From NCBI RefSeq assembly GCF_004803755.1, contig NZ_CP032311.1:3860501-3924500 (forward strand): 64,000 nucleotides of DNA, read 5' to 3'. Positions 1 through 64,000 of the stretch are shown piece after piece. A program made the translations under genes and the position numbers. The stretch comes from Pseudomonas sp. DG56-2 (lineage in GTDB: Bacteria; Pseudomonadota; Gammaproteobacteria; Pseudomonadales; Pseudomonadaceae). The stretch's first letter is position 1, and every line of letters starts with the position of its first letter. Under the pieces are notes generated by a model. That model saw only the letters and a list, made by a program, of their open reading frames with translations, had not been told where the DNA came from and did no database searches.

Positions 1-634
1 CGCCATCGATCATTACCAGCACGTTGCGCCCGCGCATGTTCTGGCCATAGTTGGTACGCCCTTCGGGTGCCAGGTCCAACCCTGGAACCAACTTGCCGAT
101 GGCCTCCTTGAGGCTGACGCCGCTGTTGATCTGTTCGTTGAGCTGCTGCTGATCGACGACCCAGACCGTACCGGGGATTTCACTGATCGAGGTACTGGTG
201 CGCGACGCCACACTGACTTCGATCGGCTTGAGGCTGACGCTTGCCGGCGCTGCTTGAGCCTTGCGCAGAATCACAGTGCGCGAGTCACTGAACTGCCAAC
301 TCATGCCACTGCCGGCCAGCAGGTTTTGCAATGCCTGGGCGACGCTGTAGCGACCATTGAGCGCCGGGCTGCGCAGGTCGGCAACGTCAGCGGTGGTGTA
401 CAACAGGTGCAGACCGGCCTGGTCAGCGAACGCGGTAAGGGCCTGATCAAGCGCTTGGGCAGGTACGGCCAGGTTCACTTCGCGATCCAGTTGGGCACTG
501 GCGGGGGCAGCGTTCACGGCATCGGCCGCCTGAACCAAAACAGGACCGAGCAACGCGGCAAGTGCGGTAGAAGCGAGCAAAGCGTGTTTAAGACTAGCGG
601 TGGAGCGGGCGATTGGCTTGAGCGAACCCTTCAC
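1..634 (-). CDS. TonB-dependent siderophore receptor with signalling (STN) domain, N-terminal part
   Basis: The first 211 codons of an outer-membrane ferric-siderophore receptor of the FecA/FpvA type; the rest lies beyond the window. The visible protein has a signal peptide of about 36 residues ending near VLVQAAD, an STN (secretin/TonB short N-terminal) domain at about residues 45-105 that would contact the FecR-type regulator encoded just upstream, and the start of the plug domain (EIPGTVWVVD, then RTNYGQNMRGRNVLVMIDG). The chosen start is GTG at 634, preceded by GGAAG at good spacing; no in-frame ATG lies close upstream. Gene order sigma factor, FecR, receptor is the standard cell-surface signalling arrangement. 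The transported siderophore cannot be told from this part. Confidence 0.9.
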   Translation of the reverse strand, partial: MKGSLKPIARSTASLKHALLASTALAALLGPVLVQAADAVNAAPASAQLDREVNLAVPAQALDQALTAFADQAGLHLLYTTADVADLRSPALNGRYSVAQALQNLLAGSGMSWQFSDSRTVILRKAQAAPASVSLKPIEVSVASRTSTSISEIPGTVWVVDQQQLNEQINSGVSLKEAIGKLVPGLDLAPEGRTNYGQNMRGRNVLVMIDG

Positions 635-783
635 TGTTTTCTTCCAGGCAAAAGTAGTAAATGAGAATGAAATGCTGATCAGTCTCACTACGACGATTGG
701 GCGAAGAAGAACTTGCAGTGCGAAATTGAATATTTTTTAAAGCCACACGCGACCATCACACCATTGGCCAAGACCGGCGAAGA

Positions 784-1662
784 TCAATAGACCACTGCCA
801 ACCAGGGCAAATAAGTGACTTTCAGCCCATAGCGCTGTTCGAGTGTTCGCAACAGGGCGTGTGGATCATCGAGGTCGAACACTCCACTGACCTGCAGGGC
901 TGCAAGTTGCTGATCGGACAACATAATGCGCCCCTGCTGATAACGCTCAAGCTCCGTCAGTACTTCACGCAACGGCTTGCCGTTGAAGATCAGTTTGCCG
1001 CGCTGCCAAGCAGTCAAAGTTCCGGCATCCGGCGTAACCTGTAGGGTTTGCGACCCCACCTGCGCCTCGCCCTGGGCGATCACCACACGGGTGTGGTCGC
1101 CGTCACGACGCACACTGAACACTGCCTCGCTTCCCTGCACCGCTTCGCCTCCGGCCTCGACGATAAACGGACGCGGGTCATTGGCAGGTTCGAACAGGGC
1201 CTCGCCCGCCGCAAGCATCACGCGCCGGCGGTCGTTACTGAAGTCCACCGACAGCGCACTGCCACTGTTGAGCAACACTCGCGAGCCATCCGCCAACGTG
1301 ATGTGCTGCTGTTGGCCGACGCGGGTGTGATAATCGGCCAGCAACGCCGGGGCCTGTTGCCAGCTGCCGTAACCTGCCACGGCCAACACCAGCGACGCCG
1401 CCAACGCCACGCCCCAACGCCGACGCGGTGCTGGATCGGCTGTCAACGCCGTGGCCGCATGGGTCTGGCCCAAGTCGCCCCATAAGGCTTCGGCCTCTCG
1501 CGCCGCTTCGGCGTGCGCCGCGCTGAGCTGACACCAACGCCGATACCGCGCAAGATCGGCCTCACTGGCATTACCCGAGTGCAGCAAGACCTGCCAGTCG
1601 AGGGCATCGTCGGATAAATCACTGATGGGTTGCGATGGAGGCATGGCAAGAACATCAATCAT
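784..1662 (-). CDS. FecR-family anti-sigma / sigma regulator
   Basis: A 292-residue inner-membrane regulator that relays receptor occupancy to the ECF sigma factor encoded upstream. The N-terminal cytoplasmic region (DUF4880-like, with DDALDWQVLLHSG and WCQLSAAHAEAAREAE) precedes one membrane segment at about residues 78-97 (RRWGVALAASLVLAVAGYG) and a periplasmic FecR domain (HITLADGSRVLLNSGSAL, RRVMLAAGEALFEPANDP). The C-terminal part resembles an STN-like fold (GVFDLDDPHALLRTLEQRYG). The start ATG at 1662 overlaps the sigma-factor stop by 8 bases, so translation is probably coupled. Upstream in-frame codons are possible but would lie inside the sigma gene. Confidence 0.92.
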   Translation of the reverse strand: MIDVLAMPPSQPISDLSDDALDWQVLLHSGNASEADLARYRRWCQLSAAHAEAAREAEALWGDLGQTHAATALTADPAPRRRWGVALAASLVLAVAGYGSWQQAPALLADYHTRVGQQQHITLADGSRVLLNSGSALSVDFSNDRRRVMLAAGEALFEPANDPRPFIVEAGGEAVQGSEAVFSVRRDGDHTRVVIAQGEAQVGSQTLQVTPDAGTLTAWQRGKLIFNGKPLREVLTELERYQQGRIMLSDQQLAALQVSGVFDLDDPHALLRTLEQRYGLKVTYLPWLAVVY

Positions 1663-2173
1663 GGTTGTGTTTGAGCCAGTCACGGCAATGGCGCAGGGCC
1701 TGGCCGATGTATTTTGCCACCATGCTTTCGGAAACGCCCAGTTGTTGTGCAATCTGCGCCTGGGTCAATCCTTCTACACGGTTGAGCAACAGTGCCTGGC
1801 GGGCATTGGGCGAAAGCTGCAGTAACGCTTCGTCCAATTGTTCGAGGCGTTCACGGGCGAGCAAGGCGGCCTCCGGCACTGGCGCCGGGCATGGCAGTTG
1901 GCGCACCGCGTCGACGTCGTCCAGGCTGCCGGCCAAACGCTGCTCACGTCGCAACGTATCAATAGCAAGGTTGCCTGCCACACGGAAGATGAAGCGACGC
2001 GCATGCAACACCGGCAAGTCCTGTTGCTCGATCTTTACCAGCTTGAGGTAGGTTTCCTGGGCAACGTCGGCCGCACGCTGACGATCACTCATGCGCCGGG
2101 TCAGAAACTGCAGCAGGTCATCGTAATGTTCCTGGAAACTGGCAAGCAGCCCGGACACGGGAGACGTCAACAT
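1655..2173 (-). CDS. ECF sigma factor, FecI type
   Basis: A 172-residue extracytoplasmic-function sigma factor. Region 2 is visible as FQEHYDDLLQFLTRRMSD followed by AADVAQETYLKLV, and region 4 as LDEALLQLSPNARQALLLNR followed by GLTQAQIAQQLGVSESMVAKY, the usual helix-turn-helix. It should direct transcription of the receptor gene downstream when iron-siderophore is bound outside the cell. The start at 2173 (MLTSPVSG) is preferred because the residues before it do not look like sigma region 1/2 sequence; the Shine-Dalgarno is weak. A Fur-box-like sequence lies about 40 bases upstream, which fits iron repression. Confidence 0.92.
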   Translation of the reverse strand: MLTSPVSGLLASFQEHYDDLLQFLTRRMSDRQRAADVAQETYLKLVKIEQQDLPVLHARRFIFRVAGNLAIDTLRREQRLAGSLDDVDAVRQLPCPAPVPEAALLARERLEQLDEALLQLSPNARQALLLNRVEGLTQAQIAQQLGVSESMVAKYIGQALRHCRDWLKHNHD

Positions 2174-2210
2174 GGAAAGATTCGAAAGGCCTTGGGAACG
2201 ATGATCAGAC

Positions 2211-2229
2211 GTTAATGAGAAACAGTATC
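2211..2229 (-). promoter_or_regulatory. candidate Fur box upstream of the FecI-type sigma gene
   Basis: Read on the minus strand the 19 bases are GATACTGTTTCTCATTAAC. This matches the classical 19-bp Fur consensus at 14 positions, with near-perfect outer hexamers (GATA.T and CATTA.C). It lies 38 bases upstream of the sigma start. Seen in sequence; Fur binding is inferred. Confidence 0.5.
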
Positions 2230-2365
2230 GTTCATTCTGTCCGCAGCTTTCAACGTCATCGTGCACTTGTCACACTGAAGCCCCAATTGCTTGCCGATAA
2301 TACGGTGCCGCTGACCCTCGATTTCCGTCGCCTGATGCGCCTCTGCCTAGTGACGCGGCCTGCTG

Positions 2366-2620
2366 TTACTTGGCTGCTGCCATCAGCTTGTTGACTTCAC
2401 TGCGCACCATGTTGGCGAATTCGGGTGGCGACATGCCATCGAGTTCGGCACGTACCCATTCAGCCCATTTGCCCTTGCGTCGTGGCTTTTCCGCAATCAG
2501 GCGGGCGGCTTCTGCCTTGGCTTTACCGAGGTTGGTTTGCCAGAGTTCGAACAGTCGCGCTTTTTCGTCCTCGATCTGCGCCCGTTCGGCGAAGCTCTTG
2601 TTGGCCAGATTGAAACTCAT
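2366..2620 (-). CDS. conserved small hypothetical protein (84 aa)
   Basis: An 84-residue, charged, probably helical cytoplasmic protein (ARLFELWQTNLGKAKAEAARL, then KWAEWVRAELDGMSPPEFANMVRSEVNKLM). It has no signal peptide or membrane segment. Its regular codon use and an AGGA ribosome binding site about 10 bases before the ATG support a real gene. No function can be assigned. It stands alone between the iron-signalling cassette and the DUF883-type gene. Confidence 0.7.
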   Translation of the reverse strand: MSFNLANKSFAERAQIEDEKARLFELWQTNLGKAKAEAARLIAEKPRRKGKWAEWVRAELDGMSPPEFANMVRSEVNKLMAAAK

Positions 2621-2751
2621 GAGGGGTGTCCTGCCGCTGAAAAATAGGCACTATCTTACACTGTAGCCGCAGGCCCCCGCTAAAACGCTGCAACTTTCGG
2701 CGCCCGTCGGTATCCATTGCTCAACGCCCATCAATTGACGAGGAAGTGTAA

Positions 2752-3072
2752 ATGGCCAGGAAAACTCCCGTGCAAGCCAACGCCGAGCAAATCAAGGATC
2801 AGGCTTTCAGCGAACTGCAGGCCTTGATCGAAGAATCGGAAAAACTCCTGAACGACAGTGCTGCACTGGTCGGCGAAGAAGCCGAAACGTTGCGCGCGCA
2901 GATCGGGCTAAAGCTCAAGCAAGCACGCGAGTCGGTCGGTAGCGTGCGCAGCAAGGCGCAACCGGTGGTCGATGCCACTCAAGACTACATTGGCGGTCAT
3001 CCGTGGCAGACCGTCGCGATCTCGGCGGGCTTCGGCCTGGTGGTTGGCTTGCTGCTCGGACGCCGTTCCTAA
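2752..3072 (+). CDS. DUF883 family membrane-anchored protein (ElaB/YqjD/YgaM-like)
   Basis: A 106-residue protein with a long amphipathic, coiled-coil-like N-terminal helix (ALIEESEKLLNDSAALVGEEAETLRAQIGLKLKQA) and a C-terminal membrane anchor with the family signature HPWQTVAISAGFGLVVGLLLGRR. Family members in E. coli (ElaB, YqjD) are stationary-phase inner-membrane proteins reported to associate with ribosomes. A strong Shine-Dalgarno GAGGAAG precedes the ATG. It appears to be a single-gene transcription unit. Confidence 0.9.
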   Translation: MARKTPVQANAEQIKDQAFSELQALIEESEKLLNDSAALVGEEAETLRAQIGLKLKQARESVGSVRSKAQPVVDATQDYIGGHPWQTVAISAGFGLVVGLLLGRRS

Positions 3073-3132
3073 CATCCTTCGCAGGGCAAGTTAAGGCGCC
3101 GCAGCACTGGCCGACGCTTGCCCCGCGACTGA

Positions 3133-3759
3133 TCAGCGCAAGCTCAATGGCTGTACCACTGCACAAGCGATGGCCATGCCCACCAGTGCAGGCAGGTGTT
3201 CGGCCTGCATACGCTTCATGACTCGCGCTCGATACAGGTCCACCGTCTTCACACTGACCTCAAGCTGCTCGGCGATCTCGCGATTGCTGAAGCCCTGAAC
3301 CAACGGCACGAACACATCTCGCTCGCGTGGGGTAAGGCTATCGATTCGGGCCTGCACCGAGGCGATGGGGCCACTACCCGCCAGCGCCTGATTGGAAAGC
3401 TCCAACGCAGCCTGAACTGCATCCAGCAACAGTTGTTCGTTATAGGGCTTTTCGATGAAGTCACAGGCTCCAGCCTTGAATGCCCGGACCACAATCGGAA
3501 CATCGGCGTGGCCACTCAGAAAGATCACCGGCAGATCGAAGTTACGTGCGCGCAAGGCCTCCTGGACGCTCAGCCCGCCCATTCCCGGCATTCTCACATC
3601 AAGCAGAACACAGGCCGGTACATAGCCGTCGCAGGCTTCCAGGAACGCCTGGCCACTGGTAAAGGGCAACGCCTGTATCCCCAATGACTCCAGGAGCCAG
3701 ACTGTCGAGTCGAGCATGCCCTGGTCATCGTCGACCACATAGACTTTCGGTTGCTGCAT
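3133..3759 (-). CDS. FixJ/LuxR-type response regulator
   Basis: A 208-residue two-component regulator. The receiver domain occupies about residues 1-120, with the acidic pair in VYVVDDDQG, the phosphoacceptor Asp in CVLLDVRMPGMGG and the conserved Lys in DFIEKPYN. A LuxR-type helix-turn-helix follows (SLTPRERDVFVPLVQGFSNREIAEQLEVSVKTVDLYRARVMKRM). The ATG at 3759 overlaps the kinase stop by one base (TGATG), so the pair is translationally coupled. It probably controls the divergent acyl-CoA ligase operon, an inference from position only. Confidence 0.93.
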   Translation of the reverse strand: MQQPKVYVVDDDQGMLDSTVWLLESLGIQALPFTSGQAFLEACDGYVPACVLLDVRMPGMGGLSVQEALRARNFDLPVIFLSGHADVPIVVRAFKAGACDFIEKPYNEQLLLDAVQAALELSNQALAGSGPIASVQARIDSLTPRERDVFVPLVQGFSNREIAEQLEVSVKTVDLYRARVMKRMQAEHLPALVGMAIACAVVQPLSLR

Positions 3760-5567
3760 CACGCCTCCTCTGTTCCTGCGCTGGCCACAGGCACCAATTG
3801 GCAGCACAAGGTCAGGCCGCCCGCGGCCCCCGGCATCGCCTGCAGGGTGCCGCCGAAACCTTCGATAATACTGCGACTCATGCTTAATCCAAGCCCCAGG
3901 CCTTCAGGCTTGCTGGTGGTGAAGGGGGTGAAAATACCGTCCAGTCGCTGCGCCGCGACACCCGGTCCCTGATCGCTGACCAGCACCTGTACCTGTCCGC
4001 CAACCAGCGCTGCGCCAAGCACGATACGCGAGGGCTGGCCTTGATGTTGCTCGCGGTTGGCATCCAGGGCGTTGCGCAGCAGATTGAGCAAGACCTGCTC
4101 GAGCAATACCCGGTCGGCATACACCTGTGGTAACGGATCAGCCATGTCCTGGACAATGCTCACCCGGTCCCGGCTCGCCTCCCAGTCACACAGCCGAACG
4201 GCGTCTGCGGCGACATCGGCAATCGCCAGCGCCTGCAGACGCCGAGGTTCTTTACGCAGAAATGCCCGCAGACGCTTGATCACTTCAGCAGCATGGGTCG
4301 CCTGCTCGCTGATACGAGTCAGCCCTTGCGCCACTCGAGTTGCCGCCTGCGGATCACGGTCCAGGGCCTGCAGGTAACGCTGGCTGGCGCCGGCATAATT
4401 GACCACCGCTGCCAGTGGCTGATTGATTTCATGGGCAATGCCCGACGCCAATTCACCCAAGGTAATCAGCCGCGCACTATGGGCCAGTTCATCCTGATGA
4501 CGACGCTGCTGGCTTTCACGCAGCTCACGCTCGGTCATGTCACGGGCCACCAGTGAATAGTACCGCTCGCCACCGTTTCCACGATGCGCCAGCAACACCA
4601 GTGACACTGGGAACACTTGTCCCCCCTGCCACGGGATCAAGCGTGTCTCGGCATGCCACACGCCGGTTTGTTCGGCACGCTGCCAGCCTTCGCGCGCCAG
4701 TTGATGTTGCAGGCCGGGGTCCAGCAATGCTTGCAATGAAGGCAACGGATCGACGTCTTGCAGTTCCAGGGCACGCCGCGCCGAGCGGTTGAGGTAGCTG
4801 AGTCGGCCGCTGCGGTCGGTAAACAGCACTAGGTCGGTATTGGCTTCCACCACCTGCGCCAGACGCCGACGGTTCTCTTGCGCTTCGATACGTGAGGTGA
4901 TGTCCCGAGACACGCTGACAATTTCTACCACTACGCCGGTGTAGGTCTCGCGAATCGCCCGGCTGGCTATCTCGAACCACAGGTCATGGCCATCACGGTG
5001 GCGCACCCGGCAGGTCATGGTTTGATAACCATCCTGTTCCAGCGCCTGGGCAGCCAGTTGCAGCGATTGCCGACGGTCCTGGGGATGAAACAGCGACTGC
5101 ACCGCGACGCCGCGCAGTTGCTCAGGCCAGTAGCCGAGCAAACGGTAGGATGCCGGTGAGGCATCGAGGAAGCAGCCATCGGGGCTGTGCCGGGATATCA
5201 AGTCAGTCGTGTTTTCAGTAATCAAACGATACAAGCGACGTGCCTGGCTGGCCTCACGCTCCGCCACACGCTCAGCCGTGGCATCACGGCAGCGCGCCAA
5301 CACCTGGCCCGTTTCGCAATCGGGAACAAAGGTCCAGAGCAGAATCTGCCCAGCCACCAGCGCTTCCACCTCACTGATTGCTCGTGCCTGGTTCAAACAC
5401 GCAGACACCAACGCCTGATAGTTGGCCGGCAACCAGTAATCAACAGCACGTTCTGGCCACGGTCCGAGCATGGCTTGGAGTGCCGGGTTGACTGCCAGCA
5501 ATGCGGCAGAGGCATCTAGAAGCACGCTGGGTTGTGGATCGCTGGCAAGCAGAAAAGGCATAGGCAT
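3759..5567 (-). CDS. cytoplasmic PAS-domain sensor histidine kinase (FixL-like)
   Basis: A protein of about 602 residues with no membrane segment, so sensing is intracellular. Three PAS-like regions are visible: residues 1-110, 130-255 (LITENTTDLISRHSPDG) and 265-360 (VVEANTDLVLFTDRSGRL). A HisKA domain follows with the H-box GELASGIAHEINQPLAAVVN, then a HATPase domain with N-box NLLRNALDAN, G1 DQGPGV and G2 GLGLGLSMS. ATG at 5567 and 5561 are both possible starts; no clear Shine-Dalgarno separates them. It is translated together with the regulator downstream and diverges from the acyl-CoA ligase gene. The ligand is unknown. Confidence 0.92.
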   Translation of the reverse strand: MPMPFLLASDPQPSVLLDASAALLAVNPALQAMLGPWPERAVDYWLPANYQALVSACLNQARAISEVEALVAGQILLWTFVPDCETGQVLARCRDATAERVAEREASQARRLYRLITENTTDLISRHSPDGCFLDASPASYRLLGYWPEQLRGVAVQSLFHPQDRRQSLQLAAQALEQDGYQTMTCRVRHRDGHDLWFEIASRAIRETYTGVVVEIVSVSRDITSRIEAQENRRRLAQVVEANTDLVLFTDRSGRLSYLNRSARRALELQDVDPLPSLQALLDPGLQHQLAREGWQRAEQTGVWHAETRLIPWQGGQVFPVSLVLLAHRGNGGERYYSLVARDMTERELRESQQRRHQDELAHSARLITLGELASGIAHEINQPLAAVVNYAGASQRYLQALDRDPQAATRVAQGLTRISEQATHAAEVIKRLRAFLRKEPRRLQALAIADVAADAVRLCDWEASRDRVSIVQDMADPLPQVYADRVLLEQVLLNLLRNALDANREQHQGQPSRIVLGAALVGGQVQVLVSDQGPGVAAQRLDGIFTPFTTSKPEGLGLGLSMSRSIIEGFGGTLQAMPGAAGGLTLCCQLVPVASAGTEEA

Positions 5568-5573
5568 GCTCAA

Positions 5574-5761
5574 AGGATAGCCACTGGGATTCGATATAGT
5601 ACTTCTACCATATTGCTATAGTCTATCTTCCAAGTACCATAGAACTCCGCGTAATAATACGACGCCGAAGGGATACCCTTCACGACACCTGATCAGAGCT
5701 AACAATCAGCCACCGGGGGTTGCAGTACGCCAAATGGGCGCCCCCTGCACAGGAACAATTC
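5574..5761. promoter_or_regulatory. divergent intergenic region between sensor kinase and acyl-CoA ligase
   Basis: An AT-rich stretch of 188 bases in an otherwise GC-rich segment. It contains separated inverted arms AGTACTT (near 5598) and AAGTAC (near 5631), a plausible regulator binding site. No small gene was seen. The placement suggests divergent promoters serving both operons; that is inference. Confidence 0.4.
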
Positions 5762-7384
5762 ATGTCAATTTTCTCCCAGGGCCTGGCGCCCGCCCCTGTC
5801 AATCATCAAGCCCTCACCCCCTTGAGTTTTATCGAGCGTACGGCAGCGGTCTACGGCCAGTACCCTGCGGTGATACATGGCGCCATCCGACGCAACTGGC
5901 AACAGACCTACGCACGTTCCCGCCGCCTGGCAAGCGCTCTGGCCGGGCGCGGGATCGGTCAAGGCGACACTGTGGCAGTGATGCTGCCCAACATTCCGGC
6001 GATGCTCGAAGCGCACTTCGGTGTGCCGATGATCGGCGCAGTGCTCAATGCCCTCAACGTGCGCCTGGACGCCGAAGCCATTGCTTTCATGCTTGAGCAT
6101 GGCGAGGCGAAGGTTCTGATCACCGACCGCGAGTTCCACAAGGTGATCGCCGGCGCCCTGGCGCTGATGGAACATCCGCCACTAGTGGTTGATGTGGATG
6201 ATCCAGAATACGGTGAAGGCCAGGCAGTCAGTGATCTGGACTACGAAGCGTTTCTCGCCGAGGGCGATCCGGCGTTTGTCTGGCAATGGCCCGAGGACGA
6301 ATGGCAGGCGATTTCGTTGAACTATACCTCGGGAACGACGGGCAATCCCAAGGGTGTGGTCTATCACCATCGTGGCGCCTACCTCAATTCCCTGGGCAAT
6401 CAGATGACCTGGGCCATGGGCAACCATCCGGTTTATCTATGGACTCTGCCGATGTTCCATTGCAACGGCTGGTGCTATCCCTGGACCGTTACCGCCCTGG
6501 CCGGTACCCACGTTTTTTTGCGTCGCGTCGACCCGCAAAAAATCCTCACCCTGATTCGCGAGCATCAGGTCACTCACCTGTGCGGCGCGCCCATCGTACT
6601 CAATGCCCTGATCAACATGCCCGAGTCTGCCAAGGCGGCGATCGATCACCCGGTCAATGCCATGGTCGCCGGTGCGGCTCCGCCAGCCAAGGTTATTGGT
6701 GCAGTGGAAGAGATGGGCATCAAGGTGACACACGTTTACGGCCTCACCGAAGTCTATGGCCCCGTCACCGTTTGTGCCTGGCACGCCGAATGGGATGAGC
6801 ATCCGCTGGCGGAACGCGCACGGATCAAATCGCGCCAGGGTGTACGCTACCCGACCCTTGAAGGCCTGATGGTCGCGGACCCGCAAACACTGGAACCGGT
6901 GCAGCGCGACGGCAACACCCTGGGTGAAATCTTCATGCGCGGCAACACCGTAATGAAAGGCTACCTGAAAAATCCTGAGGCTACCGCTGAGGCCTTTCGC
7001 GGCGGCTGGTTCCATACCGGCGACCTGGCAGTCTGGCATGCCGATGGCTATGTCGAGATCAAGGACCGGCTCAAAGACATCATCATCTCTGGCGGCGAAA
7101 ACATCTCCACCATTGAAGTCGAAGACACCCTGTACAAACACCCGGCAATCCTCGAAGCCGCCGTGGTCGCCCGTCCGGACGAAAAGTGGGGTGAAACCCC
7201 CTGCGCCTTCGTCACCCTGAAGGTTGGTTTCGAACAAACCCGTGAAGCGGAGATCGTCAGTTTCTGCCGTGAGCACCTGGCCGGATTCAAATTGCCCAAG
7301 ACAGTGGTCTTCAGTGAGCTGCCGAAAACCTCTACCGGCAAGATCCAGAAATACCTGTTGCGCGATTGGGCCAAAGCGCTCTGA
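5762..7384 (+). CDS. acyl-CoA synthetase (AMP-binding), AlkK-like
   Basis: A 540-residue adenylate-forming enzyme that activates a carboxylic acid to its CoA thioester through an acyl-AMP. The P-loop motif YTSGTTGNPKGV is at about residue 187, the aromatic-loop region GLTEVYGP at about 327, the A8 motif DRLKDIIISGGENIS at about 436 and the catalytic Lys in TSTGKIQKYLLRDW near the C-terminus. The length fits medium-chain fatty acyl-CoA ligases. The ATG at 5762 follows AGGA; a longer form from TTG at 5720 is less likely. It forms a probable operon with the acyl-CoA dehydrogenase 23 bases downstream. Confidence 0.92.
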   Translation: MSIFSQGLAPAPVNHQALTPLSFIERTAAVYGQYPAVIHGAIRRNWQQTYARSRRLASALAGRGIGQGDTVAVMLPNIPAMLEAHFGVPMIGAVLNALNVRLDAEAIAFMLEHGEAKVLITDREFHKVIAGALALMEHPPLVVDVDDPEYGEGQAVSDLDYEAFLAEGDPAFVWQWPEDEWQAISLNYTSGTTGNPKGVVYHHRGAYLNSLGNQMTWAMGNHPVYLWTLPMFHCNGWCYPWTVTALAGTHVFLRRVDPQKILTLIREHQVTHLCGAPIVLNALINMPESAKAAIDHPVNAMVAGAAPPAKVIGAVEEMGIKVTHVYGLTEVYGPVTVCAWHAEWDEHPLAERARIKSRQGVRYPTLEGLMVADPQTLEPVQRDGNTLGEIFMRGNTVMKGYLKNPEATAEAFRGGWFHTGDLAVWHADGYVEIKDRLKDIIISGGENISTIEVEDTLYKHPAILEAAVVARPDEKWGETPCAFVTLKVGFEQTREAEIVSFCREHLAGFKLPKTVVFSELPKTSTGKIQKYLLRDWAKAL

Positions 7385-7407
7385 CCTCTTTGACAGCGAG
7401 AACCCGC

Positions 7408-9177
7408 ATGCCTGAATTCAACGCCCCCTTGCGCGACATGCGCTTTGTCCTTCACGAAGTGTTCCAGGGCCCGGCCCTGTGGGCGCGCCTGCCGGCCCTG
7501 GCCGAGCGCGTGGATGCCGATACTGCCGATGCAATTCTTGAAGAAGCGGCAAAAATCACCGCACAACTGATTGCCCCACTCAACCGAAGCGGCGATGAAC
7601 AAGGCGTCGCCTTCGACGCAGGCCAGGTGAGTACGCCAGACGGATTTGCCCAAGCCTGGCAAACCTACCGCGAAGGCGGTTGGGTCGGCCTTGCCGGCAA
7701 CCCCGAGTATGGCGGTCTGGGCATGCCGAAGATGCTCGCGGTGCAGTTCGAGGAAATGCTCTACGCCGCCAACTGCAGTTTCAGCCTGTACTCGGCGCTC
7801 AGTGCCGGTAGCTGCCTGGCGTTGGACGCCCACGCCAGTGAAGCACTCAAGGCCACTTATCTGCCCCCCCTCTACAGCGGCCAATGGGCAGGCACCATGT
7901 GCCTGACCGAACCGCATGCCGGCACGGACCTGGGAATCATCCGCACCAAGGCCGAACCTGAAGCCGATGGCAGCTATCGAATCAGCGGCACCAAGATTTT
8001 CATTACCGGCGGCGAACAGGACCTGACCGAGAACATCATCCACCTGGTGCTGGCTAAACTGCCGGACGCACCGGCCGGCCCCAAGGGTATTTCGCTATTT
8101 CTGGTTCCCAAGTTCCTGGTCAACACCGACGGTAGCCTGGGGCCCCGCAATCCGGTGCATTGCGGCTCCCTTGAACACAAAATGGGCATCAAGGCCTCAG
8201 CCACCTGCGTGATGAACTTCGACGCAGCTACCGGCTATTTGATTGGGGAAGCGAACCGTGGCCTGGCGGCCATGTTCACCATGATGAACTACGAGCGACT
8301 GTCTATCGGTATTCAAGGTATCGGTTGTGCACAAGCGTCTTATCAGAACGCCGCACGTTACGCTCAGGACCGCCTGCAAAGCCGCGCCGCTACCGGAGCG
8401 CAGTTACGCGACAAGGTTGCCGACCCCATTATCGTTCACCCCGATGTTCGACGCATGCTCCTGACCATACGCGCCCTGACCGAGGGTGGGCGGGCCTTTG
8501 CGACGTATGTCGGTCAGCAGTTGGATATTGCCAAGTACGCCGAAGATGCCGATGAGCGCGCGCGTGCTCAGCGTCAGGTAGCCTTGTTGACACCTGTGGC
8601 GAAGGCCTTCTTCACCGATAATGGCCTGGAAAGTTGCGTGCTTGGCCAGCAGGTGTTCGGCGGCCACGGCTACATTCGCGAATGGGGCCAGGAGCAATTG
8701 GTGCGCGATGTACGTATCGCCCAGATCTACGAAGGTACCAATGGGATTCAGGCGCTGGACCTACTCGGCCGCAAGGTTGTTGCAGATGGCGGTAAAGCGC
8801 TGGCCGAGTTCACCGATGAAATTCGCCGTTTCTGTGCAACCCAAACGGTCTATCGCGAACCACTGCTCAAGGCAGCAAGTGAGCTGGAAAGCCTTAGTCA
8901 ATGGTTGTGCGAGCAGGCTCACAGTGATGCCAACGCAGTGGGCTCAGCCTCGGTCGAGTACCTTCAGGTGTTCGGTTACGTAGCCTATGCCTACATGTGG
9001 GCGCGCATGGATGCTGTCGCGCAAGAGAGCCTGCCCCAGGACCCACGCTTCTATACGGCCAAACGTGCCACCAGCGCCTTCTACTTCGCCCGGCTGCTGC
9101 CACGTACACTGTCGCTCCACGCCAGCATTCGCGCGGGTAGCCACTCGCTGTTCAGCCTCGCAGCCGAACAGTTCTGA
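7408..9177 (+). CDS. acyl-CoA dehydrogenase (long form with C-terminal extension)
   Basis: A 589-residue FAD-dependent dehydrogenase introducing an alpha-beta double bond into an acyl-CoA. Family features include CLTEPHAGTDLGIIRTKA, the substrate/flavin region KIFITGGEQDLTENI, GFGGHG-type FGGHGYIREWGQEQ and the catalytic Glu in IYEGTNGIQALDLLGRK. The length (about 590 residues) and C-terminal extension match the subgroup that includes DmdC-like enzymes. The start at 7408 (MPEFNAPL) is preferred over an upstream codon inside the ligase gene. With the ligase it forms a fatty-acid or related acid entry step into beta-oxidation. Exact substrate unknown. Confidence 0.92.
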   Translation: MPEFNAPLRDMRFVLHEVFQGPALWARLPALAERVDADTADAILEEAAKITAQLIAPLNRSGDEQGVAFDAGQVSTPDGFAQAWQTYREGGWVGLAGNPEYGGLGMPKMLAVQFEEMLYAANCSFSLYSALSAGSCLALDAHASEALKATYLPPLYSGQWAGTMCLTEPHAGTDLGIIRTKAEPEADGSYRISGTKIFITGGEQDLTENIIHLVLAKLPDAPAGPKGISLFLVPKFLVNTDGSLGPRNPVHCGSLEHKMGIKASATCVMNFDAATGYLIGEANRGLAAMFTMMNYERLSIGIQGIGCAQASYQNAARYAQDRLQSRAATGAQLRDKVADPIIVHPDVRRMLLTIRALTEGGRAFATYVGQQLDIAKYAEDADERARAQRQVALLTPVAKAFFTDNGLESCVLGQQVFGGHGYIREWGQEQLVRDVRIAQIYEGTNGIQALDLLGRKVVADGGKALAEFTDEIRRFCATQTVYREPLLKAASELESLSQWLCEQAHSDANAVGSASVEYLQVFGYVAYAYMWARMDAVAQESLPQDPRFYTAKRATSAFYFARLLPRTLSLHASIRAGSHSLFSLAAEQF

Positions 9178-9292
9178 AGCTGAACAGCTACCGTTGGTCG
9201 TCCAGGATCTCTCGTCAAACCCGGCCTTCAAGTCGGGTATGACTGAGAACTCAGTTCTTTTACGAGCAACGGCGGATGAAAATCCTACAACT

Positions 9293-9312
9293 GATAGTCA
9301 TTCGCCATTATC
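9293..9312 (+). promoter_or_regulatory. weak Fur-box-like element before an orphan FecR gene
   Basis: GATAGT and CATTATC, both close to Fur half-sites, are separated by seven bases rather than the canonical six. It lies about 55 bases upstream of the FecR-family gene. Suggestive only. Confidence 0.25.
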
Positions 9313-9367
9313 TCGGGTTCTCGCCGCCTAGGCTGCAAGGGTAGAATAGGCAAAACCGGGAGCCTTG

Positions 9368-10378
9368 ATGAACCACACCAGCCACAATGGCGACGAACAC
9401 GATGCCATCACCGATGCCGCCGCGCATTGGTGCCTGCGCCTGCAAGCACCCGACTGCACCGCAGCCGAACGGCTAGCGTTTGAGCAATGGTTGGCCGCCA
9501 ACCCGCTGCATGCCCAGGAATACCAGGCAATGCTGGAGATCTGGGAGATCTCCGACAATCTGCCGCGCACTGCGACACCTGGCAATGTCATTGCCCTTCC
9601 CCATCGTCGTCGCCCCACTGTATGGCGCCATTATGCTGCGGCCGCAGCCATCGTGTTGGCGGCGTTGCCGGCAGGTGCCTGGATCGGCTGGGAGCAAGGC
9701 TGGTTACCGAACAACTATCAGTACCTGGAAAGCAGCAACGCCATCAGCCATGTCGTACTGCCTGACGGCAGTCAGGTGGAGTTGAACCTGGGGAGCGAGT
9801 TGCGCTTTACCAACTACAAAGATGAGCGCCGGGTCACCCTGGTAAAAGGCGAGGCTTTCTTCAAAGTCAAGCACGACAGCCAGCACCCTTTCGTGGTGCA
9901 CGCAGCCCAAGGTCAGACTCGGGTGACCGGAACCCAGTTCAATGTGTGGAAGTATGAGGACCAAGTCAAAGTCACCCTGGTCGAAGGCTCGGTGCTGGTC
10001 AGCAGTGACGTCAGCGACCCCAAAGGGGGGTATCGCCTGGGCCCTGGGATGCAGGCACGCTACAAGTCCGGGGACTACGAGCCGCGCTTGAACCAGACCT
10101 ACGACAATGACACCAGCCTGGCCTGGCGCAATGGCAAACTGATTCTCGACAACCTGAGCCTGGCCCAGGCCCTGCCGCAGATCAATCGCTACCTGGATCA
10201 GCCCATGAAACTGGCCGATGAGAGTACAGGCCGCATTCGTATCAGTGGAATCTACGACACCACCCAGATCAAGCGCCTGGTCAGCAATTTACCCAAAGTA
10301 CTGCCGGTGTACCTGACCCGCAACAAAGACGGCAGCATGCTGCTGAACCGTATCTCACTACCGCCTGCACGGGGTTGA
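9368..10378 (+). CDS. FecR-family regulator without an adjacent sigma factor
   Basis: A 336-residue protein with an N-terminal DUF4880-like region (AAHWCLRLQAPDCTAAERLAFEQWLAANPLHAQEY), a membrane segment at about residues 89-107 (YAAAAAIVLAALPAGAWIG) and a periplasmic FecR domain (HVVLPDGSQVELNLGSELRF, RRVTLVKGEAFFKVKHD, RVTGTQFNVWKYEDQVKVTLVEGSVLV). The C-terminus has an STN-like segment (LAQALPQINRYL). Normally such genes follow an ECF sigma gene and precede a receptor. Here the neighbours are an acyl-CoA dehydrogenase and a convergent antiporter, and the 190 bases upstream hold no sigma factor. It may act on a distant sigma factor or be a relic of a decayed cassette. Confidence 0.9.
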   Translation: MNHTSHNGDEHDAITDAAAHWCLRLQAPDCTAAERLAFEQWLAANPLHAQEYQAMLEIWEISDNLPRTATPGNVIALPHRRRPTVWRHYAAAAAIVLAALPAGAWIGWEQGWLPNNYQYLESSNAISHVVLPDGSQVELNLGSELRFTNYKDERRVTLVKGEAFFKVKHDSQHPFVVHAAQGQTRVTGTQFNVWKYEDQVKVTLVEGSVLVSSDVSDPKGGYRLGPGMQARYKSGDYEPRLNQTYDNDTSLAWRNGKLILDNLSLAQALPQINRYLDQPMKLADESTGRIRISGIYDTTQIKRLVSNLPKVLPVYLTRNKDGSMLLNRISLPPARG

Positions 10379-10395
10379 GCCTTGCGCTCAACCCC
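10371..10395. terminator. hairpin between convergent genes
   Basis: A perfect 10-bp inverted repeat, GGGGTTGAGC with GCTCAACCCC and a five-base loop, overlaps the stop of the FecR gene and lies 13 bases from the stop of the convergent antiporter gene. There is no T-tract on either side, so it may be a weak bidirectional terminator or an RNA-stabilising stem. Confidence 0.5.
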
Positions 10396-10407
10396 AGTTG
10401 ACTGAAG

Positions 10408-11727
10408 TTACAGCGTCATAGCTGCCAGCCAGCCAAATGCCAGCAATGGCAGGTTGTAATGGATGAAGGTCGGCACCACGGTATCCCAGATGTGATGATG
10501 CTGGCCATCCACATTCAAACCGGAAGTCGGGCCGAGTGTCGAGTCCGAGGCCGGCGAACCTGCATCGCCCAGTGCACCCGCGGTGCCGACAATGCATACG
10601 GTCGCAACCGGATCGAAACCCAACTGAACACACAGCGGCACAAAGATCGCGGCGAGAATCGGCACGGTCGAAAACGACGAGCCAATGCCCATGGTCACCA
10701 GCAAGCCCACCAGCAGCATTAACAGTGCGCCGATACCTTTGCTGTGATTGATCCACACCGCAGAAGTTTCGACCAGGCTGTTAACCTCGCCGGTGGCCTT
10801 CATGACTTCAGCAAAGCCGGAGGCGGCGATCATGATGAAGCCGATCATGGCCATCATTTTCATCCCCTCGGTAAACAGGTCGTCGGTTTCCTTCCAACGC
10901 ACGATGCCTGACACCGAGAAAATCAGAAAGCCGGCCATCGCGCCGATAATCATCGAGTCCAGCCACAGCTGAATGATGAACGCCGCGCCAATGGCAACGC
11001 TGGCAACCAGCAGGGTCATCGGGTTGTAGCGCACCGCCACCTGCTCGACCTGCTCGATTTTTTCCAGGTCATAGACACGTTTCTTGCGATAGCTGAAAAG
11101 CACCGCCACCAGCAGGCCAAAAAGCATACCCGCTGCAGGAATAGCCATGGCGTGTGTCACATTCACCGCGCTGACATCCACGCCGCTGCGACTGACGTTG
11201 GCCAGCAGGATCTCGTTGAGAAAGATATTGCCAAAACCCACCGGCAAGAACATGTAGGGCGTGATCAGGCCAAACGTCATCACACAAGCGACCAAGCGCC
11301 GGTCGATCTGCAGTTTGGTCAGCACATACAGCAATGGCGGGACCAGCAATGGAATAAAGGCAATGTGGATGGGCAGAATGTTCTGCGAGGAAATCGCCAC
11401 TACCAACAACAGACCGATCAGCAACCATTTGACCTTGCCAGTGTTGGCATGGCCTTGCTGCCCCACCATCGCCAGAATACGGTCAGCCAGGGCATGGGCC
11501 ATGCCGGATTTGGCAATTGCCACAGCAAAGGCGCCGAGCAAGGCATAGGACAAGGCAACCGTGGCACCACCACCCAAGCCACCGTTGAACGCCTTGAGCG
11601 TTCCTTCAATACCCAGGCCGCCCACCAATCCGCCCGCCAGCGCACCGACGATCAGGGCGATCACCACATGCACGCGGGACAGACTCAAGATCAGCATGAT
11701 GCCGACCGCGGCAATTACTGCATTCAT
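10408..11727 (-). CDS. Na+/H+ antiporter family membrane transporter
   Basis: A 439-residue polytopic inner-membrane protein with about 11-12 hydrophobic segments. Motifs include [60 protein letters not shown] and [19 protein letters not shown]. These match the NhaC-like / YuiF-type Na+/H+ antiporter family rather than NhaA or NhaB. The ATG at 11727 has an AGGTCACAGGA ribosome binding site; a longer frame upstream is not membrane-like and was discarded. It is divergent from the chemoreceptor gene. Confidence 0.85.
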
Positions 11728-11986
11728 TCCTGTGACCTCTAGAAACCAGACAAAAAGCGACCGATTCGGCGACAAACTGCCCTGGAGCAGTGGCCGAACG
11801 ACGGTATTTTTATGGAGGGCGCACACTCTGAAGCAGGCCCCTGCGCTTGTCAAAGTTCGAAAGTCGAATGTTGTCGTAGGAATGAACGAAAACGACGCAT
11901 CTAAATTGACCGTTTGAATAAAGAAGGGAGCTTGTCCGCCGATAACGTTGGCAGCCCCAATCTTTTTTGGATCAAAGGACTTCGCC

Positions 11987-14134
11987 ATGTCGTTCAGACA
12001 ACTTTCCATTCAGTGGAAAATTACCCTGCTGGCCGGTTTGTGCCTCGCCAGCATCGTTACTCTGCTGGTTGGCCTTTCGTTGTACCGCATGGAGCACAGC
12101 TCGGAGCTGGTCAAGACCAGCAGCATGCAAATGCTTACCGAAGCCGCTCAGGGACGCATCGAATCCCAGGGCGAAGTCCAGGCCTTGAACATTCGTCGAC
12201 AGTTCATGGATGCCTACCAGTACGGTGCCGGTTTCTCCCGCCAGGTGCTGTTTCTGCGCGAGCAGGCCGAAAAGCGTTTTCTCGACGCCTTTGATCTGCG
12301 CGAAGACCTTACCCGCCAGGTGCGCGCCGCGCTGCAGGCCAATCCCGACCTGCTCGGCTTGTCGCTGGTGTTTGAGCCCAATGCACTGGACAACAAAGAC
12401 GAACTGTTCGCCAACCAGGCGCAACTGGGCAGCAACGAACAAGGCCGCTTTGCCCTGTACTGGTCGCAACCGACTCCAGGCCAGCTGACGTCCATGGCCC
12501 TACCGGAAAAGGACATGGCCGATACCAGCATCGGCCCGAGCGGCGAGCCGGCCAACACTTGGTCGGTATGCCCACGCACAACTCGCAAGACGTGCGTCAT
12601 CGAACCCTATTTCTATGAGATTGCCGGCCAGCAGGTGCTGATGACCAGCATCGTGTTTCCATTGATGGTGGCCGACAAGGTGGTCGCCACGCTGTCCATC
12701 GACATCAACCTCAACAGCTTGCAGGCCATGAGCCAGCAAGCCAGCAGCAATCTCTACCAGGGCCAGACTCAGGTAAGCATTCTCAGCCCTGTGGGCTTGC
12801 TCGCCGGTCACAGCCCGGCCCCCAAGAAGCTAGCCCAGCGCTACGACCAGGTCGACACCGAGAGCGGTGCCGAACTGATCCGCCTGTTGGCAGACAGCAA
12901 GGCACTCAACATTCTTCATCATAAAGACCGCCTCAAAGTCCTGGCATCCTTCTCCCCTATTCCAGGGAGCAAGTCCTGGGGGGTTCTGCTGGACGTGCCA
13001 GAAAGCGCCCTGACTGGCCCAGCTGAAGCCTTGAAGCAGGAGCTCGACAACAGCAACACCAGCGGCACCCTTCTCGAGTTGGGCCTGGGCGCCCTGGCTG
13101 CCGTGGTAGGCCTGCTGCTGATCTGGCTAATGGCCAAAGGAGTAACCCGCCCGATCCTTGGCGTAGCAGCCATGCTCAAAGACATCGCCAGCGGTGAAGG
13201 TGACCTTACCCGTCGGCTGCAGTACGACAAAAAAGACGAATTGGGTGAGCTGGCAGGTTGGTTTAACCGCTTCCTCGACAAACTGCAGCCAACCATCGCC
13301 GAGGTCAAACGCTCGGTTCAGGCAGCCCGTGACACTGCCGACCAGTCCTCTGCCATCGCCAGCCAGACCAGTGCAGGCATGGAGCAGCAATATCGCCAGG
13401 TGGATCAGGTGGCCACCGCCTCCCATGAGATGAGCGCCACCGCACAGGATGTTGCGCGCAGTGCCGCCCAGGCCGCTCAGGCGGCGCGCGAAGCCGACCA
13501 GGCAACTCAGCAGGGCCTTTCGGTAATCGATCGCACCACCAGCAGTATCGATACCCTGGCAGCCAACATGAGCACCGCTATGGCGCAAGTTGAGGGTCTG
13601 GCCGAAAACAGTGACAAAATCGGCTCGGTGCTGGAAGTCATCCGCTCCATCGCCGAACAGACCAATCTGCTGGCCCTCAATGCCGCCATCGAGGCTGCTC
13701 GTGCCGGCGAGGCAGGCCGTGGATTTGCGGTGGTCGCCGATGAAGTACGCAACCTGGCCCGCCGTACTCAGGAGTCGGTAGAAGAAACGCGTCAGGTGAT
13801 TGAAGAACTGCAGGCCGGTACCCGTGAAGTGGTTGGCGCCATGGACAACAGCCATCGCCAAGCTCAAGGCAGCGTTGAGCAAGTCAGCCAGGCAGTTACC
13901 GCACTGCAGCAAATCGGCAATGCGGTGACTGTGATCAGTGACATGAATCTACAGATTGCCAGCGCCGCCGAAGAACAAAGCGCAGTCGCCGAGGAAATCA
14001 ACAGCAACGTCGCGACCATCCGCGACGTGACTGAATCGCTCTCCAACCAGGCCAATGAATCGGCGCGAGTCAGCCAGTCACTCAATAGCCTGGCCAACCA
14101 ACAGCAAGGGCTCATGGATCAGTTCCGCGTCTGA
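11987..14134 (+). CDS. methyl-accepting chemotaxis protein with large periplasmic (dCache-like) domain
   Basis: A 715-residue transducer. Membrane segment 1 is at about residues 12-32 ([20 protein letters not shown]), the periplasmic ligand-binding region spans about 33-360 and its length suits a double-Cache fold, and membrane segment 2 is at about 364-386. A HAMP domain follows ([25 protein letters not shown]), then the signalling domain with the hairpin tip [20 protein letters not shown] at about 551. The ATG at 11987 is preceded by AAAGGA. No C-terminal CheR-binding pentapeptide is evident. The ligand cannot be read from sequence; the neighbouring betaine-type transporter is a possible hint. 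Confidence 0.92.
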
Positions 14135-14140
14135 GCCTCT

Positions 14141-16090
14141 TCAGAGCTCATCCCTGGGCGGGTGGAACCTGCCACCACCCAGGATTTTATCGAGCAGGAC
14201 CAATGTGCCGTGCACGTCGGGCCTTGCCCCCATTGGTGCAACGTCCGAGTGAGGCAAGGTGGCATCCCTGTAGCCTGCCTGCATGACCAACAAATGCATC
14301 TGATCGGCGTTCAGATAGATATGGTGCTGTTCCATCGCATAGGACTGGATCAAGCTCAATGCGCCGGTGACCAAGGGCGTGGCGCTCGAGGTTCCAGCGT
14401 AATGGGCGGTGTAATCCCTGTCATCGCCAGACTTGTCCTGCAGATCACCACCCCCTAGGGTTACCACACTGTCCCCCCAGGAGTTGAGCATTCGATACGG
14501 GTACCTGAAGTTCGAATACTGATGGGGTTTGCCATCCCAAGACTGACACGCCCCCACCACGATCGCCTCGGCGTCTCCGTGGTTATCAAAGTAGCGCCAA
14601 TCTGCAAGGTTGACCCTGTAGTGCGCCGTCGTACCCTTATCGGCCAGGCTTTTCGAACTGCCATTGCCTGCCGCGAAAACCACTACGGCCCCGCGTTCGG
14701 TCAGGGCTTGGGCCATATCCCACCAATCGCGCTCCTGCAGTGATGGCAGGAATGTCGACAACACATTCACGTTCGCCGACTGCCGATTGATGGCCACGAT
14801 GTCTCCGGGCTCGACGTAACGCAGAAGATCCTTCGGTGTTCGCACACGAGATGCGTGGTCCTGCGCCCGATTGTTGTAGAGGTACAGCTCGCTGGCATGG
14901 CAGATACCGGTCATCCCGCGCGAATCGGGGGTAGCCAACAGGATTCCCACTGATTTGGTGCCATGACCGGGATCATCGTTGGGCTGTTGCGTGATGATCC
15001 TGAGATTGGGATTGCCCTTGAGATCCTCGTGATCTGGAAACAAGCCACCATCTGAAAAGTGCACCCTTGCCCCTTTTCCGGTTACCTGACGGGCCCATGC
15101 CTTGCGCACATTCATGCCCTTGTATCTGATGCCAGGTTCATCCAGGTAAGTCTGCAACGCTTCGAAATCAGGCGTTGGCCGGGCCTCCTCATAGGCATCA
15201 TTACCGGCCACCACCGCTGCACCTGTGAGCAAGGTCGCCAGTATTGCCGCGGCACCCGCGACAACCACCGCCGACTCGACTTCAGGCGCGACGAATTGAA
15301 GAGACTCAAGATATTCAAGTGCTTCCAAGGTCTGGATCAACGCAACATAGGTTTCATTGAGCATGCTCGACGGCTGTTCCAGATAGCAGTAAAGGCTGAG
15401 CACGGCCAGCTTGTCGTCGGAACGCTCCTGTGGGTCTAGAAGTGGGCGAGGATCAATGACGTCTTTGAGCGATGGCCAGAGGCGCACAAGATCGGAACCT
15501 GAGTCGGGTTCAAGCTCTGCCAGAAAACGCTCCAGCCCTCCCTCGAAGAACTTGAGCAGCAACGTCGGATAGGACATGCCTGGCGCCACAAAGGGAAACG
15601 GTTGCAGCGATTCACCCAGCGGATCCTCCACCTCCCGCGCCTCATTCGCCAGTTCGTTGCCCTGCCCCTCCACCACCGACCTTTTACGCCTACTGTTGCC
15701 AGCCGCCAACGGCACCGTATCGAGAATGCCTCTGCTCAACTCCCCTTCATTGATAACAATGACCAAGGGCTCCATGAGCAGCGAGTGGTGCTCATCAACA
15801 GGCACATCGGTTACACCGTCCTTGATCCTGACTCGCGGTCTGATGCTGTAAGTGCCTTTCGCTATCTCGGCGTGGAGCGTGGCAGGACAGCCATAATCAC
15901 CCATCGCACCACTGTGGGCCTGGGAATACACAGACTTGGCGTCGATCGTCACCGGACCATCGGTCCCGACCTTTTCCAGTTCATAACGGATGCTTTTCAC
16001 TTTATCCAGGCCACTGCCGATACAGCGCACGTGGAACTTTCCATCAAAGCGGAAGTTGCGGTAGTAAACAAAGTTCACATCAAGGCTCAT
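14141..16090 (-). CDS. S8 (subtilisin-like) serine peptidase with unusual N-terminal half
   Basis: A 649-residue protein without a signal peptide. The catalytic Asp is in VHFSDGGLFPDHEDL (about residue 347), the His in DDPGHGTKSVG (about 374), the oxyanion Asn in VVVFAAGNGSSKS and the Ser in AGTSSATPLVTGAL (about 568). The N-terminal 115 residues (beta-rich, with SIRYELEKVG and GTYSIRPRVRIKDG) resemble a pYEATS-like sandwich; this is a guess from pattern. A glycine/alanine-rich hydrophobic stretch at about 280-305 (VVVAGAAAILATLLTGAAVV) could insert in a membrane. AAAGGTGA precedes the ATG. It converges on the chemoreceptor gene with six bases between stops. Confidence 0.88.
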   Translation of the reverse strand: MSLDVNFVYYRNFRFDGKFHVRCIGSGLDKVKSIRYELEKVGTDGPVTIDAKSVYSQAHSGAMGDYGCPATLHAEIAKGTYSIRPRVRIKDGVTDVPVDEHHSLLMEPLVIVINEGELSRGILDTVPLAAGNSRRKRSVVEGQGNELANEAREVEDPLGESLQPFPFVAPGMSYPTLLLKFFEGGLERFLAELEPDSGSDLVRLWPSLKDVIDPRPLLDPQERSDDKLAVLSLYCYLEQPSSMLNETYVALIQTLEALEYLESLQFVAPEVESAVVVAGAAAILATLLTGAAVVAGNDAYEEARPTPDFEALQTYLDEPGIRYKGMNVRKAWARQVTGKGARVHFSDGGLFPDHEDLKGNPNLRIITQQPNDDPGHGTKSVGILLATPDSRGMTGICHASELYLYNNRAQDHASRVRTPKDLLRYVEPGDIVAINRQSANVNVLSTFLPSLQERDWWDMAQALTERGAVVVFAAGNGSSKSLADKGTTAHYRVNLADWRYFDNHGDAEAIVVGACQSWDGKPHQYSNFRYPYRMLNSWGDSVVTLGGGDLQDKSGDDRDYTAHYAGTSSATPLVTGALSLIQSYAMEQHHIYLNADQMHLLVMQAGYRDATLPHSDVAPMGARPDVHGTLVLLDKILGGGRFHPPRDEL

Positions 16091-16271
16091 GGGCTCACCT
16101 TTAAACGTTCTATCTCCATGCCCTGACCGGGCATACCGAGATACATGCTTGCCCGCCCCAAGCATCCCATCCAGATTGAAGACATTCCCGGTGCAAAGGC
16201 TCTTCGCCGGTAGGTCCGACCTCGTCGTCTACACTTTCCCGAATCCATGCAACTGCCTACGACGAGGCCCC

Positions 16272-17288
16272 ATGAAGAAAATTGTGACGCTACTGGCCGG
16301 CCTGCTGTTCGCCTTTGACCTGACCGGTACCGGCAGTGCTACAGCCAGCGAGTCGAAGAAGACCATCCACTTTGGCGACATCACCTGGGAAAGCGGTAGC
16401 CTGACCACGGAAATCCTGCGCCTGATCGTCGAGAAAGGTTATGGCTACGACACCGATACCCTTCCTGGCAGCACTGTCAGCATGGAGGTGGCGCTGGCCC
16501 GCAACGATATCCAGGTGATCGCCGAAGAATGGGCAGGTCGCAGCCCGGCGTGGATCAAGGCCGAGCAAGCCGGCCAGGTGTTTGCCATCGGCGACACGGT
16601 GAAGAACGCCGATGAGGGATGGTACGTGCCTGAATATGTAATCAAGGGTGACCCCGCACGCAATATCAAACCTCTGGCACCAGGACTGCGCTCGGTAAAC
16701 GAGCTCAAGCAGTATAGGTCGGTGTTCAGCGATCCCGAGACACCTGAAAAGGGCCGCTTTCTCAATAGCCCCAGTGGATGGACCTCCGAAACCGTCAACA
16801 GCCAGAAGCTCAAGGCCTATGGGCTGGAAAACGACTACGTGAACTTTCGCAGCGGTTCCGGCGCTGCCCTGGATGCCGAAATCACCTCGGCTATCCGTCG
16901 CGGCAAACCGGTGCTGTTCTACTACTGGTCGCCTACGCCACTCATGGGACGATTTTCGCTGGTGCGCCTGGAAGAACCAGCGTTCAACGAAGAGGCCTGG
17001 AAAACCCTGACCGACCCCAGCAACTCAAGCCCCCAAGGCAGTCGCTCGCTGCCTGCGAAGCTCTCGATCGGCGTCTCGGCACCCTTTCGTAAAGACTATC
17101 CCGAGCTAGTCGAATTTTTCGCCAAGGTCGATCTGCCTATCCACACTCTGAACAAAACCTTGGCGCAAATGAGCGAAAAGCGCGAATCAGCCAACGAAGC
17201 CGCGGTAAAATTCATGCGTGATCAGCCCGCAATCTGGAAAGCCTGGTTACCCGATGACATAGCCAGGAAAGTCGAGGCTAGCCTGTGA
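16272..17288 (+). CDS. glycine betaine/choline-type ABC transporter substrate-binding protein (ProX/OpuAC family)
   Basis: A 338-residue secreted binding protein with a signal peptide cleaved after about residue 25 (MKKIVTLLAGLLFAF...SATAS). The mature N-terminus KKTIHFGDITWESGSLTTEI and the sequence VLFYYWSPTPLM are typical of quaternary-ammonium binding proteins, whose ligand is held by aromatic residues. It overlaps the permease gene by four bases (GTGA), so the two are coupled. No ATPase gene follows. Confidence 0.88.
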   Translation: MKKIVTLLAGLLFAFDLTGTGSATASESKKTIHFGDITWESGSLTTEILRLIVEKGYGYDTDTLPGSTVSMEVALARNDIQVIAEEWAGRSPAWIKAEQAGQVFAIGDTVKNADEGWYVPEYVIKGDPARNIKPLAPGLRSVNELKQYRSVFSDPETPEKGRFLNSPSGWTSETVNSQKLKAYGLENDYVNFRSGSGAALDAEITSAIRRGKPVLFYYWSPTPLMGRFSLVRLEEPAFNEEAWKTLTDPSNSSPQGSRSLPAKLSIGVSAPFRKDYPELVEFFAKVDLPIHTLNKTLAQMSEKRESANEAAVKFMRDQPAIWKAWLPDDIARKVEASL

Positions 17289-18151
17289 ATGGAGGTTTCC
17301 CGCAATCCCTGCATTTCTCCTTCGCTGACAGTGTTAACCGATTTGTCGACTGGCTGGTCCTGAGCTACGGCGACCAGTTGCGCAGCGTTTCCGACGGTCT
17401 TCTGCAATTGCTGGTCGGCTTGGAAAACCTGCTGCGCGCGACGCCTTGGTGGTTACTACTGCTGATCGTCGCACTGCTTACTTGGCACGCCAGCCGCAGC
17501 TTTGTCCGTGCCCTGGTGCTCACCGGCTTGCTGTTTCTGATCGGCGTTATCGGTTTGTGGGACAAGCTCCTGCAAACCTGCGCCCTGATCGTGGTGAGCA
17601 CAGGCCTGTGCATCCTCATCGGTGTACCACTGGGCATATTGCTGGCCAGTCGCCCGCGCGCGCGCCAGTTGATGATGCCAGTACTCGATGTCATGCAGAC
17701 GCTGCCAAGCTTCGTCTATCTGATCCCGGTGCTGATGTTATTTGGTCTGGGCAAGGTGCCGGCGATCTTCGCCACCCTGATCTATGCGCTGCCACCTTTG
17801 ATACGCCTGACCGAGCTGGGTCTTTCGCAAATCGACCCATCCCTCACTCGGGCGGCTCAAGGACTTGGAGCCAGTCGCTGGCAACGATTGCGACGGGTCA
17901 TGTTGCCGCTGGCCATGCCAAGCATCATGGCCGGGCTCAACCAGTCAGTGATGATGGCGCTGTCGATGGTCGTGGTCGCTTCGATGATCGGTGCGCGTGG
18001 CTTGGGTGAAGATGTACTGGCAGGTATTCAAACGTTGAATGTGGGCAAAGGTGTCGAGGCAGGGTTGGCGATAGTTGCGCTGGCCATGGTGATCGACCGG
18101 ATCACCCAGGCTTACGGACAGTCGAAGGCTAGCGCTTTCAATCAGCGCTGA
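17285..18151 (+). CDS. ABC transporter permease, ProW/OpuAB type
   Basis: A 288-residue inner-membrane permease with about six hydrophobic segments and the BPD family signature MQTLPSFVYLIPVLMLFGLGKVPAIFATLIYALPP, plus the ATPase-contact loop (TRAAQGLGASRWQRLRRVMLPLAMPSIMAGL). It starts with GTG at 17285, overlapping the binding-protein stop. The expected ProV-like ATPase is not next to it; it may be shared with another betaine/choline system elsewhere. Confidence 0.9.
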   Translation: MNGGFPQSLHFSFADSVNRFVDWLVLSYGDQLRSVSDGLLQLLVGLENLLRATPWWLLLLIVALLTWHASRSFVRALVLTGLLFLIGVIGLWDKLLQTCALIVVSTGLCILIGVPLGILLASRPRARQLMMPVLDVMQTLPSFVYLIPVLMLFGLGKVPAIFATLIYALPPLIRLTELGLSQIDPSLTRAAQGLGASRWQRLRRVMLPLAMPSIMAGLNQSVMMALSMVVVASMIGARGLGEDVLAGIQTLNVGKGVEAGLAIVALAMVIDRITQAYGQSKASAFNQR

Positions 18152-18303
18152 TCATCCACCATGATGAGCGCTCCCACCACGTCGATGCCGCGATCACAAC
18201 CGAAACAATACCGCCCTACGTCGAAATCTGGACTTCCCCCCACTTTACCTTGCACATGCCAGTAGTCGTCGGCGCCACCTGACCGCAGTTTTGAAGTCCA
18301 CAT
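18142..18303 (-). CDS. possible small ORF (53 aa), uncertain
   Basis: An open frame antisense to the gap between the permease and AEC genes, encoding a protein with a plausible composition (DYWHVQGKVGGSPDFDVGRY, then a CFGC pair). No good ribosome binding site is visible and it slightly overlaps the permease 3' end. It could be a small gene, a fragment of a larger one, or chance. Confidence 0.25.
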   Translation of the reverse strand: MWTSKLRSGGADDYWHVQGKVGGSPDFDVGRYCFGCDRGIDVVGALIMVDDQR

Positions 18304-18328
18304 TGCGCCAACATAGGGAAATCGCCTG

Positions 18329-19246
18329 ATGCTGAACCTGATCCTCGCCACCATCGTGCCTATCGCCTTGCTGATCGCACTGGGGCGTGCACTGAGGAGC
18401 CACGGGTTTCTCGGCGAAGCATTCTGGCCCGCCGCCGAACGCCTGAGCTATTTCGTATTGTTACCCGCGTTGTTCACCCATGGCCTGGCTACTGCTGATC
18501 TTGGCGGGCTGCCAGTGCTCGACATGGTAACTGTGCTGTTGCTTTCGACCCTGATTGGCGGGAGCCTGCTGGTGCTGTGCAAGAGCGTGGTGGCTGACGA
18601 TGGTGCCAGCTTTACATCGGTTTTCCAGGGTGGCGTGCGGTTTAACAACTACATCGGTGCAACATTGGCCGCCGGAATTTATGGCACCGGCGGTATCGCT
18701 CTGGCAGCAGTGGCGAATGCTGCCATCGTGCCAACGGTCAACATCCTGTGCGTGATGGTATTTGCACGTTACAGCGGTATACGTAGCTCGCCCGCCAGCG
18801 TCATCAAGGCAATTTTCAGCAACCCGCTGATTGTCGGGTGCGCCGCCGGTATTGCCCTGAGAGTCACCGGTATCGGCCTTCCAGCGGGTATCGAACCGAC
18901 CATCAAGGCGCTCGGTCAGGCTGCGTTGCCACTGGGTTTACTATGCGTGGGGGCAGCACTGGGCAGCAGCGCGCAAGGGCTTGGTCCGCGCCCGCTAGTG
19001 GCCGCCTCGTTGTTCAAGTTCGTGGTCCTGCCATTAATCACCTACGGCGTGTGCCGGCTGTTCGGGCTTAGTGGCCAAGCGGCAATCGTCGCCATACTGT
19101 TTCAGGCACTACCGACCGCGTCGTCGTCCTATGTAATGGCCAGACAGATGGGCGGCAACGCTCCACTGATGGCCAACATCATTGCCTTGCAAACCTTGCT
19201 GGCAGCGCTGACTCTACCGGTAATGTTGAGCCTGACCCTGACGTGA
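18329..19246 (+). CDS. AEC (auxin efflux carrier) family transporter
   Basis: A 305-residue membrane protein with about ten hydrophobic segments in two five-helix halves, starting MLNLILATIVPIALLIALG. Family features are RLSYFVLLPALFTHGLA, RFNNYIGATLAAGIYG and the C-terminal PTASSSYVMARQMGG. Bacterial members export or exchange small carboxylates. AGGGA precedes the ATG. It probably forms its own unit or a loose operon with the preceding ABC genes. Confidence 0.9.
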   Translation: MLNLILATIVPIALLIALGRALRSHGFLGEAFWPAAERLSYFVLLPALFTHGLATADLGGLPVLDMVTVLLLSTLIGGSLLVLCKSVVADDGASFTSVFQGGVRFNNYIGATLAAGIYGTGGIALAAVANAAIVPTVNILCVMVFARYSGIRSSPASVIKAIFSNPLIVGCAAGIALRVTGIGLPAGIEPTIKALGQAALPLGLLCVGAALGSSAQGLGPRPLVAASLFKFVVLPLITYGVCRLFGLSGQAAIVAILFQALPTASSSYVMARQMGGNAPLMANIIALQTLLAALTLPVMLSLTLT

Positions 19247-19295
19247 TCCTGCGTGCCGTGCCCAGTGCTGGCGCCATGCACGCAGGCAGCCAAGG

Positions 19296-20396
19296 CTACT
19301 TGTCCGACTTGATGCTGGTCCAGACCCGAGTGCGTACACGCTCGAGTTTCTGTGGCAGCGGTTGCACTACATACAGTTTCGTCAGTGCTTGCGCGGTGGG
19401 CGTCAGGTTGGGGTTGCCGGTGATCTCAGGGTTTATCAGCGCCAACGAATCTTTGTTGGCATTGGGATAGCCAAGGAAATCGCTGATCGGAGCAATGACT
19501 TTCGGGTCCATCAGATTGTTGAGGAATTCATGGGCCTCAGCGACGTTCTTCGCACTCTTTGGAATGGCAAACGTGTCGAACCAGATTGGCGCGCCTTCTT
19601 TAGGCAAACGCCAGTCGACCACGACGCCATTACCTGCCTCTTTGGCGCGGTTGCCGAACTGGTAGAAGCTCCCGGAATAACCGATCGCAACACAGATATC
19701 GCCATTGGCGATGTCGGTCATGTACTTGGCAGAATTGAAATAGGTGACATAAGGGCGAACCTTGAGCATCAAAGCCTTGGCCTTTTCATAGTCTTCTGGG
19801 TTCTGGCTGTTGGGATTGAGTCCAAGATAGTGCAATGCAAGCGGCAGAATCTCCGAAGGCGAATCAAGCATCGCCACGCCACAGGATTTGAGCTTCTGCA
19901 TATTCTCCGGCTTGAACACCAGATCCCAGCTGTCCACTGGCGCCTGCTCACCCAGTGCAGCCTTGACCTTGGTGGGGTTGAAGCCAATCAACACCGTGCC
20001 GTACATATAGGGGACACCGTATTGATTGCCCGGATCATTACTATCCAGCAGCTTGAGCAATGCCGGGTCCTGATGACTCCAGTTGGGCAACTTGCTCTTG
20101 TCCAGCTTCTGAAAGACGCCGGCTTTTATTTGGGTATCGAGAAACTGGTTGGAAGGCACGACCAGATCGTAACCCGAATTACCGGTAAGTAGCTTGGCTT
20201 CCAGGGATTCGTTGGTATCAAAGGTATCCCAGGTCACTTTGATACCTGACTTGGCAGCAAAGTCCTTGGGTACCGATGGCAAGATGTAGTCAGCCCAGTT
20301 GTACACCCTCAACTCTCGCACTTCAGCATTCACGGCGCCGGTTAACAGCGTCAACGCTCCGGCGCCGGCAGCAAGTATACGTTTCAGTGTGGCCAT
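19296..20396 (-). CDS. polyamine ABC transporter substrate-binding protein (PotF/SpuD-like)
   Basis: A 366-residue periplasmic binding protein with a signal peptide ending near VNAEVRE. The motifs LRVYNWADYILPSVPKDF, GYDLVVPSNQFL, YGVPYMYGTVLIGFN and ANGDICVAIGYSGSFYQ are those of putrescine/spermidine binding proteins, where Trp and Asp residues hold the polyamine. No permease or ATPase gene is adjacent, so it is an orphan binding protein or a sensor partner. GGGAAA precedes the ATG. Confidence 0.92.
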   Translation of the reverse strand: MATLKRILAAGAGALTLLTGAVNAEVRELRVYNWADYILPSVPKDFAAKSGIKVTWDTFDTNESLEAKLLTGNSGYDLVVPSNQFLDTQIKAGVFQKLDKSKLPNWSHQDPALLKLLDSNDPGNQYGVPYMYGTVLIGFNPTKVKAALGEQAPVDSWDLVFKPENMQKLKSCGVAMLDSPSEILPLALHYLGLNPNSQNPEDYEKAKALMLKVRPYVTYFNSAKYMTDIANGDICVAIGYSGSFYQFGNRAKEAGNGVVVDWRLPKEGAPIWFDTFAIPKSAKNVAEAHEFLNNLMDPKVIAPISDFLGYPNANKDSLALINPEITGNPNLTPTAQALTKLYVVQPLPQKLERVRTRVWTSIKSDK

Positions 20397-20510
20397 GGAT
20401 TGTTTCCCCCAAGTTTGGCCTTCAGATTCTTGCTGAGCGTTTTGCCGGTTTACAGTGTGGGGTTGGCCAAAAAGAGATCGGAATGGCCATTTTCGTGTAA
20501 CAACGTTGAC

Positions 20511-21833
20511 CTAGTGCTCTGCCCTCGCTGGCAGCGCTATGTTGACTCGCAAGCCGCCCAGGGGGCTGTCTTGCAGGGTCATGTGTCCACTCCAGACTTC
20601 GACGATGTCACGCACGATGCCAAGGCCCAGACCATGACCATCGATTTGTTCGTCCAGCCGGGTTCCACGCTCAAGAACTTGTTCGCGCTCGGAGACAGGT
20701 ATACCAGGGCCATCATCGTCGACCACAAGTAGGTAGCGTCCCGGTTGCTCCTCGATGCTCAAACGTACTTCACTGTCAGCCCACTTGCAGGCGTTGTCGA
20801 GCAAGTTGCCGAGCAGTTCGAGCAAGTCTTCACGGTCCCATGGCAACACCAGACCGGGACGTACGTGCTGACTTAGCTGCAAGCCGTCGCCATGGATCAT
20901 GCTCAGGGTCGACAACAGCCCTGGTAGTTCGGCATCACAATCGAATTGCGCGCCCGGCAATGCATCACCCGCGAGCCGCGCACGATTGAGCTCACGGCTA
21001 AGGCGCTGCTGGATCTGTTGCAGTTGTTCGCGCAATTGCACTCGTACCTGCGGTGCATCCTTGAGTTGCTCGCTGGAGGCCAGACTCAACAGCACCGCCA
21101 ACGGTGTCTTCAATGCGTGGCCAAGGTTACCCAAGGCATTCCGTGAACGACGCAGACTGTCTTCGGTATGAGCCAGCAGATGGTTGATCTGCGCGACCAA
21201 AGGCTCCAGCTCAGTGGGCACCTGCGTGTCGAGCTGAGAGCGCTTGCCTTGCTGCAACTGAGCAATCTGCACGCGCGCGCGTTCGAGTGGACGCAGCGAA
21301 CGGGTGACAGTAATGCGCTGCAGGATCAACACCAGAATCAGCGCAACCAGCCCCATTCCAAGGCCGATCTGCTTCATGCGCCGAAACTGATCGCGCACCG
21401 GGGTGTAGTCTTGGGCCACGCTGATTGCGATCGCCTGGCCGAAGCGTCGGTAGTCGCTGCGCAACACCAACAACTGCTGGTTTTCGGGCCCCAACTCCAG
21501 GTCTGTGTGCAGCCCGCTTTTGGCCGGCGCAGGCATATCGAGGTCCCAAAGTGAACGGGAGCGCCAACTCTTGCCGTCAAAGTCGATGCGAAAGTAATAG
21601 CCGGAAAACGGTCGTTTGTAGGCCGAAGAAATTCGCCGCTCATCCAGCTCAAGACCAGATTGCCCTTGCACCATTGCGATGAGCAAGTTCTCGCTCTCTT
21701 TGCGTAATCCCGTCTCCAGGTATCGCTGCAACCCTACCTCGAACAGCCACAGGCTTAACTGGGCCAGCGCCAGGCCTACCAGCACCAGTACCGCAATCAA
21801 GCCAAGGCTCAGACGCGCCTGAATCGATTTCAC
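20511..21833 (-). CDS. membrane sensor histidine kinase (PhoQ-like)
   Basis: A 440-residue kinase. Membrane segment 1 is at about residues 8-30, the periplasmic sensor spans about 31-160 and segment 2 lies at about 161-180 ([16 protein letters not shown]). The dimerisation helix contains [16 protein letters not shown] with the phosphoacceptor His, and the catalytic domain has N-box [18 protein letters not shown] and [16 protein letters not shown] overlaps the regulator gene. As last gene of the PepSY-PepSY-regulator-kinase operon, it may respond to metal or envelope stress; that is inference. Confidence 0.93.
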
Positions 21834-22498
21834 CCGGCGCTCCCTGCATAGCGATAGCCTTGACCCCGTCGTGTTTCAATCACGTCGCGGCCAAGCTTTC
21901 GGCGCAAGTGGTTGACGTGGACCTCCAGCACATTGGAGTCGCGCTCGCTCTCACCGTCATACAGGTGCTCTGCCAGATGGCTTTTGGATAGAATTTGCTG
22001 CGGATGCAGCATGAAATAACGCAATAGCCGAAACTCTGCGGCCGTGAGCTGGATATCGACACCGTCGCGCGTCACACACTGGCGTCCTTCATCCAGTTGC
22101 AGGCCGGCAGCTTCCAGGGTTGACTGGTTGGCCAGGCCACGCGCGCGGCGAAGTAACGATTGAACGCGCAGCATCAGTTCTTCAGGATGAAACGGCTTGC
22201 TCAGGTAGTCGTCTGCACCGGCTTTCAAGCCCTCGATGCGCTCAGCCCAGGAACTGCGAGCGGTGAGAATCAGCACAGGCGTCAGCAACCCACCGGCGCG
22301 CCACTGTGCCAGTACTTCAAGGCCTGACAATCCAGGTAGACCGAGGTCGAGAATGATCAGGTCATAGGGTTCGCTGCTTCCCTGATAGACCGCATCCCTG
22401 CCATCGGCCAACCAGTCGACTGCATAGCCTTGGCGCTGTAGGCCTTGGATCAATTCGTCCGCTAATGGGACATTGTCTTCGACCAGTAAAAGGCGCAT
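21830..22498 (-). CDS. OmpR/PhoP-family response regulator
   Basis: A 222-residue regulator. The receiver has MRLLLVEDN at the start, the phosphoacceptor Asp in [14 protein letters not shown] (about residue 51) and Lys in [13 protein letters not shown]. The C-terminal winged helix ends [20 protein letters not shown] followed by [12 protein letters not shown]. The ATG at 22498 overlaps the stop of the PepSY gene by one base, and its own stop overlaps the kinase start by four. Confidence 0.94.
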
Positions 22499-22812
22499 CA
22501 ATCATCTTCCTCGTCTTTGAGCAACATTCCATTGGATGCATTGAGTTTGATCTCACGCACCACGCCTTCTGGGGTCAACAACTCGACTTCATATTCGTAG
22601 CGGTCGTGTTTCTCTTCAAGTTCCGCCTCCAACAACTTCGCCCCGGGATAGCGTCCCAGGGCGTCGTTGAGGAGTTGTTCCAGTGGCAGGATTACGCCTT
22701 GCTGCCGCAGCTTCAAGGCTTCATCCTGGTCAAGATCACGGGCTACGGCCAGCGAGCTCAAGGCTAACAGCGCAACGAGAACCGTTTGTGCTGATCGCAG
22801 TCGTACGGTCAT
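22498..22812 (-). CDS. PepSY-domain secreted protein (second of pair)
   Basis: A 104-residue protein with a signal peptide (to about residue 24, SSLAVA) and one PepSY domain ([51 protein letters not shown]). PepSY proteins are small periplasmic or surface modules often paired with two-component systems and divalent-metal responses. It starts one base inside the stop of the first PepSY gene. Confidence 0.88.
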
Positions 22813-23120
22813 TAGTTGTCTCGAGCGTCCTTGAGGATTTCACCGGTCTTGGCATCAAAATCGACGTCCCATTCAACATTCTGGGCATCGCGAAGCTCGA
22901 CCTTGTAAATGTAGCGGCCGTACTCGTCTTCCAGCTCCGAATCGGTAACGGTCGCACCTGGATGCTTGGCAACGGCTTTAGCTTTCAGCTCGTCTAGCGA
23001 CATGATGGTCTTGGCCTGAACCAGCTTCACCACTTCATCAGGCTGTACGTCTTTAGCCAGGGCAACGTTGGCACTAAGAGCAAGGGCAGCGGTGGCGAAC
23101 AGGGCAGTCAAAGTTTTCAT
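22812..23120 (-). CDS. PepSY-domain secreted protein (first of pair)
   Basis: A 102-residue protein with a clear signal peptide (LFATAALALSANVALA) and a PepSY domain (MSLDELKAKAVAKHPGATV, EDEYGRYIYKVELRDAQNVEWDVDFDAKTGEIL). It is first in the four-gene operon and has GGAGAGA before its ATG. The two PepSY proteins are similar in layout and probably arose by duplication. Confidence 0.88.
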   Translation of the reverse strand: MKTLTALFATAALALSANVALAKDVQPDEVVKLVQAKTIMSLDELKAKAVAKHPGATVTDSELEDEYGRYIYKVELRDAQNVEWDVDFDAKTGEILKDARDN

Positions 23121-23279
23121 GAGTTCTCTCCGTTGAGATCAGAATTGTTTCTACGAGGACTAGATTAACCAACCGAACTTAATTGAAGCTGAAAACGACT
23201 GGCGACATGATAGCGCACCCCTGGCCCACAACAGGACCGCCGTTCTCTATAATTGCCGGCTCCAGAAAGCGAGACTCGA

Positions 23280-24359
23280 ATGAGCGCAATCCATATCAAG
23301 TATCCGGCGCTGACCCTCAAGGCAGGCAGTCAGGCCTTGCGGCGCATCGGTGAGTGCGGACTCCAAGCAGCCGATGTGGGTGTGCTACCCGGCGCAGCGG
23401 GCGGCCCAAAGGCGCTCGGGATCCAGGGCCTGGATCTGGCACTGTTCGGCCAGTGGCTGCCCAGTGCCCCCCGTGTGCGCGCGTTGATTGGTGCATCCAT
23501 CGGCTCCTGGCGCTTCGCCAGCGCCTGCCTGCCCAACCCAGCCGAGGCGCTACAGCGCCTGGGACAGCTTTACACCGAGCAAGACTTTGCCAAAGGTGTA
23601 ACCCAGGCCGAGGTCAGCCGCAGTTGCCGAGGCATGCTCGATGAGCTGCTGCAGGGACGTGACAGACAAGTCCTCGAAAGCCCGGATTACCGCCTCAACA
23701 TCATGGTGGTCAAGAGCCATGGTCTATTGGCACATGATCACCGTGCACGCTTGGGAATGGGCCTGTCTTCGGTGATCGCCGACAACTTGATCGGACGGCC
23801 TCGATTGGCCAAGCATTTCGAGCGGATCATTCTCCACGACGCCCGAAGCGTGCCGCCTTTGCAGCCATTGACCGATTTTCCATCGCGCTGCTTGCCGCTG
23901 GATGCCAACAACCTGCGCCACGCGCTACTCGCCTCTGGATCGATACCTATGGTAATGGAAGGTGTGCGTGACATCCCCGGTGTAGGCTCGGGAACTTACC
24001 GTGATGGAGGCCTGCTGGATTACCACTTGGACTTGCCGTATCAGGGCGATGACATCGTGTTGTATCCACACTTCACCGACAAAGTGATTCCAGGCTGGTT
24101 CGACAAAGCTCTGCCTTGGCGGCGAGGAGATGGGCAACGTTTGCGCAACGTTTTGCTGCTTGCGCCCTCAGCTCAATACCTCGCGGCCCTGCCCTACGGC
24201 AAACTGCCTGATCGCAGTGACTTTAAACGTTTCATGGGTGATGCGAGCAGTCGTCAACGTTACTGGCACAAAGCGATGTCCGAAAGTCGACGATTGGGTG
24301 ATGAGCTTCTCGAGCTGATAGAAACCGGCAGGCTGCACGCGCAACTGCAACCTTTGTAA
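23280..24359 (+). CDS. patatin-like phospholipase
   Basis: A 359-residue lipid acyl hydrolase. The nucleophile elbow is in LIGASIGSWRF (GxSxG), the oxyanion-type glycine run in VLPGAAGGPKALG, and the catalytic Asp in TYRDGGLLDYHLD. There is no signal peptide, so it is probably cytosolic or peripheral. It is the last chromosomal gene before the prophage; its stop codon is followed by about 235 bases that must contain the attachment site. Confidence 0.88.
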   Translation: MSAIHIKYPALTLKAGSQALRRIGECGLQAADVGVLPGAAGGPKALGIQGLDLALFGQWLPSAPRVRALIGASIGSWRFASACLPNPAEALQRLGQLYTEQDFAKGVTQAEVSRSCRGMLDELLQGRDRQVLESPDYRLNIMVVKSHGLLAHDHRARLGMGLSSVIADNLIGRPRLAKHFERIILHDARSVPPLQPLTDFPSRCLPLDANNLRHALLASGSIPMVMEGVRDIPGVGSGTYRDGGLLDYHLDLPYQGDDIVLYPHFTDKVIPGWFDKALPWRRGDGQRLRNVLLLAPSAQYLAALPYGKLPDRSDFKRFMGDASSRQRYWHKAMSESRRLGDELLELIETGRLHAQLQPL

Positions 24360-24594
24360 CGACCGTACTGGTAAACTGCCTACCAGCATAGGCTTTCAGA
24401 GTTGAGACAACGTGGAAATTTTCAAAGATTCCACGGTTGGCTCCCGCCCAAAATCGAGCCATCTCACTGAACGCTACGGCCAACGCAAACAGGCGACGTA
24501 GACGTGTCACCTCGTGTCACGCAACACATTCCCAATGCATTACAACTAGTACATCATTCAGTACATCGTAAATTTCTTGAGGGAGAATGTACTA
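24360..24594. other. host-prophage junction region; attL expected here
   Basis: Between the phospholipase stop and the integrase start. It holds inverted repeats CTGGTA/TACCAG (near 24370) and CGTGGAA/TTCCACG (near 24413). Just before the integrase start there is a perfect 10-bp pair ACTAGTACAT (24545-24554) and ATGTACTAGT (24587-24596). No tRNA or tmRNA end was recognised, so integration appears intergenic. The core cannot be fixed without the right attachment site, which is outside the window. Confidence 0.5.
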
Positions 24595-25791
24595 GTGGCA
24601 CTCACGGACACCGCTGCCAGACAGGCAAAGCCGAAGGAAAAGGCATACACCGTTGCCGATTCGCTCGGTCTCTTCCTTTATATAGCTCCCAGCGGCGTGA
24701 AGAGTTGGCATTTCCGATTCACCTGGCTCGGCAAGCAGGCGCGGATATCTTTCGGGACTTACCCAGATGTTGGATTAAAGGATGCGCGTGCGCGGCGTGA
24801 TGATGCGCGCGAAGAGGTAGCGCAGGGTATTGACCCGCGCGAATCGAGGAAGGAGAAGAAGGCAGAACGCATTGAGGCCCAGGGTCGGACCTTTCGCCGC
24901 GTCTATGAGGAGTGGATTGCTTTCAGGAAGGGAAGCATCTCGCCTGGAACCCTGAGGGTTATTTCCAATGCGATGGAGCTGGACGCGCTACCAGCGTTCG
25001 GAGACAAGCAGATCGACGCCATCAAGCGGGCGGAAGTCATCAGTCTTATCCGCGCCATTGAGAAGCGCGGCGCCGTGACTCAAGCCGTCAAGGGGCGCCA
25101 GTGGATCAGCCAGGTGTTTCGCTATGCTATTGCCATCGGCCTGATGGATGTCGACCCAACATCAGAAATGCACGCGGTAACCGCAAAGATCGATCAGCAC
25201 AGCCACCGGCCGTTCATGGACTTCAGCGAAATGCCGAAGGTCATGAAGGCGATCATGGATTGCGTAACCGGCCATCAAATCCGTTCCGCTACCCTCATGA
25301 TGATCTACACCGCATCGCGACCTGGTGAAGTCAGGAATGCCGAGTGGTCGGAGATCGACCTGAACGAAAGGACCTGGACCACGCCAGCAGCCAAGATGAA
25401 GATGCGCCGTGACCATGTTGTGCCTCTGCCTGACCAGGCAATCGAACTATTGAACGGCATGCTCCCTATGTCCGGCCACCTTCGCTACGTCTTCCCCAAG
25501 CGAGGCGATACCTCCAAGCCCATCGGCATCAACTACGCCCAGCGCGTGATGGATATGTGCGGCCTAATCGGCAAGCAATCCCCTCACGGCTTCCGTCACA
25601 TGTTCTCTACCGAGATGAACGGTCGTGGCTACAACCGCGACTGGGTGGAGCGACAGTTGGCGCACGCCGATACCAGCGTGATACGTGACATCTACAACCA
25701 CGCCACTTACTTGGACCAGCGCCGGCAGATGATGCAAGAATGGGCAGACCTAATTTCTACAACGCCAACAAATCTAGGCGCAAAAGGCTAA
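24595..25791 (+). CDS. int: phage integrase, tyrosine recombinase (P4-like with DUF4102 N-terminus)
   Basis: A 398-residue site-specific recombinase. The N-terminal domain (MALTDTAARQAKPKEKAYTV then SGVKSWHFRFTWLGKQARISFGTYPDVGLKDAR) is the DUF4102 arm-binding type. The core contains the first catalytic Arg in YTASRPGEVRNAEWSEID, the HxxR box in SPHGFRHMFSTEM, and the tyrosine region ending IRDIYNHATYLDQRR. GTG at 24595 is chosen because GAGGGA lies at good spacing; an in-frame TTG at 24577 overlaps that site. It marks the left end of the prophage and converges with the lysis genes. Confidence 0.93.
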   Translation: MALTDTAARQAKPKEKAYTVADSLGLFLYIAPSGVKSWHFRFTWLGKQARISFGTYPDVGLKDARARRDDAREEVAQGIDPRESRKEKKAERIEAQGRTFRRVYEEWIAFRKGSISPGTLRVISNAMELDALPAFGDKQIDAIKRAEVISLIRAIEKRGAVTQAVKGRQWISQVFRYAIAIGLMDVDPTSEMHAVTAKIDQHSHRPFMDFSEMPKVMKAIMDCVTGHQIRSATLMMIYTASRPGEVRNAEWSEIDLNERTWTTPAAKMKMRRDHVVPLPDQAIELLNGMLPMSGHLRYVFPKRGDTSKPIGINYAQRVMDMCGLIGKQSPHGFRHMFSTEMNGRGYNRDWVERQLAHADTSVIRDIYNHATYLDQRRQMMQEWADLISTTPTNLGAKG

Positions 25792-25811
25792 ATGTTCCTT
25801 TTAAGCCTAGA

Positions 25812-26375
25812 TTACTTGGCGTTATGTATTTTCGGTGGATTAGTCACCCCGCGAACCGCATCATATGTGCGCTCGCATGACAGTCCAGCTATTCGACTTC
25901 GCTCAAGCGCTGCTGCGCAGCTTCCCGCCATTCGGTCAGACTCTTCAAGCAATCCCCCGAGCACCACGACGGCAGAGGCTCCTGTCTCGCGCTGCTGGGT
26001 AGCGATGGTGTCGCAGGTTGCTCGGTGGCCGGTCCGCAGTCGTTTGATTTCGCCGCGCATCCCGTCAGCAGCAGACTCAGCAGTAGCGGCGCGACCCTCG
26101 GCCAGGTCCAGTTTGTGTCGTGCATTCTCACCTTCCTCATCCGCCACTTTCTGCCGGCGCTGTTCTTCATTTCTGGCCTGGGCGGCGGCGCGGCGGTCGC
26201 GCTCGGAGACCTCCAGGCGGTAGTCGGCCAGATCACTCTTCACCTTGGCGGTCTCCACTCTGGCTGAATCAGTCTCGCCCTGGGCAACCATCAGCCGATA
26301 TTGCTGGCCAGCACCCACAACCAGCACTGCAAGCAACCACCAGGCCCAGGCCGGGACCAGCTTCAGCCAAGTCAT
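25812..26375 (-). CDS. Rz: Rz-like inner-membrane spanin (DUF2514 type)
   Basis: A 187-residue type II membrane protein: an N-terminal signal anchor (WLKLVPAWAWWLLAVLVVGAG) then a long coiled coil (about residues 30-110, rich in Arg/Glu/Ala). This is the topology of the i-spanin that joins with Rz1 to fuse inner and outer membranes at lysis. Its ATG overlaps the endolysin stop (ATGA), and the Rz1 gene lies wholly inside it in another frame. Confidence 0.85.
   Translation of the reverse strand: MTWLKLVPAWAWWLLAVLVVGAGQQYRLMVAQGETDSARVETAKVKSDLADYRLEVSERDRRAAAQARNEEQRRQKVADEEGENARHKLDLAEGRAATAESAADGMRGEIKRLRTGHRATCDTIATQQRETGASAVVVLGGLLEESDRMAGSCAAALERSRIAGLSCERTYDAVRGVTNPPKIHNAK
25889..26125 (-). 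CDS. Rz1: Rz1-like outer-membrane lipoprotein spanin, embedded in Rz
   Basis: A 78-residue lipoprotein encoded entirely within Rz in a different frame. A lipoprotein signal (VAPLLLSLLLTGCAA) places the lipidated Cys at about residue 22, followed by a proline-containing mature part (GPATEQPATPSLPSSARQEP). The ATG at 26125 has a very strong site (GAGGAAGGTGAGA). The two-frame arrangement and lipobox match the lambda Rz/Rz1 model. Confidence 0.85.
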   Translation of the reverse strand: MHDTNWTWPRVAPLLLSLLLTGCAAKSNDCGPATEQPATPSLPSSARQEPLPSWCSGDCLKSLTEWREAAQQRLSEVE

Positions 26376-26866
26376 GCGAGCTCCCCGCCGGCGGCGATGA
26401 AGTGCGCCAGTAAGTCGTCCAGTTTGCGTTCATGCTGCCCATATCCCGCACCCGGAAGACTTGCCCAAATGTTCCGGCACTTCTCGATTGCTAACTCGAT
26501 GCGGCCGGCATGCACGTCAGGTAACGCACGACGCTCCTTGATCAATTGCAGGGCCAGCTTATCCTGGCTCACAGGGCCGAAATCGGGCAGCTTCAGCAGG
26601 TCGCGGTAATGAGGCCAGTAGCGCTGCAGCTGCTGGTACCGCCCGGCAGCTGTCGACTTCAGGCCTTTGGTGTTCACAGTGACCAGCACGCCCGGATGGC
26701 TGGCATAGCTCTTGAAGGTGTTGGGGCTATCGATGCCCCCGACAATGACGTCGTAGCCATCATCGCGGGAATGCTTGCTGGTTGAGGTGCCCTCCGACCA
26801 AGCCAACATATCGAGAAAGGCGAGCGCATTCTTGCTGCCCGCCAGTGAGTCAGAAATACGAGCCAT
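26372..26866 (-). CDS. endolysin, lambda R-type lytic transglycosylase
   Basis: A 164-residue muralytic enzyme without a signal peptide. It aligns by eye with lambda gpR-type proteins: ALAFLDMLAWSEGTSTSK carries the expected catalytic Glu near residue 25, and GRYQQLQRYWPHYRDLLKLPDF and FGPVSQDKLALQLIKERRA match the family core. Its stop overlaps the Rz start. It is separated from the holin genes by the whole structural region. Confidence 0.9.
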   Translation of the reverse strand: MARISDSLAGSKNALAFLDMLAWSEGTSTSKHSRDDGYDVIVGGIDSPNTFKSYASHPGVLVTVNTKGLKSTAAGRYQQLQRYWPHYRDLLKLPDFGPVSQDKLALQLIKERRALPDVHAGRIELAIEKCRNIWASLPGAGYGQHERKLDDLLAHFIAAGGELA

Positions 26867-26877
26867 GGGTTTCTCCA

Positions 26878-26906
26878 GGCAAAAATAAACCCGCTCGATG
26901 GCGGGT
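26878..26906 (-). terminator. rho-independent terminator between tail-fibre assembly and endolysin genes
   Basis: On the minus strand a stem ACCCGC/GCGGGT with a six-base loop is followed by TTTATTTTTG. Confidence 0.75.
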
Positions 26907-26925
26907 GCTTTGAGTGCGGTAGCTG

Positions 26926-27525
26926 TCAGGCCGGAGGCGCTGGCCAGTCGATTGTGTCGGGATAGCCTGGCTGGTCCGGCACGCGAATCAACGCGATGCG
27001 GTATTTCTTCCAGGCCTTGAGCTCGGCCATTTCAGCCTCAGTGGCCTCCTCAAGGTCGACAGCGTCCTGCAATGGAGCAATGGCGGAATCGGCGACAGCG
27101 CGAAGCGTTGAGGCCTCGGCGATGATCTGGGCAAGATGTTGTTCGGCAGCCGCCGTAGCTTTCATTTCCCGGGTGACAACCTGCGACCAGTCGATGATGC
27201 CGCCCACAGCTGACTGTTGGCCTGTGGCCAGATCGAGACCAGGAAGTTGCACTGGCCCATCAGCAGGACTGTGAATGTCGACGGGGAAACGGGCAAAGTC
27301 AGGCGCATCCGCTGCGTGCGGAAGAGTAAGCATTAAGTTCAGATTGCCGTTGATGCGCTCCACGGCCTGGGTAATCGATTCCGTACCGATAGCCTCCGCC
27401 GGGAGTGTCGAACCGTCCTCAAGGCGCGAAAAGTCCAGCATTAAGCCGTTGATAGTGAGCGTGTCACCCGCCTTTATGACGCTCAACTCGGCATCAGAAC
27501 GGACTGGGGATAGTTTAATAATCAT
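26926..27525 (-). CDS. tail fibre assembly protein
   Basis: A 199-residue protein. The N-terminus (MIIKLSPVRSDAELSVIKAGDTLTINGLMLDFS) is the DUF-type cap seen in Pseudomonas phages, and the C-terminus AELKAWKKYRIALIRVPDQP followed by YPDTIDWPAPP is the hallmark of Tfa-type tail fibre assembly chaperones. It starts at ATG 27525, overlapping the fibre stop by one base (TGATG), so fibre and chaperone are coupled. Confidence 0.85.
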   Translation of the reverse strand: MIIKLSPVRSDAELSVIKAGDTLTINGLMLDFSRLEDGSTLPAEAIGTESITQAVERINGNLNLMLTLPHAADAPDFARFPVDIHSPADGPVQLPGLDLATGQQSAVGGIIDWSQVVTREMKATAAAEQHLAQIIAEASTLRAVADSAIAPLQDAVDLEEATEAEMAELKAWKKYRIALIRVPDQPGYPDTIDWPAPPA

Positions 27526-28313
27526 CAGTACCACCTTCCTATGGCGACCACGTCAAGGAAGCCGGCTGATATATCGGAGGAAACAAATTGCCCAACAGAA
27601 GCTATTGAGCAAAGCGCCGAAGTATTAGTGCGTGTATACGCATAACACCCCGTTACCTGTTTCGTGAACGGAATTGAGCTACCGGACTGATTCACTAAAA
27701 CCGTTGGCGTAGATGCGAAAGCAACCGGATAAGTCCAACTGGTCCGCAGGTTGGATGAGTTGAAAAACTCCAGCATTCTCCCTAAAGACGTACAAATCAT
27801 CGTCCCGTCAGCGAATTTCACGTACTCGCCATTCGCATTACTGCCGCGCTCGATGATTGCACCGGTCGGCACACCACCACTCTGGCTGACAGAGCCGACG
27901 ATATCGGCCACGGCTGCCGACTTCAGGCCGAGCCCGCTGCGAGCGAGTGCCGGAGTGGTACCGCCGGTGCCGCCCTTGGCCACCGGAACTACGTTTTCGG
28001 TCGAGACAGAACCCAGGCCAGCCAGCGTGCTCCCCCAATCGTTGACGATCTGACGCAGGCGGTCCGCTGATTCCTTCACGTAGCCTTGCATCGGGGCGAG
28101 CGCATAGGAGCCGCCCGCCACTGTGACGCCCTGATAGACAGGAAGAATGCTGAGCACCGTAGCGCTCGCAATATTGGTGACTTCGTACCAACGGCCGTCA
28201 GGCCCTTGGAACGCATCGCCCACCCGGGCGTTTGCTGAAAATGCGGTGCCGGTACCGGTCACTGTGGTTTGGCCGGTCGTGATCGCGACCGTGCCTGTTC
28301 TGTACCAGGGCAT
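27525..28313 (-). CDS. tail fibre protein
   Basis: A 262-residue protein with the N-terminal segment MPWYRTGTVAITTGQTTVTG shared by Pseudomonas phage fibres (a small beta domain ending ALAPMQGYVKESADRLRQIV), then VPVAKGGTGGTTPALARSGLGL, a motif common in fibre shafts, and a variable C-terminal receptor-binding part. It is followed directly by its assembly chaperone gene and preceded by a terminator. Confidence 0.88.
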   Translation of the reverse strand: MPWYRTGTVAITTGQTTVTGTGTAFSANARVGDAFQGPDGRWYEVTNIASATVLSILPVYQGVTVAGGSYALAPMQGYVKESADRLRQIVNDWGSTLAGLGSVSTENVVPVAKGGTGGTTPALARSGLGLKSAAVADIVGSVSQSGGVPTGAIIERGSNANGEYVKFADGTMICTSLGRMLEFFNSSNLRTSWTYPVAFASTPTVLVNQSGSSIPFTKQVTGCYAYTRTNTSALCSIASVGQFVSSDISAGFLDVVAIGRWY

Positions 28314-28328
28314 AGTTTCTCCAGACAG

Positions 28329-28352
28329 TAAAAAGCCCGCGCTCGGCGGGCT
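28329..28352 (-). terminator. rho-independent terminator upstream of the fibre gene
   Basis: On the minus strand AGCCCGC and GCGGGCT flank a five-base loop, followed by TTTTTA. It separates the tail-tip operon from the fibre module, implying a separate promoter or antitermination for the fibre genes. Confidence 0.75.
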
Positions 28353-28367
28353 GACTTATAGGTGACA

Positions 28368-29237
28368 TCAGTTATATGGAAACGGCAAACCAGTGGTTCG
28401 GATAACCAGGGCGATGGGTATCCGATCAGTCGGAATGGCCGTGTAGGACGCTGGCGATGACGCCGACATCGAAGGGTACGAAACTGGGCTGCCGCCAGAA
28501 TTGGCGAACATGAACGAGATCCCGCCCGTTCGACCGTAAGCCCCTTCGTTGACGCCGCACTGAGACAGCATCGAGCCGCTGATGGTCAGCGTATTCCAGA
28601 GCGTTGCGCTACGAGAAAACGGCAAGAATGCCGCGTACTCAATTCCGGCACTCAAAGCGATATCGACGACACAATGCATTTGCGCATCTTGCGTGGCAGT
28701 CTGATATCGGATGAGCTCATTGCGCCCTCCCGCATATGCCAACAGCTTGCGACCAAACTGGTCATTTGCTGCCGGCGGTGACGGTGCCTGCACTGAGTCG
28801 ACGACATTGAGGGGCGGTTGCAGCGAATTGAATGTTATCTCGCCATCTTCGTTCCAGGTCTTCAAGTAAGGCCTGCCCGCGATATTGTCGGCCATCAGGT
28901 CGAAGCAGTAGAACTTCGTCGCTGCGCTTCCGCCCGCATACATAAACGTCATGCTGCTGCCAGAGACAGCCGTACCATTGAGGCAGCCCTTGCCAACGAT
29001 GAACACGATTGGCGATATCGCGTTTGTAATTGTGAACCCGAACATCGTGTCACCGGTACGGTTCGAGTCCATCCAGTTCGAGCCGTCGTTGGGATCAAGT
29101 TGCGCCGACCTCAAATACTTCCTTGGCCAGGTTTCGATCGCCACCATGTTTCCGCTCTTGACCAAGCCGTAGCAGATTTTGCTCGTATCAAATAACAGCT
29201 CCCCGGTGTCCTTTCTCACTATCAGCCGAGCACTCAT
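28368..29237 (-). CDS. phage tail-tip accessory protein (289 aa), unknown function
   Basis: A protein beginning MSARLIVRKDTGELLFDTSKICYGLVKSG. The next gene upstream in the operon starts with a related pattern (GLVIKDSSEKVLVDMTSKL), and such proteins commonly follow gpJ in Pseudomonas siphophages (DUF6453-like by memory). The rest is beta-rich with many Ser/Thr/Gly, as expected of a virion surface component. The ATG at 29237 overlaps the preceding stop by one base. Function unproven. Confidence 0.7.
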   Translation of the reverse strand: MSARLIVRKDTGELLFDTSKICYGLVKSGNMVAIETWPRKYLRSAQLDPNDGSNWMDSNRTGDTMFGFTITNAISPIVFIVGKGCLNGTAVSGSSMTFMYAGGSAATKFYCFDLMADNIAGRPYLKTWNEDGEITFNSLQPPLNVVDSVQAPSPPAANDQFGRKLLAYAGGRNELIRYQTATQDAQMHCVVDIALSAGIEYAAFLPFSRSATLWNTLTISGSMLSQCGVNEGAYGRTGGISFMFANSGGSPVSYPSMSASSPASYTAIPTDRIPIALVIRTTGLPFPYN

Positions 29238-29539
29238 CAGTAATACCCGTAGTAAATGCGGCAATTGGCTGAGAAGTAACCCCAGCCCGAAGTTGAGTAG
29301 GAGTACGACCAGGACAGGGTGTTGCCGGAGATCGTCACGCCTGGCTTCTTGCCCCTCTCGCGCTGCAAGTTCACTAAGGGCACGATGATGTAGTACATCA
29401 CCTTGCCGGTAGGTGGCGCCGGCATAGTGATCGATCCTGCCGATCCGCCGGTCACCACACTGCCAACCATCTGGCTCAGTTTGCTGGTCATATCGACCAG
29501 CACCTTCTCCGATGAGTCCTTGATTACAAGTCCGGTCAT
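29237..29539 (-). CDS. small tail-tip accessory protein (100 aa)
   Basis: A protein with N-terminus MTGLVIKDSSEKVLVDMTSKL resembling that of the following gene product, and an aromatic-rich C-terminus (YFSANCRIYYGYY). It starts one base after the gpJ-like stop and is coupled to the next gene by TGATG. It is probably a virion or assembly protein; no function recognised. Confidence 0.7.
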   Translation of the reverse strand: MTGLVIKDSSEKVLVDMTSKLSQMVGSVVTGGSAGSITMPAPPTGKVMYYIIVPLVNLQRERGKKPGVTISGNTLSWSYSYSTSGWGYFSANCRIYYGYY

Positions 29540-29540
29540 A

Positions 29541-32500
29541 TCAAAGGCTCAAATCGATACCCAGCACACCATTGGCGTGATACGCACGAACGCTGGAGTT
29601 GTTGATGGTGAGTCGGCTCTGCCCTGCCCCGGTACCGTTCAGCTCGAACACGCCACTTTTGTAAATGGCCCATCCCTGAACACCAGCGACATAGTCGGTC
29701 GACGCAATGAAGCTCCCGATCTTGGCGTTGGAGATCGTGCCATCCATGATGAAGGCTGAGTTCATGAACACTTGCCCGCCAGTAACAGCGAATGGAGATG
29801 CCAGCGTTCCATTGATGCCGTTCACTACCGCGAACGTATCCGCACTGACCAGGAACTTGCTCTGCAGCCCTCCCGGGCCGTTCTCAATACCCATCCCAAC
29901 GCTTGCAGCAACGTACTGACCTTGGGAGTTGACCTGCATCTTCACCGACCACATAGTGCTGGCTTTGCCGTCCAGCGCGGCCAGCGCCTGGCTGGTGGTC
30001 TGAACCGATGCGTTGGTCTTCTGAATTTCGCCGTTGGTCTTGTCCAGAGAGCTGTTGAATGAAGCCTCGAGCGTCTCGGACTTGCGCGCCTGAGCCTCAA
30101 TAGCAGTTGCCCGCACCTTCGACTCTTCAGCGATCTTGGCCGTACTCTCCCAGGACTTCAGGGCACCGGCCAGATCGCCCTCGCCGTTATCGTCCCGCTC
30201 TCCCTGCGGCGAGACGAGGGACGCCTCCATGTAGCCAATGCGCTCACCCAGGGCTTCATCTCCATCCGCCCGGGTGCGCGCCTCGTCGCTGATCGCGGTC
30301 TCGGCATCGTCAACACGGGAGTTGACCTCCTGCAGTCGTGAAGCCGTCGAAGACTCGTTATCCGTAACGGCCTGATCGAGCTGCGAGATATTGGCCGAGT
30401 TCTCGCCCACCTTGGTGGCCACATCGGCAAACCGGCTGGCTGTAGCGCTTTCGTTGGTGGCTACAGTCTTTTCCAGGCTACTGATGCCGGCGGCGTTCTT
30501 GCCGACAGTCGCCTCGACCTCAGTGACGCGAGTGGCCATCGCCTCGTTCTGGGTGGCCCGGGTGCGACTTTCTTCTGCCACTTTGGCCGTGGCATCCCAG
30601 CCGCGCAGAGCGTCAGCAAGGTCGCCCTCGCCGTTGTCGTCGCGGTAGGAAGACTGCACCGCCTGCAGCGCTGAAGCCTGGGCCGTGACCTGGCCTTCGA
30701 TTTCCGTGATGTCACTGGTGTTCTTCGCCACGGTGCTGGCCAGGGCGTTCGCCGTCTCGGCGATGCTGCCGATATCCACCCAGTACGTCGGGTTCGGCGG
30801 CGCATTGCTACCGTCGGCGGCGGCCGGCACTGGCGCGATAGCCATGTACAGACGCTGACCGTGACGAACGGCATCATTCTTCAGGTAGGCATTGGTCGGC
30901 ACATACTCCAGCGGGTCAGTCAGCTCAGTGATCAGTCCCTCCAGTTCCTGCTTGGCCGAGTCGATCCGATCATTCACCGAGCCAGGGAAGTCGCCGGAAA
31001 TCTTCTCGATCTCCTTCAGCAGCTCTTGGCCAAGTTCGCTCTCAGTGATCCGGCCGCCGAGTAACTCAAGGACTGGCCCTGCGTCGGAACCGGACTGACC
31101 GAATGTCCAGGCTGTCCAAGGTCCCGTATTACCAGTGCGGTCTGCAAGGCGTGCCCGGAAAAACCTAGTGACGCCTGCGGCCATTCCGCTCTTCAGGTAG
31201 GTCCTCGCTGGGTAAGCTACCATCGAAAGCTGCACCGGATTTTCACCGTTACCCGCAAGGGACTCTTGTATCTCGGTGTAGAAGGTATCGGCAGCGCCCC
31301 CAGGGAATGCCCAGTTCAGGCGGATACCAAAGAGCTCCGTGGCAGCGCTGAAGCTTGCCAAGGCTGGTGGTTCGCCGGTCTTGCCGTAAAGCTGGGTAGG
31401 TTTGGAAAACGCCCAAATAGAACTACTTCCAGCAACACCCACTGCTGCCACCCGCGCGATGTAGACGCCGCTGTAAATCCCTTTCACTTCCATGGCTGCG
31501 GTATACGTGACTCCCGCATAGATCCAGTCGCCGTCGTCACGCTTCCACCACACGTTGTAATGCTGTGCACCACGGGGAGCGTCCCAGGTGATGCGCATAG
31601 TTGCTACGTTGACGCCCTGGCTGACCGTATCGAAAGTCGAAAGCTCGATGTTCGATGGCGGGGTCTGGACTGCGCCGGGCAAAACGCTGGTGGGCGGCGT
31701 TACGATTTGAGCGCCATTGTCGATCGCCTCAAACTTACTGGCATTGCGCTCGACAGCGACGATGTCGTACTGCAGCTTGTCGTCGCCAAAATTTTCGTTG
31801 ACGGTCAGCACCCGATAGGTCTCGGCTACAAGCTCAGCAGTCTCAATGGTGTAGATCGATTCCTTGACTGGCACCTTAGAGAATGACTGCGTTACGGTCA
31901 CCAGCCGCCCAACAATGGAGCGGATGATCCGCGTCTCTGCCACGCCTTTTGGCAGGATGACCACCAGGGTATCGCCAGCTGATGCCGCTACATCGTTGTC
32001 CAACGTAACAGTAGTAGTGGTTGCGGCCTTGAGGCGCCCCCCAATAGGCACTCCGGCGAAGTTCTCGTCAGCTACGCGGATGATGTCGCCTGGTCGGCAA
32101 ATGGTGCCATCCAGGCCCACGCTGAAGTTGATAGTGCCGGTTTCCAGCCTGTTGGTCAGAAGGATGTACTTGCCGGCGCGTTGCGCTTGCCCTTGTGATA
32201 CGCAGCCGAAAGCGGTGATCTCTGTTTCGCGAATACCGTAGCGACCAATTGCGGTCTGGTCCTGGACATACTCAACACGCTGGTTGCCGAAATTCTCTCG
32301 GTCACTCCACGCGACCTTGGCCACGCTGAAGCGAGTCGACCCGCTCGAACCTGGACGGTTGAACTTGCCATCAATGACGTTGGCGTTAGTGTAGGTATAC
32401 ACCGGGTCGCCCGGCATGTCGGCGGCGCAGGCTACTTCGCTGCCAGCGTAGTAGCTCATGCCGCGGAAGACACTGGCCAGGTCCTGCAGAACGTTCAGTG

Positions 32501-33527
32501 CGTCCGCCCGCGACTGCAAGTAGACGTTGCAGGTAAACCGAGGCTCTTGGCCACCCTTCCCGTTCGACACTTGGTGGTCGCAGTACTGCGCGATCTCGTA
32601 CAGCCCCCACTTGTCCACTTGGCCAGCGTCAATGAAGCGGCCCAGGCCGTAGCGATCGTTCAGGACGATATCGCGCCAGATCCACGGCGGGCAGTCGGTC
32701 CACGCAAGCTTGAATGTGCCGTCCCAGTTCCCGGTGTATGTGCGGGTGGCAGCGTCATAGTTGCTTGGCACTTGGATAATCCGACCACGTATGCGGTAGG
32801 CGCGCTCAGGTACCGCCGAGAACTGGCTTGCATCCATCTTCAGGCCGCAGAGAGCGGTGTATGGGTACTGAAGCTTGGCGTCGATGACTTCGGTGTAGGT
32901 GCCGATAGAAGTCGTAGCCTGAATCCGCGAGTCAGTCGAGTCTGGAGTTGTTCGGCGAACGCGGATGCGCCAGCCGGAAGTAGCCTTGGGGAACTCGATC
33001 CGGTGCGAGCGCTGGTAGCCCGTGGTTGTCTTGCCGCTGAAGGCAGCCTTCAGCACCGTCTTGTAGTCGCCGTCATCAGTGGAAAGGTCGATCTCGTAAT
33101 TGACCGTGTAGCCGACCATATCGCCGTCGCTCTCGGTCCGCACCAGCGCACCTACCGCAAGCTGGATGCGAAACGCAGATAGCTCTAGGTTGCTAAATGA
33201 CTGCACCCAAGACTGGCTCGCCTCGAGCTCCACACCAACCGACGTTTGGGACTCAACCGCAGGAAAACCTGCGATGTGGTCCTGATCATGCTCGCCAGTG
33301 CGCTGCTCCCACGTCACACCGCTGAAGTTCAGGCTTCCGTCGCTGTTCGCCAGCGGTGTCTTGTCCAAGTAGATGGACTGAGCACCGTTGACCAAGCCGA
33401 CAATTGGGCCCTCACTGATGCCGTCCAGAATGTTTGCATAGCTGACGTTGATCAGGCTGTCTGGGCTTTCTACAGGCGCGTGCGGCTTGGACCCACCTTT
33501 GGAGCCCAAGATAGACATGTCAGTCAT
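29541..33527 (-). CDS. tail tip / host specificity protein J
   Basis: A 1328-residue homologue of lambda gpJ, the central tip protein contacting the receptor. The N-terminus MTDMSILGSKGGSKPHAPVESPDSL and the region ISEGPIVGLVNGAQSIYLDKTPL are typical. Fibronectin type III-like domains lie at about residues 640-830 (TWDAPRGAQHYNVWWKRDDG). The C-terminal third (about 930-1190) has repeated coiled-coil heptads (VAKNTSDITEIEGQVTAQAS), and a final part likely binds the host. It follows the K-I order of lambda with one gene inserted between K and I. Confidence 0.93.
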   Translation of the reverse strand: MTDMSILGSKGGSKPHAPVESPDSLINVSYANILDGISEGPIVGLVNGAQSIYLDKTPLANSDGSLNFSGVTWEQRTGEHDQDHIAGFPAVESQTSVGVELEASQSWVQSFSNLELSAFRIQLAVGALVRTESDGDMVGYTVNYEIDLSTDDGDYKTVLKAAFSGKTTTGYQRSHRIEFPKATSGWRIRVRRTTPDSTDSRIQATTSIGTYTEVIDAKLQYPYTALCGLKMDASQFSAVPERAYRIRGRIIQVPSNYDAATRTYTGNWDGTFKLAWTDCPPWIWRDIVLNDRYGLGRFIDAGQVDKWGLYEIAQYCDHQVSNGKGGQEPRFTCNVYLQSRADALNVLQDLASVFRGMSYYAGSEVACAADMPGDPVYTYTNANVIDGKFNRPGSSGSTRFSVAKVAWSDRENFGNQRVEYVQDQTAIGRYGIRETEITAFGCVSQGQAQRAGKYILLTNRLETGTINFSVGLDGTICRPGDIIRVADENFAGVPIGGRLKAATTTTVTLDNDVAASAGDTLVVILPKGVAETRIIRSIVGRLVTVTQSFSKVPVKESIYTIETAELVAETYRVLTVNENFGDDKLQYDIVAVERNASKFEAIDNGAQIVTPPTSVLPGAVQTPPSNIELSTFDTVSQGVNVATMRITWDAPRGAQHYNVWWKRDDGDWIYAGVTYTAAMEVKGIYSGVYIARVAAVGVAGSSSIWAFSKPTQLYGKTGEPPALASFSAATELFGIRLNWAFPGGAADTFYTEIQESLAGNGENPVQLSMVAYPARTYLKSGMAAGVTRFFRARLADRTGNTGPWTAWTFGQSGSDAGPVLELLGGRITESELGQELLKEIEKISGDFPGSVNDRIDSAKQELEGLITELTDPLEYVPTNAYLKNDAVRHGQRLYMAIAPVPAAADGSNAPPNPTYWVDIGSIAETANALASTVAKNTSDITEIEGQVTAQASALQAVQSSYRDDNGEGDLADALRGWDATAKVAEESRTRATQNEAMATRVTEVEATVGKNAAGISSLEKTVATNESATASRFADVATKVGENSANISQLDQAVTDNESSTASRLQEVNSRVDDAETAISDEARTRADGDEALGERIGYMEASLVSPQGERDDNGEGDLAGALKSWESTAKIAEESKVRATAIEAQARKSETLEASFNSSLDKTNGEIQKTNASVQTTSQALAALDGKASTMWSVKMQVNSQGQYVAASVGMGIENGPGGLQSKFLVSADTFAVVNGINGTLASPFAVTGGQVFMNSAFIMDGTISNAKIGSFIASTDYVAGVQGWAIYKSGVFELNGTGAGQSRLTINNSSVRAYHANGVLGIDLSL

Positions 33528-33536
33528 GGAGTGCCT

Positions 33537-34163
33537 CTATTGCTGATCTTCGGCGCGGATGCCGAGGGAGAGCTGCGCAGACCCGGTTGTCATCTCTCCA
33601 TAGCAGAGAGGTACCGGGTTGCCCTGAGTAATGGTGTTTTTGATGCCGGAGAAGTTGTAGCTGGGTCGATTGTCTGCGGCTTCGCTGCTGTCGATTTTGG
33701 CCTGGGTGCCTGTAATCATCTGAGCTACGCCGCCGATTGCAAGAGAGAACCCAACCATTCCGACAGCTCCCCATGTCGTACCAGCTGCTCCGGCCCCGAA
33801 TAGCCCAGCCCCACCTGCTGCAAGACCGCCAGTGAAAAAGCTGGCAGCAGCAATCAGAGCAATGCCCAAGACCACCTGCAGGCCGCCGCCACTCTTTCGC
33901 CCCTCCACGACGGGCGCTATTCGGATATCGGCCGAGCCGGGAGGATGTGTCAGTTCATGTGTTGCGATGTTCCGCTTCCCGTAGAACACAGCGAATGCCA
34001 GCCCTTTCTCCTTGGAGCATGCTAGGTACTTTTTGAACCCAGGAAATAGCACTCCAAGCGCTTTTACCGCCTCAGCCGACGATTGGACCGCCAGGTAATG
34101 AACGCGGCCAAACAGACGGCCAAGTTCACCATAAAGGCGAATAGTTCTGATCCGGTCAGACAT
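33537..34163 (-). CDS. tail assembly protein I
   Basis: A 208-residue protein of the lambda gpI family: MSDRIRTIRLYGELGRLFGR at the start, a beta-grasp-like first half, and a glycine-rich hydrophobic segment (LQVVLGIALIAAASFFTGGLAAGGAGLFG) that is a family hallmark. GGAG precedes the ATG at 34163. It lies just upstream of J, as in lambda. Confidence 0.9.
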   Translation of the reverse strand: MSDRIRTIRLYGELGRLFGRVHYLAVQSSAEAVKALGVLFPGFKKYLACSKEKGLAFAVFYGKRNIATHELTHPPGSADIRIAPVVEGRKSGGGLQVVLGIALIAAASFFTGGLAAGGAGLFGAGAAGTTWGAVGMVGFSLAIGGVAQMITGTQAKIDSSEAADNRPSYNFSGIKNTITQGNPVPLCYGEMTTGSAQLSLGIRAEDQQ

Positions 34164-34177
34164 GTTTTCTCCAGGCA

Positions 34178-34202
34178 TAAAAAAACCGCCTCGTGAGGCG
34201 GT
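34178..34202 (-). terminator. rho-independent terminator behind the lipoprotein gene
   Basis: An 8-bp stem ACCGCCTC/GAGGCGGT with a two-base loop, followed on the minus strand by a run of seven T. It sits between the lipoprotein gene and the tail I gene, inside what should be one late operon. Confidence 0.85.
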
Positions 34203-34213
34203 CTAACTTGGCA

Positions 34214-34570
34214 TTACAAACAACTTATTACCGGCTCTCTGAGCCGCTTGGATATCCAGGTATCAGAAACTTCGTAGTATCTGACCAACACCCCTGTCGG
34301 TATCGTCGAGACATCCACAAAATATCCACCATCCCGAGACATAACAGTTGTACCTCCGTTTCTGCCTGGCTGAATGGACGCCTTGTTTAGCTCTCCAGCT
34401 AACCGCATATCCTGCCATGCAAATAGAACGCACTCCGCATAGGAGCTTTCCGTCTTCCGCGACTCGAGCGTCTTGATGGGGCCTACCGCCCGCATTTCAG
34501 ACATGTTCGGCGTCGCACATCCCGACAACGCAACCATCGCCGTGGCAGCTATCAGTTGTGGAACTCGCAT
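34214..34570 (-). CDS. phage-encoded lipoprotein (candidate moron)
   Basis: A 118-residue protein with a lipoprotein signal peptide (LIAATAMVALSGCATP, lipidated Cys at residue 18) and a small soluble domain (ECVLFAWQDMRLAGE, SIQPGRNGGTTVMSRDGGYF, VRYYEVSDTWISKRL). It interrupts the K-I order of the tail operon and has its own terminator; the ribosome binding site AAGGGGG lies in a hairpin (34578-34594). Lipoproteins in this position in other phages may alter the lysogen surface or exclude superinfecting phage. That role is inferred, not shown. Confidence 0.8.
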   Translation of the reverse strand: MRVPQLIAATAMVALSGCATPNMSEMRAVGPIKTLESRKTESSYAECVLFAWQDMRLAGELNKASIQPGRNGGTTVMSRDGGYFVDVSTIPTGVLVRYYEVSDTWISKRLREPVISCL

Positions 34571-34577
34571 TTCTTAC

Positions 34578-34594
34578 CCCCTTGTCCAAAGGGG
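34578..34594 (-). promoter_or_regulatory. hairpin covering the lipoprotein ribosome binding site
   Basis: Stem CCCCTT/AAGGGG around a five-base loop; the right arm, in the minus-strand sense, contains the AAGGGGG Shine-Dalgarno that lies 6-7 bases before the lipoprotein ATG. It could limit translation when the RNA is folded. Confidence 0.45.
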
Positions 34595-34608
34595 TAAATC
34601 TATCACGC

Positions 34609-35373
34609 TCACTTTGCCTCCCGGTGGCGCAAGTAGAACCTCGCCGCTTCTCGCCAATATCCACCGAAAACGTCGCGCTTTGAGTCTCGCCCATAAAGGT
34701 GGTGCAGTATTCCGCCCGGCACCGGATGGTGATCGGGCTCGGTCTTGAGGCGACCATCGGCGAGATAGACACCCGCGTGGTTCGCCTTTTCGGCGCGCAC
34801 CTGCATGACGATGAGGTCGCCCTGGTGTAAGTCGTCGGGGTCCACCGGGTAGAAGCCAGCCGCTTCGAAGTTGTCGGCATAGAGGTCCTGCCCCTTATCC
34901 CACCATCCGTCTTCGCGTTCGTAATCAGGAAGCACGATACCCAGTTCGCGCTGGTAGTAGTCGCGGACCAAGGTGTAGCAGTCCAGCACACCGTGATGGA
35001 AGGGTCGGCCCACCAGCGGAGCCTGGTACCCGGTTGGCTCGTGCACCAGGTGCGTCACCGGTTCACCTTCGCGCACCTCGATGATGACCCAAGGCAAGGC
35101 CGTGGACTCCATCGCTGCACGATCGGCGGCGCTCAGCCTGGCAGGCTGACCGGGGTGGCTGTGCACCACGGCGACGATAGTCCCTTGATCCTCGGTGTCG
35201 GCCCAGTCTTCAGCGCAGATGCGGAACTCCTGCTCAGGCTTTGCCGCTTTGTTGGCCAGTGGCAGGTAAACCAGCTTCCGCCCGACCCGTACCAGCAACC
35301 CGCAGCATTCCTCCGGCGCCCTTTCACGCGCGTGCACGTACATGGCCGCAATGACAGCCTGCGATATTTTCAT
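34609..35373 (-). CDS. tail assembly protein K: JAMM metallopeptidase plus NlpC/P60 domain
   Basis: A 254-residue two-domain protein. The Mov34/JAB1 part has ECCGLLVRVGRKLVYLPLANK and the metal motif VVHSHPGQPARLSAAD. The NlpC/P60 cysteine peptidase has the catalytic Cys in HHGVLDCYTLVRDYY and His in EKANHAGVYLADG. Lambda gpK has the same two domains and is needed for tail-tip assembly. The start at 35373 (MKISQAVIAAMYVHARERAP) follows the L gene by eight bases. Confidence 0.92.
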   Translation of the reverse strand: MKISQAVIAAMYVHARERAPEECCGLLVRVGRKLVYLPLANKAAKPEQEFRICAEDWADTEDQGTIVAVVHSHPGQPARLSAADRAAMESTALPWVIIEVREGEPVTHLVHEPTGYQAPLVGRPFHHGVLDCYTLVRDYYQRELGIVLPDYEREDGWWDKGQDLYADNFEAAGFYPVDPDDLHQGDLIVMQVRAEKANHAGVYLADGRLKTEPDHHPVPGGILHHLYGRDSKRDVFGGYWREAARFYLRHREAK

Positions 35374-35381
35374 GGAAAACC

Positions 35382-36080
35382 TCAGTTGCCCGCAGAAGGG
35401 AAGCTGCCGTAGCGCAGCGGATTGTTCGCGCCGAAGCGCAGCTTGCACCCGGTGAGCGTGCCGGAGCACATATCCTGACCAGGATCCCCGGTCGACACGT
35501 CCTTGTCGGTAGCGTAGTTCGAGCCGGTATATCCGCAGTACACACCGCGGTACCCGCCAATCGTGAGCCATTGGCAGCAGTTCGCAACAACCTGCCGCCC
35601 CGGAAGCTTCCGATCCGATGCTATCAGGGGGGACTTCAGCGTAAATACGATCAACTCATCATCCGCAGACTGCTTCTGGTCGATGGCGTAGACGTCGTCT
35701 GCAAAGTGCTCTTGAGGGTCGGCCTCTGGGTTGCCGCCGGGAAAGTTTGCTGCGTCGAGAAAGCGACCCAGCGTCCGATGGCGAACGACCTTACCGTCGA
35801 CCAAGTCGTCATAGATCCGGCATAGCGCAGTGAGTAGGCCGGAGACGTTGCCAACTGAGAGCAGCGGACTGTTCTGCTGGCCCTCGCCAGTCATGCCCAT
35901 ACCCTCAACCTTGATCGGCCAAGGCGAATATTCCTTACCCTGCCAAAACACCGGGCCCACCTGGGTATATCCGTGGAAGTAGTAAATGTCCCCGCCCAAA
36001 GCGCCCAGGTCCAGTTCGAAGAGCTCGACGTACTGGCCGGGATTCAGCTTCTGGATATCCTCATAGATGCTCTCAGTCAT
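35382..36080 (-). CDS. minor tail protein L
   Basis: A 232-residue homologue of lambda gpL. The N-terminal part (IYEDIQKLNPGQYVELFELDL, YYFHGYTQVGPVFWQGKEY) and the C-terminal cysteines in VVANCCQWLTIGGYRGVYCG, GQDMCSG and GCKLRFG match the family; lambda gpL is reported to bind an iron-sulfur cluster through conserved C-terminal cysteines. Its ATG overlaps the M stop by one base. Confidence 0.9.
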   Translation of the reverse strand: MTESIYEDIQKLNPGQYVELFELDLGALGGDIYYFHGYTQVGPVFWQGKEYSPWPIKVEGMGMTGEGQQNSPLLSVGNVSGLLTALCRIYDDLVDGKVVRHRTLGRFLDAANFPGGNPEADPQEHFADDVYAIDQKQSADDELIVFTLKSPLIASDRKLPGRQVVANCCQWLTIGGYRGVYCGYTGSNYATDKDVSTGDPGQDMCSGTLTGCKLRFGANNPLRYGSFPSAGN

Positions 36081-36418
36081 CAGGTCACCTGGTGTGTTTG
36101 TTCAAAGGTTGCAGTGAGCACCCACATATCGCCTCCTTGGTCGGTAGGGCTGTATGCGTTGCAAGTGAAGTAGCGGTCGCCATCAAATGGCGTCTTCCAG
36201 ATGAAGGGTTTGAACCCCTTCTGCGCCCGGAGAAAGGCAAGAATTGCAGCAATCCGCGCTTTCTTGCCTGTGAACGTCAGGCTCCAGGACTGCGTTTCGT
36301 TATTGATCCCGTTGCCAGCGATTTGCTTGTACCCGTTGCCGAACTTGGCAGCGCGCACCGCACTCTCAAAGGTGCCAGGGGCCGAGCGATTCGGCCTCCA
36401 GGTGAATCGATCGGCCAT
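36080..36418 (-). CDS. minor tail protein M
   Basis: A 112-residue protein of the phage minor tail (gpM) family: FTWRPNRSAPGTFESAVRAAKFGNGYKQIAG and GFKPFIWKTPFDGDRYFTC are characteristic. It is a tail-tip component joining tape measure complex and tip in lambda-type tails. It follows the tape measure gene by 17 bases. Confidence 0.92.
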   Translation of the reverse strand: MADRFTWRPNRSAPGTFESAVRAAKFGNGYKQIAGNGINNETQSWSLTFTGKKARIAAILAFLRAQKGFKPFIWKTPFDGDRYFTCNAYSPTDQGGDMWVLTATFEQTHQVT

Positions 36419-36435
36419 CTGGCCCTCCTACAATG

Positions 36436-39400
36436 TCAACGCACCGGCCGGTTGATAGCGGCCCAGATCATGCCGCCGTGCTTCAATTGCTTGGCGATTT
36501 CCTGCTGAGCCCCGTCCTTGGCCGCCTTGGCGTAGGCCTGGCTGACTGCGCTCAAGTCCGTAGTCCCAGCTCCGGACTGCCCGCCTCCCTCAACAGAGAT
36601 TTCCTGCTGAACAACGACGGAGTTGGAGTTGCCTCCCGATGAAATCTGGCTGGGTATCGATTGCGGAGTGATTGAGCTGACCAGGCCCCCTTCGGCATAG
36701 CCACGGGTATTCAGCGATTCGAGCCAGTCCAGCATTCCCGGCTGGCTGACTACTTCCTTGCGTAATACGAATTCGCCGCCGTGCACGATGCCGGCCGGTT
36801 CAAACTTTCCACCGTTACCGGTGTAACCGCCGTCAGAAAATGTCGGGGTGTACGTCAATCCCGACGAAGCACTCCCTAGCCCATAATCGAATCCACCCGC
36901 ACCGGATGCTCCGGAAGATGTCGCAGACCCGGCTCCGGAGCCGATAAGACTGGTTCCAACCGTTCCAAGAATGCTCGAAAAGACGCTCGACGATGCAGCC
37001 TGCATCGCCATCTTCGCCAGCATCTTAGCGAAGCTGACTGCCACGTCGTCAAAAGTGTTATCTGCTCCAAACGCCCACTCCACCGCAGCATCGGTCAGTC
37101 CATCGTACAGCGAGGTGAACGCTGATTTAGCCTGCCCGGCTACGTCCCGCGCCTGATCGATATAATTCTGGAAGGCCGACGAAGCGCCGCTACGCCAATT
37201 TCCTTGGGCTTCAGATATCTTGGCGTAGTTGTCGACCACGGTGTCGCGGTACTTGTCCTCGGCCTTACCCAAGACATCCAGGTCACGCTCGTAGTCATTC
37301 TGGCTGTACTTGTCCGGAGCTGTGCGGCGGCGATCCAGTAACTTGGCGCGCTCATCGTTGAAACGATCAGTGGCCCCATCCAGGTCACGCTGCAGTCCGG
37401 CTTGGCGATCACCAAGTCCAAGCGAGCTTGCAGCCCTGGTACCGGAAGTCGAAAGTGCGGCGCGTTGGCGCTCCAGCTGATCGACGTAGGCCTGAGTGGC
37501 TGCCTTCTGTCGTTTCAGCCGCCCCTCCTCGTTCGTGGCCAGCACCGCCAGCTCCGAATCAGCGTCCTTCTGCGCCTTGACCATGTTGGCCCGGGCATCG
37601 GCGATCTTCTGGTCCAGCTGGACCCGCTGGGCGGCCGAGGTACCGGCCTTGCCCTTGGCAGCTTCGAGCGCCGCGATCTCCGCCTGGTAGGCGTTGGTCA
37701 CCTCGTCCTTCTGCTGCTCGATGATGGCTGTGCGCTGGGTCGCGTAGGACTCCTGGGAGATGATGCCGGCCTTCTGGGCAGCGTCCAGTTCCTTCTGGTT
37801 GTTCTTGTACTCGGCCAGGATGGCATTGAGGGCGTTCTTCTGCGTGTTGAAACCGGAGAGGTCAACAGCACCAGGGCGTCCGACTGGGTCCTTGTACTGC
37901 TCGGCGATGTTACTGCGGACCCTTGCGATGGACTCAGGATTGAGTCGAGCATCGGCTGGATCCTTCTTCCTGATGATATCCAGGGAACGCTCGTACTCCT
38001 TGAGTGCCTCGCTGCGTTTCTTGGAGTTGTTCCAGGCCGACTTCTCCAGGGCATCGACCTTGGCCATAGCCTTGATGGTCTTCTCGTTGGCTTCCGCCTC
38101 CTGGCGGTCGAATGCAGCGTTTTCCTCCTGGGCTGCTTTCTTGTCCCTCAAGAACTGGAGCTGATCGGTGTAAAACTCGACCATGGTGTCGCGGTTCTGG
38201 AAGGCACCAACGTCGCCGCGCTCGGCACCGGCCAAGTTGATCTCGGCCTGACGGATATCGTCGTCGATGCTCTCCCGACCAATGTTTTTCAACTGATCGG
38301 CAGCCTTGGCGACCGCGTTGTAACCGCGCTCCCACCAGCTCAGGTTCTCGATGATCTTCGGGGTGCGCTCGTTGATAGCGTCCGCGAAGGCTTCGGTGGC
38401 GAGCTTGACGGCGTCCGCGTGCCTCCCTTGCTGCTCAAGAGCGGCAATCTGCGAGTAGACCGAGCTCGTCAAGTAGTTGTACTGCGTGTTCAGCGCGACC
38501 GAGGCTTTCACTGGGTCGTCCGCCAGCTTGACGAACTCGGCAATGGTCTCGGAAACCGCTTTCCCTGTTGCCTCCTCCATCGATACGGCTGCTTGGGCCA
38601 CATCCATGAAGCTGTCGCCGGCTATCTTGCCGCTACCGGCCAGGCTCGCCAGAACCGATGCAGCTGCCCCGGTTGTGCCAACAGTCGAACTCACCTGCTT
38701 GGCCATACTGCCCAGTTGGTCGGCAGTCAGCCCAGCCGAATTACCCGTCAGGATCAGCGCGTTGCTGTAGGCGTCTGCCTCTTCGGAGCCTTTGTAAAAG
38801 GCATACCCCAGCGTCACTGCGGCAGCAGCCGACACGGTAAAGGGGTTGATCAGGCCAAGGATGTAGCCGCCTAAGGCGCGCGCTGCCGGGCCAAGCCCGC
38901 CGAACATGTCCTTGAGCTGGCCGCCCTGCTGCAAGGCAACCATCATGATCGGCTGGCCAGCGACGATCGACGTGAAAATATCAGTGAACTGAGCCGGTAC
39001 ACCTCGCAACGCTGCAGCGGTGGCCTTTGCAGTCATGCCAGTACTGCTCAGCGAGGCATCCGCACTGCCCAGGGCAGCCCTCGCCTGGTCAATCTTCCCC
39101 TTGTACTCAGCGAAAGTCTCAGGATCGAGAGCGCCGCTGGCTTTGAAGCCCTGCAGCTTCTGCTCCATCTGATCCAGACGGCTCATGGCTGCGACAGTAG
39201 GGTCGATTTTACCGAGAAGGTCGTCGAGAGCCAGGCCCTGATCGCGCTGTGCGGCTGCTGCGGTCTTGGCGGATCCGGCCAGGCGCTCTTCTGTTACCAG
39301 CAAAGCTTGTGCACGGGTGTTGATGGCTGCTTGCCGGCTGGCGTTGTCCGACAGGACGGCATTCGCCTGGCTGGTAACTTCGGCGGTTCGAGCGGTTGCA

Positions 39401-39852
39401 CGGTTCAGCGATTGAACGTACTCACTCGCCTCCAGGGATGCCCGCGCCATGGCCAACAGGCGAGCCTGCTGCTCATCAGCAGTTTCGGCGGCACGGCGGC
39501 TTGCCTGGGCGCCTGCGTCCGTGGCGGTGGTCAGCGCGGCCTGTGCTTGCCCGGCCTGCTCAGCCCCAGCCTTGAATGCAGTCATGCCCGCCGCAGCGGT
39601 GGTCACGGCACGGCCGACCGTGATCATCTGCTGGGCCAGTTCAGCCTGCTTGGCGTTGAGGGCCTGCAATTCCTGAACTATCTGCCGGGTATCACCTTGC
39701 ATTCCGCTCAGTGCTGATTCCCAGGCGCGCCCGGTCTTACCCGCCGATTCCTCGCTACGCTTGCCAGCGTCTGCCAGCTTGTCCAGGTCCGTCGCGGCGT
39801 GCGCGGCATCGCCGGAATCAACCCGGATGCCCAGTTCGGCAATGGTGGTCAT
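36436..39852 (-). CDS. tail tape measure protein
   Basis: A protein of 1138 residues: extensive coiled coil in the N-terminal half ([20 protein letters not shown]), a lambda gpH-type region with [21 protein letters not shown], a hydrophobic segment near residues 320-360 ([27 protein letters not shown]) and a C-terminal part with [12 protein letters not shown], close to the H-type C-terminus. It sets tail length. It is preceded by the G/T chaperone genes and begins four bases after the T frame ends. Confidence 0.94.
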
Positions 39853-39855
39853 GCT

Positions 39856-40173
39856 CTACTCCGTTGATTCAGCCATGACGGCCAGAGCCTCGGCCTCCAT
39901 TACGCGGAGGTCGGGAAAAATGTTGGGAAGGTCGCGGCGCTTGATGCCGAGCATCGAGGCGATGGCCGGGATGATTGAATAATCCAGGCCCGAAGCACCG
40001 CCCATGCCCGTCCGCCACTGAGTGGACATTGCCTCGAACAGGCGGAAGGCTGGCCAGGCGTCCGGCCAGACCTCTACCTCTTCCTCGGGAAGGTCGGCGC
40101 GGCTCAGGCCGAGCATCGCCAGTTGCCCTTCGGAGGCGCCCTGCTCGTAGACAGCCCTGGCCGCGCTCTTCAG
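39856..40173 (-). CDS. tail assembly chaperone T domain, made as a G-T frameshift fusion
   Basis: A frame of 105 codons in the -1 frame relative to G, open from the slippery site to a TAG at 39856. Its product (AVYEQGASEGQLAMLGLSRADLP, then GASGLDYSIIPAIASMLGIKRRDL) is of the phage tail-chaperone T / DUF1799 type. It lacks a good start of its own; an internal ATG at 40116 has no convincing ribosome binding site. Fusion by -1 slippage would give a G-T protein of about 232 residues. In lambda the G:GT ratio matters for loading the tape measure protein. Confidence 0.85.
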   Translation of the reverse strand: MKSAARAVYEQGASEGQLAMLGLSRADLPEEEVEVWPDAWPAFRLFEAMSTQWRTGMGGASGLDYSIIPAIASMLGIKRRDLPNIFPDLRVMEAEALAVMAESTE

Positions 40174-40553
40174 TTTCCCAGACGGGCCGCGCTGTATGCG
40201 CTCTGGAAGGCGTCGATGACAGCTTTTGGCGCGCCGGTGCAGGTGCGCACCAGGTCGAGGATGGCGTCGTCGCTGAACTCGTCGTCGAGATCCCAGCCGG
40301 CCACGATATCCTTCAGCTGATCAGCCTGAAGCTCGATCTCGGCGGCAGTGGCGTCCTTCCAGCTGACACCCTCCTCCTTCGCCTTTTCCGCCCAAGCATC
40401 GCGCGCCTTGTTCCAGCGGTCGAACATCTCGGACAGCGCGATACGGTCCAAGTAACGGAACTCGAAACCAACCTCGACCGGGGCGGAGCCGACCCGTGGA
40501 AGCTGTACTGCGGCGCCGAACGTTGGGTTCTGCGCGATTTTGATCTTCGCCAT
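40170..40553 (-). CDS. tail assembly chaperone G
   Basis: A 127-residue acidic protein (MAKIKIAQNPTFGAAVQLPRVG, VSWKDATAAEIELQADQLKDIVAGWDLDDEF) corresponding to lambda gpG by position and frameshift arrangement. It ends LGN-stop exactly at a GGGAAAC heptamer, after which the T frame continues. Confidence 0.88.
   Translation of the reverse strand: MAKIKIAQNPTFGAAVQLPRVGSAPVEVGFEFRYLDRIALSEMFDRWNKARDAWAEKAKEEGVSWKDATAAEIELQADQLKDIVAGWDLDDEFSDDAILDLVRTCTGAPKAVIDAFQSAYSAARLGN
40173..40179 (-). promoter_or_regulatory. programmed -1 frameshift slippery site GGGAAAC
   Basis: Read in the G frame as G GGA AAC followed at once by the TGA stop, this fits X XXY YYZ perfectly. Lambda uses GGGAAAG at the same gene junction. 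The T frame is -1 relative to G and open across this point. Confidence 0.85.
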
Positions 40554-40562
40554 GGATCCCCC

Positions 40563-41216
40563 TTAGGCGTTGTAGCGGGTCGGGCGACCGGACAGGCCGA
40601 TGCTGATGGTACGGGTCATCAGCTGGTTGCGGTCCATGGTCGGGGTGCTGGTGATGCTCACGTAGCCGGGCATCAGGATCTGGCGATTGCCAGGCAGCTT
40701 CAGGCGGACAACCGCAAGCTCCTTGGAGTCGTCATAGCCCTCGACCACGCTGACATATCCGGCCTCGGGCTGATCTTCGACGGCGATCGAAACGCTGATC
40801 GGGTTGCGGTTGGTGGGGAACTGGAGGTCATCGTCATTCTCCAGGTAGCCAACGGTGAGAAACTGCTGCTCGCCACCGGATACAGTGAAGGCGGTGACCT
40901 TGGAGATCTGGGTCCAGCCCGAAACCGGTACAACAGACCCGGCGCCAGCACCTGCGGTGAAGCGCTCCTCGTTGGTGGTATCGAGACCGGCCAGGGAGAA
41001 AGCGTCGGTGGTAACACCGGACGCCTTGACGGCGCGGTCGTTGATCAGCGCCCAGCCGGAGTTGATCAGCAGGATATCGCCAGCGTCGATGCCGTGACCG
41101 ACGGAGGCGGCCACCGGCGGCTTGGCGTTGGTCAGGGAGGTGAAAGGTACAGCGGCGCCGAGAACAGAAGCGATCTCGACAACAGAGCCGTTGGGCAGCG
41201 GGATGCGTGCGGCCAT
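40563..41216 (-). CDS. major tail tube protein
   Basis: A 217-residue protein (MAARIPLPNGSVVEIASVLG, GLDTTNEERFTAGAGAGSVVPV, DQPEAGYVSVVEGYDDSKELAVVRLKLPG) located directly upstream of G as the tail tube gene is in lambda-like phages. It is beta-rich, as expected for a tube subunit. ATG 41216 is preferred to an ATG 15 bases earlier because GAGGAAA then has proper spacing. Confidence 0.8.
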   Translation of the reverse strand: MAARIPLPNGSVVEIASVLGAAVPFTSLTNAKPPVAASVGHGIDAGDILLINSGWALINDRAVKASGVTTDAFSLAGLDTTNEERFTAGAGAGSVVPVSGWTQISKVTAFTVSGGEQQFLTVGYLENDDDLQFPTNRNPISVSIAVEDQPEAGYVSVVEGYDDSKELAVVRLKLPGNRQILMPGYVSITSTPTMDRNQLMTRTISIGLSGRPTRYNA

Positions 41217-41255
41217 GGAGTGTTTCCTCATTGATGCCCGCCAGGCGGCGGTTGG

Positions 41256-41684
41256 TTATGCCCCAGCGGGCGGTTGGTCTGCGACACCCTGATAGGTGAA
41301 GCTGGCCGGGACCGTGTAGGTCGCCGGCTCGGTGATCGTGGGACCCTGCTCCAGCGGCTCGACGATCAACCCTTCGAATCCGTTGCGGCTGAGTTCGGTG
41401 TCGACGCGGAACAAGGTGCTCAGCTCGTCGACCAGGGCCTCGGCAGTAACCAGGGCCTGGCCCGCTGGGCACACGATGCTGATCTGGTAGATACCCCGGT
41501 ACTCATAGGCCTCAGCAGCCAAGTAGCGGGTCGTGGTGCTGGCCGGTAATAGGAAGGCCCGGAGGTAGGTTTCACCCGGAGCGGCCTCGAAGCCGTCCTC
41601 CATGTGCGCAATCCGGACCGAGCGCGCAGCTGCCCAGGCGGCCAGCTTGATCTCAATCGCCTGGCGGGCGCGTGCGTGGCTCAT
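41256..41684 (-). CDS. tail terminator protein (gpU-like, DUF4128)
   Basis: A 142-residue protein beginning MSHARARQAIEIKLAAWAAARS and containing YLRAFLLPASTTTRYLAAEA followed by YRGIYQISIVCPAG, a pattern typical of DUF4128 / tail terminator proteins that cap the tube and stop tail elongation. Its start overlaps the next upstream stop by four bases (ATGA). Confidence 0.8.
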   Translation of the reverse strand: MSHARARQAIEIKLAAWAAARSVRIAHMEDGFEAAPGETYLRAFLLPASTTTRYLAAEAYEYRGIYQISIVCPAGQALVTAEALVDELSTLFRVDTELSRNGFEGLIVEPLEQGPTITEPATYTVPASFTYQGVADQPPAGA

Positions 41685-42355
41685 ACCTGGTTGTTCCTGA
41701 TGGCTTCGTCGACGATGCGTTGGAAGTTGGCCAGGGTCACACGCACCATTCCGTGCGGCGCCTGGGTGGAGTGGCCGTACTCGAGTGGGATCGCATACGG
41801 CAGATTGTTCACGATGTAGGCGGTCTGGCCGATTGTCAGCGCCGCGACCTGCGCCTTCAGTTCGGCGATGGTCTCATTACCAGATCGGTCGATCCGATCG
41901 AGCTCGCCAGTTGCCGGAGCATCGATGGAGAATTGCCAGTTGCCACGAAAGCGCCCGCCGACATACCCCTGGCCGGCCACAAGACCGTTCACAGCGAAGT
42001 TCTGATCGCGCTCTGCCTTGGTGAGTGGCTTGGCGTATCTGACGCCCTTGCGCAGCTTGCCGGCCTTGGTGAAGTTGTCCTGGTTCAGGTTGATAAGGGT
42101 GTTGCGCACCGTAACCTTGAAGTCGTAGCTGTCAGCAGCCCTAGTGTTAGCCGCTCGATGAGCTACGTTGGCCTTCCAGATCTCGGGATCGCCCACTGGC
42201 GACATGCGGATGACACTGCTACCAACCTCAATAACGATCTCGCGAAACGTGGCATCAAGCGCCTGCTCAGCCTGCTCCGCGAAAGCCCGAATGGCTTCAG
42301 CGAATCCGCCCTGCAGCCCGCCATACCGCTGCGTCATGTGTGAACCGCGTGGCAT
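41681..42355 (-). CDS. tail completion / neck protein (HK97 gp10 or gpZ-like)
   Basis: A 224-residue protein with SSVIRMSPVGDPEIWKANVA, FRGNWQFSIDAP and YIVNNLPYAIPLEYGHSTQAPHGMVRVTLANF. The YA..LEYG pattern near a C-terminal HGMV is characteristic of tail completion proteins. The ATG at 42355 is preceded by GAGGAAGT. It is coupled to the terminator gene downstream. Confidence 0.8.
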   Translation of the reverse strand: MPRGSHMTQRYGGLQGGFAEAIRAFAEQAEQALDATFREIVIEVGSSVIRMSPVGDPEIWKANVAHRAANTRAADSYDFKVTVRNTLINLNQDNFTKAGKLRKGVRYAKPLTKAERDQNFAVNGLVAGQGYVGGRFRGNWQFSIDAPATGELDRIDRSGNETIAELKAQVAALTIGQTAYIVNNLPYAIPLEYGHSTQAPHGMVRVTLANFQRIVDEAIRNNQV

Positions 42356-42357
42356 GG

Positions 42358-42750
42358 TCACTTCCTCAACTGAATGGTCCAGGTAGCCTGAGCGGGGTCT
42401 TCAGACACGCTGAGTGCTCGGTAGCCGCTAACTTGGTCGCCGATTTTGGGCGCGGCAGGGGTTTCGCTTACCTGCCCACCCTGCCCCTCAAACAGCTCGT
42501 TCTGGAGCACCAGCAGCTTCACATCCTCGGTCTGGATACGAGAGCCATCGATCTCCTTTGCCAGGTAGCTGCCGAACACGCCCCGTCCGACGTAGTAGGT
42601 AGTGGAAGCCGGCACCGTACCGCCGATCGCGGGATCGTACCCACTCTTTACGGTGCGGGATCCAGCAACCGGCTTCACCGTGTCGGCCAGACCGTCAGGA
42701 TCATCGAATGCTTCCGCCAGGTCGGCCTGGACCTCTTCGCGCATGCCCAT
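42358..42750 (-). CDS. head-tail joining region protein (130 aa), unknown
   Basis: A small protein, MGMREEVQADLAEAFDDPDGLADTV followed by YYVGRGVFGSYLAKEIDGSRIQTEDVKLLVLQNEL and a beta-rich C-terminus. Its place between capsid-connector and tail completion genes suggests a head-tail joining role as for lambda FII-type proteins. Some homologues are misannotated as sugar kinases in databases; nothing here supports an enzyme. The start was moved inward from a longer frame that runs into the plus-strand gene. Confidence 0.75.
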   Translation of the reverse strand: MGMREEVQADLAEAFDDPDGLADTVKPVAGSRTVKSGYDPAIGGTVPASTTYYVGRGVFGSYLAKEIDGSRIQTEDVKLLVLQNELFEGQGGQVSETPAAPKIGDQVSGYRALSVSEDPAQATWTIQLRK

Positions 42751-42790
42751 TTGAAATACACTCCAGCCAATCCCCAAGAAGAGATCGATC

Positions 42791-43015
42791 ATGAATAAAA
42801 AAGCTGAATGCGAGGCCGCCATCCGCCACCTTGTCCACGAATGGGCAAAAGCCCAAGAGCAGCCTTCAGGCTGGCACCCGAGCTTCGGCTCATTCAAAAG
42901 CTGGCTTCGCGACCAAGGCTATGGCCACTACTTGGAATTCAGGAGCGTGATGCCGGCCAGCGACGTCGCTGAACAGTGGTTCGATCAAGAGCTGAAGCAG
43001 GGATGGCGAAACTGA
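42791..43015 (+). CDS. plus-strand small gene in the head-tail operon (candidate moron, 74 aa)
   Basis: A 74-residue soluble protein (MNKKAECEAAIRHLVHEWAK, then HPSFGSFKSWLRDQGYGHYLEF and a C-terminal EQWFDQELKQGWRN) encoded opposite to all surrounding late genes, with an AAGAAGAGA site before the ATG. It fits tightly between a minus-strand start (42750) and a minus-strand stop (43022). The composition and an aromatic-rich pattern look like real protein. Expression from the lysogen is possible. Function unknown. Confidence 0.75.
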   Translation: MNKKAECEAAIRHLVHEWAKAQEQPSGWHPSFGSFKSWLRDQGYGHYLEFRSVMPASDVAEQWFDQELKQGWRN

Positions 43016-43021
43016 TCGCGC

Positions 43022-43399
43022 TCAAACCCGCTTGAGCAGAACGGTGCCGGATCGTCTGACCCAGGGGGCTATCAGGTCCAATGCGAAGTTCTCAGCCGCG
43101 GACAGCTCAACTGAGCCCTCGGCGTAGGTCTTGCTGGTCGAGGTGCCAGACTGAGCTGACACGGTCTTGCTGAGCACCTCTTTGCCGGTGTCCTTGTAGA
43201 GCTTGTTCTCGGCAGCCAGCTTGGCCACCTGTGCACCAGCGGACACGATCGCGTCCGGCACCGGGTCTGGCACCGCCCGCCTGATCTTGGCCGTGAGCCA
43301 GGCATTGGCCATGGCTACGGCAAGGACCGCATCACCCGAGCCCGCCCAGTCCGGCCCAAGCTTCTGGTCGACGTCAGCGACGGTGATGAAGTCGGTCAT
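43022..43399 (-). CDS. head-tail connector-like protein (125 aa)
   Basis: A small alpha-helical protein (ITVADVDQKLGPDWAGSGDAVLAVAMANAWL, APWVRRSGTVLLKRV) in the position of the gp6/gp15-like adaptor that binds the portal. Assignment rests on size, helix content and position. Confidence 0.65.
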   Translation of the reverse strand: MTDFITVADVDQKLGPDWAGSGDAVLAVAMANAWLTAKIRRAVPDPVPDAIVSAGAQVAKLAAENKLYKDTGKEVLSKTVSAQSGTSTSKTYAEGSVELSAAENFALDLIAPWVRRSGTVLLKRV

Positions 43400-43402
43400 G
43401 GC

Positions 43403-43837
43403 TTACTCCTTTGGGATCAGGGCCTGCAGGTCGGGCTTGTTGAGGGCGGCGTCGAAGGTGATGCCCTGGGCCGTCAACCACTCCTTCAGCTGCGGGACCT
43501 TCATTTTGTGCGGGTCGGTCTCGTCGTCGCCGCCCTCTGCCTCAATCGCTTTGTCGATCTCGGCCTGGCTGCTCACAGAGGCATAGCCAGCCGGCGGGTA
43601 AGCCGAAGCCTTGTAGCCCTCCGCTACCCACTGGGTGATGGTCGGGCCGTCCAGCCGCAGGCCTTCTTCGATCTCGCTGACGCTGATGCCTTGTCGCTGG
43701 TAGGCCTCCCCAATGTGCGGAGCCTCGCCCTGCACGGACACCGAAGTGGCCCCGTCGATGACGCCAAAGAATTGGTCCAGACGGCGATAGCAGGTACCGC
43801 GCTCGCTGCCCGGGGAGTTGGTGTAGATGACTTTCAT
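43403..43837 (-). CDS. capsid-adjacent protein with C-terminal HeH/SAP-like motif (144 aa)
   Basis: A protein starting MKVIYTNSPGSERGTCYRRL and ending with KMKVPQLKEWLTAQGITFDA followed by NKPDLQALIPK, a helix-extended-loop-helix pattern like the HeH domain found in phage head proteins. GGAG precedes the ATG at 43837. It may decorate the capsid or aid DNA-head contacts; unproven. Confidence 0.65.
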   Translation of the reverse strand: MKVIYTNSPGSERGTCYRRLDQFFGVIDGATSVSVQGEAPHIGEAYQRQGISVSEIEEGLRLDGPTITQWVAEGYKASAYPPAGYASVSSQAEIDKAIEAEGGDDETDPHKMKVPQLKEWLTAQGITFDAALNKPDLQALIPKE

Positions 43838-43883
43838 GGTGAGCTCCTGCACAGGGCGCCAAGTCGGCGCCCCGCATCATGGG

Positions 43884-44861
43884 TCAAGGGGTGGCGGTGC
43901 CGCTGATGACGGCGGCGAACGGCACCTGCTTGCGGTCGAACACACGTTCCCAGTTCGCAGCGCTGGCGTACTGGGTGGCGTTCGGGCTCAGGTTAAGGTT
44001 GTTGCTGCCTTTCCAGCTGAAACCGGCGGGCTGCAGGATGAAGGTCTTGCGTTCCCACAGGACTTCGGCACCGCCGCCATTGCCACCGTCCGGCTTGCGC
44101 TGCAGCTCGACCGGCACATGCGGAGTCCCCTCGCCATAACCGAAAGCGCCTTGGCCGAAGAATACCGACAGGAATTGACCGGGCGCATAGGTCAGGCTGT
44201 CATCCATGAACACCGGCTTGCCGAGGTAGGTGGCCAGGATGATTTTGCCGGTCGAATCGCGCAGGTACTCAATCAGGTCCTGCTTGACCATCTGGTTCAT
44301 GACCACCGAGTGGACGCCGATGGCTCCGAACATGTCGGCCGCATCGCCGGCAGTGAAGGCAGCGTCCTGAAACGCGGTGGCGCTGATGGTGGCACCTGCG
44401 TCCTTGACCATGTCACCGGCATTGTTGGCAATGTTCGACGCGATGATGCCTCGTGCAGCGCCCAGCAGATAACGCTGCCACTGGCGAGTCCAGTACGTAC
44501 CGAAGCGGTTGCGGATGTGCTGCATGGGCTCGCTATTGGCCAGCTCAGCAGTGAGGTCGGCAACACCGTAACCTTTGTTGAGGTAAAGCGTGCGGGCCCG
44601 CATGCTGCCCTGCTCGGCCTTGCCGACCTCGCCCAAGTCATCCGGGTTGTCGTTGGAGATGTTCGGCGCCTCGTCGGCGTCGAGATCTTGCCAGTAGCTG
44701 ATCTCGGAGGTGCCCTGGCCGTTGTTGGCGATATTGTCGAGCGTCGGCGAGCGGGTCACGATTCCCGATTCGAAGACGGAAGTTTTTTCAGGGGTGTTCA
44801 CCGGCGCCAGCGCGCCGTAGTAGTCGCGGACGAAGATGTCCGACAGCTGGGTCGTGGCCAT
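43884..44861 (-). CDS. major capsid protein
   Basis: A 325-residue protein starting MATTQLSDIFVRDYYGALA, with ISYWQDLDADEAPNISNDNP, NKGYGVADLTAELANSEPMQ and VMNQMVKQDLIEYLRDSTGK. This profile and its place just after the scaffold gene mark it as the HK97-fold coat protein subgroup found in many Pseudomonas siphophages with DUF4055 portals. Confidence 0.88.
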   Translation of the reverse strand: MATTQLSDIFVRDYYGALAPVNTPEKTSVFESGIVTRSPTLDNIANNGQGTSEISYWQDLDADEAPNISNDNPDDLGEVGKAEQGSMRARTLYLNKGYGVADLTAELANSEPMQHIRNRFGTYWTRQWQRYLLGAARGIIASNIANNAGDMVKDAGATISATAFQDAAFTAGDAADMFGAIGVHSVVMNQMVKQDLIEYLRDSTGKIILATYLGKPVFMDDSLTYAPGQFLSVFFGQGAFGYGEGTPHVPVELQRKPDGGNGGGAEVLWERKTFILQPAGFSWKGSNNLNLSPNATQYASAANWERVFDRKQVPFAAVISGTATP

Positions 44862-44864
44862 GGA

Positions 44865-45638
44865 TTAGGTTCCTTGGGTGGCTTGCAGTTTTTTGAATGC
44901 TTCGGGGTTGTCGCGAGCGATCGCAGCGCGCTCGGTCTCGGTGTACTCACCCCACTTCTTCGTGGCCTTGCCACCGTTGTCGCCGGTCTGCCCGGCACCC
45001 TGAGCCCTTGGCCACAGGTGTGTGGCGGTTTCGCGCAGCGATTCCGCCCATTCGAGGGGAGACAGCGGGGTCTTGCCATCCTTCCCGTACACGACTTCGC
45101 CGGCACGGTCAGTGGCAATAGGCTCGCCGTCTTCGCTCAGTTTGAAGGTGCCGCGGGCGCGGAGGATGATGTCCTCGGCAGCCTCAGGCAGCGCGCCGGC
45201 CTTGATAGCAGCGGCGCGGATGGAGTCGGCCAGCACCTTGTCGCTGTACTTGGCAGCGAAGGCTTCAGCCTTATCAGCGCGCTCGTTGGCGGCCTTAACC
45301 TGCTTGTCCAGGTCGCCGCGCAGGCGCTCGGTACGGCGGGTAATGACCTCGTCCAGCTTGCCCTCTGCAATCAGCTTGGTCTCTTCGTCCTGGCCTACTT
45401 TGGCCAGCAGGCCCTTCACAGCGTCGATGTCCAGGCCTTCGAACTGGCCCTTCAGCTTGTCGAGCTCAGTCTTGATGGTCTTGTTGGAGCCGATCAGCTC
45501 TTGGTTCTTGGACTTGAGGCCCGAGACCTCGCCGTCCAGAAATTTCTGCACCTCGCCGCCCAGCGCTGCCTTGAGGGCTGCGGTTTGGTTCTCGTCGAGG
45601 GTGAGGCCGTGGGCGGCCGGGTCGAAGTCAAAAGGCAT
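44865..45638 (-). CDS. capsid scaffolding protein
   Basis: A 257-residue highly charged helical protein (MPFDFDPAAHGLTLDENQTAALKAAL, VSGLKSKNQELIGSNKTIKT, TRRTERLRGDLDKQVKAANERA) typical of phage minor structural GP20-type scaffolds. It lies immediately upstream of the capsid gene. AGGGGA precedes the ATG at 45638. Confidence 0.85.
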   Translation of the reverse strand: MPFDFDPAAHGLTLDENQTAALKAALGGEVQKFLDGEVSGLKSKNQELIGSNKTIKTELDKLKGQFEGLDIDAVKGLLAKVGQDEETKLIAEGKLDEVITRRTERLRGDLDKQVKAANERADKAEAFAAKYSDKVLADSIRAAAIKAGALPEAAEDIILRARGTFKLSEDGEPIATDRAGEVVYGKDGKTPLSPLEWAESLRETATHLWPRAQGAGQTGDNGGKATKKWGEYTETERAAIARDNPEAFKKLQATQGT

Positions 45639-45681
45639 GTGGCTATCCCCTGGGGATTGATTGGCCCGCCTGGCGGGCATG

Positions 45682-45704
45682 AAAAAGCCCCGCAATTGCG
45701 AGGC
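45682..45704 (-). terminator. rho-independent terminator between MuF-type gene and scaffold
   Basis: On the minus strand GCCTCGC and GCGGGGC flank a four-base loop, followed by TTTTT. It separates packaging/portal genes from capsid genes, so late antitermination or a fresh promoter must act here. Confidence 0.75.
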
Positions 45705-45712
45705 CTGTAGAT

Positions 45713-45749
45713 CGCGCCACGAAATCGTGGCTCTGCGTTTTGTGGCGCG
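45713..45749. repeat. prophage stem-loop repeat, copy 1
   Basis: Arms CGCGCCACGAAA and TTTTGTGGCGCG (12 bp, one G-T pair) around a 13-base loop, in the gap just beyond the MuF-type gene stop and next to the terminator. Two further copies lie at 51642 and 60259. Confidence 0.8.
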
Positions 45750-45751
45750 GA

Positions 45752-46846
45752 TCAGCTGATTCCGGCCCGATCAAACGCCAACGGTTCCAGCTCCTTGAGC
45801 TTCTCCAGCGTCAGCGGCTTGAAGTTCTTGTCCAGTTGCAGTGCGGCGAAGCGCTCGGCCGTCAGACCGCCATCTCGGAACAGCTTGCCGCGCACAGGCC
45901 CAAGTGCAGCATCCTGAAACGCCGCTGGCTGCGTTTTGAGCCACTGGTAGTAGACGAGACCTGCCGAGACCTGCGCACCGCCGCCAGCCCCCACGGATGC
46001 CCGCGTTGCGCCTTCGGCAAACAGCGCCGACAGCCTGGTTACCGGCACAGTAGTCGAGCGGCAGTTGACGTGTGCCGGCGGCAGCGGCCCCTTCCCTATC
46101 TCGAACTCACGACCGTCCAGACTCTTGCAAAGGGTGCTGGTCTTGCGGTCAAGCGTCGACACCCAGCGATAGCCCGGAATGACATCGGCATTTGCCTTGA
46201 GCGTCTCCATGCGCGCCGTGGTGGCCACATGCTGGACTGCGGTCTGGACGATGGAGCGGGCGTTTCGGTTGCTGACGGCCAGGACGCCGTCGGTGAAATT
46301 CTGTGCTGCGGTACCGCGAATGGCCTGGGTGATCTCGGCGTTGGTCTGCCCCTGCACGACGCCAAGCCGGATGGCGTTGGTTACCCTGGTCGACTCCGTG
46401 CGTGTCCAGCCGTTGAGGAAGGATTTCAGCAGCGTGCCGCCGTCAATCCCCGACACCTGCAGCGGCTGAGTGTTGATCGCCGTCCGGATCAGGGCGTCGG
46501 TCGGCATGATCGCGTCGATCAACAGCGCTTTGGCCAGGCTACGGCCCTCGAAGGCCGCCTCATACAGCGCGATGTCCACCAGGTCGGACTGCATCCGGTC
46601 GCTGAAGGCCTTGTAGATCTCCAGCAGCTTGCCGCCCACCCGCCCAAGGAACTCTTCCAGCCTGCTCCGGCCGTAGGTGGTCAGTTCCTTGCGGGTGAGC
46701 TGGTCACGGACATGGCTGTCAGCTCGGCGCAGGTAGGTTTCGAACTTCTTGACCTCGCCAGCTTTGAGCCGCTCCAGCAGTACCGCGTGCCTACTGACCT
46801 GCTCCAGCAGCACCTCGTCCGCCGTCTGCGTCGGTTTCGTCGCCAT
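45752..46846 (-). CDS. phage head morphogenesis protein (MuF / SPP1 gp7-like)
   Basis: A 364-residue minor head protein. The MuF-type domain is visible at about residues 190-270: TNAEITQAIRGTAAQNFTDG, SIVQTAVQHVATTARME, YRWVSTLDRKTSTLCKSLDG and PPAHVNCRSTTVPV. Such proteins sit at the portal and may be ejected with DNA. The frame overlaps the portal gene by 56 bases; a later start cannot be excluded. Confidence 0.88.
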   Translation of the reverse strand: MATKPTQTADEVLLEQVSRHAVLLERLKAGEVKKFETYLRRADSHVRDQLTRKELTTYGRSRLEEFLGRVGGKLLEIYKAFSDRMQSDLVDIALYEAAFEGRSLAKALLIDAIMPTDALIRTAINTQPLQVSGIDGGTLLKSFLNGWTRTESTRVTNAIRLGVVQGQTNAEITQAIRGTAAQNFTDGVLAVSNRNARSIVQTAVQHVATTARMETLKANADVIPGYRWVSTLDRKTSTLCKSLDGREFEIGKGPLPPAHVNCRSTTVPVTRLSALFAEGATRASVGAGGGAQVSAGLVYYQWLKTQPAAFQDAALGPVRGKLFRDGGLTAERFAALQLDKNFKPLTLEKLKELEPLAFDRAGIS

Positions 46847-48224
46847 CGTCTTTGTCCAGGTTGACGCCGCCCGCGTCGTGGTCGTCGCCGATCAGCTCGG
46901 CCTCTTCGTTGTACGGGCGCTCGGGCAGCTTGCCAGTGGTGAGGTACTGCCAATACGTCTCGGCGCTGATGGTGCCTGCCATGACGCTCTTCTGCAGCTC
47001 GGCCAGCACCTGGGCGCTGACCTCAGGGATCACGAACTCAGGCTTGACCGTGAAGACCACCTCGTCGGGGTTGAAGCCGGTCCACTCTGCGGCGTACCGC
47101 AGGGCCTGCTCGATGGCCTCTGCAGCGGTCATCACGATGCTATGCAGCGTTGCATGCTGGTCGTTCTGGCGGGTTTTGCGGGCCTCGCCCGATTCGGTGC
47201 CTGAGACGTCCATGACCTTGGCGCCAGCTTCGAGCGCGGCGTTCTTCTGGTCGCCCATCGCCGTGCGCACTGCCTGAATGCCAGCGCCCTGGAACTCTAG
47301 GTAGCCGCATTTACCGTTCGGCCCAAGATCCCAGGCCGCAGACGGCCCGGTCACGCTGAGCTCCACACTCTCGTCCAGCCCAGAGACCCACGGCTGCGGG
47401 TGGCTGGTCTGGTGCAGTGCGGTGAAGTAGTCGGCACTGAGCTGGTACGACTTCAGCGCAGCCCGGGCCATGGTCAGCAGCGGGACCTCGTCCACGTCCG
47501 GTGAGTTGTCGGTCGAGCCGCAGTAGATGACCGGGATGTAGCCTAGACCGCGTACCAGATTGGCGTTGCCGTCGACGACACCCAGTGGCCGGTCATCCTC
47601 TACCAGCTCTCCGGCCTCGTTGCGCACGCCAGTGCGGCAGACCGTGCCGTCCATGTAGAACTCGCGATAGACCGTCTCGCATTCGTGGCTGTAGCGGTCC
47701 TGCTCCTTGCGTCTGAACTCGCGGAACACTGACAGCACCAGGTCCTGGCGGCCGCCTTGATCGGCGGTGTCCCAGTTGATCGCATTGCGCACCGCGTAGG
47801 TGGCGAAGTACGGCTGGCCCGCATCATCGATGTTCACTACCAGCGGTACCCGACCATGAGAGATTGCCTGGCGCACGATCCGCAGGAATAGCTGAGTCAA
47901 GCCGAAGCCGTCGGCCGTGGCGTTGTCCTCAAGCCCCTTCAGGCCCGCAGGCAGCTTCACCTCGGGTATCAGCCGCGATACCAAGCCCATCATCGAGCGC
48001 AGCGAGTCACGCACCCAGTGCTCGTACTGAGCGCGGTCAGTGTAGTTACGATAGAGGTAGGCGTTGCCCGGACCGTCCAGCTTTTCGGCCTCGACCATGC
48101 CGCTCGGCTTCGGCAAATTGCGCGGGCTGCGCTTGATGGCGCATTCGCCCTCAAGGGCGTCATCCATCATCCGCCACTCTTCGATGTGAGCGTCGTAGTC
48201 TGGGTTGGTGGATTGAACAGGCAT
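46791..48224 (-). CDS. portal protein (DUF4055 family)
   Basis: A 477-residue protein beginning MPVQSTNPDYDAHIEEWRMM, with GPGNAYLYRNYTDRAQYEHWV, YIPVIYCGSTDNSPDVDEVPL and GAGIQAVRTAMGDQKNAALEAGA. It matches the DUF4055 portals that accompany MuF proteins and DUF2280 small terminases. It forms the dodecameric DNA channel of the head. Its ATG overlaps the terminase stop by one base. Confidence 0.88.
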   Translation of the reverse strand: MPVQSTNPDYDAHIEEWRMMDDALEGECAIKRSPRNLPKPSGMVEAEKLDGPGNAYLYRNYTDRAQYEHWVRDSLRSMMGLVSRLIPEVKLPAGLKGLEDNATADGFGLTQLFLRIVRQAISHGRVPLVVNIDDAGQPYFATYAVRNAINWDTADQGGRQDLVLSVFREFRRKEQDRYSHECETVYREFYMDGTVCRTGVRNEAGELVEDDRPLGVVDGNANLVRGLGYIPVIYCGSTDNSPDVDEVPLLTMARAALKSYQLSADYFTALHQTSHPQPWVSGLDESVELSVTGPSAAWDLGPNGKCGYLEFQGAGIQAVRTAMGDQKNAALEAGAKVMDVSGTESGEARKTRQNDQHATLHSIVMTAAEAIEQALRYAAEWTGFNPDEVVFTVKPEFVIPEVSAQVLAELQKSVMAGTISAETYWQYLTTGKLPERPYNEEAELIGDDHDAGGVNLDKDDGDETDADGGRGAAGAGQ

Positions 48225-49552
48225 TACGCCAAACCTCCGATGCGGCGGGTGCCGGCGGACTGAGTCTTGATCGGGAACCGCTTGGCGATGAAGTAGCCGG
48301 CGGCGTCGTTCATGTGGTCGTGCCCCTTCTTGGGGTCCTTGTCCGGCTCGCCCTTGGCGGTATACGTCTGCCGCTCCAGGCACTGGGTGAGTTGCGGGCA
48401 CTGGTCGATGTTGACCTTCATGCGCCGCTCCCCGTAGGTGTTCAGGAACATGGCGTTGACCGCGTTGATACGGTCCTTCACGCCGGGGTTCTGTGAGTCG
48501 ACCACTACGGTGAAGCCAGCCTTCTTGAGCAGGGACAGGTCCGACTCGCTGGCATTCTTGCTGCTGGTGTTCTGTCCGCTGGCGTCGGGGTAAACGGAGA
48601 CGCTGTGCCCCGAGAAACGCACCTTGATCTTCTCGATCATCTCGGGCGTGTCACGCACCGAGTGGAACTCACCCAACGCCAACGGCAAGCCGTCTCGGAC
48701 CACGTACACAACCGCGGCCATCTTCATGACGTTGAAGTCCATGCCGATGTGTATGGCTTCACCCGGCTTGATGCGCTCACTGGTCCGGCACTCTGCCCTG
48801 TCGAATGTGTAGTAGACGACCCCGGCATAGTTCTCGAACCCTGCCTCGTACTCCTGGCGGAACGTGCGCGGGTCCATCTTGCGCCGGGCAGCGTCCAGCT
48901 CATCGGCCGGGACGTTGCCGCCCTGTAGCGATGTGTACTGCCAGCTCTTGTGGTCAGGCTCGCCGCCCGGCTGCCCGTCGCGGTAAGTGTCGTAGCAGTG
49001 ATTGAAACCCTTCGGGGTGCCGATCCGCAGCGCATGCCCGCCTTTGCGCGACTCTCCGGTCTGCGGGATCGTGTACTGACAGGTCGAAAGCATTGGCCTG
49101 AGAACCTCTTCCCAGGCGGCCCACGGGCAGTCGGCCCACTCGTCCACCAGAACGAAGAACAGGCCAGAGCCCCGCAGGTTGTCGTAGTTGTCCAGGCCGA
49201 CCACGCGCATGATGTGACCGGACTTGAGAGTAATCGAGCACTCTGTCTCGTTCGGCCGTGCTGCGCGCCACGCCTCAGGGATGGCCTGCTTCAGCCGGCG
49301 CCAGAACACCCGCTTGGCCTGCTTGAACGTTGGCGCCCCATACCAGATCTCGTCCTCGACACTCACGCCCCACTCCGCAGCCAGGCGTGCCGCGCGTCGC
49401 ATCTCTGCTTTGCCGAGGAAGGTCTTGCCGAATCGACGCCCACAAACCGCATCACGGAAGCGCGCCTCCGATTGAAAGCCCCAGCAGTAGATGTTCGCTT
49501 GCTTTGGCGTCAGCTTCACCGGCGGGTCATAGGTGCGGGGTAGTCGGGACAT
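48224..49552 (-). CDS. terL: terminase large subunit
   Basis: A 442-residue packaging motor. Walker A is CGRRFGKT (about residues 37-44), Walker B with the catalytic Glu is LFFVLVDEWAD (about 131-141), and the RNase H-fold nuclease has an early acidic motif in HIGMDFNVMKMA and a late one in GHDHMNDAAGYF. The start at 49552 (MSRLPRTYDPPVKLTPKQA) overlaps the small subunit gene by 26 bases. Confidence 0.94.
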   Translation of the reverse strand: MSRLPRTYDPPVKLTPKQANIYCWGFQSEARFRDAVCGRRFGKTFLGKAEMRRAARLAAEWGVSVEDEIWYGAPTFKQAKRVFWRRLKQAIPEAWRAARPNETECSITLKSGHIMRVVGLDNYDNLRGSGLFFVLVDEWADCPWAAWEEVLRPMLSTCQYTIPQTGESRKGGHALRIGTPKGFNHCYDTYRDGQPGGEPDHKSWQYTSLQGGNVPADELDAARRKMDPRTFRQEYEAGFENYAGVVYYTFDRAECRTSERIKPGEAIHIGMDFNVMKMAAVVYVVRDGLPLALGEFHSVRDTPEMIEKIKVRFSGHSVSVYPDASGQNTSSKNASESDLSLLKKAGFTVVVDSQNPGVKDRINAVNAMFLNTYGERRMKVNIDQCPQLTQCLERQTYTAKGEPDKDPKKGHDHMNDAAGYFIAKRFPIKTQSAGTRRIGGLA

Positions 49553-50003
49553 TCTCGTCTGGCTCCAGCTTGTACTCAGCAATGGCGTGCTGCTGGTCCG
49601 CCTGGGAGCCCAGGGGCTTGTCGGGTTCGAGCCGGCGGTTTACGTACACGTCGCCGACCTCTTTGGCTGCTTGCTCCAGTAGCTGGGCAGTCAGCGCCAT
49701 GTTCTTCATGCTCTCGGCCTTCTCGGCCATTCGGCCAAGCGCACGGAGACGGTAGGCACGATGCGCAATGGGGATGTCGGCCGTCTCGGCTGTGAACCGC
49801 TCCCGACATGCATGGAACATGTCCGCCCAACGCTTGGCCAAGCCGCGCCCGGCGTACTTGGTTGGGTCATGCCCTTCGCACACTTGGCGACTGACATCTA
49901 CCCCAAATTCTTTCTTGACGGCCTCCACCACCTGGGACGGTGTATCGAAGCAGGCCAGAGCCTGAACAATGAAGGCTTTGACCTCGCTTCGTAGTGCTGC
50001 CAT
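49527..50003 (-). CDS. terS: terminase small subunit (DUF2280 family)
   Basis: A 158-residue DNA-recognition protein: MAALRSEVKAFIVQALACFD, then TPSQVVEAVKKEFGVDVSRQ, a helix-turn-helix-like start typical of DUF2280, and a helical oligomerisation region (YRLRALGRMAEKAESMKN). It binds the pac/cos site, which commonly lies in or near this gene. It is encoded immediately before terL. Confidence 0.88.
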   Translation of the reverse strand: MAALRSEVKAFIVQALACFDTPSQVVEAVKKEFGVDVSRQVCEGHDPTKYAGRGLAKRWADMFHACRERFTAETADIPIAHRAYRLRALGRMAEKAESMKNMALTAQLLEQAAKEVGDVYVNRRLEPDKPLGSQADQQHAIAEYKLEPDENVPTTPHL

Positions 50004-50034
50004 GTGAATGTCATCCGTCAGGACCTGTCAGGAT

Positions 50035-50631
50035 TCAGGCCGACTTGAGCAGGCAGGTTCCGCAGGCCCTCGAAATGTTGATTTTGGCCACCTCGGGCGG
50101 CCGGCTTGCAGCGTCGATTAGCTGCTGAACGTCTTCCCCTGCCCCGTAGCGACGAACTACGCCGACGAACTCCTCGATGTCGTGTCCGCGCATCTGGAGC
50201 TTGGGGAGACCTTCCTGGGTGAACTTGGGTGCGCCGTACTGATCGGTCGCCTGGGCGATGTGGTAAAGCTCGTGCTCGACCAGAGCGCAGAACTCGCCAT
50301 CAGTACACTTCGCGCAGTAGTCAGCGGCTAGGGTTATCAGGTAATCCGGTTCTTCAACGAACCACTCCCGCATCTGCTGCTCTTGTCGGGCCTTCTGCCA
50401 ACCGCCAGCGCGGAACATGACCTGCTCAGCCTGGCCCAGCACCACCCTTCCCTGCTTGGCAAAACCAGAGGATGCCCAAAGCACGCCTATGCGGGCGTCG
50501 ATCAGGTGTGCGTGCTCTTCGTTGTGGATGCTGCCAGTGTCGGCAAGGACCTCGGCCTGTATCCACTCCCATGCCTCTGGAGCAGGTTTCAGGGTGAGGA
50601 ATGGCGAGTCGAGCAGATCGACCGGCGGCAT
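50035..50631 (-). CDS. putative phage zinc metallopeptidase
   Basis: A 198-residue protein with a zinc motif HELYH (in CALVEHELYHIAQATDQYG) and a cysteine cluster at the C-terminus (ISRACGTCLLKSA). It matches a family of putative phage metallopeptidases found next to terminase genes in Pseudomonas phages. The substrate is unknown. The start at 50631 (MPPVDLLDSPFL) is preferred to a TTG/GTG-type upstream codon; its Shine-Dalgarno is modest. Confidence 0.75.
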   Translation of the reverse strand: MPPVDLLDSPFLTLKPAPEAWEWIQAEVLADTGSIHNEEHAHLIDARIGVLWASSGFAKQGRVVLGQAEQVMFRAGGWQKARQEQQMREWFVEEPDYLITLAADYCAKCTDGEFCALVEHELYHIAQATDQYGAPKFTQEGLPKLQMRGHDIEEFVGVVRRYGAGEDVQQLIDAASRPPEVAKINISRACGTCLLKSA

Positions 50632-50716
50632 TGGTCTGCTCAAAAGGACCACCTGAAACTTGAATTGGTAACGGCCAACCAGTATTGGTTACAGGAGATC
50701 CAAGCGAGGCTCCGAT

Positions 50717-50914
50717 ATGCAAGACCGGTTCATCGTCGTCAATTCCAGGCCGCTGGAAGGCATAAGGCCGCGCAACCCCTCCGAGCCACCGCACTGGAAG
50801 GTGCATGGCTATCGAATATTGGATACGCGGAACGACAAAAGGCTGCCAGAACTCTACCCGAACCGAGCAGAGGCCCAGGCAGAGTGCGATAGGCGAAATG
50901 GGAGGCAACGTTAG
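50717..50914 (+). CDS. plus-strand small gene near terminase (65 aa)
   Basis: A basic 65-residue protein (MQDRFIVVNSRPLEGIRPRN, then HWKVHGYRILDTRNDKRLPEL and YPNRAEAQAECDRRN) on the strand opposite to the late operon, with a GAGG site before its ATG. The YPNRAEAQAECDR pattern occurs in small Pseudomonas phage proteins. It is a second candidate moron. Function unknown. Confidence 0.65.
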   Translation: MQDRFIVVNSRPLEGIRPRNPSEPPHWKVHGYRILDTRNDKRLPELYPNRAEAQAECDRRNGRQR

Positions 50915-50917
50915 GCG

Positions 50918-51172
50918 CTAACCTTCCCCACCATCCAGCAGCACATCAATCAGCTTCTGCTCGCCGAGCCGCATTGCACCCAGGCATTGCAGGTCGTCGC
51001 ACTTGGGGCCCAGCCCAAACACCGTCACCTCGCCTTTCGGGCCCATGAGGGTCAGCGCGCCTACAGTGCATTCCGGATGCACACCGGCATCGAGGTCATC
51101 GGCGATCTTACGCAGGGTCTTGGCAGCATCGCGCCAGTCCTCCCGCTTGAACTCAACGAGCTTCGCGGTCAT
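50918..51172 (-). CDS. small phage protein (84 aa), unknown
   Basis: A protein MTAKLVEFKREDWRDAAKTLRK followed by ADDLDAGVHPECTVGALTLMG and DDLQCLGAMRLGEQKLIDVLL. It is soluble and conserved-looking; no domain recognised. Its ATG overlaps the stop of the gene upstream by four bases, making it third in a small cluster that begins with the Acb2-like gene. Confidence 0.7.
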   Translation of the reverse strand: MTAKLVEFKREDWRDAAKTLRKIADDLDAGVHPECTVGALTLMGPKGEVTVFGLGPKCDDLQCLGAMRLGEQKLIDVLLDGGEG

Positions 51173-51393
51173 ACAGTCACCTTCTGTAACCACTCTTCAA
51201 TGATCCGGCGCAGAACTGGCTCGGTCAGGATGGCTGATGGCTTGTCGCCGGCGATCACCGAGCGCACTAGGTCACAAGGCAGCACATGGACACCGTCAAC
51301 AGCCGCAACAGTCAGATGCGGACGCCGCTCAGCGATATCGTGAATGTCCGCGGTGACTGGGCGCGCGCAATCAAGGCGGGTTCCGCTTCTCAT
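51169..51393 (-). CDS. small phage protein (74 aa), unknown
   Basis: A protein beginning MRSGTRLDCARPVTADIHDI and ending with LTEPVLRRIIEEWLQKVTV. Its ATG at 51393 overlaps the stop of the full-length Acb2-like frame by one base (TGATG), which argues that this frame was once translated to its end. Function unknown. Confidence 0.65.
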   Translation of the reverse strand: MRSGTRLDCARPVTADIHDIAERRPHLTVAAVDGVHVLPCDLVRSVIAGDKPSAILTEPVLRRIIEEWLQKVTV

Positions 51394-51623
51394 CAACTGA
51401 ATGGGTCGGCAGGCTTGGCAATGGAGCGCACAAACCACATGAAGCCCTGCTGCAGGTTGGTTTTGGCCAAGGCCAGGGTGCGCTGGTCCACGCCTTCGAT
51501 CTAGCCGATCTGCTTGAACAGCTCACCGGCGTCGGCCTCCAGGGCCTTGATCGAGTTCATGCCGTCGATCTCGCTCTGGGTGAGGTCGCGGTAGCCGGTG
51601 ATCTTTTTGTGCTGGTTGTCCAT
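51393..51623 (-). pseudogene. acb2: Acb2/Tad1-like cyclic-nucleotide sponge gene interrupted by an in-frame amber codon
   Basis: The frame from ATG 51623 encodes 40 residues (MDNQHKKITGYRDLTQSEID, then GMNSIKALEADAGELFKQIG), a TAG at 51501-51503, and continues in the same frame for 35 residues (IEGVDQRTLALAKTNLQQGF, then MWFVRSIAKPADPFS) to TGA at 51393. The two halves together, 76 codons, match the Acb2/Tad1 hairpin family of small phage proteins that sequester cyclic di- and trinucleotide signals of CBASS immunity; YRDLTQ.EID..N and DQR....A.T.LQQGFM..VR..A.P are its recurrent features by memory. A GAGGGT ribosome binding site and the TGATG link to the next gene are intact. It may be a recent null allele, a readthrough gene, or a sequencing error. 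Confidence 0.72.
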
Positions 51624-51641
51624 GGGTGACCCTCAGGTTGT

Positions 51642-51678
51642 CGCGCCACGAAACGGCGCACCTTGAATTTGTGGCGCG
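51642..51678. repeat. prophage stem-loop repeat, copy 2
   Basis: Arms CGCGCCACGAAA and ATTTGTGGCGCG around a 13-base loop, filling the gap between the second holin stop (51681) and the start of the Acb2-like gene (51623). Related to copies at 45713 and 60259. Confidence 0.8.
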
Positions 51679-51680
51679 AG

Positions 51681-52028
51681 CTACCGCTTGCGCCGCTCGA
51701 TCCCGCCCGGCCCGAATCGGCAATCCTTCAGGCAGTGCTCGCAGTTCAACGTTCGACACAGCCAGGCCTTCACCCTCTGCCACCAGATCACCATGAAGAT
51801 GTGCCGGACGCCGGCCAAGGCCAGGGTCACGTGCATGGTGAGCACCGCAGTGGTCTGACCGAAGAAGATACTCTGATTGCGGCTCATCACGACGAAGCCG
51901 CTGATGGCGATCGCTGAATAGATCAGCTTACCAATGATGCCGTCCCGCACCTTGCCGCTCAGCACGCACCAGGTCGCCCAGAAGGCGATCAGGCCGCATG
52001 CGACGGCGTTGATCAGGTCAAAGTTCAT
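51681..52028 (-). CDS. phage membrane protein, second holin or antiholin
   Basis: A 115-residue protein with three hydrophobic segments (NAVACGLIAFWATWCVLSG, IGKLIYSAIAISGFVVM, AVLTMHVTLALAGVRHIFMVIWW) and a basic, cysteine-containing tail (RTLNCEHCLKDCRFGPGG). It overlaps the upstream holin gene by four bases (ATGA). Paired holin-like genes are usual in Pseudomonas phages; which one forms the hole is unknown. Confidence 0.75.
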   Translation of the reverse strand: MNFDLINAVACGLIAFWATWCVLSGKVRDGIIGKLIYSAIAISGFVVMSRNQSIFFGQTTAVLTMHVTLALAGVRHIFMVIWWQRVKAWLCRTLNCEHCLKDCRFGPGGIERRKR

Positions 52029-52354
52029 GGCTGGTTGCCTCCCCCGAACCTCTGGCGGATAAGTGCCCAAAGGTCAGCGGCTTTAATGGCCCGGTTGATG
52101 GCTGCCAGGAGCGAGCCACCGAACGTGCCGAGCAGGAACCCTACCCCGGCAACGATGTTCGGTTCAGTGACGCCGAGGTAAGCGCTGACCATGCCCGTCA
52201 GGTACAAGGCGCAGGCCACACCCGTGATCAGAAAGATCAGCCAAGCGCGCCAGTCGGTCAGGTCGTCCTTGTGCCACCAACTGGCAACGATCACGCCGAA
52301 CAAACCAGCAATCAGCAGATCAAGCCTGTCGAGCAGGCGGTGCAAATACTCCAT
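52025..52354 (-). CDS. phage holin
   Basis: A 109-residue protein with three predicted membrane helices (LLIAGLFGVIVASWW, AWLIFLITGVACALYLTGMV, NIVAGVGFLLGTFGGSLLAAI) and a charged C-terminus, typical of a class I holin. The start at 52354 (MEYLHRLLDRLDL) removes a non-hydrophobic upstream extension. Its endolysin partner lies 25 kb away at 26372. Confidence 0.82.
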   Translation of the reverse strand: MEYLHRLLDRLDLLIAGLFGVIVASWWHKDDLTDWRAWLIFLITGVACALYLTGMVSAYLGVTEPNIVAGVGFLLGTFGGSLLAAINRAIKAADLWALIRQRFGGGNQP

Positions 52355-52676
52355 GCGCTCGACTCCGTGGGCACGATTGGATTTAGAACGGCTCACACAG
52401 CACTCCCAGCTCGGAGCAATGGGTGTGGCGGAGCCGAAAACAGAAAGGCCCCGATCAATGTCGAGGCCCTGAATAGGTGTGCGGTCTTTCCCGCCGTCTG
52501 CCAAAGACCATCCCAGCGCTGGCACCCTACTGCACCAGTCTCGCCGATCCGGTCTCGCGCCACCCATGAAGCGTACAGGGCATGGGTGCGCGGGCTGCCG
52601 GTGTTATTCCGTAGCACTGTACTACCGGCTTATCAGTGTCCAGGCCTCCCCGAAGGCTGCCCTGGCTGCAGTGAAT
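52355..52676 (-). other. gene-free stretch before the holins; candidate late leader
   Basis: About 320 bases without a convincing gene; a 74-codon frame at 52393-52617 has non-protein-like composition. A terminator-like hairpin lies at 52436-52468. The layout of short leader plus terminator before lysis and terminase genes resembles a Q-antiterminated late promoter region. No promoter was identified with confidence. Confidence 0.4.
52436..52468 (-). terminator. terminator-like hairpin in the late leader
   Basis: On the minus strand GGCCTCGA and TCGGGGCC (8 bp with one G-T pair) around a six-base loop, followed by TTTCTGTTTT. It would stop transcription before the holins unless antiterminated. 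Confidence 0.6.
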
Positions 52677-52916
52677 TCAAATAGCTGGCGAGATGTCCAC
52701 GTAGTAGGCCTTGCCTACCTCCATCTTCTCTGCAACCTCAGTGACGATGCCGGCGCGGAACTCGCCATATGGCGTGTACTTGCCGTAGATCGCGTCTTCG
52801 GTTTCGGGATCACTGGAGTAGACGGCGCCGAGGCGAACAGTGCAGAGCTGGCCCTGACTGTGCTCATTCGGCGTGACTTCGTGGCAGATCATCTTGCAGC
52901 GCATGCGATGCGACAT
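52677..52916 (-). CDS. small phage protein (79 aa), unknown
   Basis: A protein MSHRMRCKMICHEVTPNEHS followed by CTVRLGAVYSSDPETEDAIY and ending FRAGIVTEVAEKMEVGKAYYVDISPA. The spaced Tyr/Asp pattern is typical of small beta-barrel phage proteins found before the lysis region. AGGGGA precedes the ATG at 52916. Function unknown. Confidence 0.72.
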   Translation of the reverse strand: MSHRMRCKMICHEVTPNEHSQGQLCTVRLGAVYSSDPETEDAIYGKYTPYGEFRAGIVTEVAEKMEVGKAYYVDISPAI

Positions 52917-52971
52917 AGCGGTTCCCCTGGATTGTGCAGGTTGGCCTATCAGTCTTTCGCCTGCTGAGAAC

Positions 52972-52998
52972 GAAAAAACCCGGCTCAAGGGCCGGGTT
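52972..52998 (-). terminator. rho-independent terminator between early and late small genes
   Basis: On the minus strand AACCCGGC and GCCGGGTT flank a six-base loop, followed by TTTT and more. It lies downstream of the 196-residue protein gene, closing the early operon. Confidence 0.85.
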
Positions 52999-53076
52999 CT
53001 TCGGGATGTTTGCCAAAGGCAAAACTATAACAATGGCGAAATCATGCCACTACGCGTGCGGGAACGCAATAGGCCC

Positions 53077-53667
53077 TCAAGCGGCCTCCTTCATTTCGTA
53101 CAAAACGGCCCCGATTGGCGATAGCGCCTTCTTGTCGATGTCCTCGCACACCTCAAAGCAGATCTCCACGAAAGGCTCCCAATCCCTGGCCCATGCGCAC
53201 GATGGAAGACTCACGCCGTAGACATCATCAATCCATTTCTTGAACCACTCAGGGCTTGCGAATGGATCTTCACAGGAAGACTGCCCGCCCTGGTGCATGC
53301 GGCGGTACCGGAACATGACACCCTTGGCGACGTACATGCATCGCTCACGCTTGGCAGCAGTCATGCGTGGTGACCGACTCACTGCCAGATTGAAAACCGT
53401 TTCCTCGGCTGACTCACGATCATCATCACTGCAGTGCGGCGCGTACATGAAATTTCCGAAGGTTCGCACCTGGTCATGAAGTCGGCCGATAGCGGCTTGC
53501 ACCTGCCCAGCCAGCGCCTGGTGCACTGCATGGCTCGCGCTGCGCTGCTTGTCAGTGGTCTGCACCATGGCGCCCAGTAGGCCCAACTGCTCGATGAATG
53601 AACCCTGGCTGTCCCAGGCCGTGTACAGGCAGTCGTGCCAGGCTTGGCGTGCGCTGTTCAGTTGCAT
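53077..53667 (-). CDS. phage protein at the end of the early operon (196 aa), possible late regulator
   Basis: A soluble protein (MQLNSARQAWHDCLYTAWDS, AIGRLHDQVRTFGNFMYAPH, MTAAKRERCMYVAKGVMFRYRRMHQGG, WARDWEPFVEICFEVCEDID). Its position, last in the early operon and followed by a terminator before the lysis and terminase genes, is where lambdoid phages carry antiterminator Q. No Q motif is recognised, so a late regulator is only a positional guess. Confidence 0.7.
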   Translation of the reverse strand: MQLNSARQAWHDCLYTAWDSQGSFIEQLGLLGAMVQTTDKQRSASHAVHQALAGQVQAAIGRLHDQVRTFGNFMYAPHCSDDDRESAEETVFNLAVSRSPRMTAAKRERCMYVAKGVMFRYRRMHQGGQSSCEDPFASPEWFKKWIDDVYGVSLPSCAWARDWEPFVEICFEVCEDIDKKALSPIGAVLYEMKEAA

Positions 53668-53789
53668 GGGCCGCCCTCCTCACGCTTGCGTTTGGCGACG
53701 ATAACCATGCCACGCACGATGCAGTAGGCGCCCAAGATGACCATGCCCAAGAGAAACAGCTGAGCGGTGTCGAGCGGTGTCCAGTTCAT
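53658..53789 (-). CDS. small membrane protein (43 aa)
   Basis: A 43-residue frame, MNWTPLDTAQLFLLGMVILG then AYCIVRGMVIVAKRKREEGG, with one membrane helix and a positive C-terminus. It overlaps the upstream gene by four bases and the downstream gene by ten, the tight packing typical of phage early genes. Function unknown. Confidence 0.6.
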   Translation of the reverse strand: MNWTPLDTAQLFLLGMVILGAYCIVRGMVIVAKRKREEGGPCN

Positions 53790-54049
53790 GCTGCTTGCTC
53801 CTTGCCGATTTGCTTCTCGCACTTCTTGCAGCGCGTCCAGTTGCCAGCCTCAAACATCGGCGTCCGGCTGCCGGTGAACGCATCAACTCCGCAGAGCGAC
53901 CTCCAGGCATAACAGTGGCCGCCATCGGTGTCTGGGGCGGATCGCTCCTGCACGAAGAAGTGCGCCCGCACCGAAAATGGAAAAGCAGGCTTTAGCCAGC
54001 CGCGCTCTGCTGTGCTGGCTGGCCCAGTGATCATCACTACCTGGTTCAT
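53786..54049 (-). CDS. small phage protein (87 aa) with CxxC motif
   Basis: A protein MNQVVMITGPASTAERGWLK with a C-terminal TRCKKCEKQIGKE zinc-ribbon-like CxxC pair and an upstream aromatic region (HCYAWRSLCGVDAF). It may bind zinc or nucleic acid. Its ATG overlaps the preceding 25-codon frame by four bases. Confidence 0.65.
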   Translation of the reverse strand: MNQVVMITGPASTAERGWLKPAFPFSVRAHFFVQERSAPDTDGGHCYAWRSLCGVDAFTGSRTPMFEAGNWTRCKKCEKQIGKEQAA

Positions 54050-54123
54050 GCAGCCTCCTTCAGCTGTTTGATCTTTGCCCGGTACTCGGCCTTGATGGCC
54101 TTGAGGTCGTCGATGGTGTTCAC
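54046..54123 (-). CDS. 25-codon frame, probably the displaced C-terminus of NinG
   Basis: GTG-initiated frame directly after the HNH gene stop, encoding NTIDDLKAIKAEYRAKIKQL then KEAA. NinG-type proteins end with a helix of this kind (acidic start, DLK.I...YR.K...L). It ends ATGA-coupled to the next gene. It most likely is the original 3' end of ninG left behind when the endonuclease gene was inserted; GAGGG precedes it, so it might be translated as a peptide. Confidence 0.5.
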   Translation of the reverse strand: MNTIDDLKAIKAEYRAKIKQLKEAA

Positions 54124-54126
54124 GCG

Positions 54127-54759
54127 CTACGCCCTCAAGTGCGGCAGGCTGTGCTCGTCCAAGTAGTCATTCCGGGCCTTCACGGCGTCACTGATGGTCT
54201 TGAAGCGGCCCAGATGTATCTGCTTTTTCTTCCACTGCACTTTTGCGCACCACCTGCCTCGATCCCAGGAAACCCCAACATGACCGCTGGTGTTTTTATC
54301 TGTGATTCTTCGATTCGCTGCTTGAACGTTGTAATCCGCGTACCTGCAGTTTTCCGGCGAATAGCCCTTGCTTGAATCGATGCGATCCAGCGTCAGCCGA
54401 TCGGTGTAACCATTCGCAAGTGACCACTCCATGAATGGCTCGAAGCTCATCCACTCTTCGCAAAGCGTCACTCCGCCATACTTTTGGACCTCGGCGCCCT
54501 GCGGGTTTAGGCAGCGCCGCTTCATGTTTGACCAGGTGACGTGGAGGCGACTGTTTCTGTTGTTCAGCCCATGGGTAACTCGCTTTCGCCCAGCGGCCTT
54601 GTTCGCGCAAGAGATACAAAGCCCGGTCATGACCTTCGCCCTTTCCATCCTCGACTCAAACTCAGTTGAACACTCAGGGCAGCGGAAGACGCCAATAGAC
54701 CTTCTACTCCCAGACCGCTCCGAAATTGATTTGCGAACCAGAATCACACGGCTATCCAT
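54127..54759 (-). mobile_element. HNH homing endonuclease with AP2-type C-terminal domain
   Basis: A 210-residue protein: an N-terminal zinc-ribbon-like pair (FRCPECSTEF ... CISCANKAAG), an HNH core (MKRRCLNPQGAEVQKYGGVTLCEEWMSFEPFMEWS, then LTLDRIDSSKGYSPENCRYA) and an AP2-like C-terminal domain (TSGHVGVSWDRGRWCAKVQW). Its codon use looks more AT-rich than its neighbours. GAGG precedes the ATG at 54759. It overlaps the end of ninG by 16 bases, the mark of a free-standing homing gene inserted in a phage gene. The longer open frame upstream is only ninG in another frame. Confidence 0.88.
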
Positions 54760-55349
54760 GACATCGCCTCCCCATTTCTTTTTTCGATGCACCTGGCTTT
54801 CCTGGTGAAGATTTCCTTCACCCTTTTCAGGTAAGTGATGTCGTGGCGCGCTATGCCGTTGCTGCACTCCAGCCAGTCGACCTTCTCCTGCCCGATCTTC
54901 TCGATGAGCGCGGGCCGGTAGGCCATGATGTTTCCGCTCAAGAAGTTGTTGCAGGCACTGCATGACTTGTTCATGTTCCAGAGGTTGAACCGCAGGTGCG
55001 GGGCCGCGCCTACGCTGCGGAAGTGCGAGCAGTGCCACTGCCCTTGCCATGCGGCTGACTTGTCGCAGCTGATGCAGCCCAGATGCGCGTCTCGCAGCCG
55101 TACATAGCGATTGACCGCGGCCTGGGCTTCTTTGGCATAGTCTGCCCGGCTCTTGAGTTTCTCCTTGCGTACCTGGATCTCGCGGCGCGCGCGCTGGTCG
55201 ATGGCCTTCCGGGCTTTGTCGTGATTCACTGGCGCCAAGGCCAGGGCACACTTCACGCTGCAGGCCTTCTGCGTCGACAGCGATGGCCGGAACTTCCCGC
55301 CGCAGGACTTGCAGGTCTTCTGCTTCACTTCCTTGAGAGCTACGCGCAC
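54744..55349 (-). CDS. ninG: NinG recombination protein (lambda Rap-like)
   Basis: A 201-residue DNA junction endonuclease family member: a zinc motif at the start (QKTCKSCGGKFRPSLSTQKACSVKCALALA), an Arg/Lys-rich helix (AIDQRARREIQVRKEKLKSRADYAKEAQ), and an HNH-like region with CISCDKSAAWQGQWHCSHFRSVG and NKSCSACNNFLSGN. The C-terminal part (HDITYLKRVKEIFTRKARCIEKR) runs into the HNH gene start; the protein end may have been replaced by the insertion. Confidence 0.88.
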   Translation of the reverse strand: MRVALKEVKQKTCKSCGGKFRPSLSTQKACSVKCALALAPVNHDKARKAIDQRARREIQVRKEKLKSRADYAKEAQAAVNRYVRLRDAHLGCISCDKSAAWQGQWHCSHFRSVGAAPHLRFNLWNMNKSCSACNNFLSGNIMAYRPALIEKIGQEKVDWLECSNGIARHDITYLKRVKEIFTRKARCIEKRNGEAMSWIAV

Positions 55350-55618
55350 GGTTCAGCCTCCTTGGCTTTCTGCTGCTCGGGGGCGAAGTCGCCGCGCAGG
55401 GGCATGAGCCATTTTCCCCAGACGATGGCCTTGTCTTCGCTGACCACCCACACGACCTCGCCGCCTTCCTTCTCGTAGACGCCAGGGTCCATCGGGTCTC
55501 TTCGGTCAACGGGTCCGACGCAGTGGCGGCTGATCAGCTCTACGCAGGTTCCGATCACTGGCGGAAACGTGTGATTGAGTACCAGCGCCAGGTCACCCGG
55601 CTTGAATTGATGGCTCAT
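55340..55618 (-). CDS. small phage protein (92 aa), unknown
   Basis: A protein MSHQFKPGDLALVLNHTFPP, then GTCVELISRHCVGPVDRRDP and VVWVVSEDKAIVWGKWLMPL. The KPGDLALV...G..VEL pattern resembles small SH3-like barrels common in phage nin regions. It is linked to NinB by an ATGA overlap and overlaps ninG by ten bases. Confidence 0.7.
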   Translation of the reverse strand: MSHQFKPGDLALVLNHTFPPVIGTCVELISRHCVGPVDRRDPMDPGVYEKEGGEVVWVVSEDKAIVWGKWLMPLRGDFAPEQQKAKEAEPCA

Positions 55619-56061
55619 GCAGCCCTCCCGCGGCGCTCGCCGTAGATCGCCATCATCAGGTCCTCTGGATGCGGTAGGAGCAGCTGCAGGCTCTCGGCGC
55701 AGTAAGCGTCCAGAAGCTCCAGGTACTGAGTCATCTGCTGGGTGCTGAACTTGCGGGTCTTGGCCCGGCCTACGCGGTACCGGGTGCCATCGGGCAGCTC
55801 CACCGGGTGAACCTCGGCCGGCCAGAGCTTGGCCACCAGAATCTCGTGCCATTCCTCGCTGCTTGCTGCCTGGCCGTAGGAATCGCGCAGGTGCTCCTGG
55901 ATCAGGCCGTTCCACATCCACAGCAGGCGGTTCTGGGCATCGCTGCGCTTGTTGCGCACCTCGACGATGGTCAGGCGGCGCGGCTTGGCCAGGTCCAGAC
56001 CGGTGAGGTATCCAATCAGGCGGGCGCGGTCTTGCTCGGTGCGGAGCATGAGGTCAGTCAT
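55615..56061 (-). CDS. ninB: NinB recombination protein
   Basis: A 148-residue protein (MTDLMLRTEQDRARLIGYLT, TIVEVRNKRSDAQNRLLWMW, EWHEILVAKLWPAEVHPVELPDG, FSTQQMTQYLELLDAYCAE), clearly of the NinB/Orf family that binds single-stranded DNA and assists recombination in place of RecFOR. The start at 56061 overlaps the preceding stop. Confidence 0.92.
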   Translation of the reverse strand: MTDLMLRTEQDRARLIGYLTGLDLAKPRRLTIVEVRNKRSDAQNRLLWMWNGLIQEHLRDSYGQAASSEEWHEILVAKLWPAEVHPVELPDGTRYRVGRAKTRKFSTQQMTQYLELLDAYCAESLQLLLPHPEDLMMAIYGERRGRAA

Positions 56062-56482
56062 GGGATGCCTCCTTGGCCATGGACTCATCAACAACCGCAT
56101 CCGCCATTCCGCTGAACAACGGCATCTTCCCCTCGTTCCAGATCGCCAACGGCGAGCTGGTACCAATCGGGTTGCGAACGAAGCGGTACCGCTCGGCATC
56201 CTTGCGCAGCGCCTCATTCTCGGCCTTTAGCTGGTCGACCTGCTTGCCGCGCTCCTCGGATGCGAAGCTCACACGGTTGTAGTTGGCGCATACCTGCTCA
56301 TGTGATTCACGAAGTTGCTCGATCTCCTCGAGAAGGGCCAGGACACCGCCGGGCTGTGTTAGCGCCTCGTAGTCCGCCACATGCTGCTGGAAGTCACGGG
56401 CCTCGCTGTCGGTAAGGCAACCATCGACATCGCGGAGCATGATTTCGGCCAGCGCCTTCAGCTTCTCTTTGTCGATGATCAT
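56054..56482 (-). CDS. phage protein with coiled coil, Ea22-like (142 aa)
   Basis: A protein with a central coiled coil (LLEEIEQLRESHEQVCANYN, ERGKQVDQLKAENEALRKDA) followed by ERYRFVRNPIGTSSPLAIWN, the ending typical of Ead/Ea22-type phage proteins. It starts MIIDKEKLKALAEIML and overlaps both neighbours. Function unknown. Confidence 0.72.
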   Translation of the reverse strand: MIIDKEKLKALAEIMLRDVDGCLTDSEARDFQQHVADYEALTQPGGVLALLEEIEQLRESHEQVCANYNRVSFASEERGKQVDQLKAENEALRKDAERYRFVRNPIGTSSPLAIWNEGKMPLFSGMADAVVDESMAKEASHD

Positions 56483-56817
56483 GGCTTCACCTTCAGGCCT
56501 TGGGCCTCGATCGCTTGACGGCACTTCCGATAGGTCTGGCACTGGGCGCCATGGCGAGCCTCCAAATAACGGAACTCTTCCGACTCCCGATCTACGGGCT
56601 CATCGATGTAGACTTCGGGCAAATCTGGCTCAGGCAGCTCCACCACTACGGCCTCGCGGGAGGCCTGCCAGAACAGCCAGTAGCACTGAGCGGCATAGTT
56701 CAGGTACTCGCCATCCTCGCCCTTGGCCAGATGACCGGGGAACAGCCCACCCTCAGAGCTGAGCGCAAACTTCTCGAACTGCTCGCGCACGCTGTCGCGC
56801 ATCTTGTTGGTGTCCAT
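56479..56817 (-). CDS. phage protein (112 aa), unknown
   Basis: A protein MDTNKMRDSVREQFEKFALS with AAQCYWLFWQASREAVVVELPEP, a pattern seen repeatedly in small nin-region proteins (AW..WQASR). Coupled to both neighbours. No enzymatic motif. Confidence 0.72.
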   Translation of the reverse strand: MDTNKMRDSVREQFEKFALSSEGGLFPGHLAKGEDGEYLNYAAQCYWLFWQASREAVVVELPEPDLPEVYIDEPVDRESEEFRYLEARHGAQCQTYRKCRQAIEAQGLKVKP

Positions 56818-57077
56818 CAGTGCTTCTCCTCGGCCAGGTACTCGTGGCAAAGCTTGCCCGTGGTCTTGTGCTCAAGATTTCCTTGGCGGTTGGTGAAGAA
56901 CTCACCCTTAGGCAGGTATTCACGCTTGAACACGCCATGCCACTTGCCGATGCTTGGGTCGCAGGCCGCACACAGCTTTCGGCCTTGGCATGGATTTCCC
57001 TCGTCGCTGCGGAACCAGTAGCCGCTGGTAGCGGTGTTGTCGCGGCAACCGCACTCTTCACACTGAAACAGGCTCAC
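56817..57077 (-). CDS. small zinc-finger-like phage protein (86 aa)
   Basis: A GTG-initiated protein with paired cysteines (FQCEECGCRDNTATSGYW, GRKLCAACDPSIGKWHG, TGKLCHEYL), likely zinc binding. Its GTG overlaps the stop of a 23-codon frame (GTGA) within a GGGGAGGGGG-rich site. Function unknown. Confidence 0.7.
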   Translation of the reverse strand: MSLFQCEECGCRDNTATSGYWFRSDEGNPCQGRKLCAACDPSIGKWHGVFKREYLPKGEFFTNRQGNLEHKTTGKLCHEYLAEEKH

Positions 57078-57145
57078 ACCCCCTCCCCAGCCGGCTGCCC
57101 GGCGCGCTTGATGTTAAACTTGGCCAGCAGGTGGGCACGGCTCAT
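57074..57145 (-). CDS. possible 23-residue peptide
   Basis: Frame MSRAHLLAKFNIKRAGQPAG then EGV, coupled at both ends (ATGA to the nuclease gene, GTGA to the zinc-finger gene). The tight coupling supports translation, but a product this short is uncertain. Confidence 0.35.
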   Translation of the reverse strand: MSRAHLLAKFNIKRAGQPAGEGV

Positions 57146-57795
57146 GCTGCACCTCGCTGAGAAAGGCGGAATTGCTGACGATCGAGGAACCACTTGATGC
57201 CTCTCTCACAAACGCTAGGGGCAGGGAGAGAGGCCATGCGCTCGGCATTTACCGGGGCATGCGTCTCGCGCAGGCACTGTTCCATGTCAGATCGATCAGC
57301 CATGCCAAGAAACAGTTCTTCCAGGATGTCGCCGATAGGCCGGACGTTATCCATGATGTCGCCCTTGGCTGCGGCGCTGATGCGCTCCCACATCCCATAG
57401 TCGCCGTGGTCGCGTACCAAGCAATGAAGGTCGTAAGGGCAAATTCCATTCGTCCAGCCGCCCGAGCCGCGCACAAGCATTCCGCAGTTCATGAGGCCTT
57501 CACGGTCGGATTCAGGTCGCCCAACCAAGAACATGACTTCTCGACCGGTGCGCTCCATCACTGCATCGGCTTTCTGGATCTCGATATCGGTCGGGTTCTT
57601 TCCTTTCACCTCTAGGTAGATACCCACGTTCGGCAGCCAGAAATCAGGCAGGTAGTAGCCCTCATCGACTCGTACTAGATCAGGCTCGTACAGGTAGAAA
57701 ATCTCGGCAGCCTCAAGCACGCGAGCCCAAAGCAGCTCGGTGTAGGAACGAAGGCGGTAGCCGTTGTGGTGGTAGATCGCTCTGCGCTCTCTCAT
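57142..57795 (-). CDS. PD-(D/E)XK-type phage nuclease (217 aa)
   Basis: The N-terminal 70 residues have the layout of a PD-(D/E)XK endonuclease: Glu20 in RLRSYTELLWARVL, Asp51 in YYLPDFWLP and E62-V-K64 in IYLEVKGKNP. The C-terminal part is unassigned (GDIMDNVRPIGDILEELFLG). It is encoded between DnaB and the nin genes, so a role in phage DNA processing is plausible. Its start abuts the helicase stop. Confidence 0.75.
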   Translation of the reverse strand: MRERRAIYHHNGYRLRSYTELLWARVLEAAEIFYLYEPDLVRVDEGYYLPDFWLPNVGIYLEVKGKNPTDIEIQKADAVMERTGREVMFLVGRPESDREGLMNCGMLVRGSGGWTNGICPYDLHCLVRDHGDYGMWERISAAAKGDIMDNVRPIGDILEELFLGMADRSDMEQCLRETHAPVNAERMASLPAPSVCERGIKWFLDRQQFRLSQRGAA

Positions 57796-59135
57796 CAGAA
57801 ATTCACCTGCACGACGTTGTCTTGGCGAGAACGATTGGCAAGCGGCATGAAGCGAGAGCGGTCGCCCTGGAACACAGTTGGAACAATGCCGATCTCGCCG
57901 TCACGGTTCTTGCGGATCAGGATTTCCCCGATGCCCTTGTCCTGGGTGTTGGGGTGGTAGACCTCGTCGCGGTACACGAACATCACGATGTCGGCGTCCT
58001 GCTCAATGGCGCCGGATTCACGCAGGTCGCTCAGCACTGGGCGCTTGTCTGGACGGGATTCGCAGCCGCGGTTGAGCTGTGACAGGACGATGACCGGGCA
58101 CTCCAGTTCGCGAGCCAGTAGCTTGATCTGGCGCGACATCGCGGTGACATCCTCGGTGCGACCCTTCCCCTCGCCTTCCATCAGCCCCAGGTAGTCGATC
58201 ACCACCAGGCCAAGACCTCCCATGCGGTGCGCCTGGCGACGAGCAATGGAGCGAATGCGCGGCATGGTCATGACTGGCACGTCAGACACGCAGATCGGCG
58301 CGTCACGCAGCCTGAGGGTCGCTGCAGCCAGCTCGGCGGAATAATCGCTGGCACACTCGCCAGTCTTCAGCGATGGCAGCGGGATACCGCCAACCGCAGC
58401 CAGAAGGCGATCCATGAGCTGGGTCTTGGTCATTTCCAGGCTGACCACCAAAACCGGCCGGCGCTGGTTGATCGCCACATCCGCCGCGACGTTCATCGCC
58501 AGCGTGGTCTTACCCATCGCTGGGCGCCCGGCAACCACGATCATCTGCCCTGCCTTCAGGCCTTGGGTGTACTTGTCGAGGTCAGGAATGCCGGAGCCCA
58601 GGCCATCCATGACGATGCCATTCTCGAAGCGATCAAGGCGCTCCTGCAGGATCTCAATGTGCTCAGCAAGGATGTCGCCGATCATCTGGCACTCACCGTC
58701 GCTGCCAGTGGCGTCCAGGCCCAGCACGATGGATTGAGCCAGCGATATTTTGTCCTCGATGTCCGCCCGCTCATGCGCCACTTCGTTGATGCGCTCAGCG
58801 GCAGCTGCCAACTGACGGCAGATGGCACGGTCGCGAATGATCTGGGCGTAGGACTTGGCGTTGGCCACGCTTGGGGTGTTTGCTTGAATCTCGCCGGCGT
58901 AGGCCAGAGTACGGGTTCCGCTCGGCAGCTCGGAACGACGATCACTCAGGGTGATCACGTCCACCGGCTGGCCGTCCGCGTGCAATTCCAAGATCAGGCG
59001 ATACAGGTCGGCGTTGTCTTCCCAGGCAAACGCGTCAGAAGCCAGGTTGTCGGAGATCACGTCGATCAGGTGCGGCTGACGCAGCATGGCCCCCAACACA
59101 CCGTGTTCGGCCTCAAGGCTGTGAAGTTCGTTCAT
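57795..59135 (-). CDS. replicative DNA helicase, DnaB type
   Basis: A 446-residue helicase. The N-terminal domain (LEAEHGVLGAMLRQPHLIDVI) and RecA-like domain are complete: Walker A VVAGRPAMGKTTLAM (about residues 200-214), Walker B LVVIDYLGLMEG, the motif RQIKLLARELECPVIVLSQL and RSDLRESGAIEQDADIVMFV-like ending (LSDLRESGAIEQDADIVMF). A phage-encoded DnaB replaces host loading via lambda P. It overlaps the initiator gene by four bases. Confidence 0.94.
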   Translation of the reverse strand: MNELHSLEAEHGVLGAMLRQPHLIDVISDNLASDAFAWEDNADLYRLILELHADGQPVDVITLSDRRSELPSGTRTLAYAGEIQANTPSVANAKSYAQIIRDRAICRQLAAAAERINEVAHERADIEDKISLAQSIVLGLDATGSDGECQMIGDILAEHIEILQERLDRFENGIVMDGLGSGIPDLDKYTQGLKAGQMIVVAGRPAMGKTTLAMNVAADVAINQRRPVLVVSLEMTKTQLMDRLLAAVGGIPLPSLKTGECASDYSAELAAATLRLRDAPICVSDVPVMTMPRIRSIARRQAHRMGGLGLVVIDYLGLMEGEGKGRTEDVTAMSRQIKLLARELECPVIVLSQLNRGCESRPDKRPVLSDLRESGAIEQDADIVMFVYRDEVYHPNTQDKGIGEILIRKNRDGEIGIVPTVFQGDRSRFMPLANRSRQDNVVQVNF

Positions 59136-60121
59136 TGCGCGGCCTCCGCAATCTCACGGAACACAGCGCGGCTGACCAGGGCCTCAAGACGTGGCTGGAC
59201 GTTCTGGCCACGGAAGAACACCTGGTTTCGGTTGTTGGCCTTCTGGAAGAAACCGAGCCAGAAGCCCTGCCCGCTCTGGTGATCAGGGGATTCGTTCCAG
59301 CGTTCGGCGATCATGCTGCGAAGCACGCGGTCACCGGCCACAGTCACAACTGGCAGACTCGGGCAAACCTTGTGGTACAGGTCGATGATCTTTTCTACCG
59401 GCACGCCGGCCTCGCTGGCACCGTTCGGGCTGCGCTTGAACGCACGGCCCAACCAGTTGACCAGGAAGCGGCGCCAGTCCTTCTTCGGCTTGCTGCCACT
59501 GGCCCAGGCTGCCGCACGCTTGATCTCCGCTTCCACGTCGATCGGTGCATAGGCCTCTGCCCATTTGGTGATCAGGGTGGCGTCCACTTCGAAATCTTCG
59601 CCAGTGAACACAACCAGCTTGGCTTCCGACTGAGCGGGCTCAGCCCCCTGGGGGGCAGTAATCTGTTCCGTAGGAACAGTTACTAGGGGTTTTTCTTTCG
59701 TATAAAGAAGGGAGTCGTCGGAAATTGGTAGTTTCGTTACGTTGTCGGAATTACCAATTTTGGTAGTTTCGACTGATTTTGGTTGAGTCGATTGTTCTTT
59801 CTTTGGCTCTTGGTAAACCCACTCGGAGGTCGAGCAAATACCGATTTCACCACGGCTTCCGCCAACTCGGTACAGCACCCGACGCGCCAGCAAGCTGCTG
59901 ATAGCACGCGAAACGTGCGCAGGCAGGATGTTGGTCATCTTGGCCACTTCTTCAGCGGTAATACGGCGCTCCTGCAGGTTGTAGCCGATAACTAGCCGAG
60001 CAATCGCATGGAGTGTCTTGAACTCAGCTGGCGACAGGTGAACCGCTGCCAGAGCGTCCATCAGCTGGTTGTCCATCCGGGTAAAGCCCCCGGCTGATTT
60101 GAAGGTAAAGACGTTACTCAT
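59132..60121 (-). CDS. phage replication initiator, O-like
   Basis: A 329-residue protein. The N-terminal winged-helix domain (GGFTRMDNQLMDALAAVHLS, FKTLHAIARLVIGYNLQ, ITAEEVAKMTNILPAHVSRA) is of the phage replication O type. A low-complexity middle (about residues 108-160) is encoded by DNA with iteron-like repeats. The C-terminal part (WAEAYAPIDVEAEIKRAAAWASGS) resembles helicase-loading regions. The placement directly before DnaB matches an O-P-like pair. Confidence 0.85.
   Translation of the reverse strand: MSNVFTFKSAGGFTRMDNQLMDALAAVHLSPAEFKTLHAIARLVIGYNLQERRITAEEVAKMTNILPAHVSRAISSLLARRVLYRVGGSRGEIGICSTSEWVYQEPKKEQSTQPKSVETTKIGNSDNVTKLPISDDSLLYTKEKPLVTVPTEQITAPQGAEPAQSEAKLVVFTGEDFEVDATLITKWAEAYAPIDVEAEIKRAAAWASGSKPKKDWRRFLVNWLGRAFKRSPNGASEAGVPVEKIIDLYHKVCPSLPVVTVAGDRVLRSMIAERWNESPDHQSGQGFWLGFFQKANNRNQVFFRGQNVQPRLEALVSRAVFREIAEAAQ
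59715..59772. repeat. iteron-like repeats within the initiator gene; candidate phage origin
   Basis: TTGGTAGTTTCG occurs at 59725-59736 and 59760-59771, each preceded by GTCGGAA (59717 and 59744), with a TACCAA/TTGGTA palindrome between. The segment is clearly more AT-rich than its surroundings. Lambda keeps its origin iterons inside gene O in the same way. Confidence 0.55.
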
Positions 60122-60335
60122 GGGCTACTCCAGGGTGCGGAGCAGCAACGAACGCATGCAGGTGCTGCAGGCATTCGCGGATGAGCTGTCGTTTGGATTG
60201 GCGAGAGTATTGAGAACGGACAAGTCGAGCAGCATTCACAGCTGACTCTAAATGTCCGCGCGCCACGGAATCGAACTTCGCGTTTTGTGGCGCTGAATTC
60301 GATGGGGCTTGTATACTGGATTCCTGCAGATGCAT
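60114..60335 (-). CDS. small phage protein (73 aa) upstream of the initiator
   Basis: A protein MHLQESSIQAPSNSAPQNAK followed by VARGHLESAVNAARLVRSQY and KRQLIRECLQHLHAFVAAPH. ATG 60335 has GAGGTG upstream and its stop overlaps the initiator start. A competing frame from GTG 60342 has a less protein-like composition. Copy 3 of the stem-loop repeat is inside it. Function unknown. Confidence 0.6.
   Translation of the reverse strand: MHLQESSIQAPSNSAPQNAKFDSVARGHLESAVNAARLVRSQYSRQSKRQLIRECLQHLHAFVAAPHPGVAHE
60259..60294. repeat. prophage stem-loop repeat, copy 3
   Basis: Arms CGCGCCACGGAA and TTTTGTGGCGCT around a 12-base loop; core GCGCCAC/GTGGCGC perfect. It lies just upstream of a plus-strand TATACT box. 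Related to copies at 45713 and 51642. Confidence 0.75.
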
Positions 60336-60393
60336 AATTCACCTCAAGAGTTTTATGTGAAGCAGAGAGCCGGGCCGCAATCCCGGCTTTTTT
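60312..60393 (+). ncRNA. candidate antisense RNA in the OOP position
   Basis: A plus-strand -10-like TATACT (60312-60317), then about 70 bases antisense to the ribosome binding site and start of the 73-residue gene, ending in a rho-independent terminator at 60368-60393. A weak -35 leaves the promoter uncertain. The position, opposite to the operon between the repressor-proximal small genes and the initiator gene, equals that of lambda OOP RNA. Confidence 0.45.
60368..60393 (+). terminator. plus-strand rho-independent terminator
   Basis: AGCCGGG and CCCGGCT around a seven-base loop followed by six T on the plus strand. All genes around it are on the minus strand, where no T-tract follows the stem. 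Confidence 0.8.
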
Positions 60394-60410
60394 GTGCCTG
60401 TAATTTAGAG

Positions 60411-60456
60411 AGGGCCTCTTGGTTACCCTGAAGAGTCCCCTCCAGAGGCCCTTTTT
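60411..60456 (+). terminator. second plus-strand terminator overlapping the end of the 70-residue gene
   Basis: A 9-bp stem AGGGCCTCT/AGAGGCCCT with a 24-base loop followed by TTTTT on the plus strand; it covers the 3' end of the gene at 60423. It is in tandem with the terminator at 60368. Confidence 0.6.
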
Positions 60457-60635
60457 GGGGTCACCAATTGCAGGACCTTGGCCTTCCTTCGCCCAACCTC
60501 GGAAACAGCCCCGCTCGCTATGGCTGTTTCCATCATCGCGTTGATGGCCTGGCTGAAACTCCAGCCGTTCTGGAACATCAACCTCTCTACCTTTAGCCGC
60601 GTATCAGGCGGCAACTTTTCAAGTTCAACGGTCAT
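60423..60635 (-). CDS. small phage protein (70 aa), unknown
   Basis: A protein MTVELEKLPPDTRLKVERLM followed by QNGWSFSQAINAMMETAIAS and GRRKAKVLQLVTPKRASGG; helical and basic at the end. It occupies the cII position relative to the Cro-like gene, but no cII similarity is evident. Confidence 0.65.
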   Translation of the reverse strand: MTVELEKLPPDTRLKVERLMFQNGWSFSQAINAMMETAIASGAVSEVGRRKAKVLQLVTPKRASGGDSSG

Positions 60636-60654
60636 TTAGGCCTCCATAGGCCCT

Positions 60655-60855
60655 TCAGCCCGCGATATCTTCTTGCTTGTCCTGCATCAGCTCTTCGATA
60701 ACGCCGTTGGCTACTGCCCACTCGATGATTTCGTAGAGGTAGGTCGCGTGCTGCATGCGGGTTTTGGTGGCTGCCTTGCGAAGAATCCGGTCAAGAACAG
60801 GTTCAAAACGAACCTTCACCGGAATGGCGCGTTTCTGACTGGGGTCCATGTACAT
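60655..60855 (-). CDS. small phage protein (66 aa), possible ribbon-helix-helix regulator
   Basis: A protein MDPSQKRAIPVKVRFEPVLD followed by RILRKAATKTRMQHATYLYE and IIEWAVANGVIEELMQDK. The beta-strand (IPVKVRFEP) then two helices resembles a ribbon-helix-helix fold, which would make it a DNA-binding regulator; this is a pattern guess. Confidence 0.62.
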   Translation of the reverse strand: MYMDPSQKRAIPVKVRFEPVLDRILRKAATKTRMQHATYLYEIIEWAVANGVIEELMQDKQEDIAG

Positions 60856-60888
60856 ACGGGGCGTTCCTTTGTGGCTGTTGAAGTTGGT

Positions 60889-61110
60889 TTAAGCGGCGGA
60901 TTTTTTCGGGCTGTGCTTGCCGTTCTTGGCCAGCTCAGCGTGCATCTGGTCAATGGCGGTGCCGGCTACGTAGCTCGGGTTGATGATCTGCCCATTGCGG
61001 ATACGGAATACCGTCGAGATGTCGCATTTGGCGCGCTCTGCAATGGCCTTGTAGGTCATTCCCGAGCCCAGTAATGCGTCGAGTTTTTTTGGAAGATCGG
61101 TAGCGCTCAT
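60889..61110 (-). CDS. Cro-like repressor
   Basis: A 73-residue protein (MSATDLPKKLDALLGSGMTY, then a helix-turn-helix KAIAERAKCDISTVFRIRNG and a basic tail). It is divergent from the CI-like gene across a short operator region, the standard cro position. GGAGGCAGCC precedes the ATG at 61110. Confidence 0.85.
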   Translation of the reverse strand: MSATDLPKKLDALLGSGMTYKAIAERAKCDISTVFRIRNGQIINPSYVAGTAIDQMHAELAKNGKHSPKKSAA

Positions 61111-61212
61111 GGCTGCCTCCTTTGTAGATATGCACATGATCATGCACCAGTGCATATCTGTCAACGATCCGCTGTATTGCGCTATGCACCACCGGGGGGC
61201 AGCATTGCACTC
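61111..61212. promoter_or_regulatory. divergent operator region between Cro-like and CI-like genes
   Basis: Contains a perfect 10-bp inverted repeat AGATATGCAC (61126-61135) and GTGCATATCT (61150-61159) enclosing a further ATGCAC, plus single ATGCAC at 61184 and TTGCAC/ATGCAT near 61205. The repeated half-site ATGCAC is probably recognised by both repressors. Divergent promoters must lie here. Confidence 0.75.
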
Positions 61213-62055
61213 ATGCATAAATCGATAGACAAAATTCTTGCTCAACTGATGGCCAAAAACGGCATTTCTCAGGTTGAGCTGTCGAGCCAGACTAGCGTTG
61301 GCCAATCGACTATTTCCCGAATTCTTAAGCCTCAGGGGCCGAAAGGAATCAAGGAGCCGACCGATAAGCAGGTCAGGCCACTGGCCGATTTTTTCGGCAT
61401 TACCACCGACCAGTTGCGAGGCTATGAGCCGTTAGGTGACCCTGAGCCTGAGGACCAGCCCCGCCAAGATTTGTCTACTGCGGATATCGTCAAGCAGATG
61501 CTCGCCAAGCACGGCAAAGGTCTTTCTCTTGATGCTCGACAGAAAATTGCTGATGCCATCGAGGAAAAGACGGCTGAGCAAGCTTCTTCCAGTGTCATTG
61601 CCGTCGATTTCGCGCGACCAGGCCAGGTGGGGGACGAAGTCTGGATCGCTCACTATGACGTGCGGGGCGCTATGGGTGGCGGTCAGGTAGCTCACGATTT
61701 CCCGGAAATGCTACAGGACGTCCGTGTGAGCCCCACTCACCTGCGGGAGATGGGAGTTGAGTTCAAAGAACACTTCCACCTGAAGCTCATAACGGGTGTA
61801 GGCCAGTCCATGGCTCCCACTATCAAGAGTCGCGACCCGCTGATTGTCGATATCAGCATCCGTGAATTCGTTGGCGACGGAATCTACTACTTCTCTCATC
61901 AGGGTCATCAGTACATCAAGCGCCTACAGAAGAAAGGCCGCGATCACTTCAAGATGATTTCTGACAACACCAACCATCCGCCTGAAGACATCCGGGTTGA
62001 TGAGACCTACATCCAGGCCCGTGTTTTGTTGGTCTGGAACGCGCACCTGGTCTAA
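61213..62055 (+). CDS. CI-like repressor (HTH-XRE plus S24 domain)
   Basis: A 280-residue lysogeny repressor. The N-terminal helix-turn-helix is NGISQVELSSQTSVGQSTIS. The C-terminal S24/LexA-like domain has the catalytic Ser199 in GVGQSMAPTIKSRD and Lys236 in HQYIKRLQK. No Ala-Gly or Cys-Gly dipeptide is present between the domains, so classical self-cleavage is not evident from sequence. The start at 61213 follows a GGGGGG-rich site. It maintains lysogeny and controls the genes downstream. Confidence 0.92.
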   Translation: MHKSIDKILAQLMAKNGISQVELSSQTSVGQSTISRILKPQGPKGIKEPTDKQVRPLADFFGITTDQLRGYEPLGDPEPEDQPRQDLSTADIVKQMLAKHGKGLSLDARQKIADAIEEKTAEQASSSVIAVDFARPGQVGDEVWIAHYDVRGAMGGGQVAHDFPEMLQDVRVSPTHLREMGVEFKEHFHLKLITGVGQSMAPTIKSRDPLIVDISIREFVGDGIYYFSHQGHQYIKRLQKKGRDHFKMISDNTNHPPEDIRVDETYIQARVLLVWNAHLV

Positions 62056-62058
62056 ACC

Positions 62059-62307
62059 ATGCCCCTAACCAAGCCCAATCAAGAGCTACGCCGCGACCTC
62101 CAGGGCCTGGCCTCTGACCTGAAGTGGTCGGCAGTCGAGCTGATGCGTATCGCAGCACGCCTGAGCGAGTCAGGGAATGAGGTAGATGCACAGGCACTGC
62201 TCAGAATGTGCCGGGTTTTCCATAGTGGCGAGGAAAGGCTTACTGGGTATGCCGAAGAGGCACATTTGGGGCTCATTGTCCGCGAGAAGACTCCTGTCTC
62301 GGTATAG
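62059..62307 (+). CDS. small lysogeny-region protein (82 aa), unknown
   Basis: A helical protein MPLTKPNQELRRDLQGLASD, then KWSAVELMRIAARLSESGNE and FHSGEERLTGYAEEAHLGLI. It starts three bases after the CI stop, so it is co-expressed in the lysogen. Its C-terminal GEERLTGYAEE resembles a short frame at 62580. Function unknown. Confidence 0.7.
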   Translation: MPLTKPNQELRRDLQGLASDLKWSAVELMRIAARLSESGNEVDAQALLRMCRVFHSGEERLTGYAEEAHLGLIVREKTPVSV

Positions 62308-62383
62308 GAATTAAGCAAGAAGGGCTGGTTCGACCACTCACGAATGAGTGTTTGATAGAGCATCAGGGAAGGTACAAGTAAAC

Positions 62384-62590
62384 ATGAAAACGCTGCAAAA
62401 CATTAAGTCAGACCTAGTTCGGACAGCCAATCACCTTGATGAGCTCAGCAAGGCTATGGCCGGACACGCCCTGTTCATTGAGGCCAGAGGCAGCTCAGAA
62501 GGCGACGATGTAAGGGATCACATCAAATCCATTGACGTGGTAGTCGACGAACTGAGATCCGTTGCATCGAAGATCGATGATGATGTGTGA
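62384..62590 (+). CDS. small lysogeny-region protein (68 aa), unknown
   Basis: A protein MKTLQNIKSDLVRTANHLDE followed by LSKAMAGHALFIEARGSSEG and DELRSVASKIDDDV; helical, soluble. ATG 62384 is preferred over an upstream GTG. Co-directional with CI. Confidence 0.65.
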   Translation: MKTLQNIKSDLVRTANHLDELSKAMAGHALFIEARGSSEGDDVRDHIKSIDVVVDELRSVASKIDDDV

Positions 62591-62699
62591 CTGCGATAGT
62601 TTACGAGAGCTTAGCGGAATGCAGGCCGGGGAGGATCGGTTGGTGGGGTATGGGGATGAGGTGAAGGCGGGAGGGATTGAGAGGGCGAAGGAGTTGTAG
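62580..62699 (+). CDS. short frame (39 codons), possibly a gene fragment
   Basis: Starts within the end of the previous gene (ATGATG) and encodes a product containing LRELSGMQAGEDRLVGYGDE. This resembles the C-terminus of the 82-residue protein at 62059. It could be a small coupled gene or the remnant of a duplicated copy. Confidence 0.35.
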   Translation: MMCDCDSLRELSGMQAGEDRLVGYGDEVKAGGIERAKEL

Positions 62700-62767
62700 A
62701 GTCGTGGTTGCGCTCAGCGAGCGAAGACTCGTCGAGCTGATGGAGCTTCCCTGGGGAGGGACCCAAG

Positions 62768-63265
62768 ATGGTAATTAGTGACGCACTGATCGCGGAATTG
62801 CTCTCGATTCCCAAGGTCATCAAGAACCCTGGCGCTAAGGCCAAGGTCCAAAAGAAATCGGAGCGCATCAACTATCAAGTTGTTGCCTCTGATAGTGACA
62901 AGTCTTTTGAGATGTACACCCGCCAAAACCAAATTGACCCAGACGCCTACTCGTGCGGTCTGATCTATCACCCTCGCAGCGGCGAGAAGGTCACGCTGGT
63001 CCGCTACAATGGGAGCAACCACGTGCATCGGAACCCGCTTGAGGATGGAGAGCTCATAAAGCACAAGTGCCATATCCATCGCGCGACAGAGCGGTACATG
63101 GAAATGGGTGATAAGGCCGAGAAATTCGCAGAAACCACCGATCGATACCATGATTTGGCAGGGGCGATAAGGTGTATGCTAAGTGACTGCAACATCTCTG
63201 GGATCGACCTCCCATGCCAAGATTATGGGGTGGAAGTATATTCGCAGCTGAGCTTTGACCTATGA
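62768..63265 (+). CDS. accessory protein paired with a DUF1828-like gene (165 aa)
   Basis: A soluble protein (MVISDALIAELLSIPKVIKN, SERINYQVVASDSDKSFEMY, YSCGLIYHPRSGEKVTLVRYNGSNHVH, CHIHRATERYMEMGDKAEKF). The His/Cys-rich middle (NHVHRNP, KHKCHIH) may bind metal. It overlaps the next gene by four bases (ATGA), so both act together. I recall similar proteins next to DUF1828 genes (DUF6978-like), but the label is uncertain. GGGGAGGGA precedes the ATG. Confidence 0.7.
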   Translation: MVISDALIAELLSIPKVIKNPGAKAKVQKKSERINYQVVASDSDKSFEMYTRQNQIDPDAYSCGLIYHPRSGEKVTLVRYNGSNHVHRNPLEDGELIKHKCHIHRATERYMEMGDKAEKFAETTDRYHDLAGAIRCMLSDCNISGIDLPCQDYGVEVYSQLSFDL

Positions 63266-64000
63266 ACGATATTGCCGCCATCAAGGAGACCCTATGCCAC
63301 GCATTCTGCGAGGATGTGGCGGTATCTGCGCGCGGCGACTTGCTGACGGTATCTCTGCCTCTCACCGCGAGGGATGGCGACTCATTTACCAGCTACTTGA
63401 CTAGGTCCTCCGCAGGGTGGCGCATCTCTGACGCCGCCAACACCATGATGCGTCTCAGCTATGAGAATGACCTAGGAAAGCTTCTCACCGGTCCTCGAGC
63501 AAAACTCTTTGAGACGATTCTCTCCGAGAATGGCTTGCAAGAGGACGATGGCGAGATCTTTTTGGAGGTCCCAGCTGACAGACTGGTGAGAGGCTTGTTC
63601 CAGCTCGGGCAAGGACTCAGCCGAGTTGAGGATATTGCCCTATGGTCCCGCAGCCGGGTTGAGTCAACCTTTTACCACGACCTGCGCGAGATTCTTTACT
63701 CAATCGTTCCCAGCGAGATGGTCGACGAGTCCTACGCTCCTGCGATCAGTGGCGGCGAGGATTATCTGATTGACTACAAGATCAGAACTCAAGGTCGCCC
63801 ATTGTACCTTTTCGGGGTAAACGGGAAGGATAAAGCTCGGCTTACCACGATCACCCTGCTTCACCTCAAGCACATGGGCCTGAAATTTGACTCAATGATC
63901 GTGTGCAGCGACTTTACGGAGCTGCCAAAGCAGGATGCATCTCGCCTCATGACGGCTGCCAACGACATTGTCCCGGTTGTTACTGATATTCAGGCCATTA
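63262..64000 (+). CDS. DUF1828/DUF1829-like protein, C-terminally cut by window end
   Basis: At least 246 residues. The first part (VSARGDLLTVSLPLTARDGDS, WRISDAANTMMRLSYENDLG, AKLFETILSENGLQEDDGEIFLEV) has the DUF1828 pattern: strand-rich, then an aspartate-containing SDA.NTM helix. The second part (FYHDLREILYSIVPSE, EDYLIDYKIRTQGRPLYLFGVNGKD) is DUF1829-like, a fold similar to nuclease-type cores. It is coupled to the preceding gene. Such pairs occur in mobile elements; defence or toxin-type functions are possible but unproven. Confidence 0.7.
   Translation, partial: MNDIAAIKETLCHAFCEDVAVSARGDLLTVSLPLTARDGDSFTSYLTRSSAGWRISDAANTMMRLSYENDLGKLLTGPRAKLFETILSENGLQEDDGEIFLEVPADRLVRGLFQLGQGLSRVEDIALWSRSRVESTFYHDLREILYSIVPSEMVDESYAPAISGGEDYLIDYKIRTQGRPLYLFGVNGKDKARLTTITLLHLKHMGLKFDSMIVCSDFTELPKQDASRLMTAANDIVPVVTDIQAI

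What the first reader, a model, noticed from the sequence alone, without database searches (positions are those of the whole stretch)
51393..51623. Acb2/Tad1-like anti-CBASS sponge gene with an in-frame amber codon
Hidden because the stop splits it into two short frames. The first 40 codons and the next 35 codons lie in one frame, both halves fit the Acb2/Tad1 hairpin family, the ribosome binding site is good, and the true stop overlaps the next gene start (TGATG). A CAG to TAG change would explain it. Either the sponge was lost recently, is made by amber readthrough, or the base is an error. It would mean the prophage family carries counter-defence against cyclic-nucleotide immunity.
Basis: partly seen in the sequence, partly recalled or inferred. 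Interest (0 to 1): 0.8.

Follow-up and report, generated by a model that had tools for sequence, protein, structure and literature searches.

The report
Broken anti-CBASS sponge gene in prophage
A Pseudomonas prophage carries a gene for a small protein (Acb2) that phages use to soak up bacterial alarm molecules, but a stop codon cuts it in half, so it is probably switched off; similar cut copies turn up in other phages, which hints that phages lose this counter-weapon again and again.

Summary
On the minus strand, 51393-51623 is one 76-codon frame interrupted only by an amber at codon 41 (51501-51503), with a good ribosome site and a TGATG overlap with the next gene. Read with X at the stop it is Acb2: PF24729 70.4 bits (cut-off 27; halves 26.1 and 40.3), solved Acb2 at E 4e-13. 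A natural intact homologue folds as the Acb2 hairpin, and the stop falls at its turn.

Intact copies are common; both halves are under strong purifying selection (pN/pS 0.03-0.04). The stop-making base is the only one of the window allele found in 2% or fewer of 155 other alleles, so it is recent or an error. Readthrough is poorly supported: stops differ in place and kind among alleles and no amber-suppressor tRNA was found. Best reading: a natural null allele, as in phage PaMx41, whose acb2 also ends early.

The part worth following is recurrence: stops at codons 26, 37, 41 (twice, one the window's twin) and 43 among 83 alleles, against none in 322 neighbouring-gene sequences.

The parts
51393..51623 (-). 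Acb2-family frame, 76 codons, interrupted by an in-frame amber at codon 41
   Evidence: translation; PF24729 70.4 bits with X at the stop; solved Acb2 E 4.2e-13
51501..51623 (-). 5' half: the 40-codon open frame as it would be translated, ending in TAG 51501-51503
   Evidence: PF24729 26.1 bits alone, below the cut-off of 27
51393..51500 (-). 3' half: codons 42-76 and the TGA stop (second hairpin helix)
   Evidence: PF24729 40.3 bits alone
51630..51634 (-). ribosome-binding-site-like GAGGG upstream of the acb2 ATG
   Evidence: sequence; SD-like motif in 146 of 155 distinct family stretches
51169..51393 (-). next gene, 74 aa, phrog_30574 (unknown function); its ATG overlaps the acb2 TGA (TGATGA)
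   Evidence: TGATG at the end of 68 of 155 relatives
51681..52028 (-). holin-family gene upstream of acb2
   Evidence: phrog_2508 matched over 1-99/99, (scanned as 51681-52070)
52025..52354 (-). second holin-family gene
   Evidence: phrog_2359 matched over 1-109/110, (scanned as 52025-52567)
48224..49582 (-). terminase large subunit, open frame
   Evidence: phrog_10250 and phrog_2; the stop in the alignment to a relative lies before the conserved part
24577..62055 (.). prophage from integrase (24577-25791 +) to CI-like repressor (61150-62055 +); exact ends not determined

Best explanation
This is a natural, probably recent null allele of an Acb2 cyclic-nucleotide sponge in an otherwise intact-looking Pseudomonas prophage. 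Shown: the homology, the single amber, the position of the stop at the hairpin turn of a modelled homologue, intact copies in relatives, and purifying selection on both halves of the family. Inferred: the ribosome stops after 40 residues; the N-terminal segment and first helix are made without the second helix; the hexamer that traps cyclic nucleotides does not form; and phage released from this lysogen is Acb2-negative. Also inferred: the loss is tolerated because the present host shows no CD-NTase that the sponge could serve against, or it was favoured earlier in a host that senses sponges (Panoptes).
For: Frame and stop. Family. Helices 16-40 and 47-68 in the model of a natural intact homologue put codon 41 at the turn. 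In the best 80 viral loci (of 328), 79 have a sense codon at 41 and no stop; the one with TAG (L044) is identical to the window over 10,228 bases. pN/pS is 0.033 in codons 2-40 and 0.041 in codons 42-75 over 152 intact alleles (first 8,000 sequence pairs only). The stop base is the window's only base seen in 2% or fewer of 155 other alleles. PaMx41 ORF24 stops after 36 codons; two reviews (passages) say that CBASS-resistant PaMx41 mutants have a lengthened gp24. Host: 0 matches to SMODS, AGS_C and mCpol. Holin, terminase, portal and head-morphogenesis genes of the window match their families in open frames, and stops in alignments to relatives' frames lie outside the genes.
Against: No expression or binding data. 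A sequencing error would look the same. The three domain searches do not exclude every cyclic-nucleotide defence in the host, and the mCpol control rang in only 1 of 14 genomes, below the cut-off.
Confidence: 0.78

Rival explanations
1. Amber readthrough: the ribosome sometimes reads through the TAG, so a low level of full-length sponge is made.
For: The C half is unmutated relative to common family members. In-frame stops inside bacterial genes that keep selection have been reported as widespread (PMC7918605; only the start of its abstract was seen, in the listing).
Against: The stop is not a conserved site: intact relatives have sense codons, and other alleles have stops at 26, 37 and 43, one of them TAA. 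No tRNA gene in the window; 44 genome places with an amber-anticodon-like pattern gave only tRNA-Gly and tRNA-Arg by ARAGORN. The conserved C half is equally explained by a young stop.
Confidence: 0.07
2. The TAG is a sequencing or assembly error and the gene is intact.
For: Its base is the only near-private base of the allele; the identical record L044 may be the same assembly under another name.
Against: One-contig genome rated 100% complete. Frames of 1328 and 1138 codons in the same prophage are open. A stop in the same gene is seen in separate data: L250, L319 and L321 share TAA43, with 6 differences over 2,328 bases between L250 and L321.
Confidence: 0.11
3. The 36-42 residue N-terminal product is itself functional (a mini-protein or half sponge), and stops at the hairpin turn are kept for it.
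For: The nonsense alleles outside remnants whose surroundings I looked at stop at 37, 37, 41 and 43 (PaMx41, L137, window, L321). The N segment carries most of the invariant residues. phrog_29522 is a 42-residue family that matches this half at 96 bits.
Against: L379 stops at codon 26. PaMx41 with the 36-residue form is described as gaining CBASS resistance when lengthened. The second helix is missing. The clustering is post hoc: chance is about 0.014-0.020 for 4 of 5. phrog_29522 may simply be the TAA43 product.
Confidence: 0.04

Closest known systems
Acb2 of Pseudomonas phage PaMx33 (ORF24, 93 codons before the stop) and PaP2 p26; PDB 8h2j, 8h2x
   Same: Hairpin fold; N-terminal MDNQHKKI.GYRDL; phage gene; 52 bits by sequence, and the first structure matches
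   Different: The window copy has a shorter turn (76 codons) and is cut by an amber at codon 41
PaMx41 ORF24, natural short acb2 allele
   Same: In-frame TAG near the end of the first hairpin helix, in a Pseudomonas phage; the frame continues after it
   Different: Podophage of P. aeruginosa, stop at codon 37, long-loop Acb2; reviews describe CBASS-resistant mutants with a lengthened product
T4 Vs.4 (Acb2), PDB 7uq2
   Same: Same domain and fold
   Different: 24-25% identity in the structural alignment of a homologue; intact; loss-of-function alleles, premature stops included, escaped Panoptes in the laboratory
Intact acb2 of Pseudomonas prophages (for example L030, L112)
   Same: 97-99% of residues; TGATG ending in 68 of 155
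   Different: No stop inside

Membership tests
Acb2 (anti-CBASS 2) | PF24729 hairpin domain over the curated cut-off | tested here: met
   70.4 bits with X at the stop; halves 26.1 (below 27) and 40.3
Acb2 (anti-CBASS 2) | one short N segment and two long antiparallel helices as in 8h2j | tested here: met
   For a natural intact homologue, not for the cut copy: helices 16-40 and 47-68; first 8 PDB matches are Acb2 or Vs.4, best Foldseek E 1.2e-3, probability 1.00
Acb2 (anti-CBASS 2) | complete open frame giving the whole hairpin | tested here: not met
   TAG at codon 41. So: a broken member, not a working Acb2
Acb2 (anti-CBASS 2) | binds cyclic di- and trinucleotides as a hexamer | not testable with these tools
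   needs protein
Acb2 (anti-CBASS 2) | conserved pocket residues | tested here: inconclusive
   Y11 and K26 are invariant in the 11-row alignment A1 and present in the window; that they are pocket residues of PaMx33 Acb2 is recalled. T4 Y8A is reported to lose binding.
Tad1 | N-terminal beta-sheet of four strands before the helical hairpin (as described in PMC12043709) | tested here: not met
   Only 15 residues and no strand of 3 or more before helix 16-40
Programmed amber readthrough or suppression | stop kept at the same place in relatives | tested here: not met
   79 of 80 best viral relatives are open; the 80th is identical to the window; other alleles stop at other codons
Programmed amber readthrough or suppression | amber-suppressor tRNA in phage or host | tested here: inconclusive
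   0 tRNA genes in the window; none among 44 pattern places in the genome. The pattern covers common tRNA shapes only, and one tRNA-Cys-like stretch (L210) was not called by ARAGORN

The most novel reading that the evidence does not exclude
acb2 is a gene that Pseudomonas phages repeatedly switch off by single nonsense mutations, mostly at the hairpin turn. Off alleles are favoured in hosts that sense sponges (Panoptes-like guards) and on alleles in hosts with CBASS, so the gene flickers while its neighbours stay intact.
Probability: 0.2. Interest if true: 0.68.

Novelty: new member of a known kind. Interest (0 to 1): 0.4.

Why it matters
Acb2 sits between two opposite pressures: CBASS favours keeping it, Panoptes favours losing it. 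The Panoptes paper argues from phage T2 and PaMx41 that this conflict happens in nature (PMC12657218, passages). The window and its relatives add natural broken alleles in other Pseudomonas phages and prophages, and give a first count (5 nonsense and 1 frameshift in 83 distinct alleles; one of the five is the window's twin). In the window and in L137 the neighbouring genes look intact. That makes the conflict testable by comparing hosts and alleles. It also warns that an acb2 hit does not mean a working sponge.

Tried and rejected
Panoptes in the present host as the selective cause: mCpol gave 0 of 1 and 0 of 30 acb2-bearing genomes. Its control rang in 1 of 14 genomes, below the cut-off, so absence is likely but not certain. 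Cap15 receptor domain PF18153: nothing in the host, but nothing rang in any control, so that answer is empty.

CBASS in acb2-bearing hosts: SMODS in 2 of 30 genomes, neither of them the window's.

A second TAG at the same codon (L111) first looked like parallel evolution in a live phage. It lies in a decaying remnant shared with L028 (98.9% over 1,500 bases), where the end of acb2 is replaced; I count it but give it little weight.

Clustering of stops at the turn: 4 of 5 in codons 37-46, chance 0.014-0.020 depending on the transition weight. The interval was chosen after seeing the data, and the window is the index case.

Row L259 was counted as a stop by the script; it is that homologue's natural end, so I leave it out.

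Three collection scans returned nothing because I miscounted a gap in the pattern. One search is the corrected scan, for the GAC class at codon 2 only; the GAT class was not scanned to completion.

Full report
What is there. On the minus strand the frame 51623-51393 reads 40 codons, TAG, 35 codons, TGA. A GAGGG sequence precedes the ATG, and the TGA overlaps the ATG of the next gene, a 74-codon frame. TGATG at this place is seen in 68 of 155 relatives. The gene lies in the lysis and packaging stretch of a prophage: two holin-family genes, acb2, small genes of 74 and 91 codons, a plus-strand frame of 65 codons, genes of 205 and 158 codons, then terminase large subunit, portal and head morphogenesis. 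Integrase and tail genes lie to the left, replication genes and repressor to the right.

What it is. With X at the stop the frame scores 70.4 bits against PF24729 (cut-off 27); the halves score 26.1 and 40.3. By sequence it matches the solved Acb2 p26 at E 4.2e-13 and T4 Vs.4 at 4.7e-4. An AlphaFold2 model of a natural intact homologue (L030, alignment of 11, mean pLDDT 83.8) has helices 16-40 and 47-68, and its eight best PDB matches are all Acb2 or Vs.4 (best Foldseek E 1.2e-3, probability 1.00; none at E 0.001 or better). The stop at codon 41 is therefore at the turn. The Pseudomonas prophage branch is 76 codons long, shorter in the loop than PaMx33 Acb2.

Relatives. tblastn found the protein in 218 phage records (60 listed) and in 328 stretches of viral contigs, of which the best 80 were kept. 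Of these 80, 79 have a sense codon at position 41 and no stop. The other, L044, carries the same TAG but is identical to the window over all 10,228 bases held, so it is not independent. In the genus search 27 of 298 genomes matched; 6 of the 27 rows, the window's included, have a stop inside and two more are short fragments. With the Pfam profile 28 of 398 matched, 3 with a stop inside, the window's included.

Age and selection. Over 152 intact alleles pN/pS is 0.033 for codons 2-40 and 0.041 for codons 42-75 (the first 8,000 sequence pairs). Against L032 the window differs by 14 synonymous changes and no non-synonymous one, besides the stop codon. The only base of the window allele found in 2% or fewer of 155 other alleles is the one that makes the stop. 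So the stop is young, or an error.

Recurrence. A scan anchored on the first 24 codons (GAC at codon 2) returned 105 stretches and reported no limit. The matching viral loci gave 86 distinct sequences; 3 were too short and dropped. Of 83, 77 are open, 5 have a nonsense codon (26, 37, 41, 41, 43) and 1 is frameshifted. One of the five is the window's own twin (L044/L110). The codon-37 allele is that of Pseudomonas lini DSM 16768 (L137, identical to L357 over 5,450 bases). Of 25 matches of relatives' frames in L137, 5 hold a stop: acb2 itself and four where the stop lies at the start or end of the aligned frame, outside the conserved part. The codon-43 allele is in three metagenome contigs, one with 6 differences over 2,328 bases from another; the neighbouring frames of L321 mostly match full length. 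The second codon-41 allele (L111) is in a remnant. The surroundings of the codon-26 allele (L379) were not examined. In the tree the window and L111 lie apart (distance 0.18; L111 is sister to L379, support 0.956), so these look like separate events. The viral loci held gave 322 distinct sequences of nine neighbouring genes at 80% coverage or more with no internal stop; for acb2 there were 181, with 3 in-frame stops after leaving out the window's twin (a fourth row, L259, is a natural end). Fisher's test gives 0.0034 by codons and 0.046 by sequences. The by-sequence result is weak, and frameshifted or truncated neighbours would have been missed by the coverage rule.

Mechanism. The simplest account is that this copy makes a 40-residue fragment and no sponge. 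PaMx41 is the direct precedent: its annotated ORF24 is 111 bases ending in TAG, and the frame goes on beyond it. PMC10419184 and PMC12043709 (passages only) describe CBASS-resistant PaMx41 mutants with a lengthened gp24. PMC12657218 (passages) reports that 14 of 15 T4 escapers of Panoptes carried mutations exclusively in acb2, premature stops among the mutations, and names T2 and PaMx41 as natural cases. PMC12657230 (passages) reports loss-of-function mutations in acb1 or acb2 in three T4-like phages naturally resistant to Panoptes. The window's host has no match to SMODS, AGS_C or mCpol, so the sponge has no obvious target there now; whether the stop was selected or drifted cannot be told.

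Readthrough. There is no tRNA gene in the window. An amber-anticodon tRNA pattern gave 44 places in the genome, fewer than its reversed control (88); ARAGORN on the 44 loci found one tRNA-Gly and one tRNA-Arg. ARAGORN did not call one tRNA-Cys-like stretch (L210), so this is not a perfect screen. Stops differ in place and kind among alleles. A programmed event is therefore unlikely.

Novelty. Searches of the held library listed no paper that I saw to describe nonsense alleles of acb2 in Pseudomonas prophages; the primary Acb2 paper is not held, and supplements were not searched. I file it as a new member of a known kind: a natural broken acb2.

Noticed in passing
phrog_29522 (matched by 51501-51623): A 42-residue phage family of unknown function that matches the N half at 96 bits is probably the truncated product of acb2 alleles with a stop at codon 43 (as in L250, L319, L321), not a separate family. 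Its member list was not seen.
   Followed up: partly
phage records PP003914, MT354570, MK511058 and others: Features under acb2 matches are annotated as 'Rz-like spanin' or 'NAD/FAD-utilizing enzyme', which hides the gene.
   Followed up: no
L111 and L028: Two remnants 98.9% alike over 1,500 bases carry acb2 cut at different points (after codons 57 and 17) and followed by the same non-acb2 sequence; it looks like stepwise decay of one remnant.
   Followed up: partly
L149 and L150 (Pseudomonas parakoreensis contigs): Two contigs end inside acb2 at codon 30, so near-identical copies may exist in that genome and break the assembly.
   Followed up: no
window 50035-50652 -: A 205-codon gene near the terminase matches phrog_513, labelled 'transposase', an odd label for a gene in the packaging stretch.
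   Followed up: no
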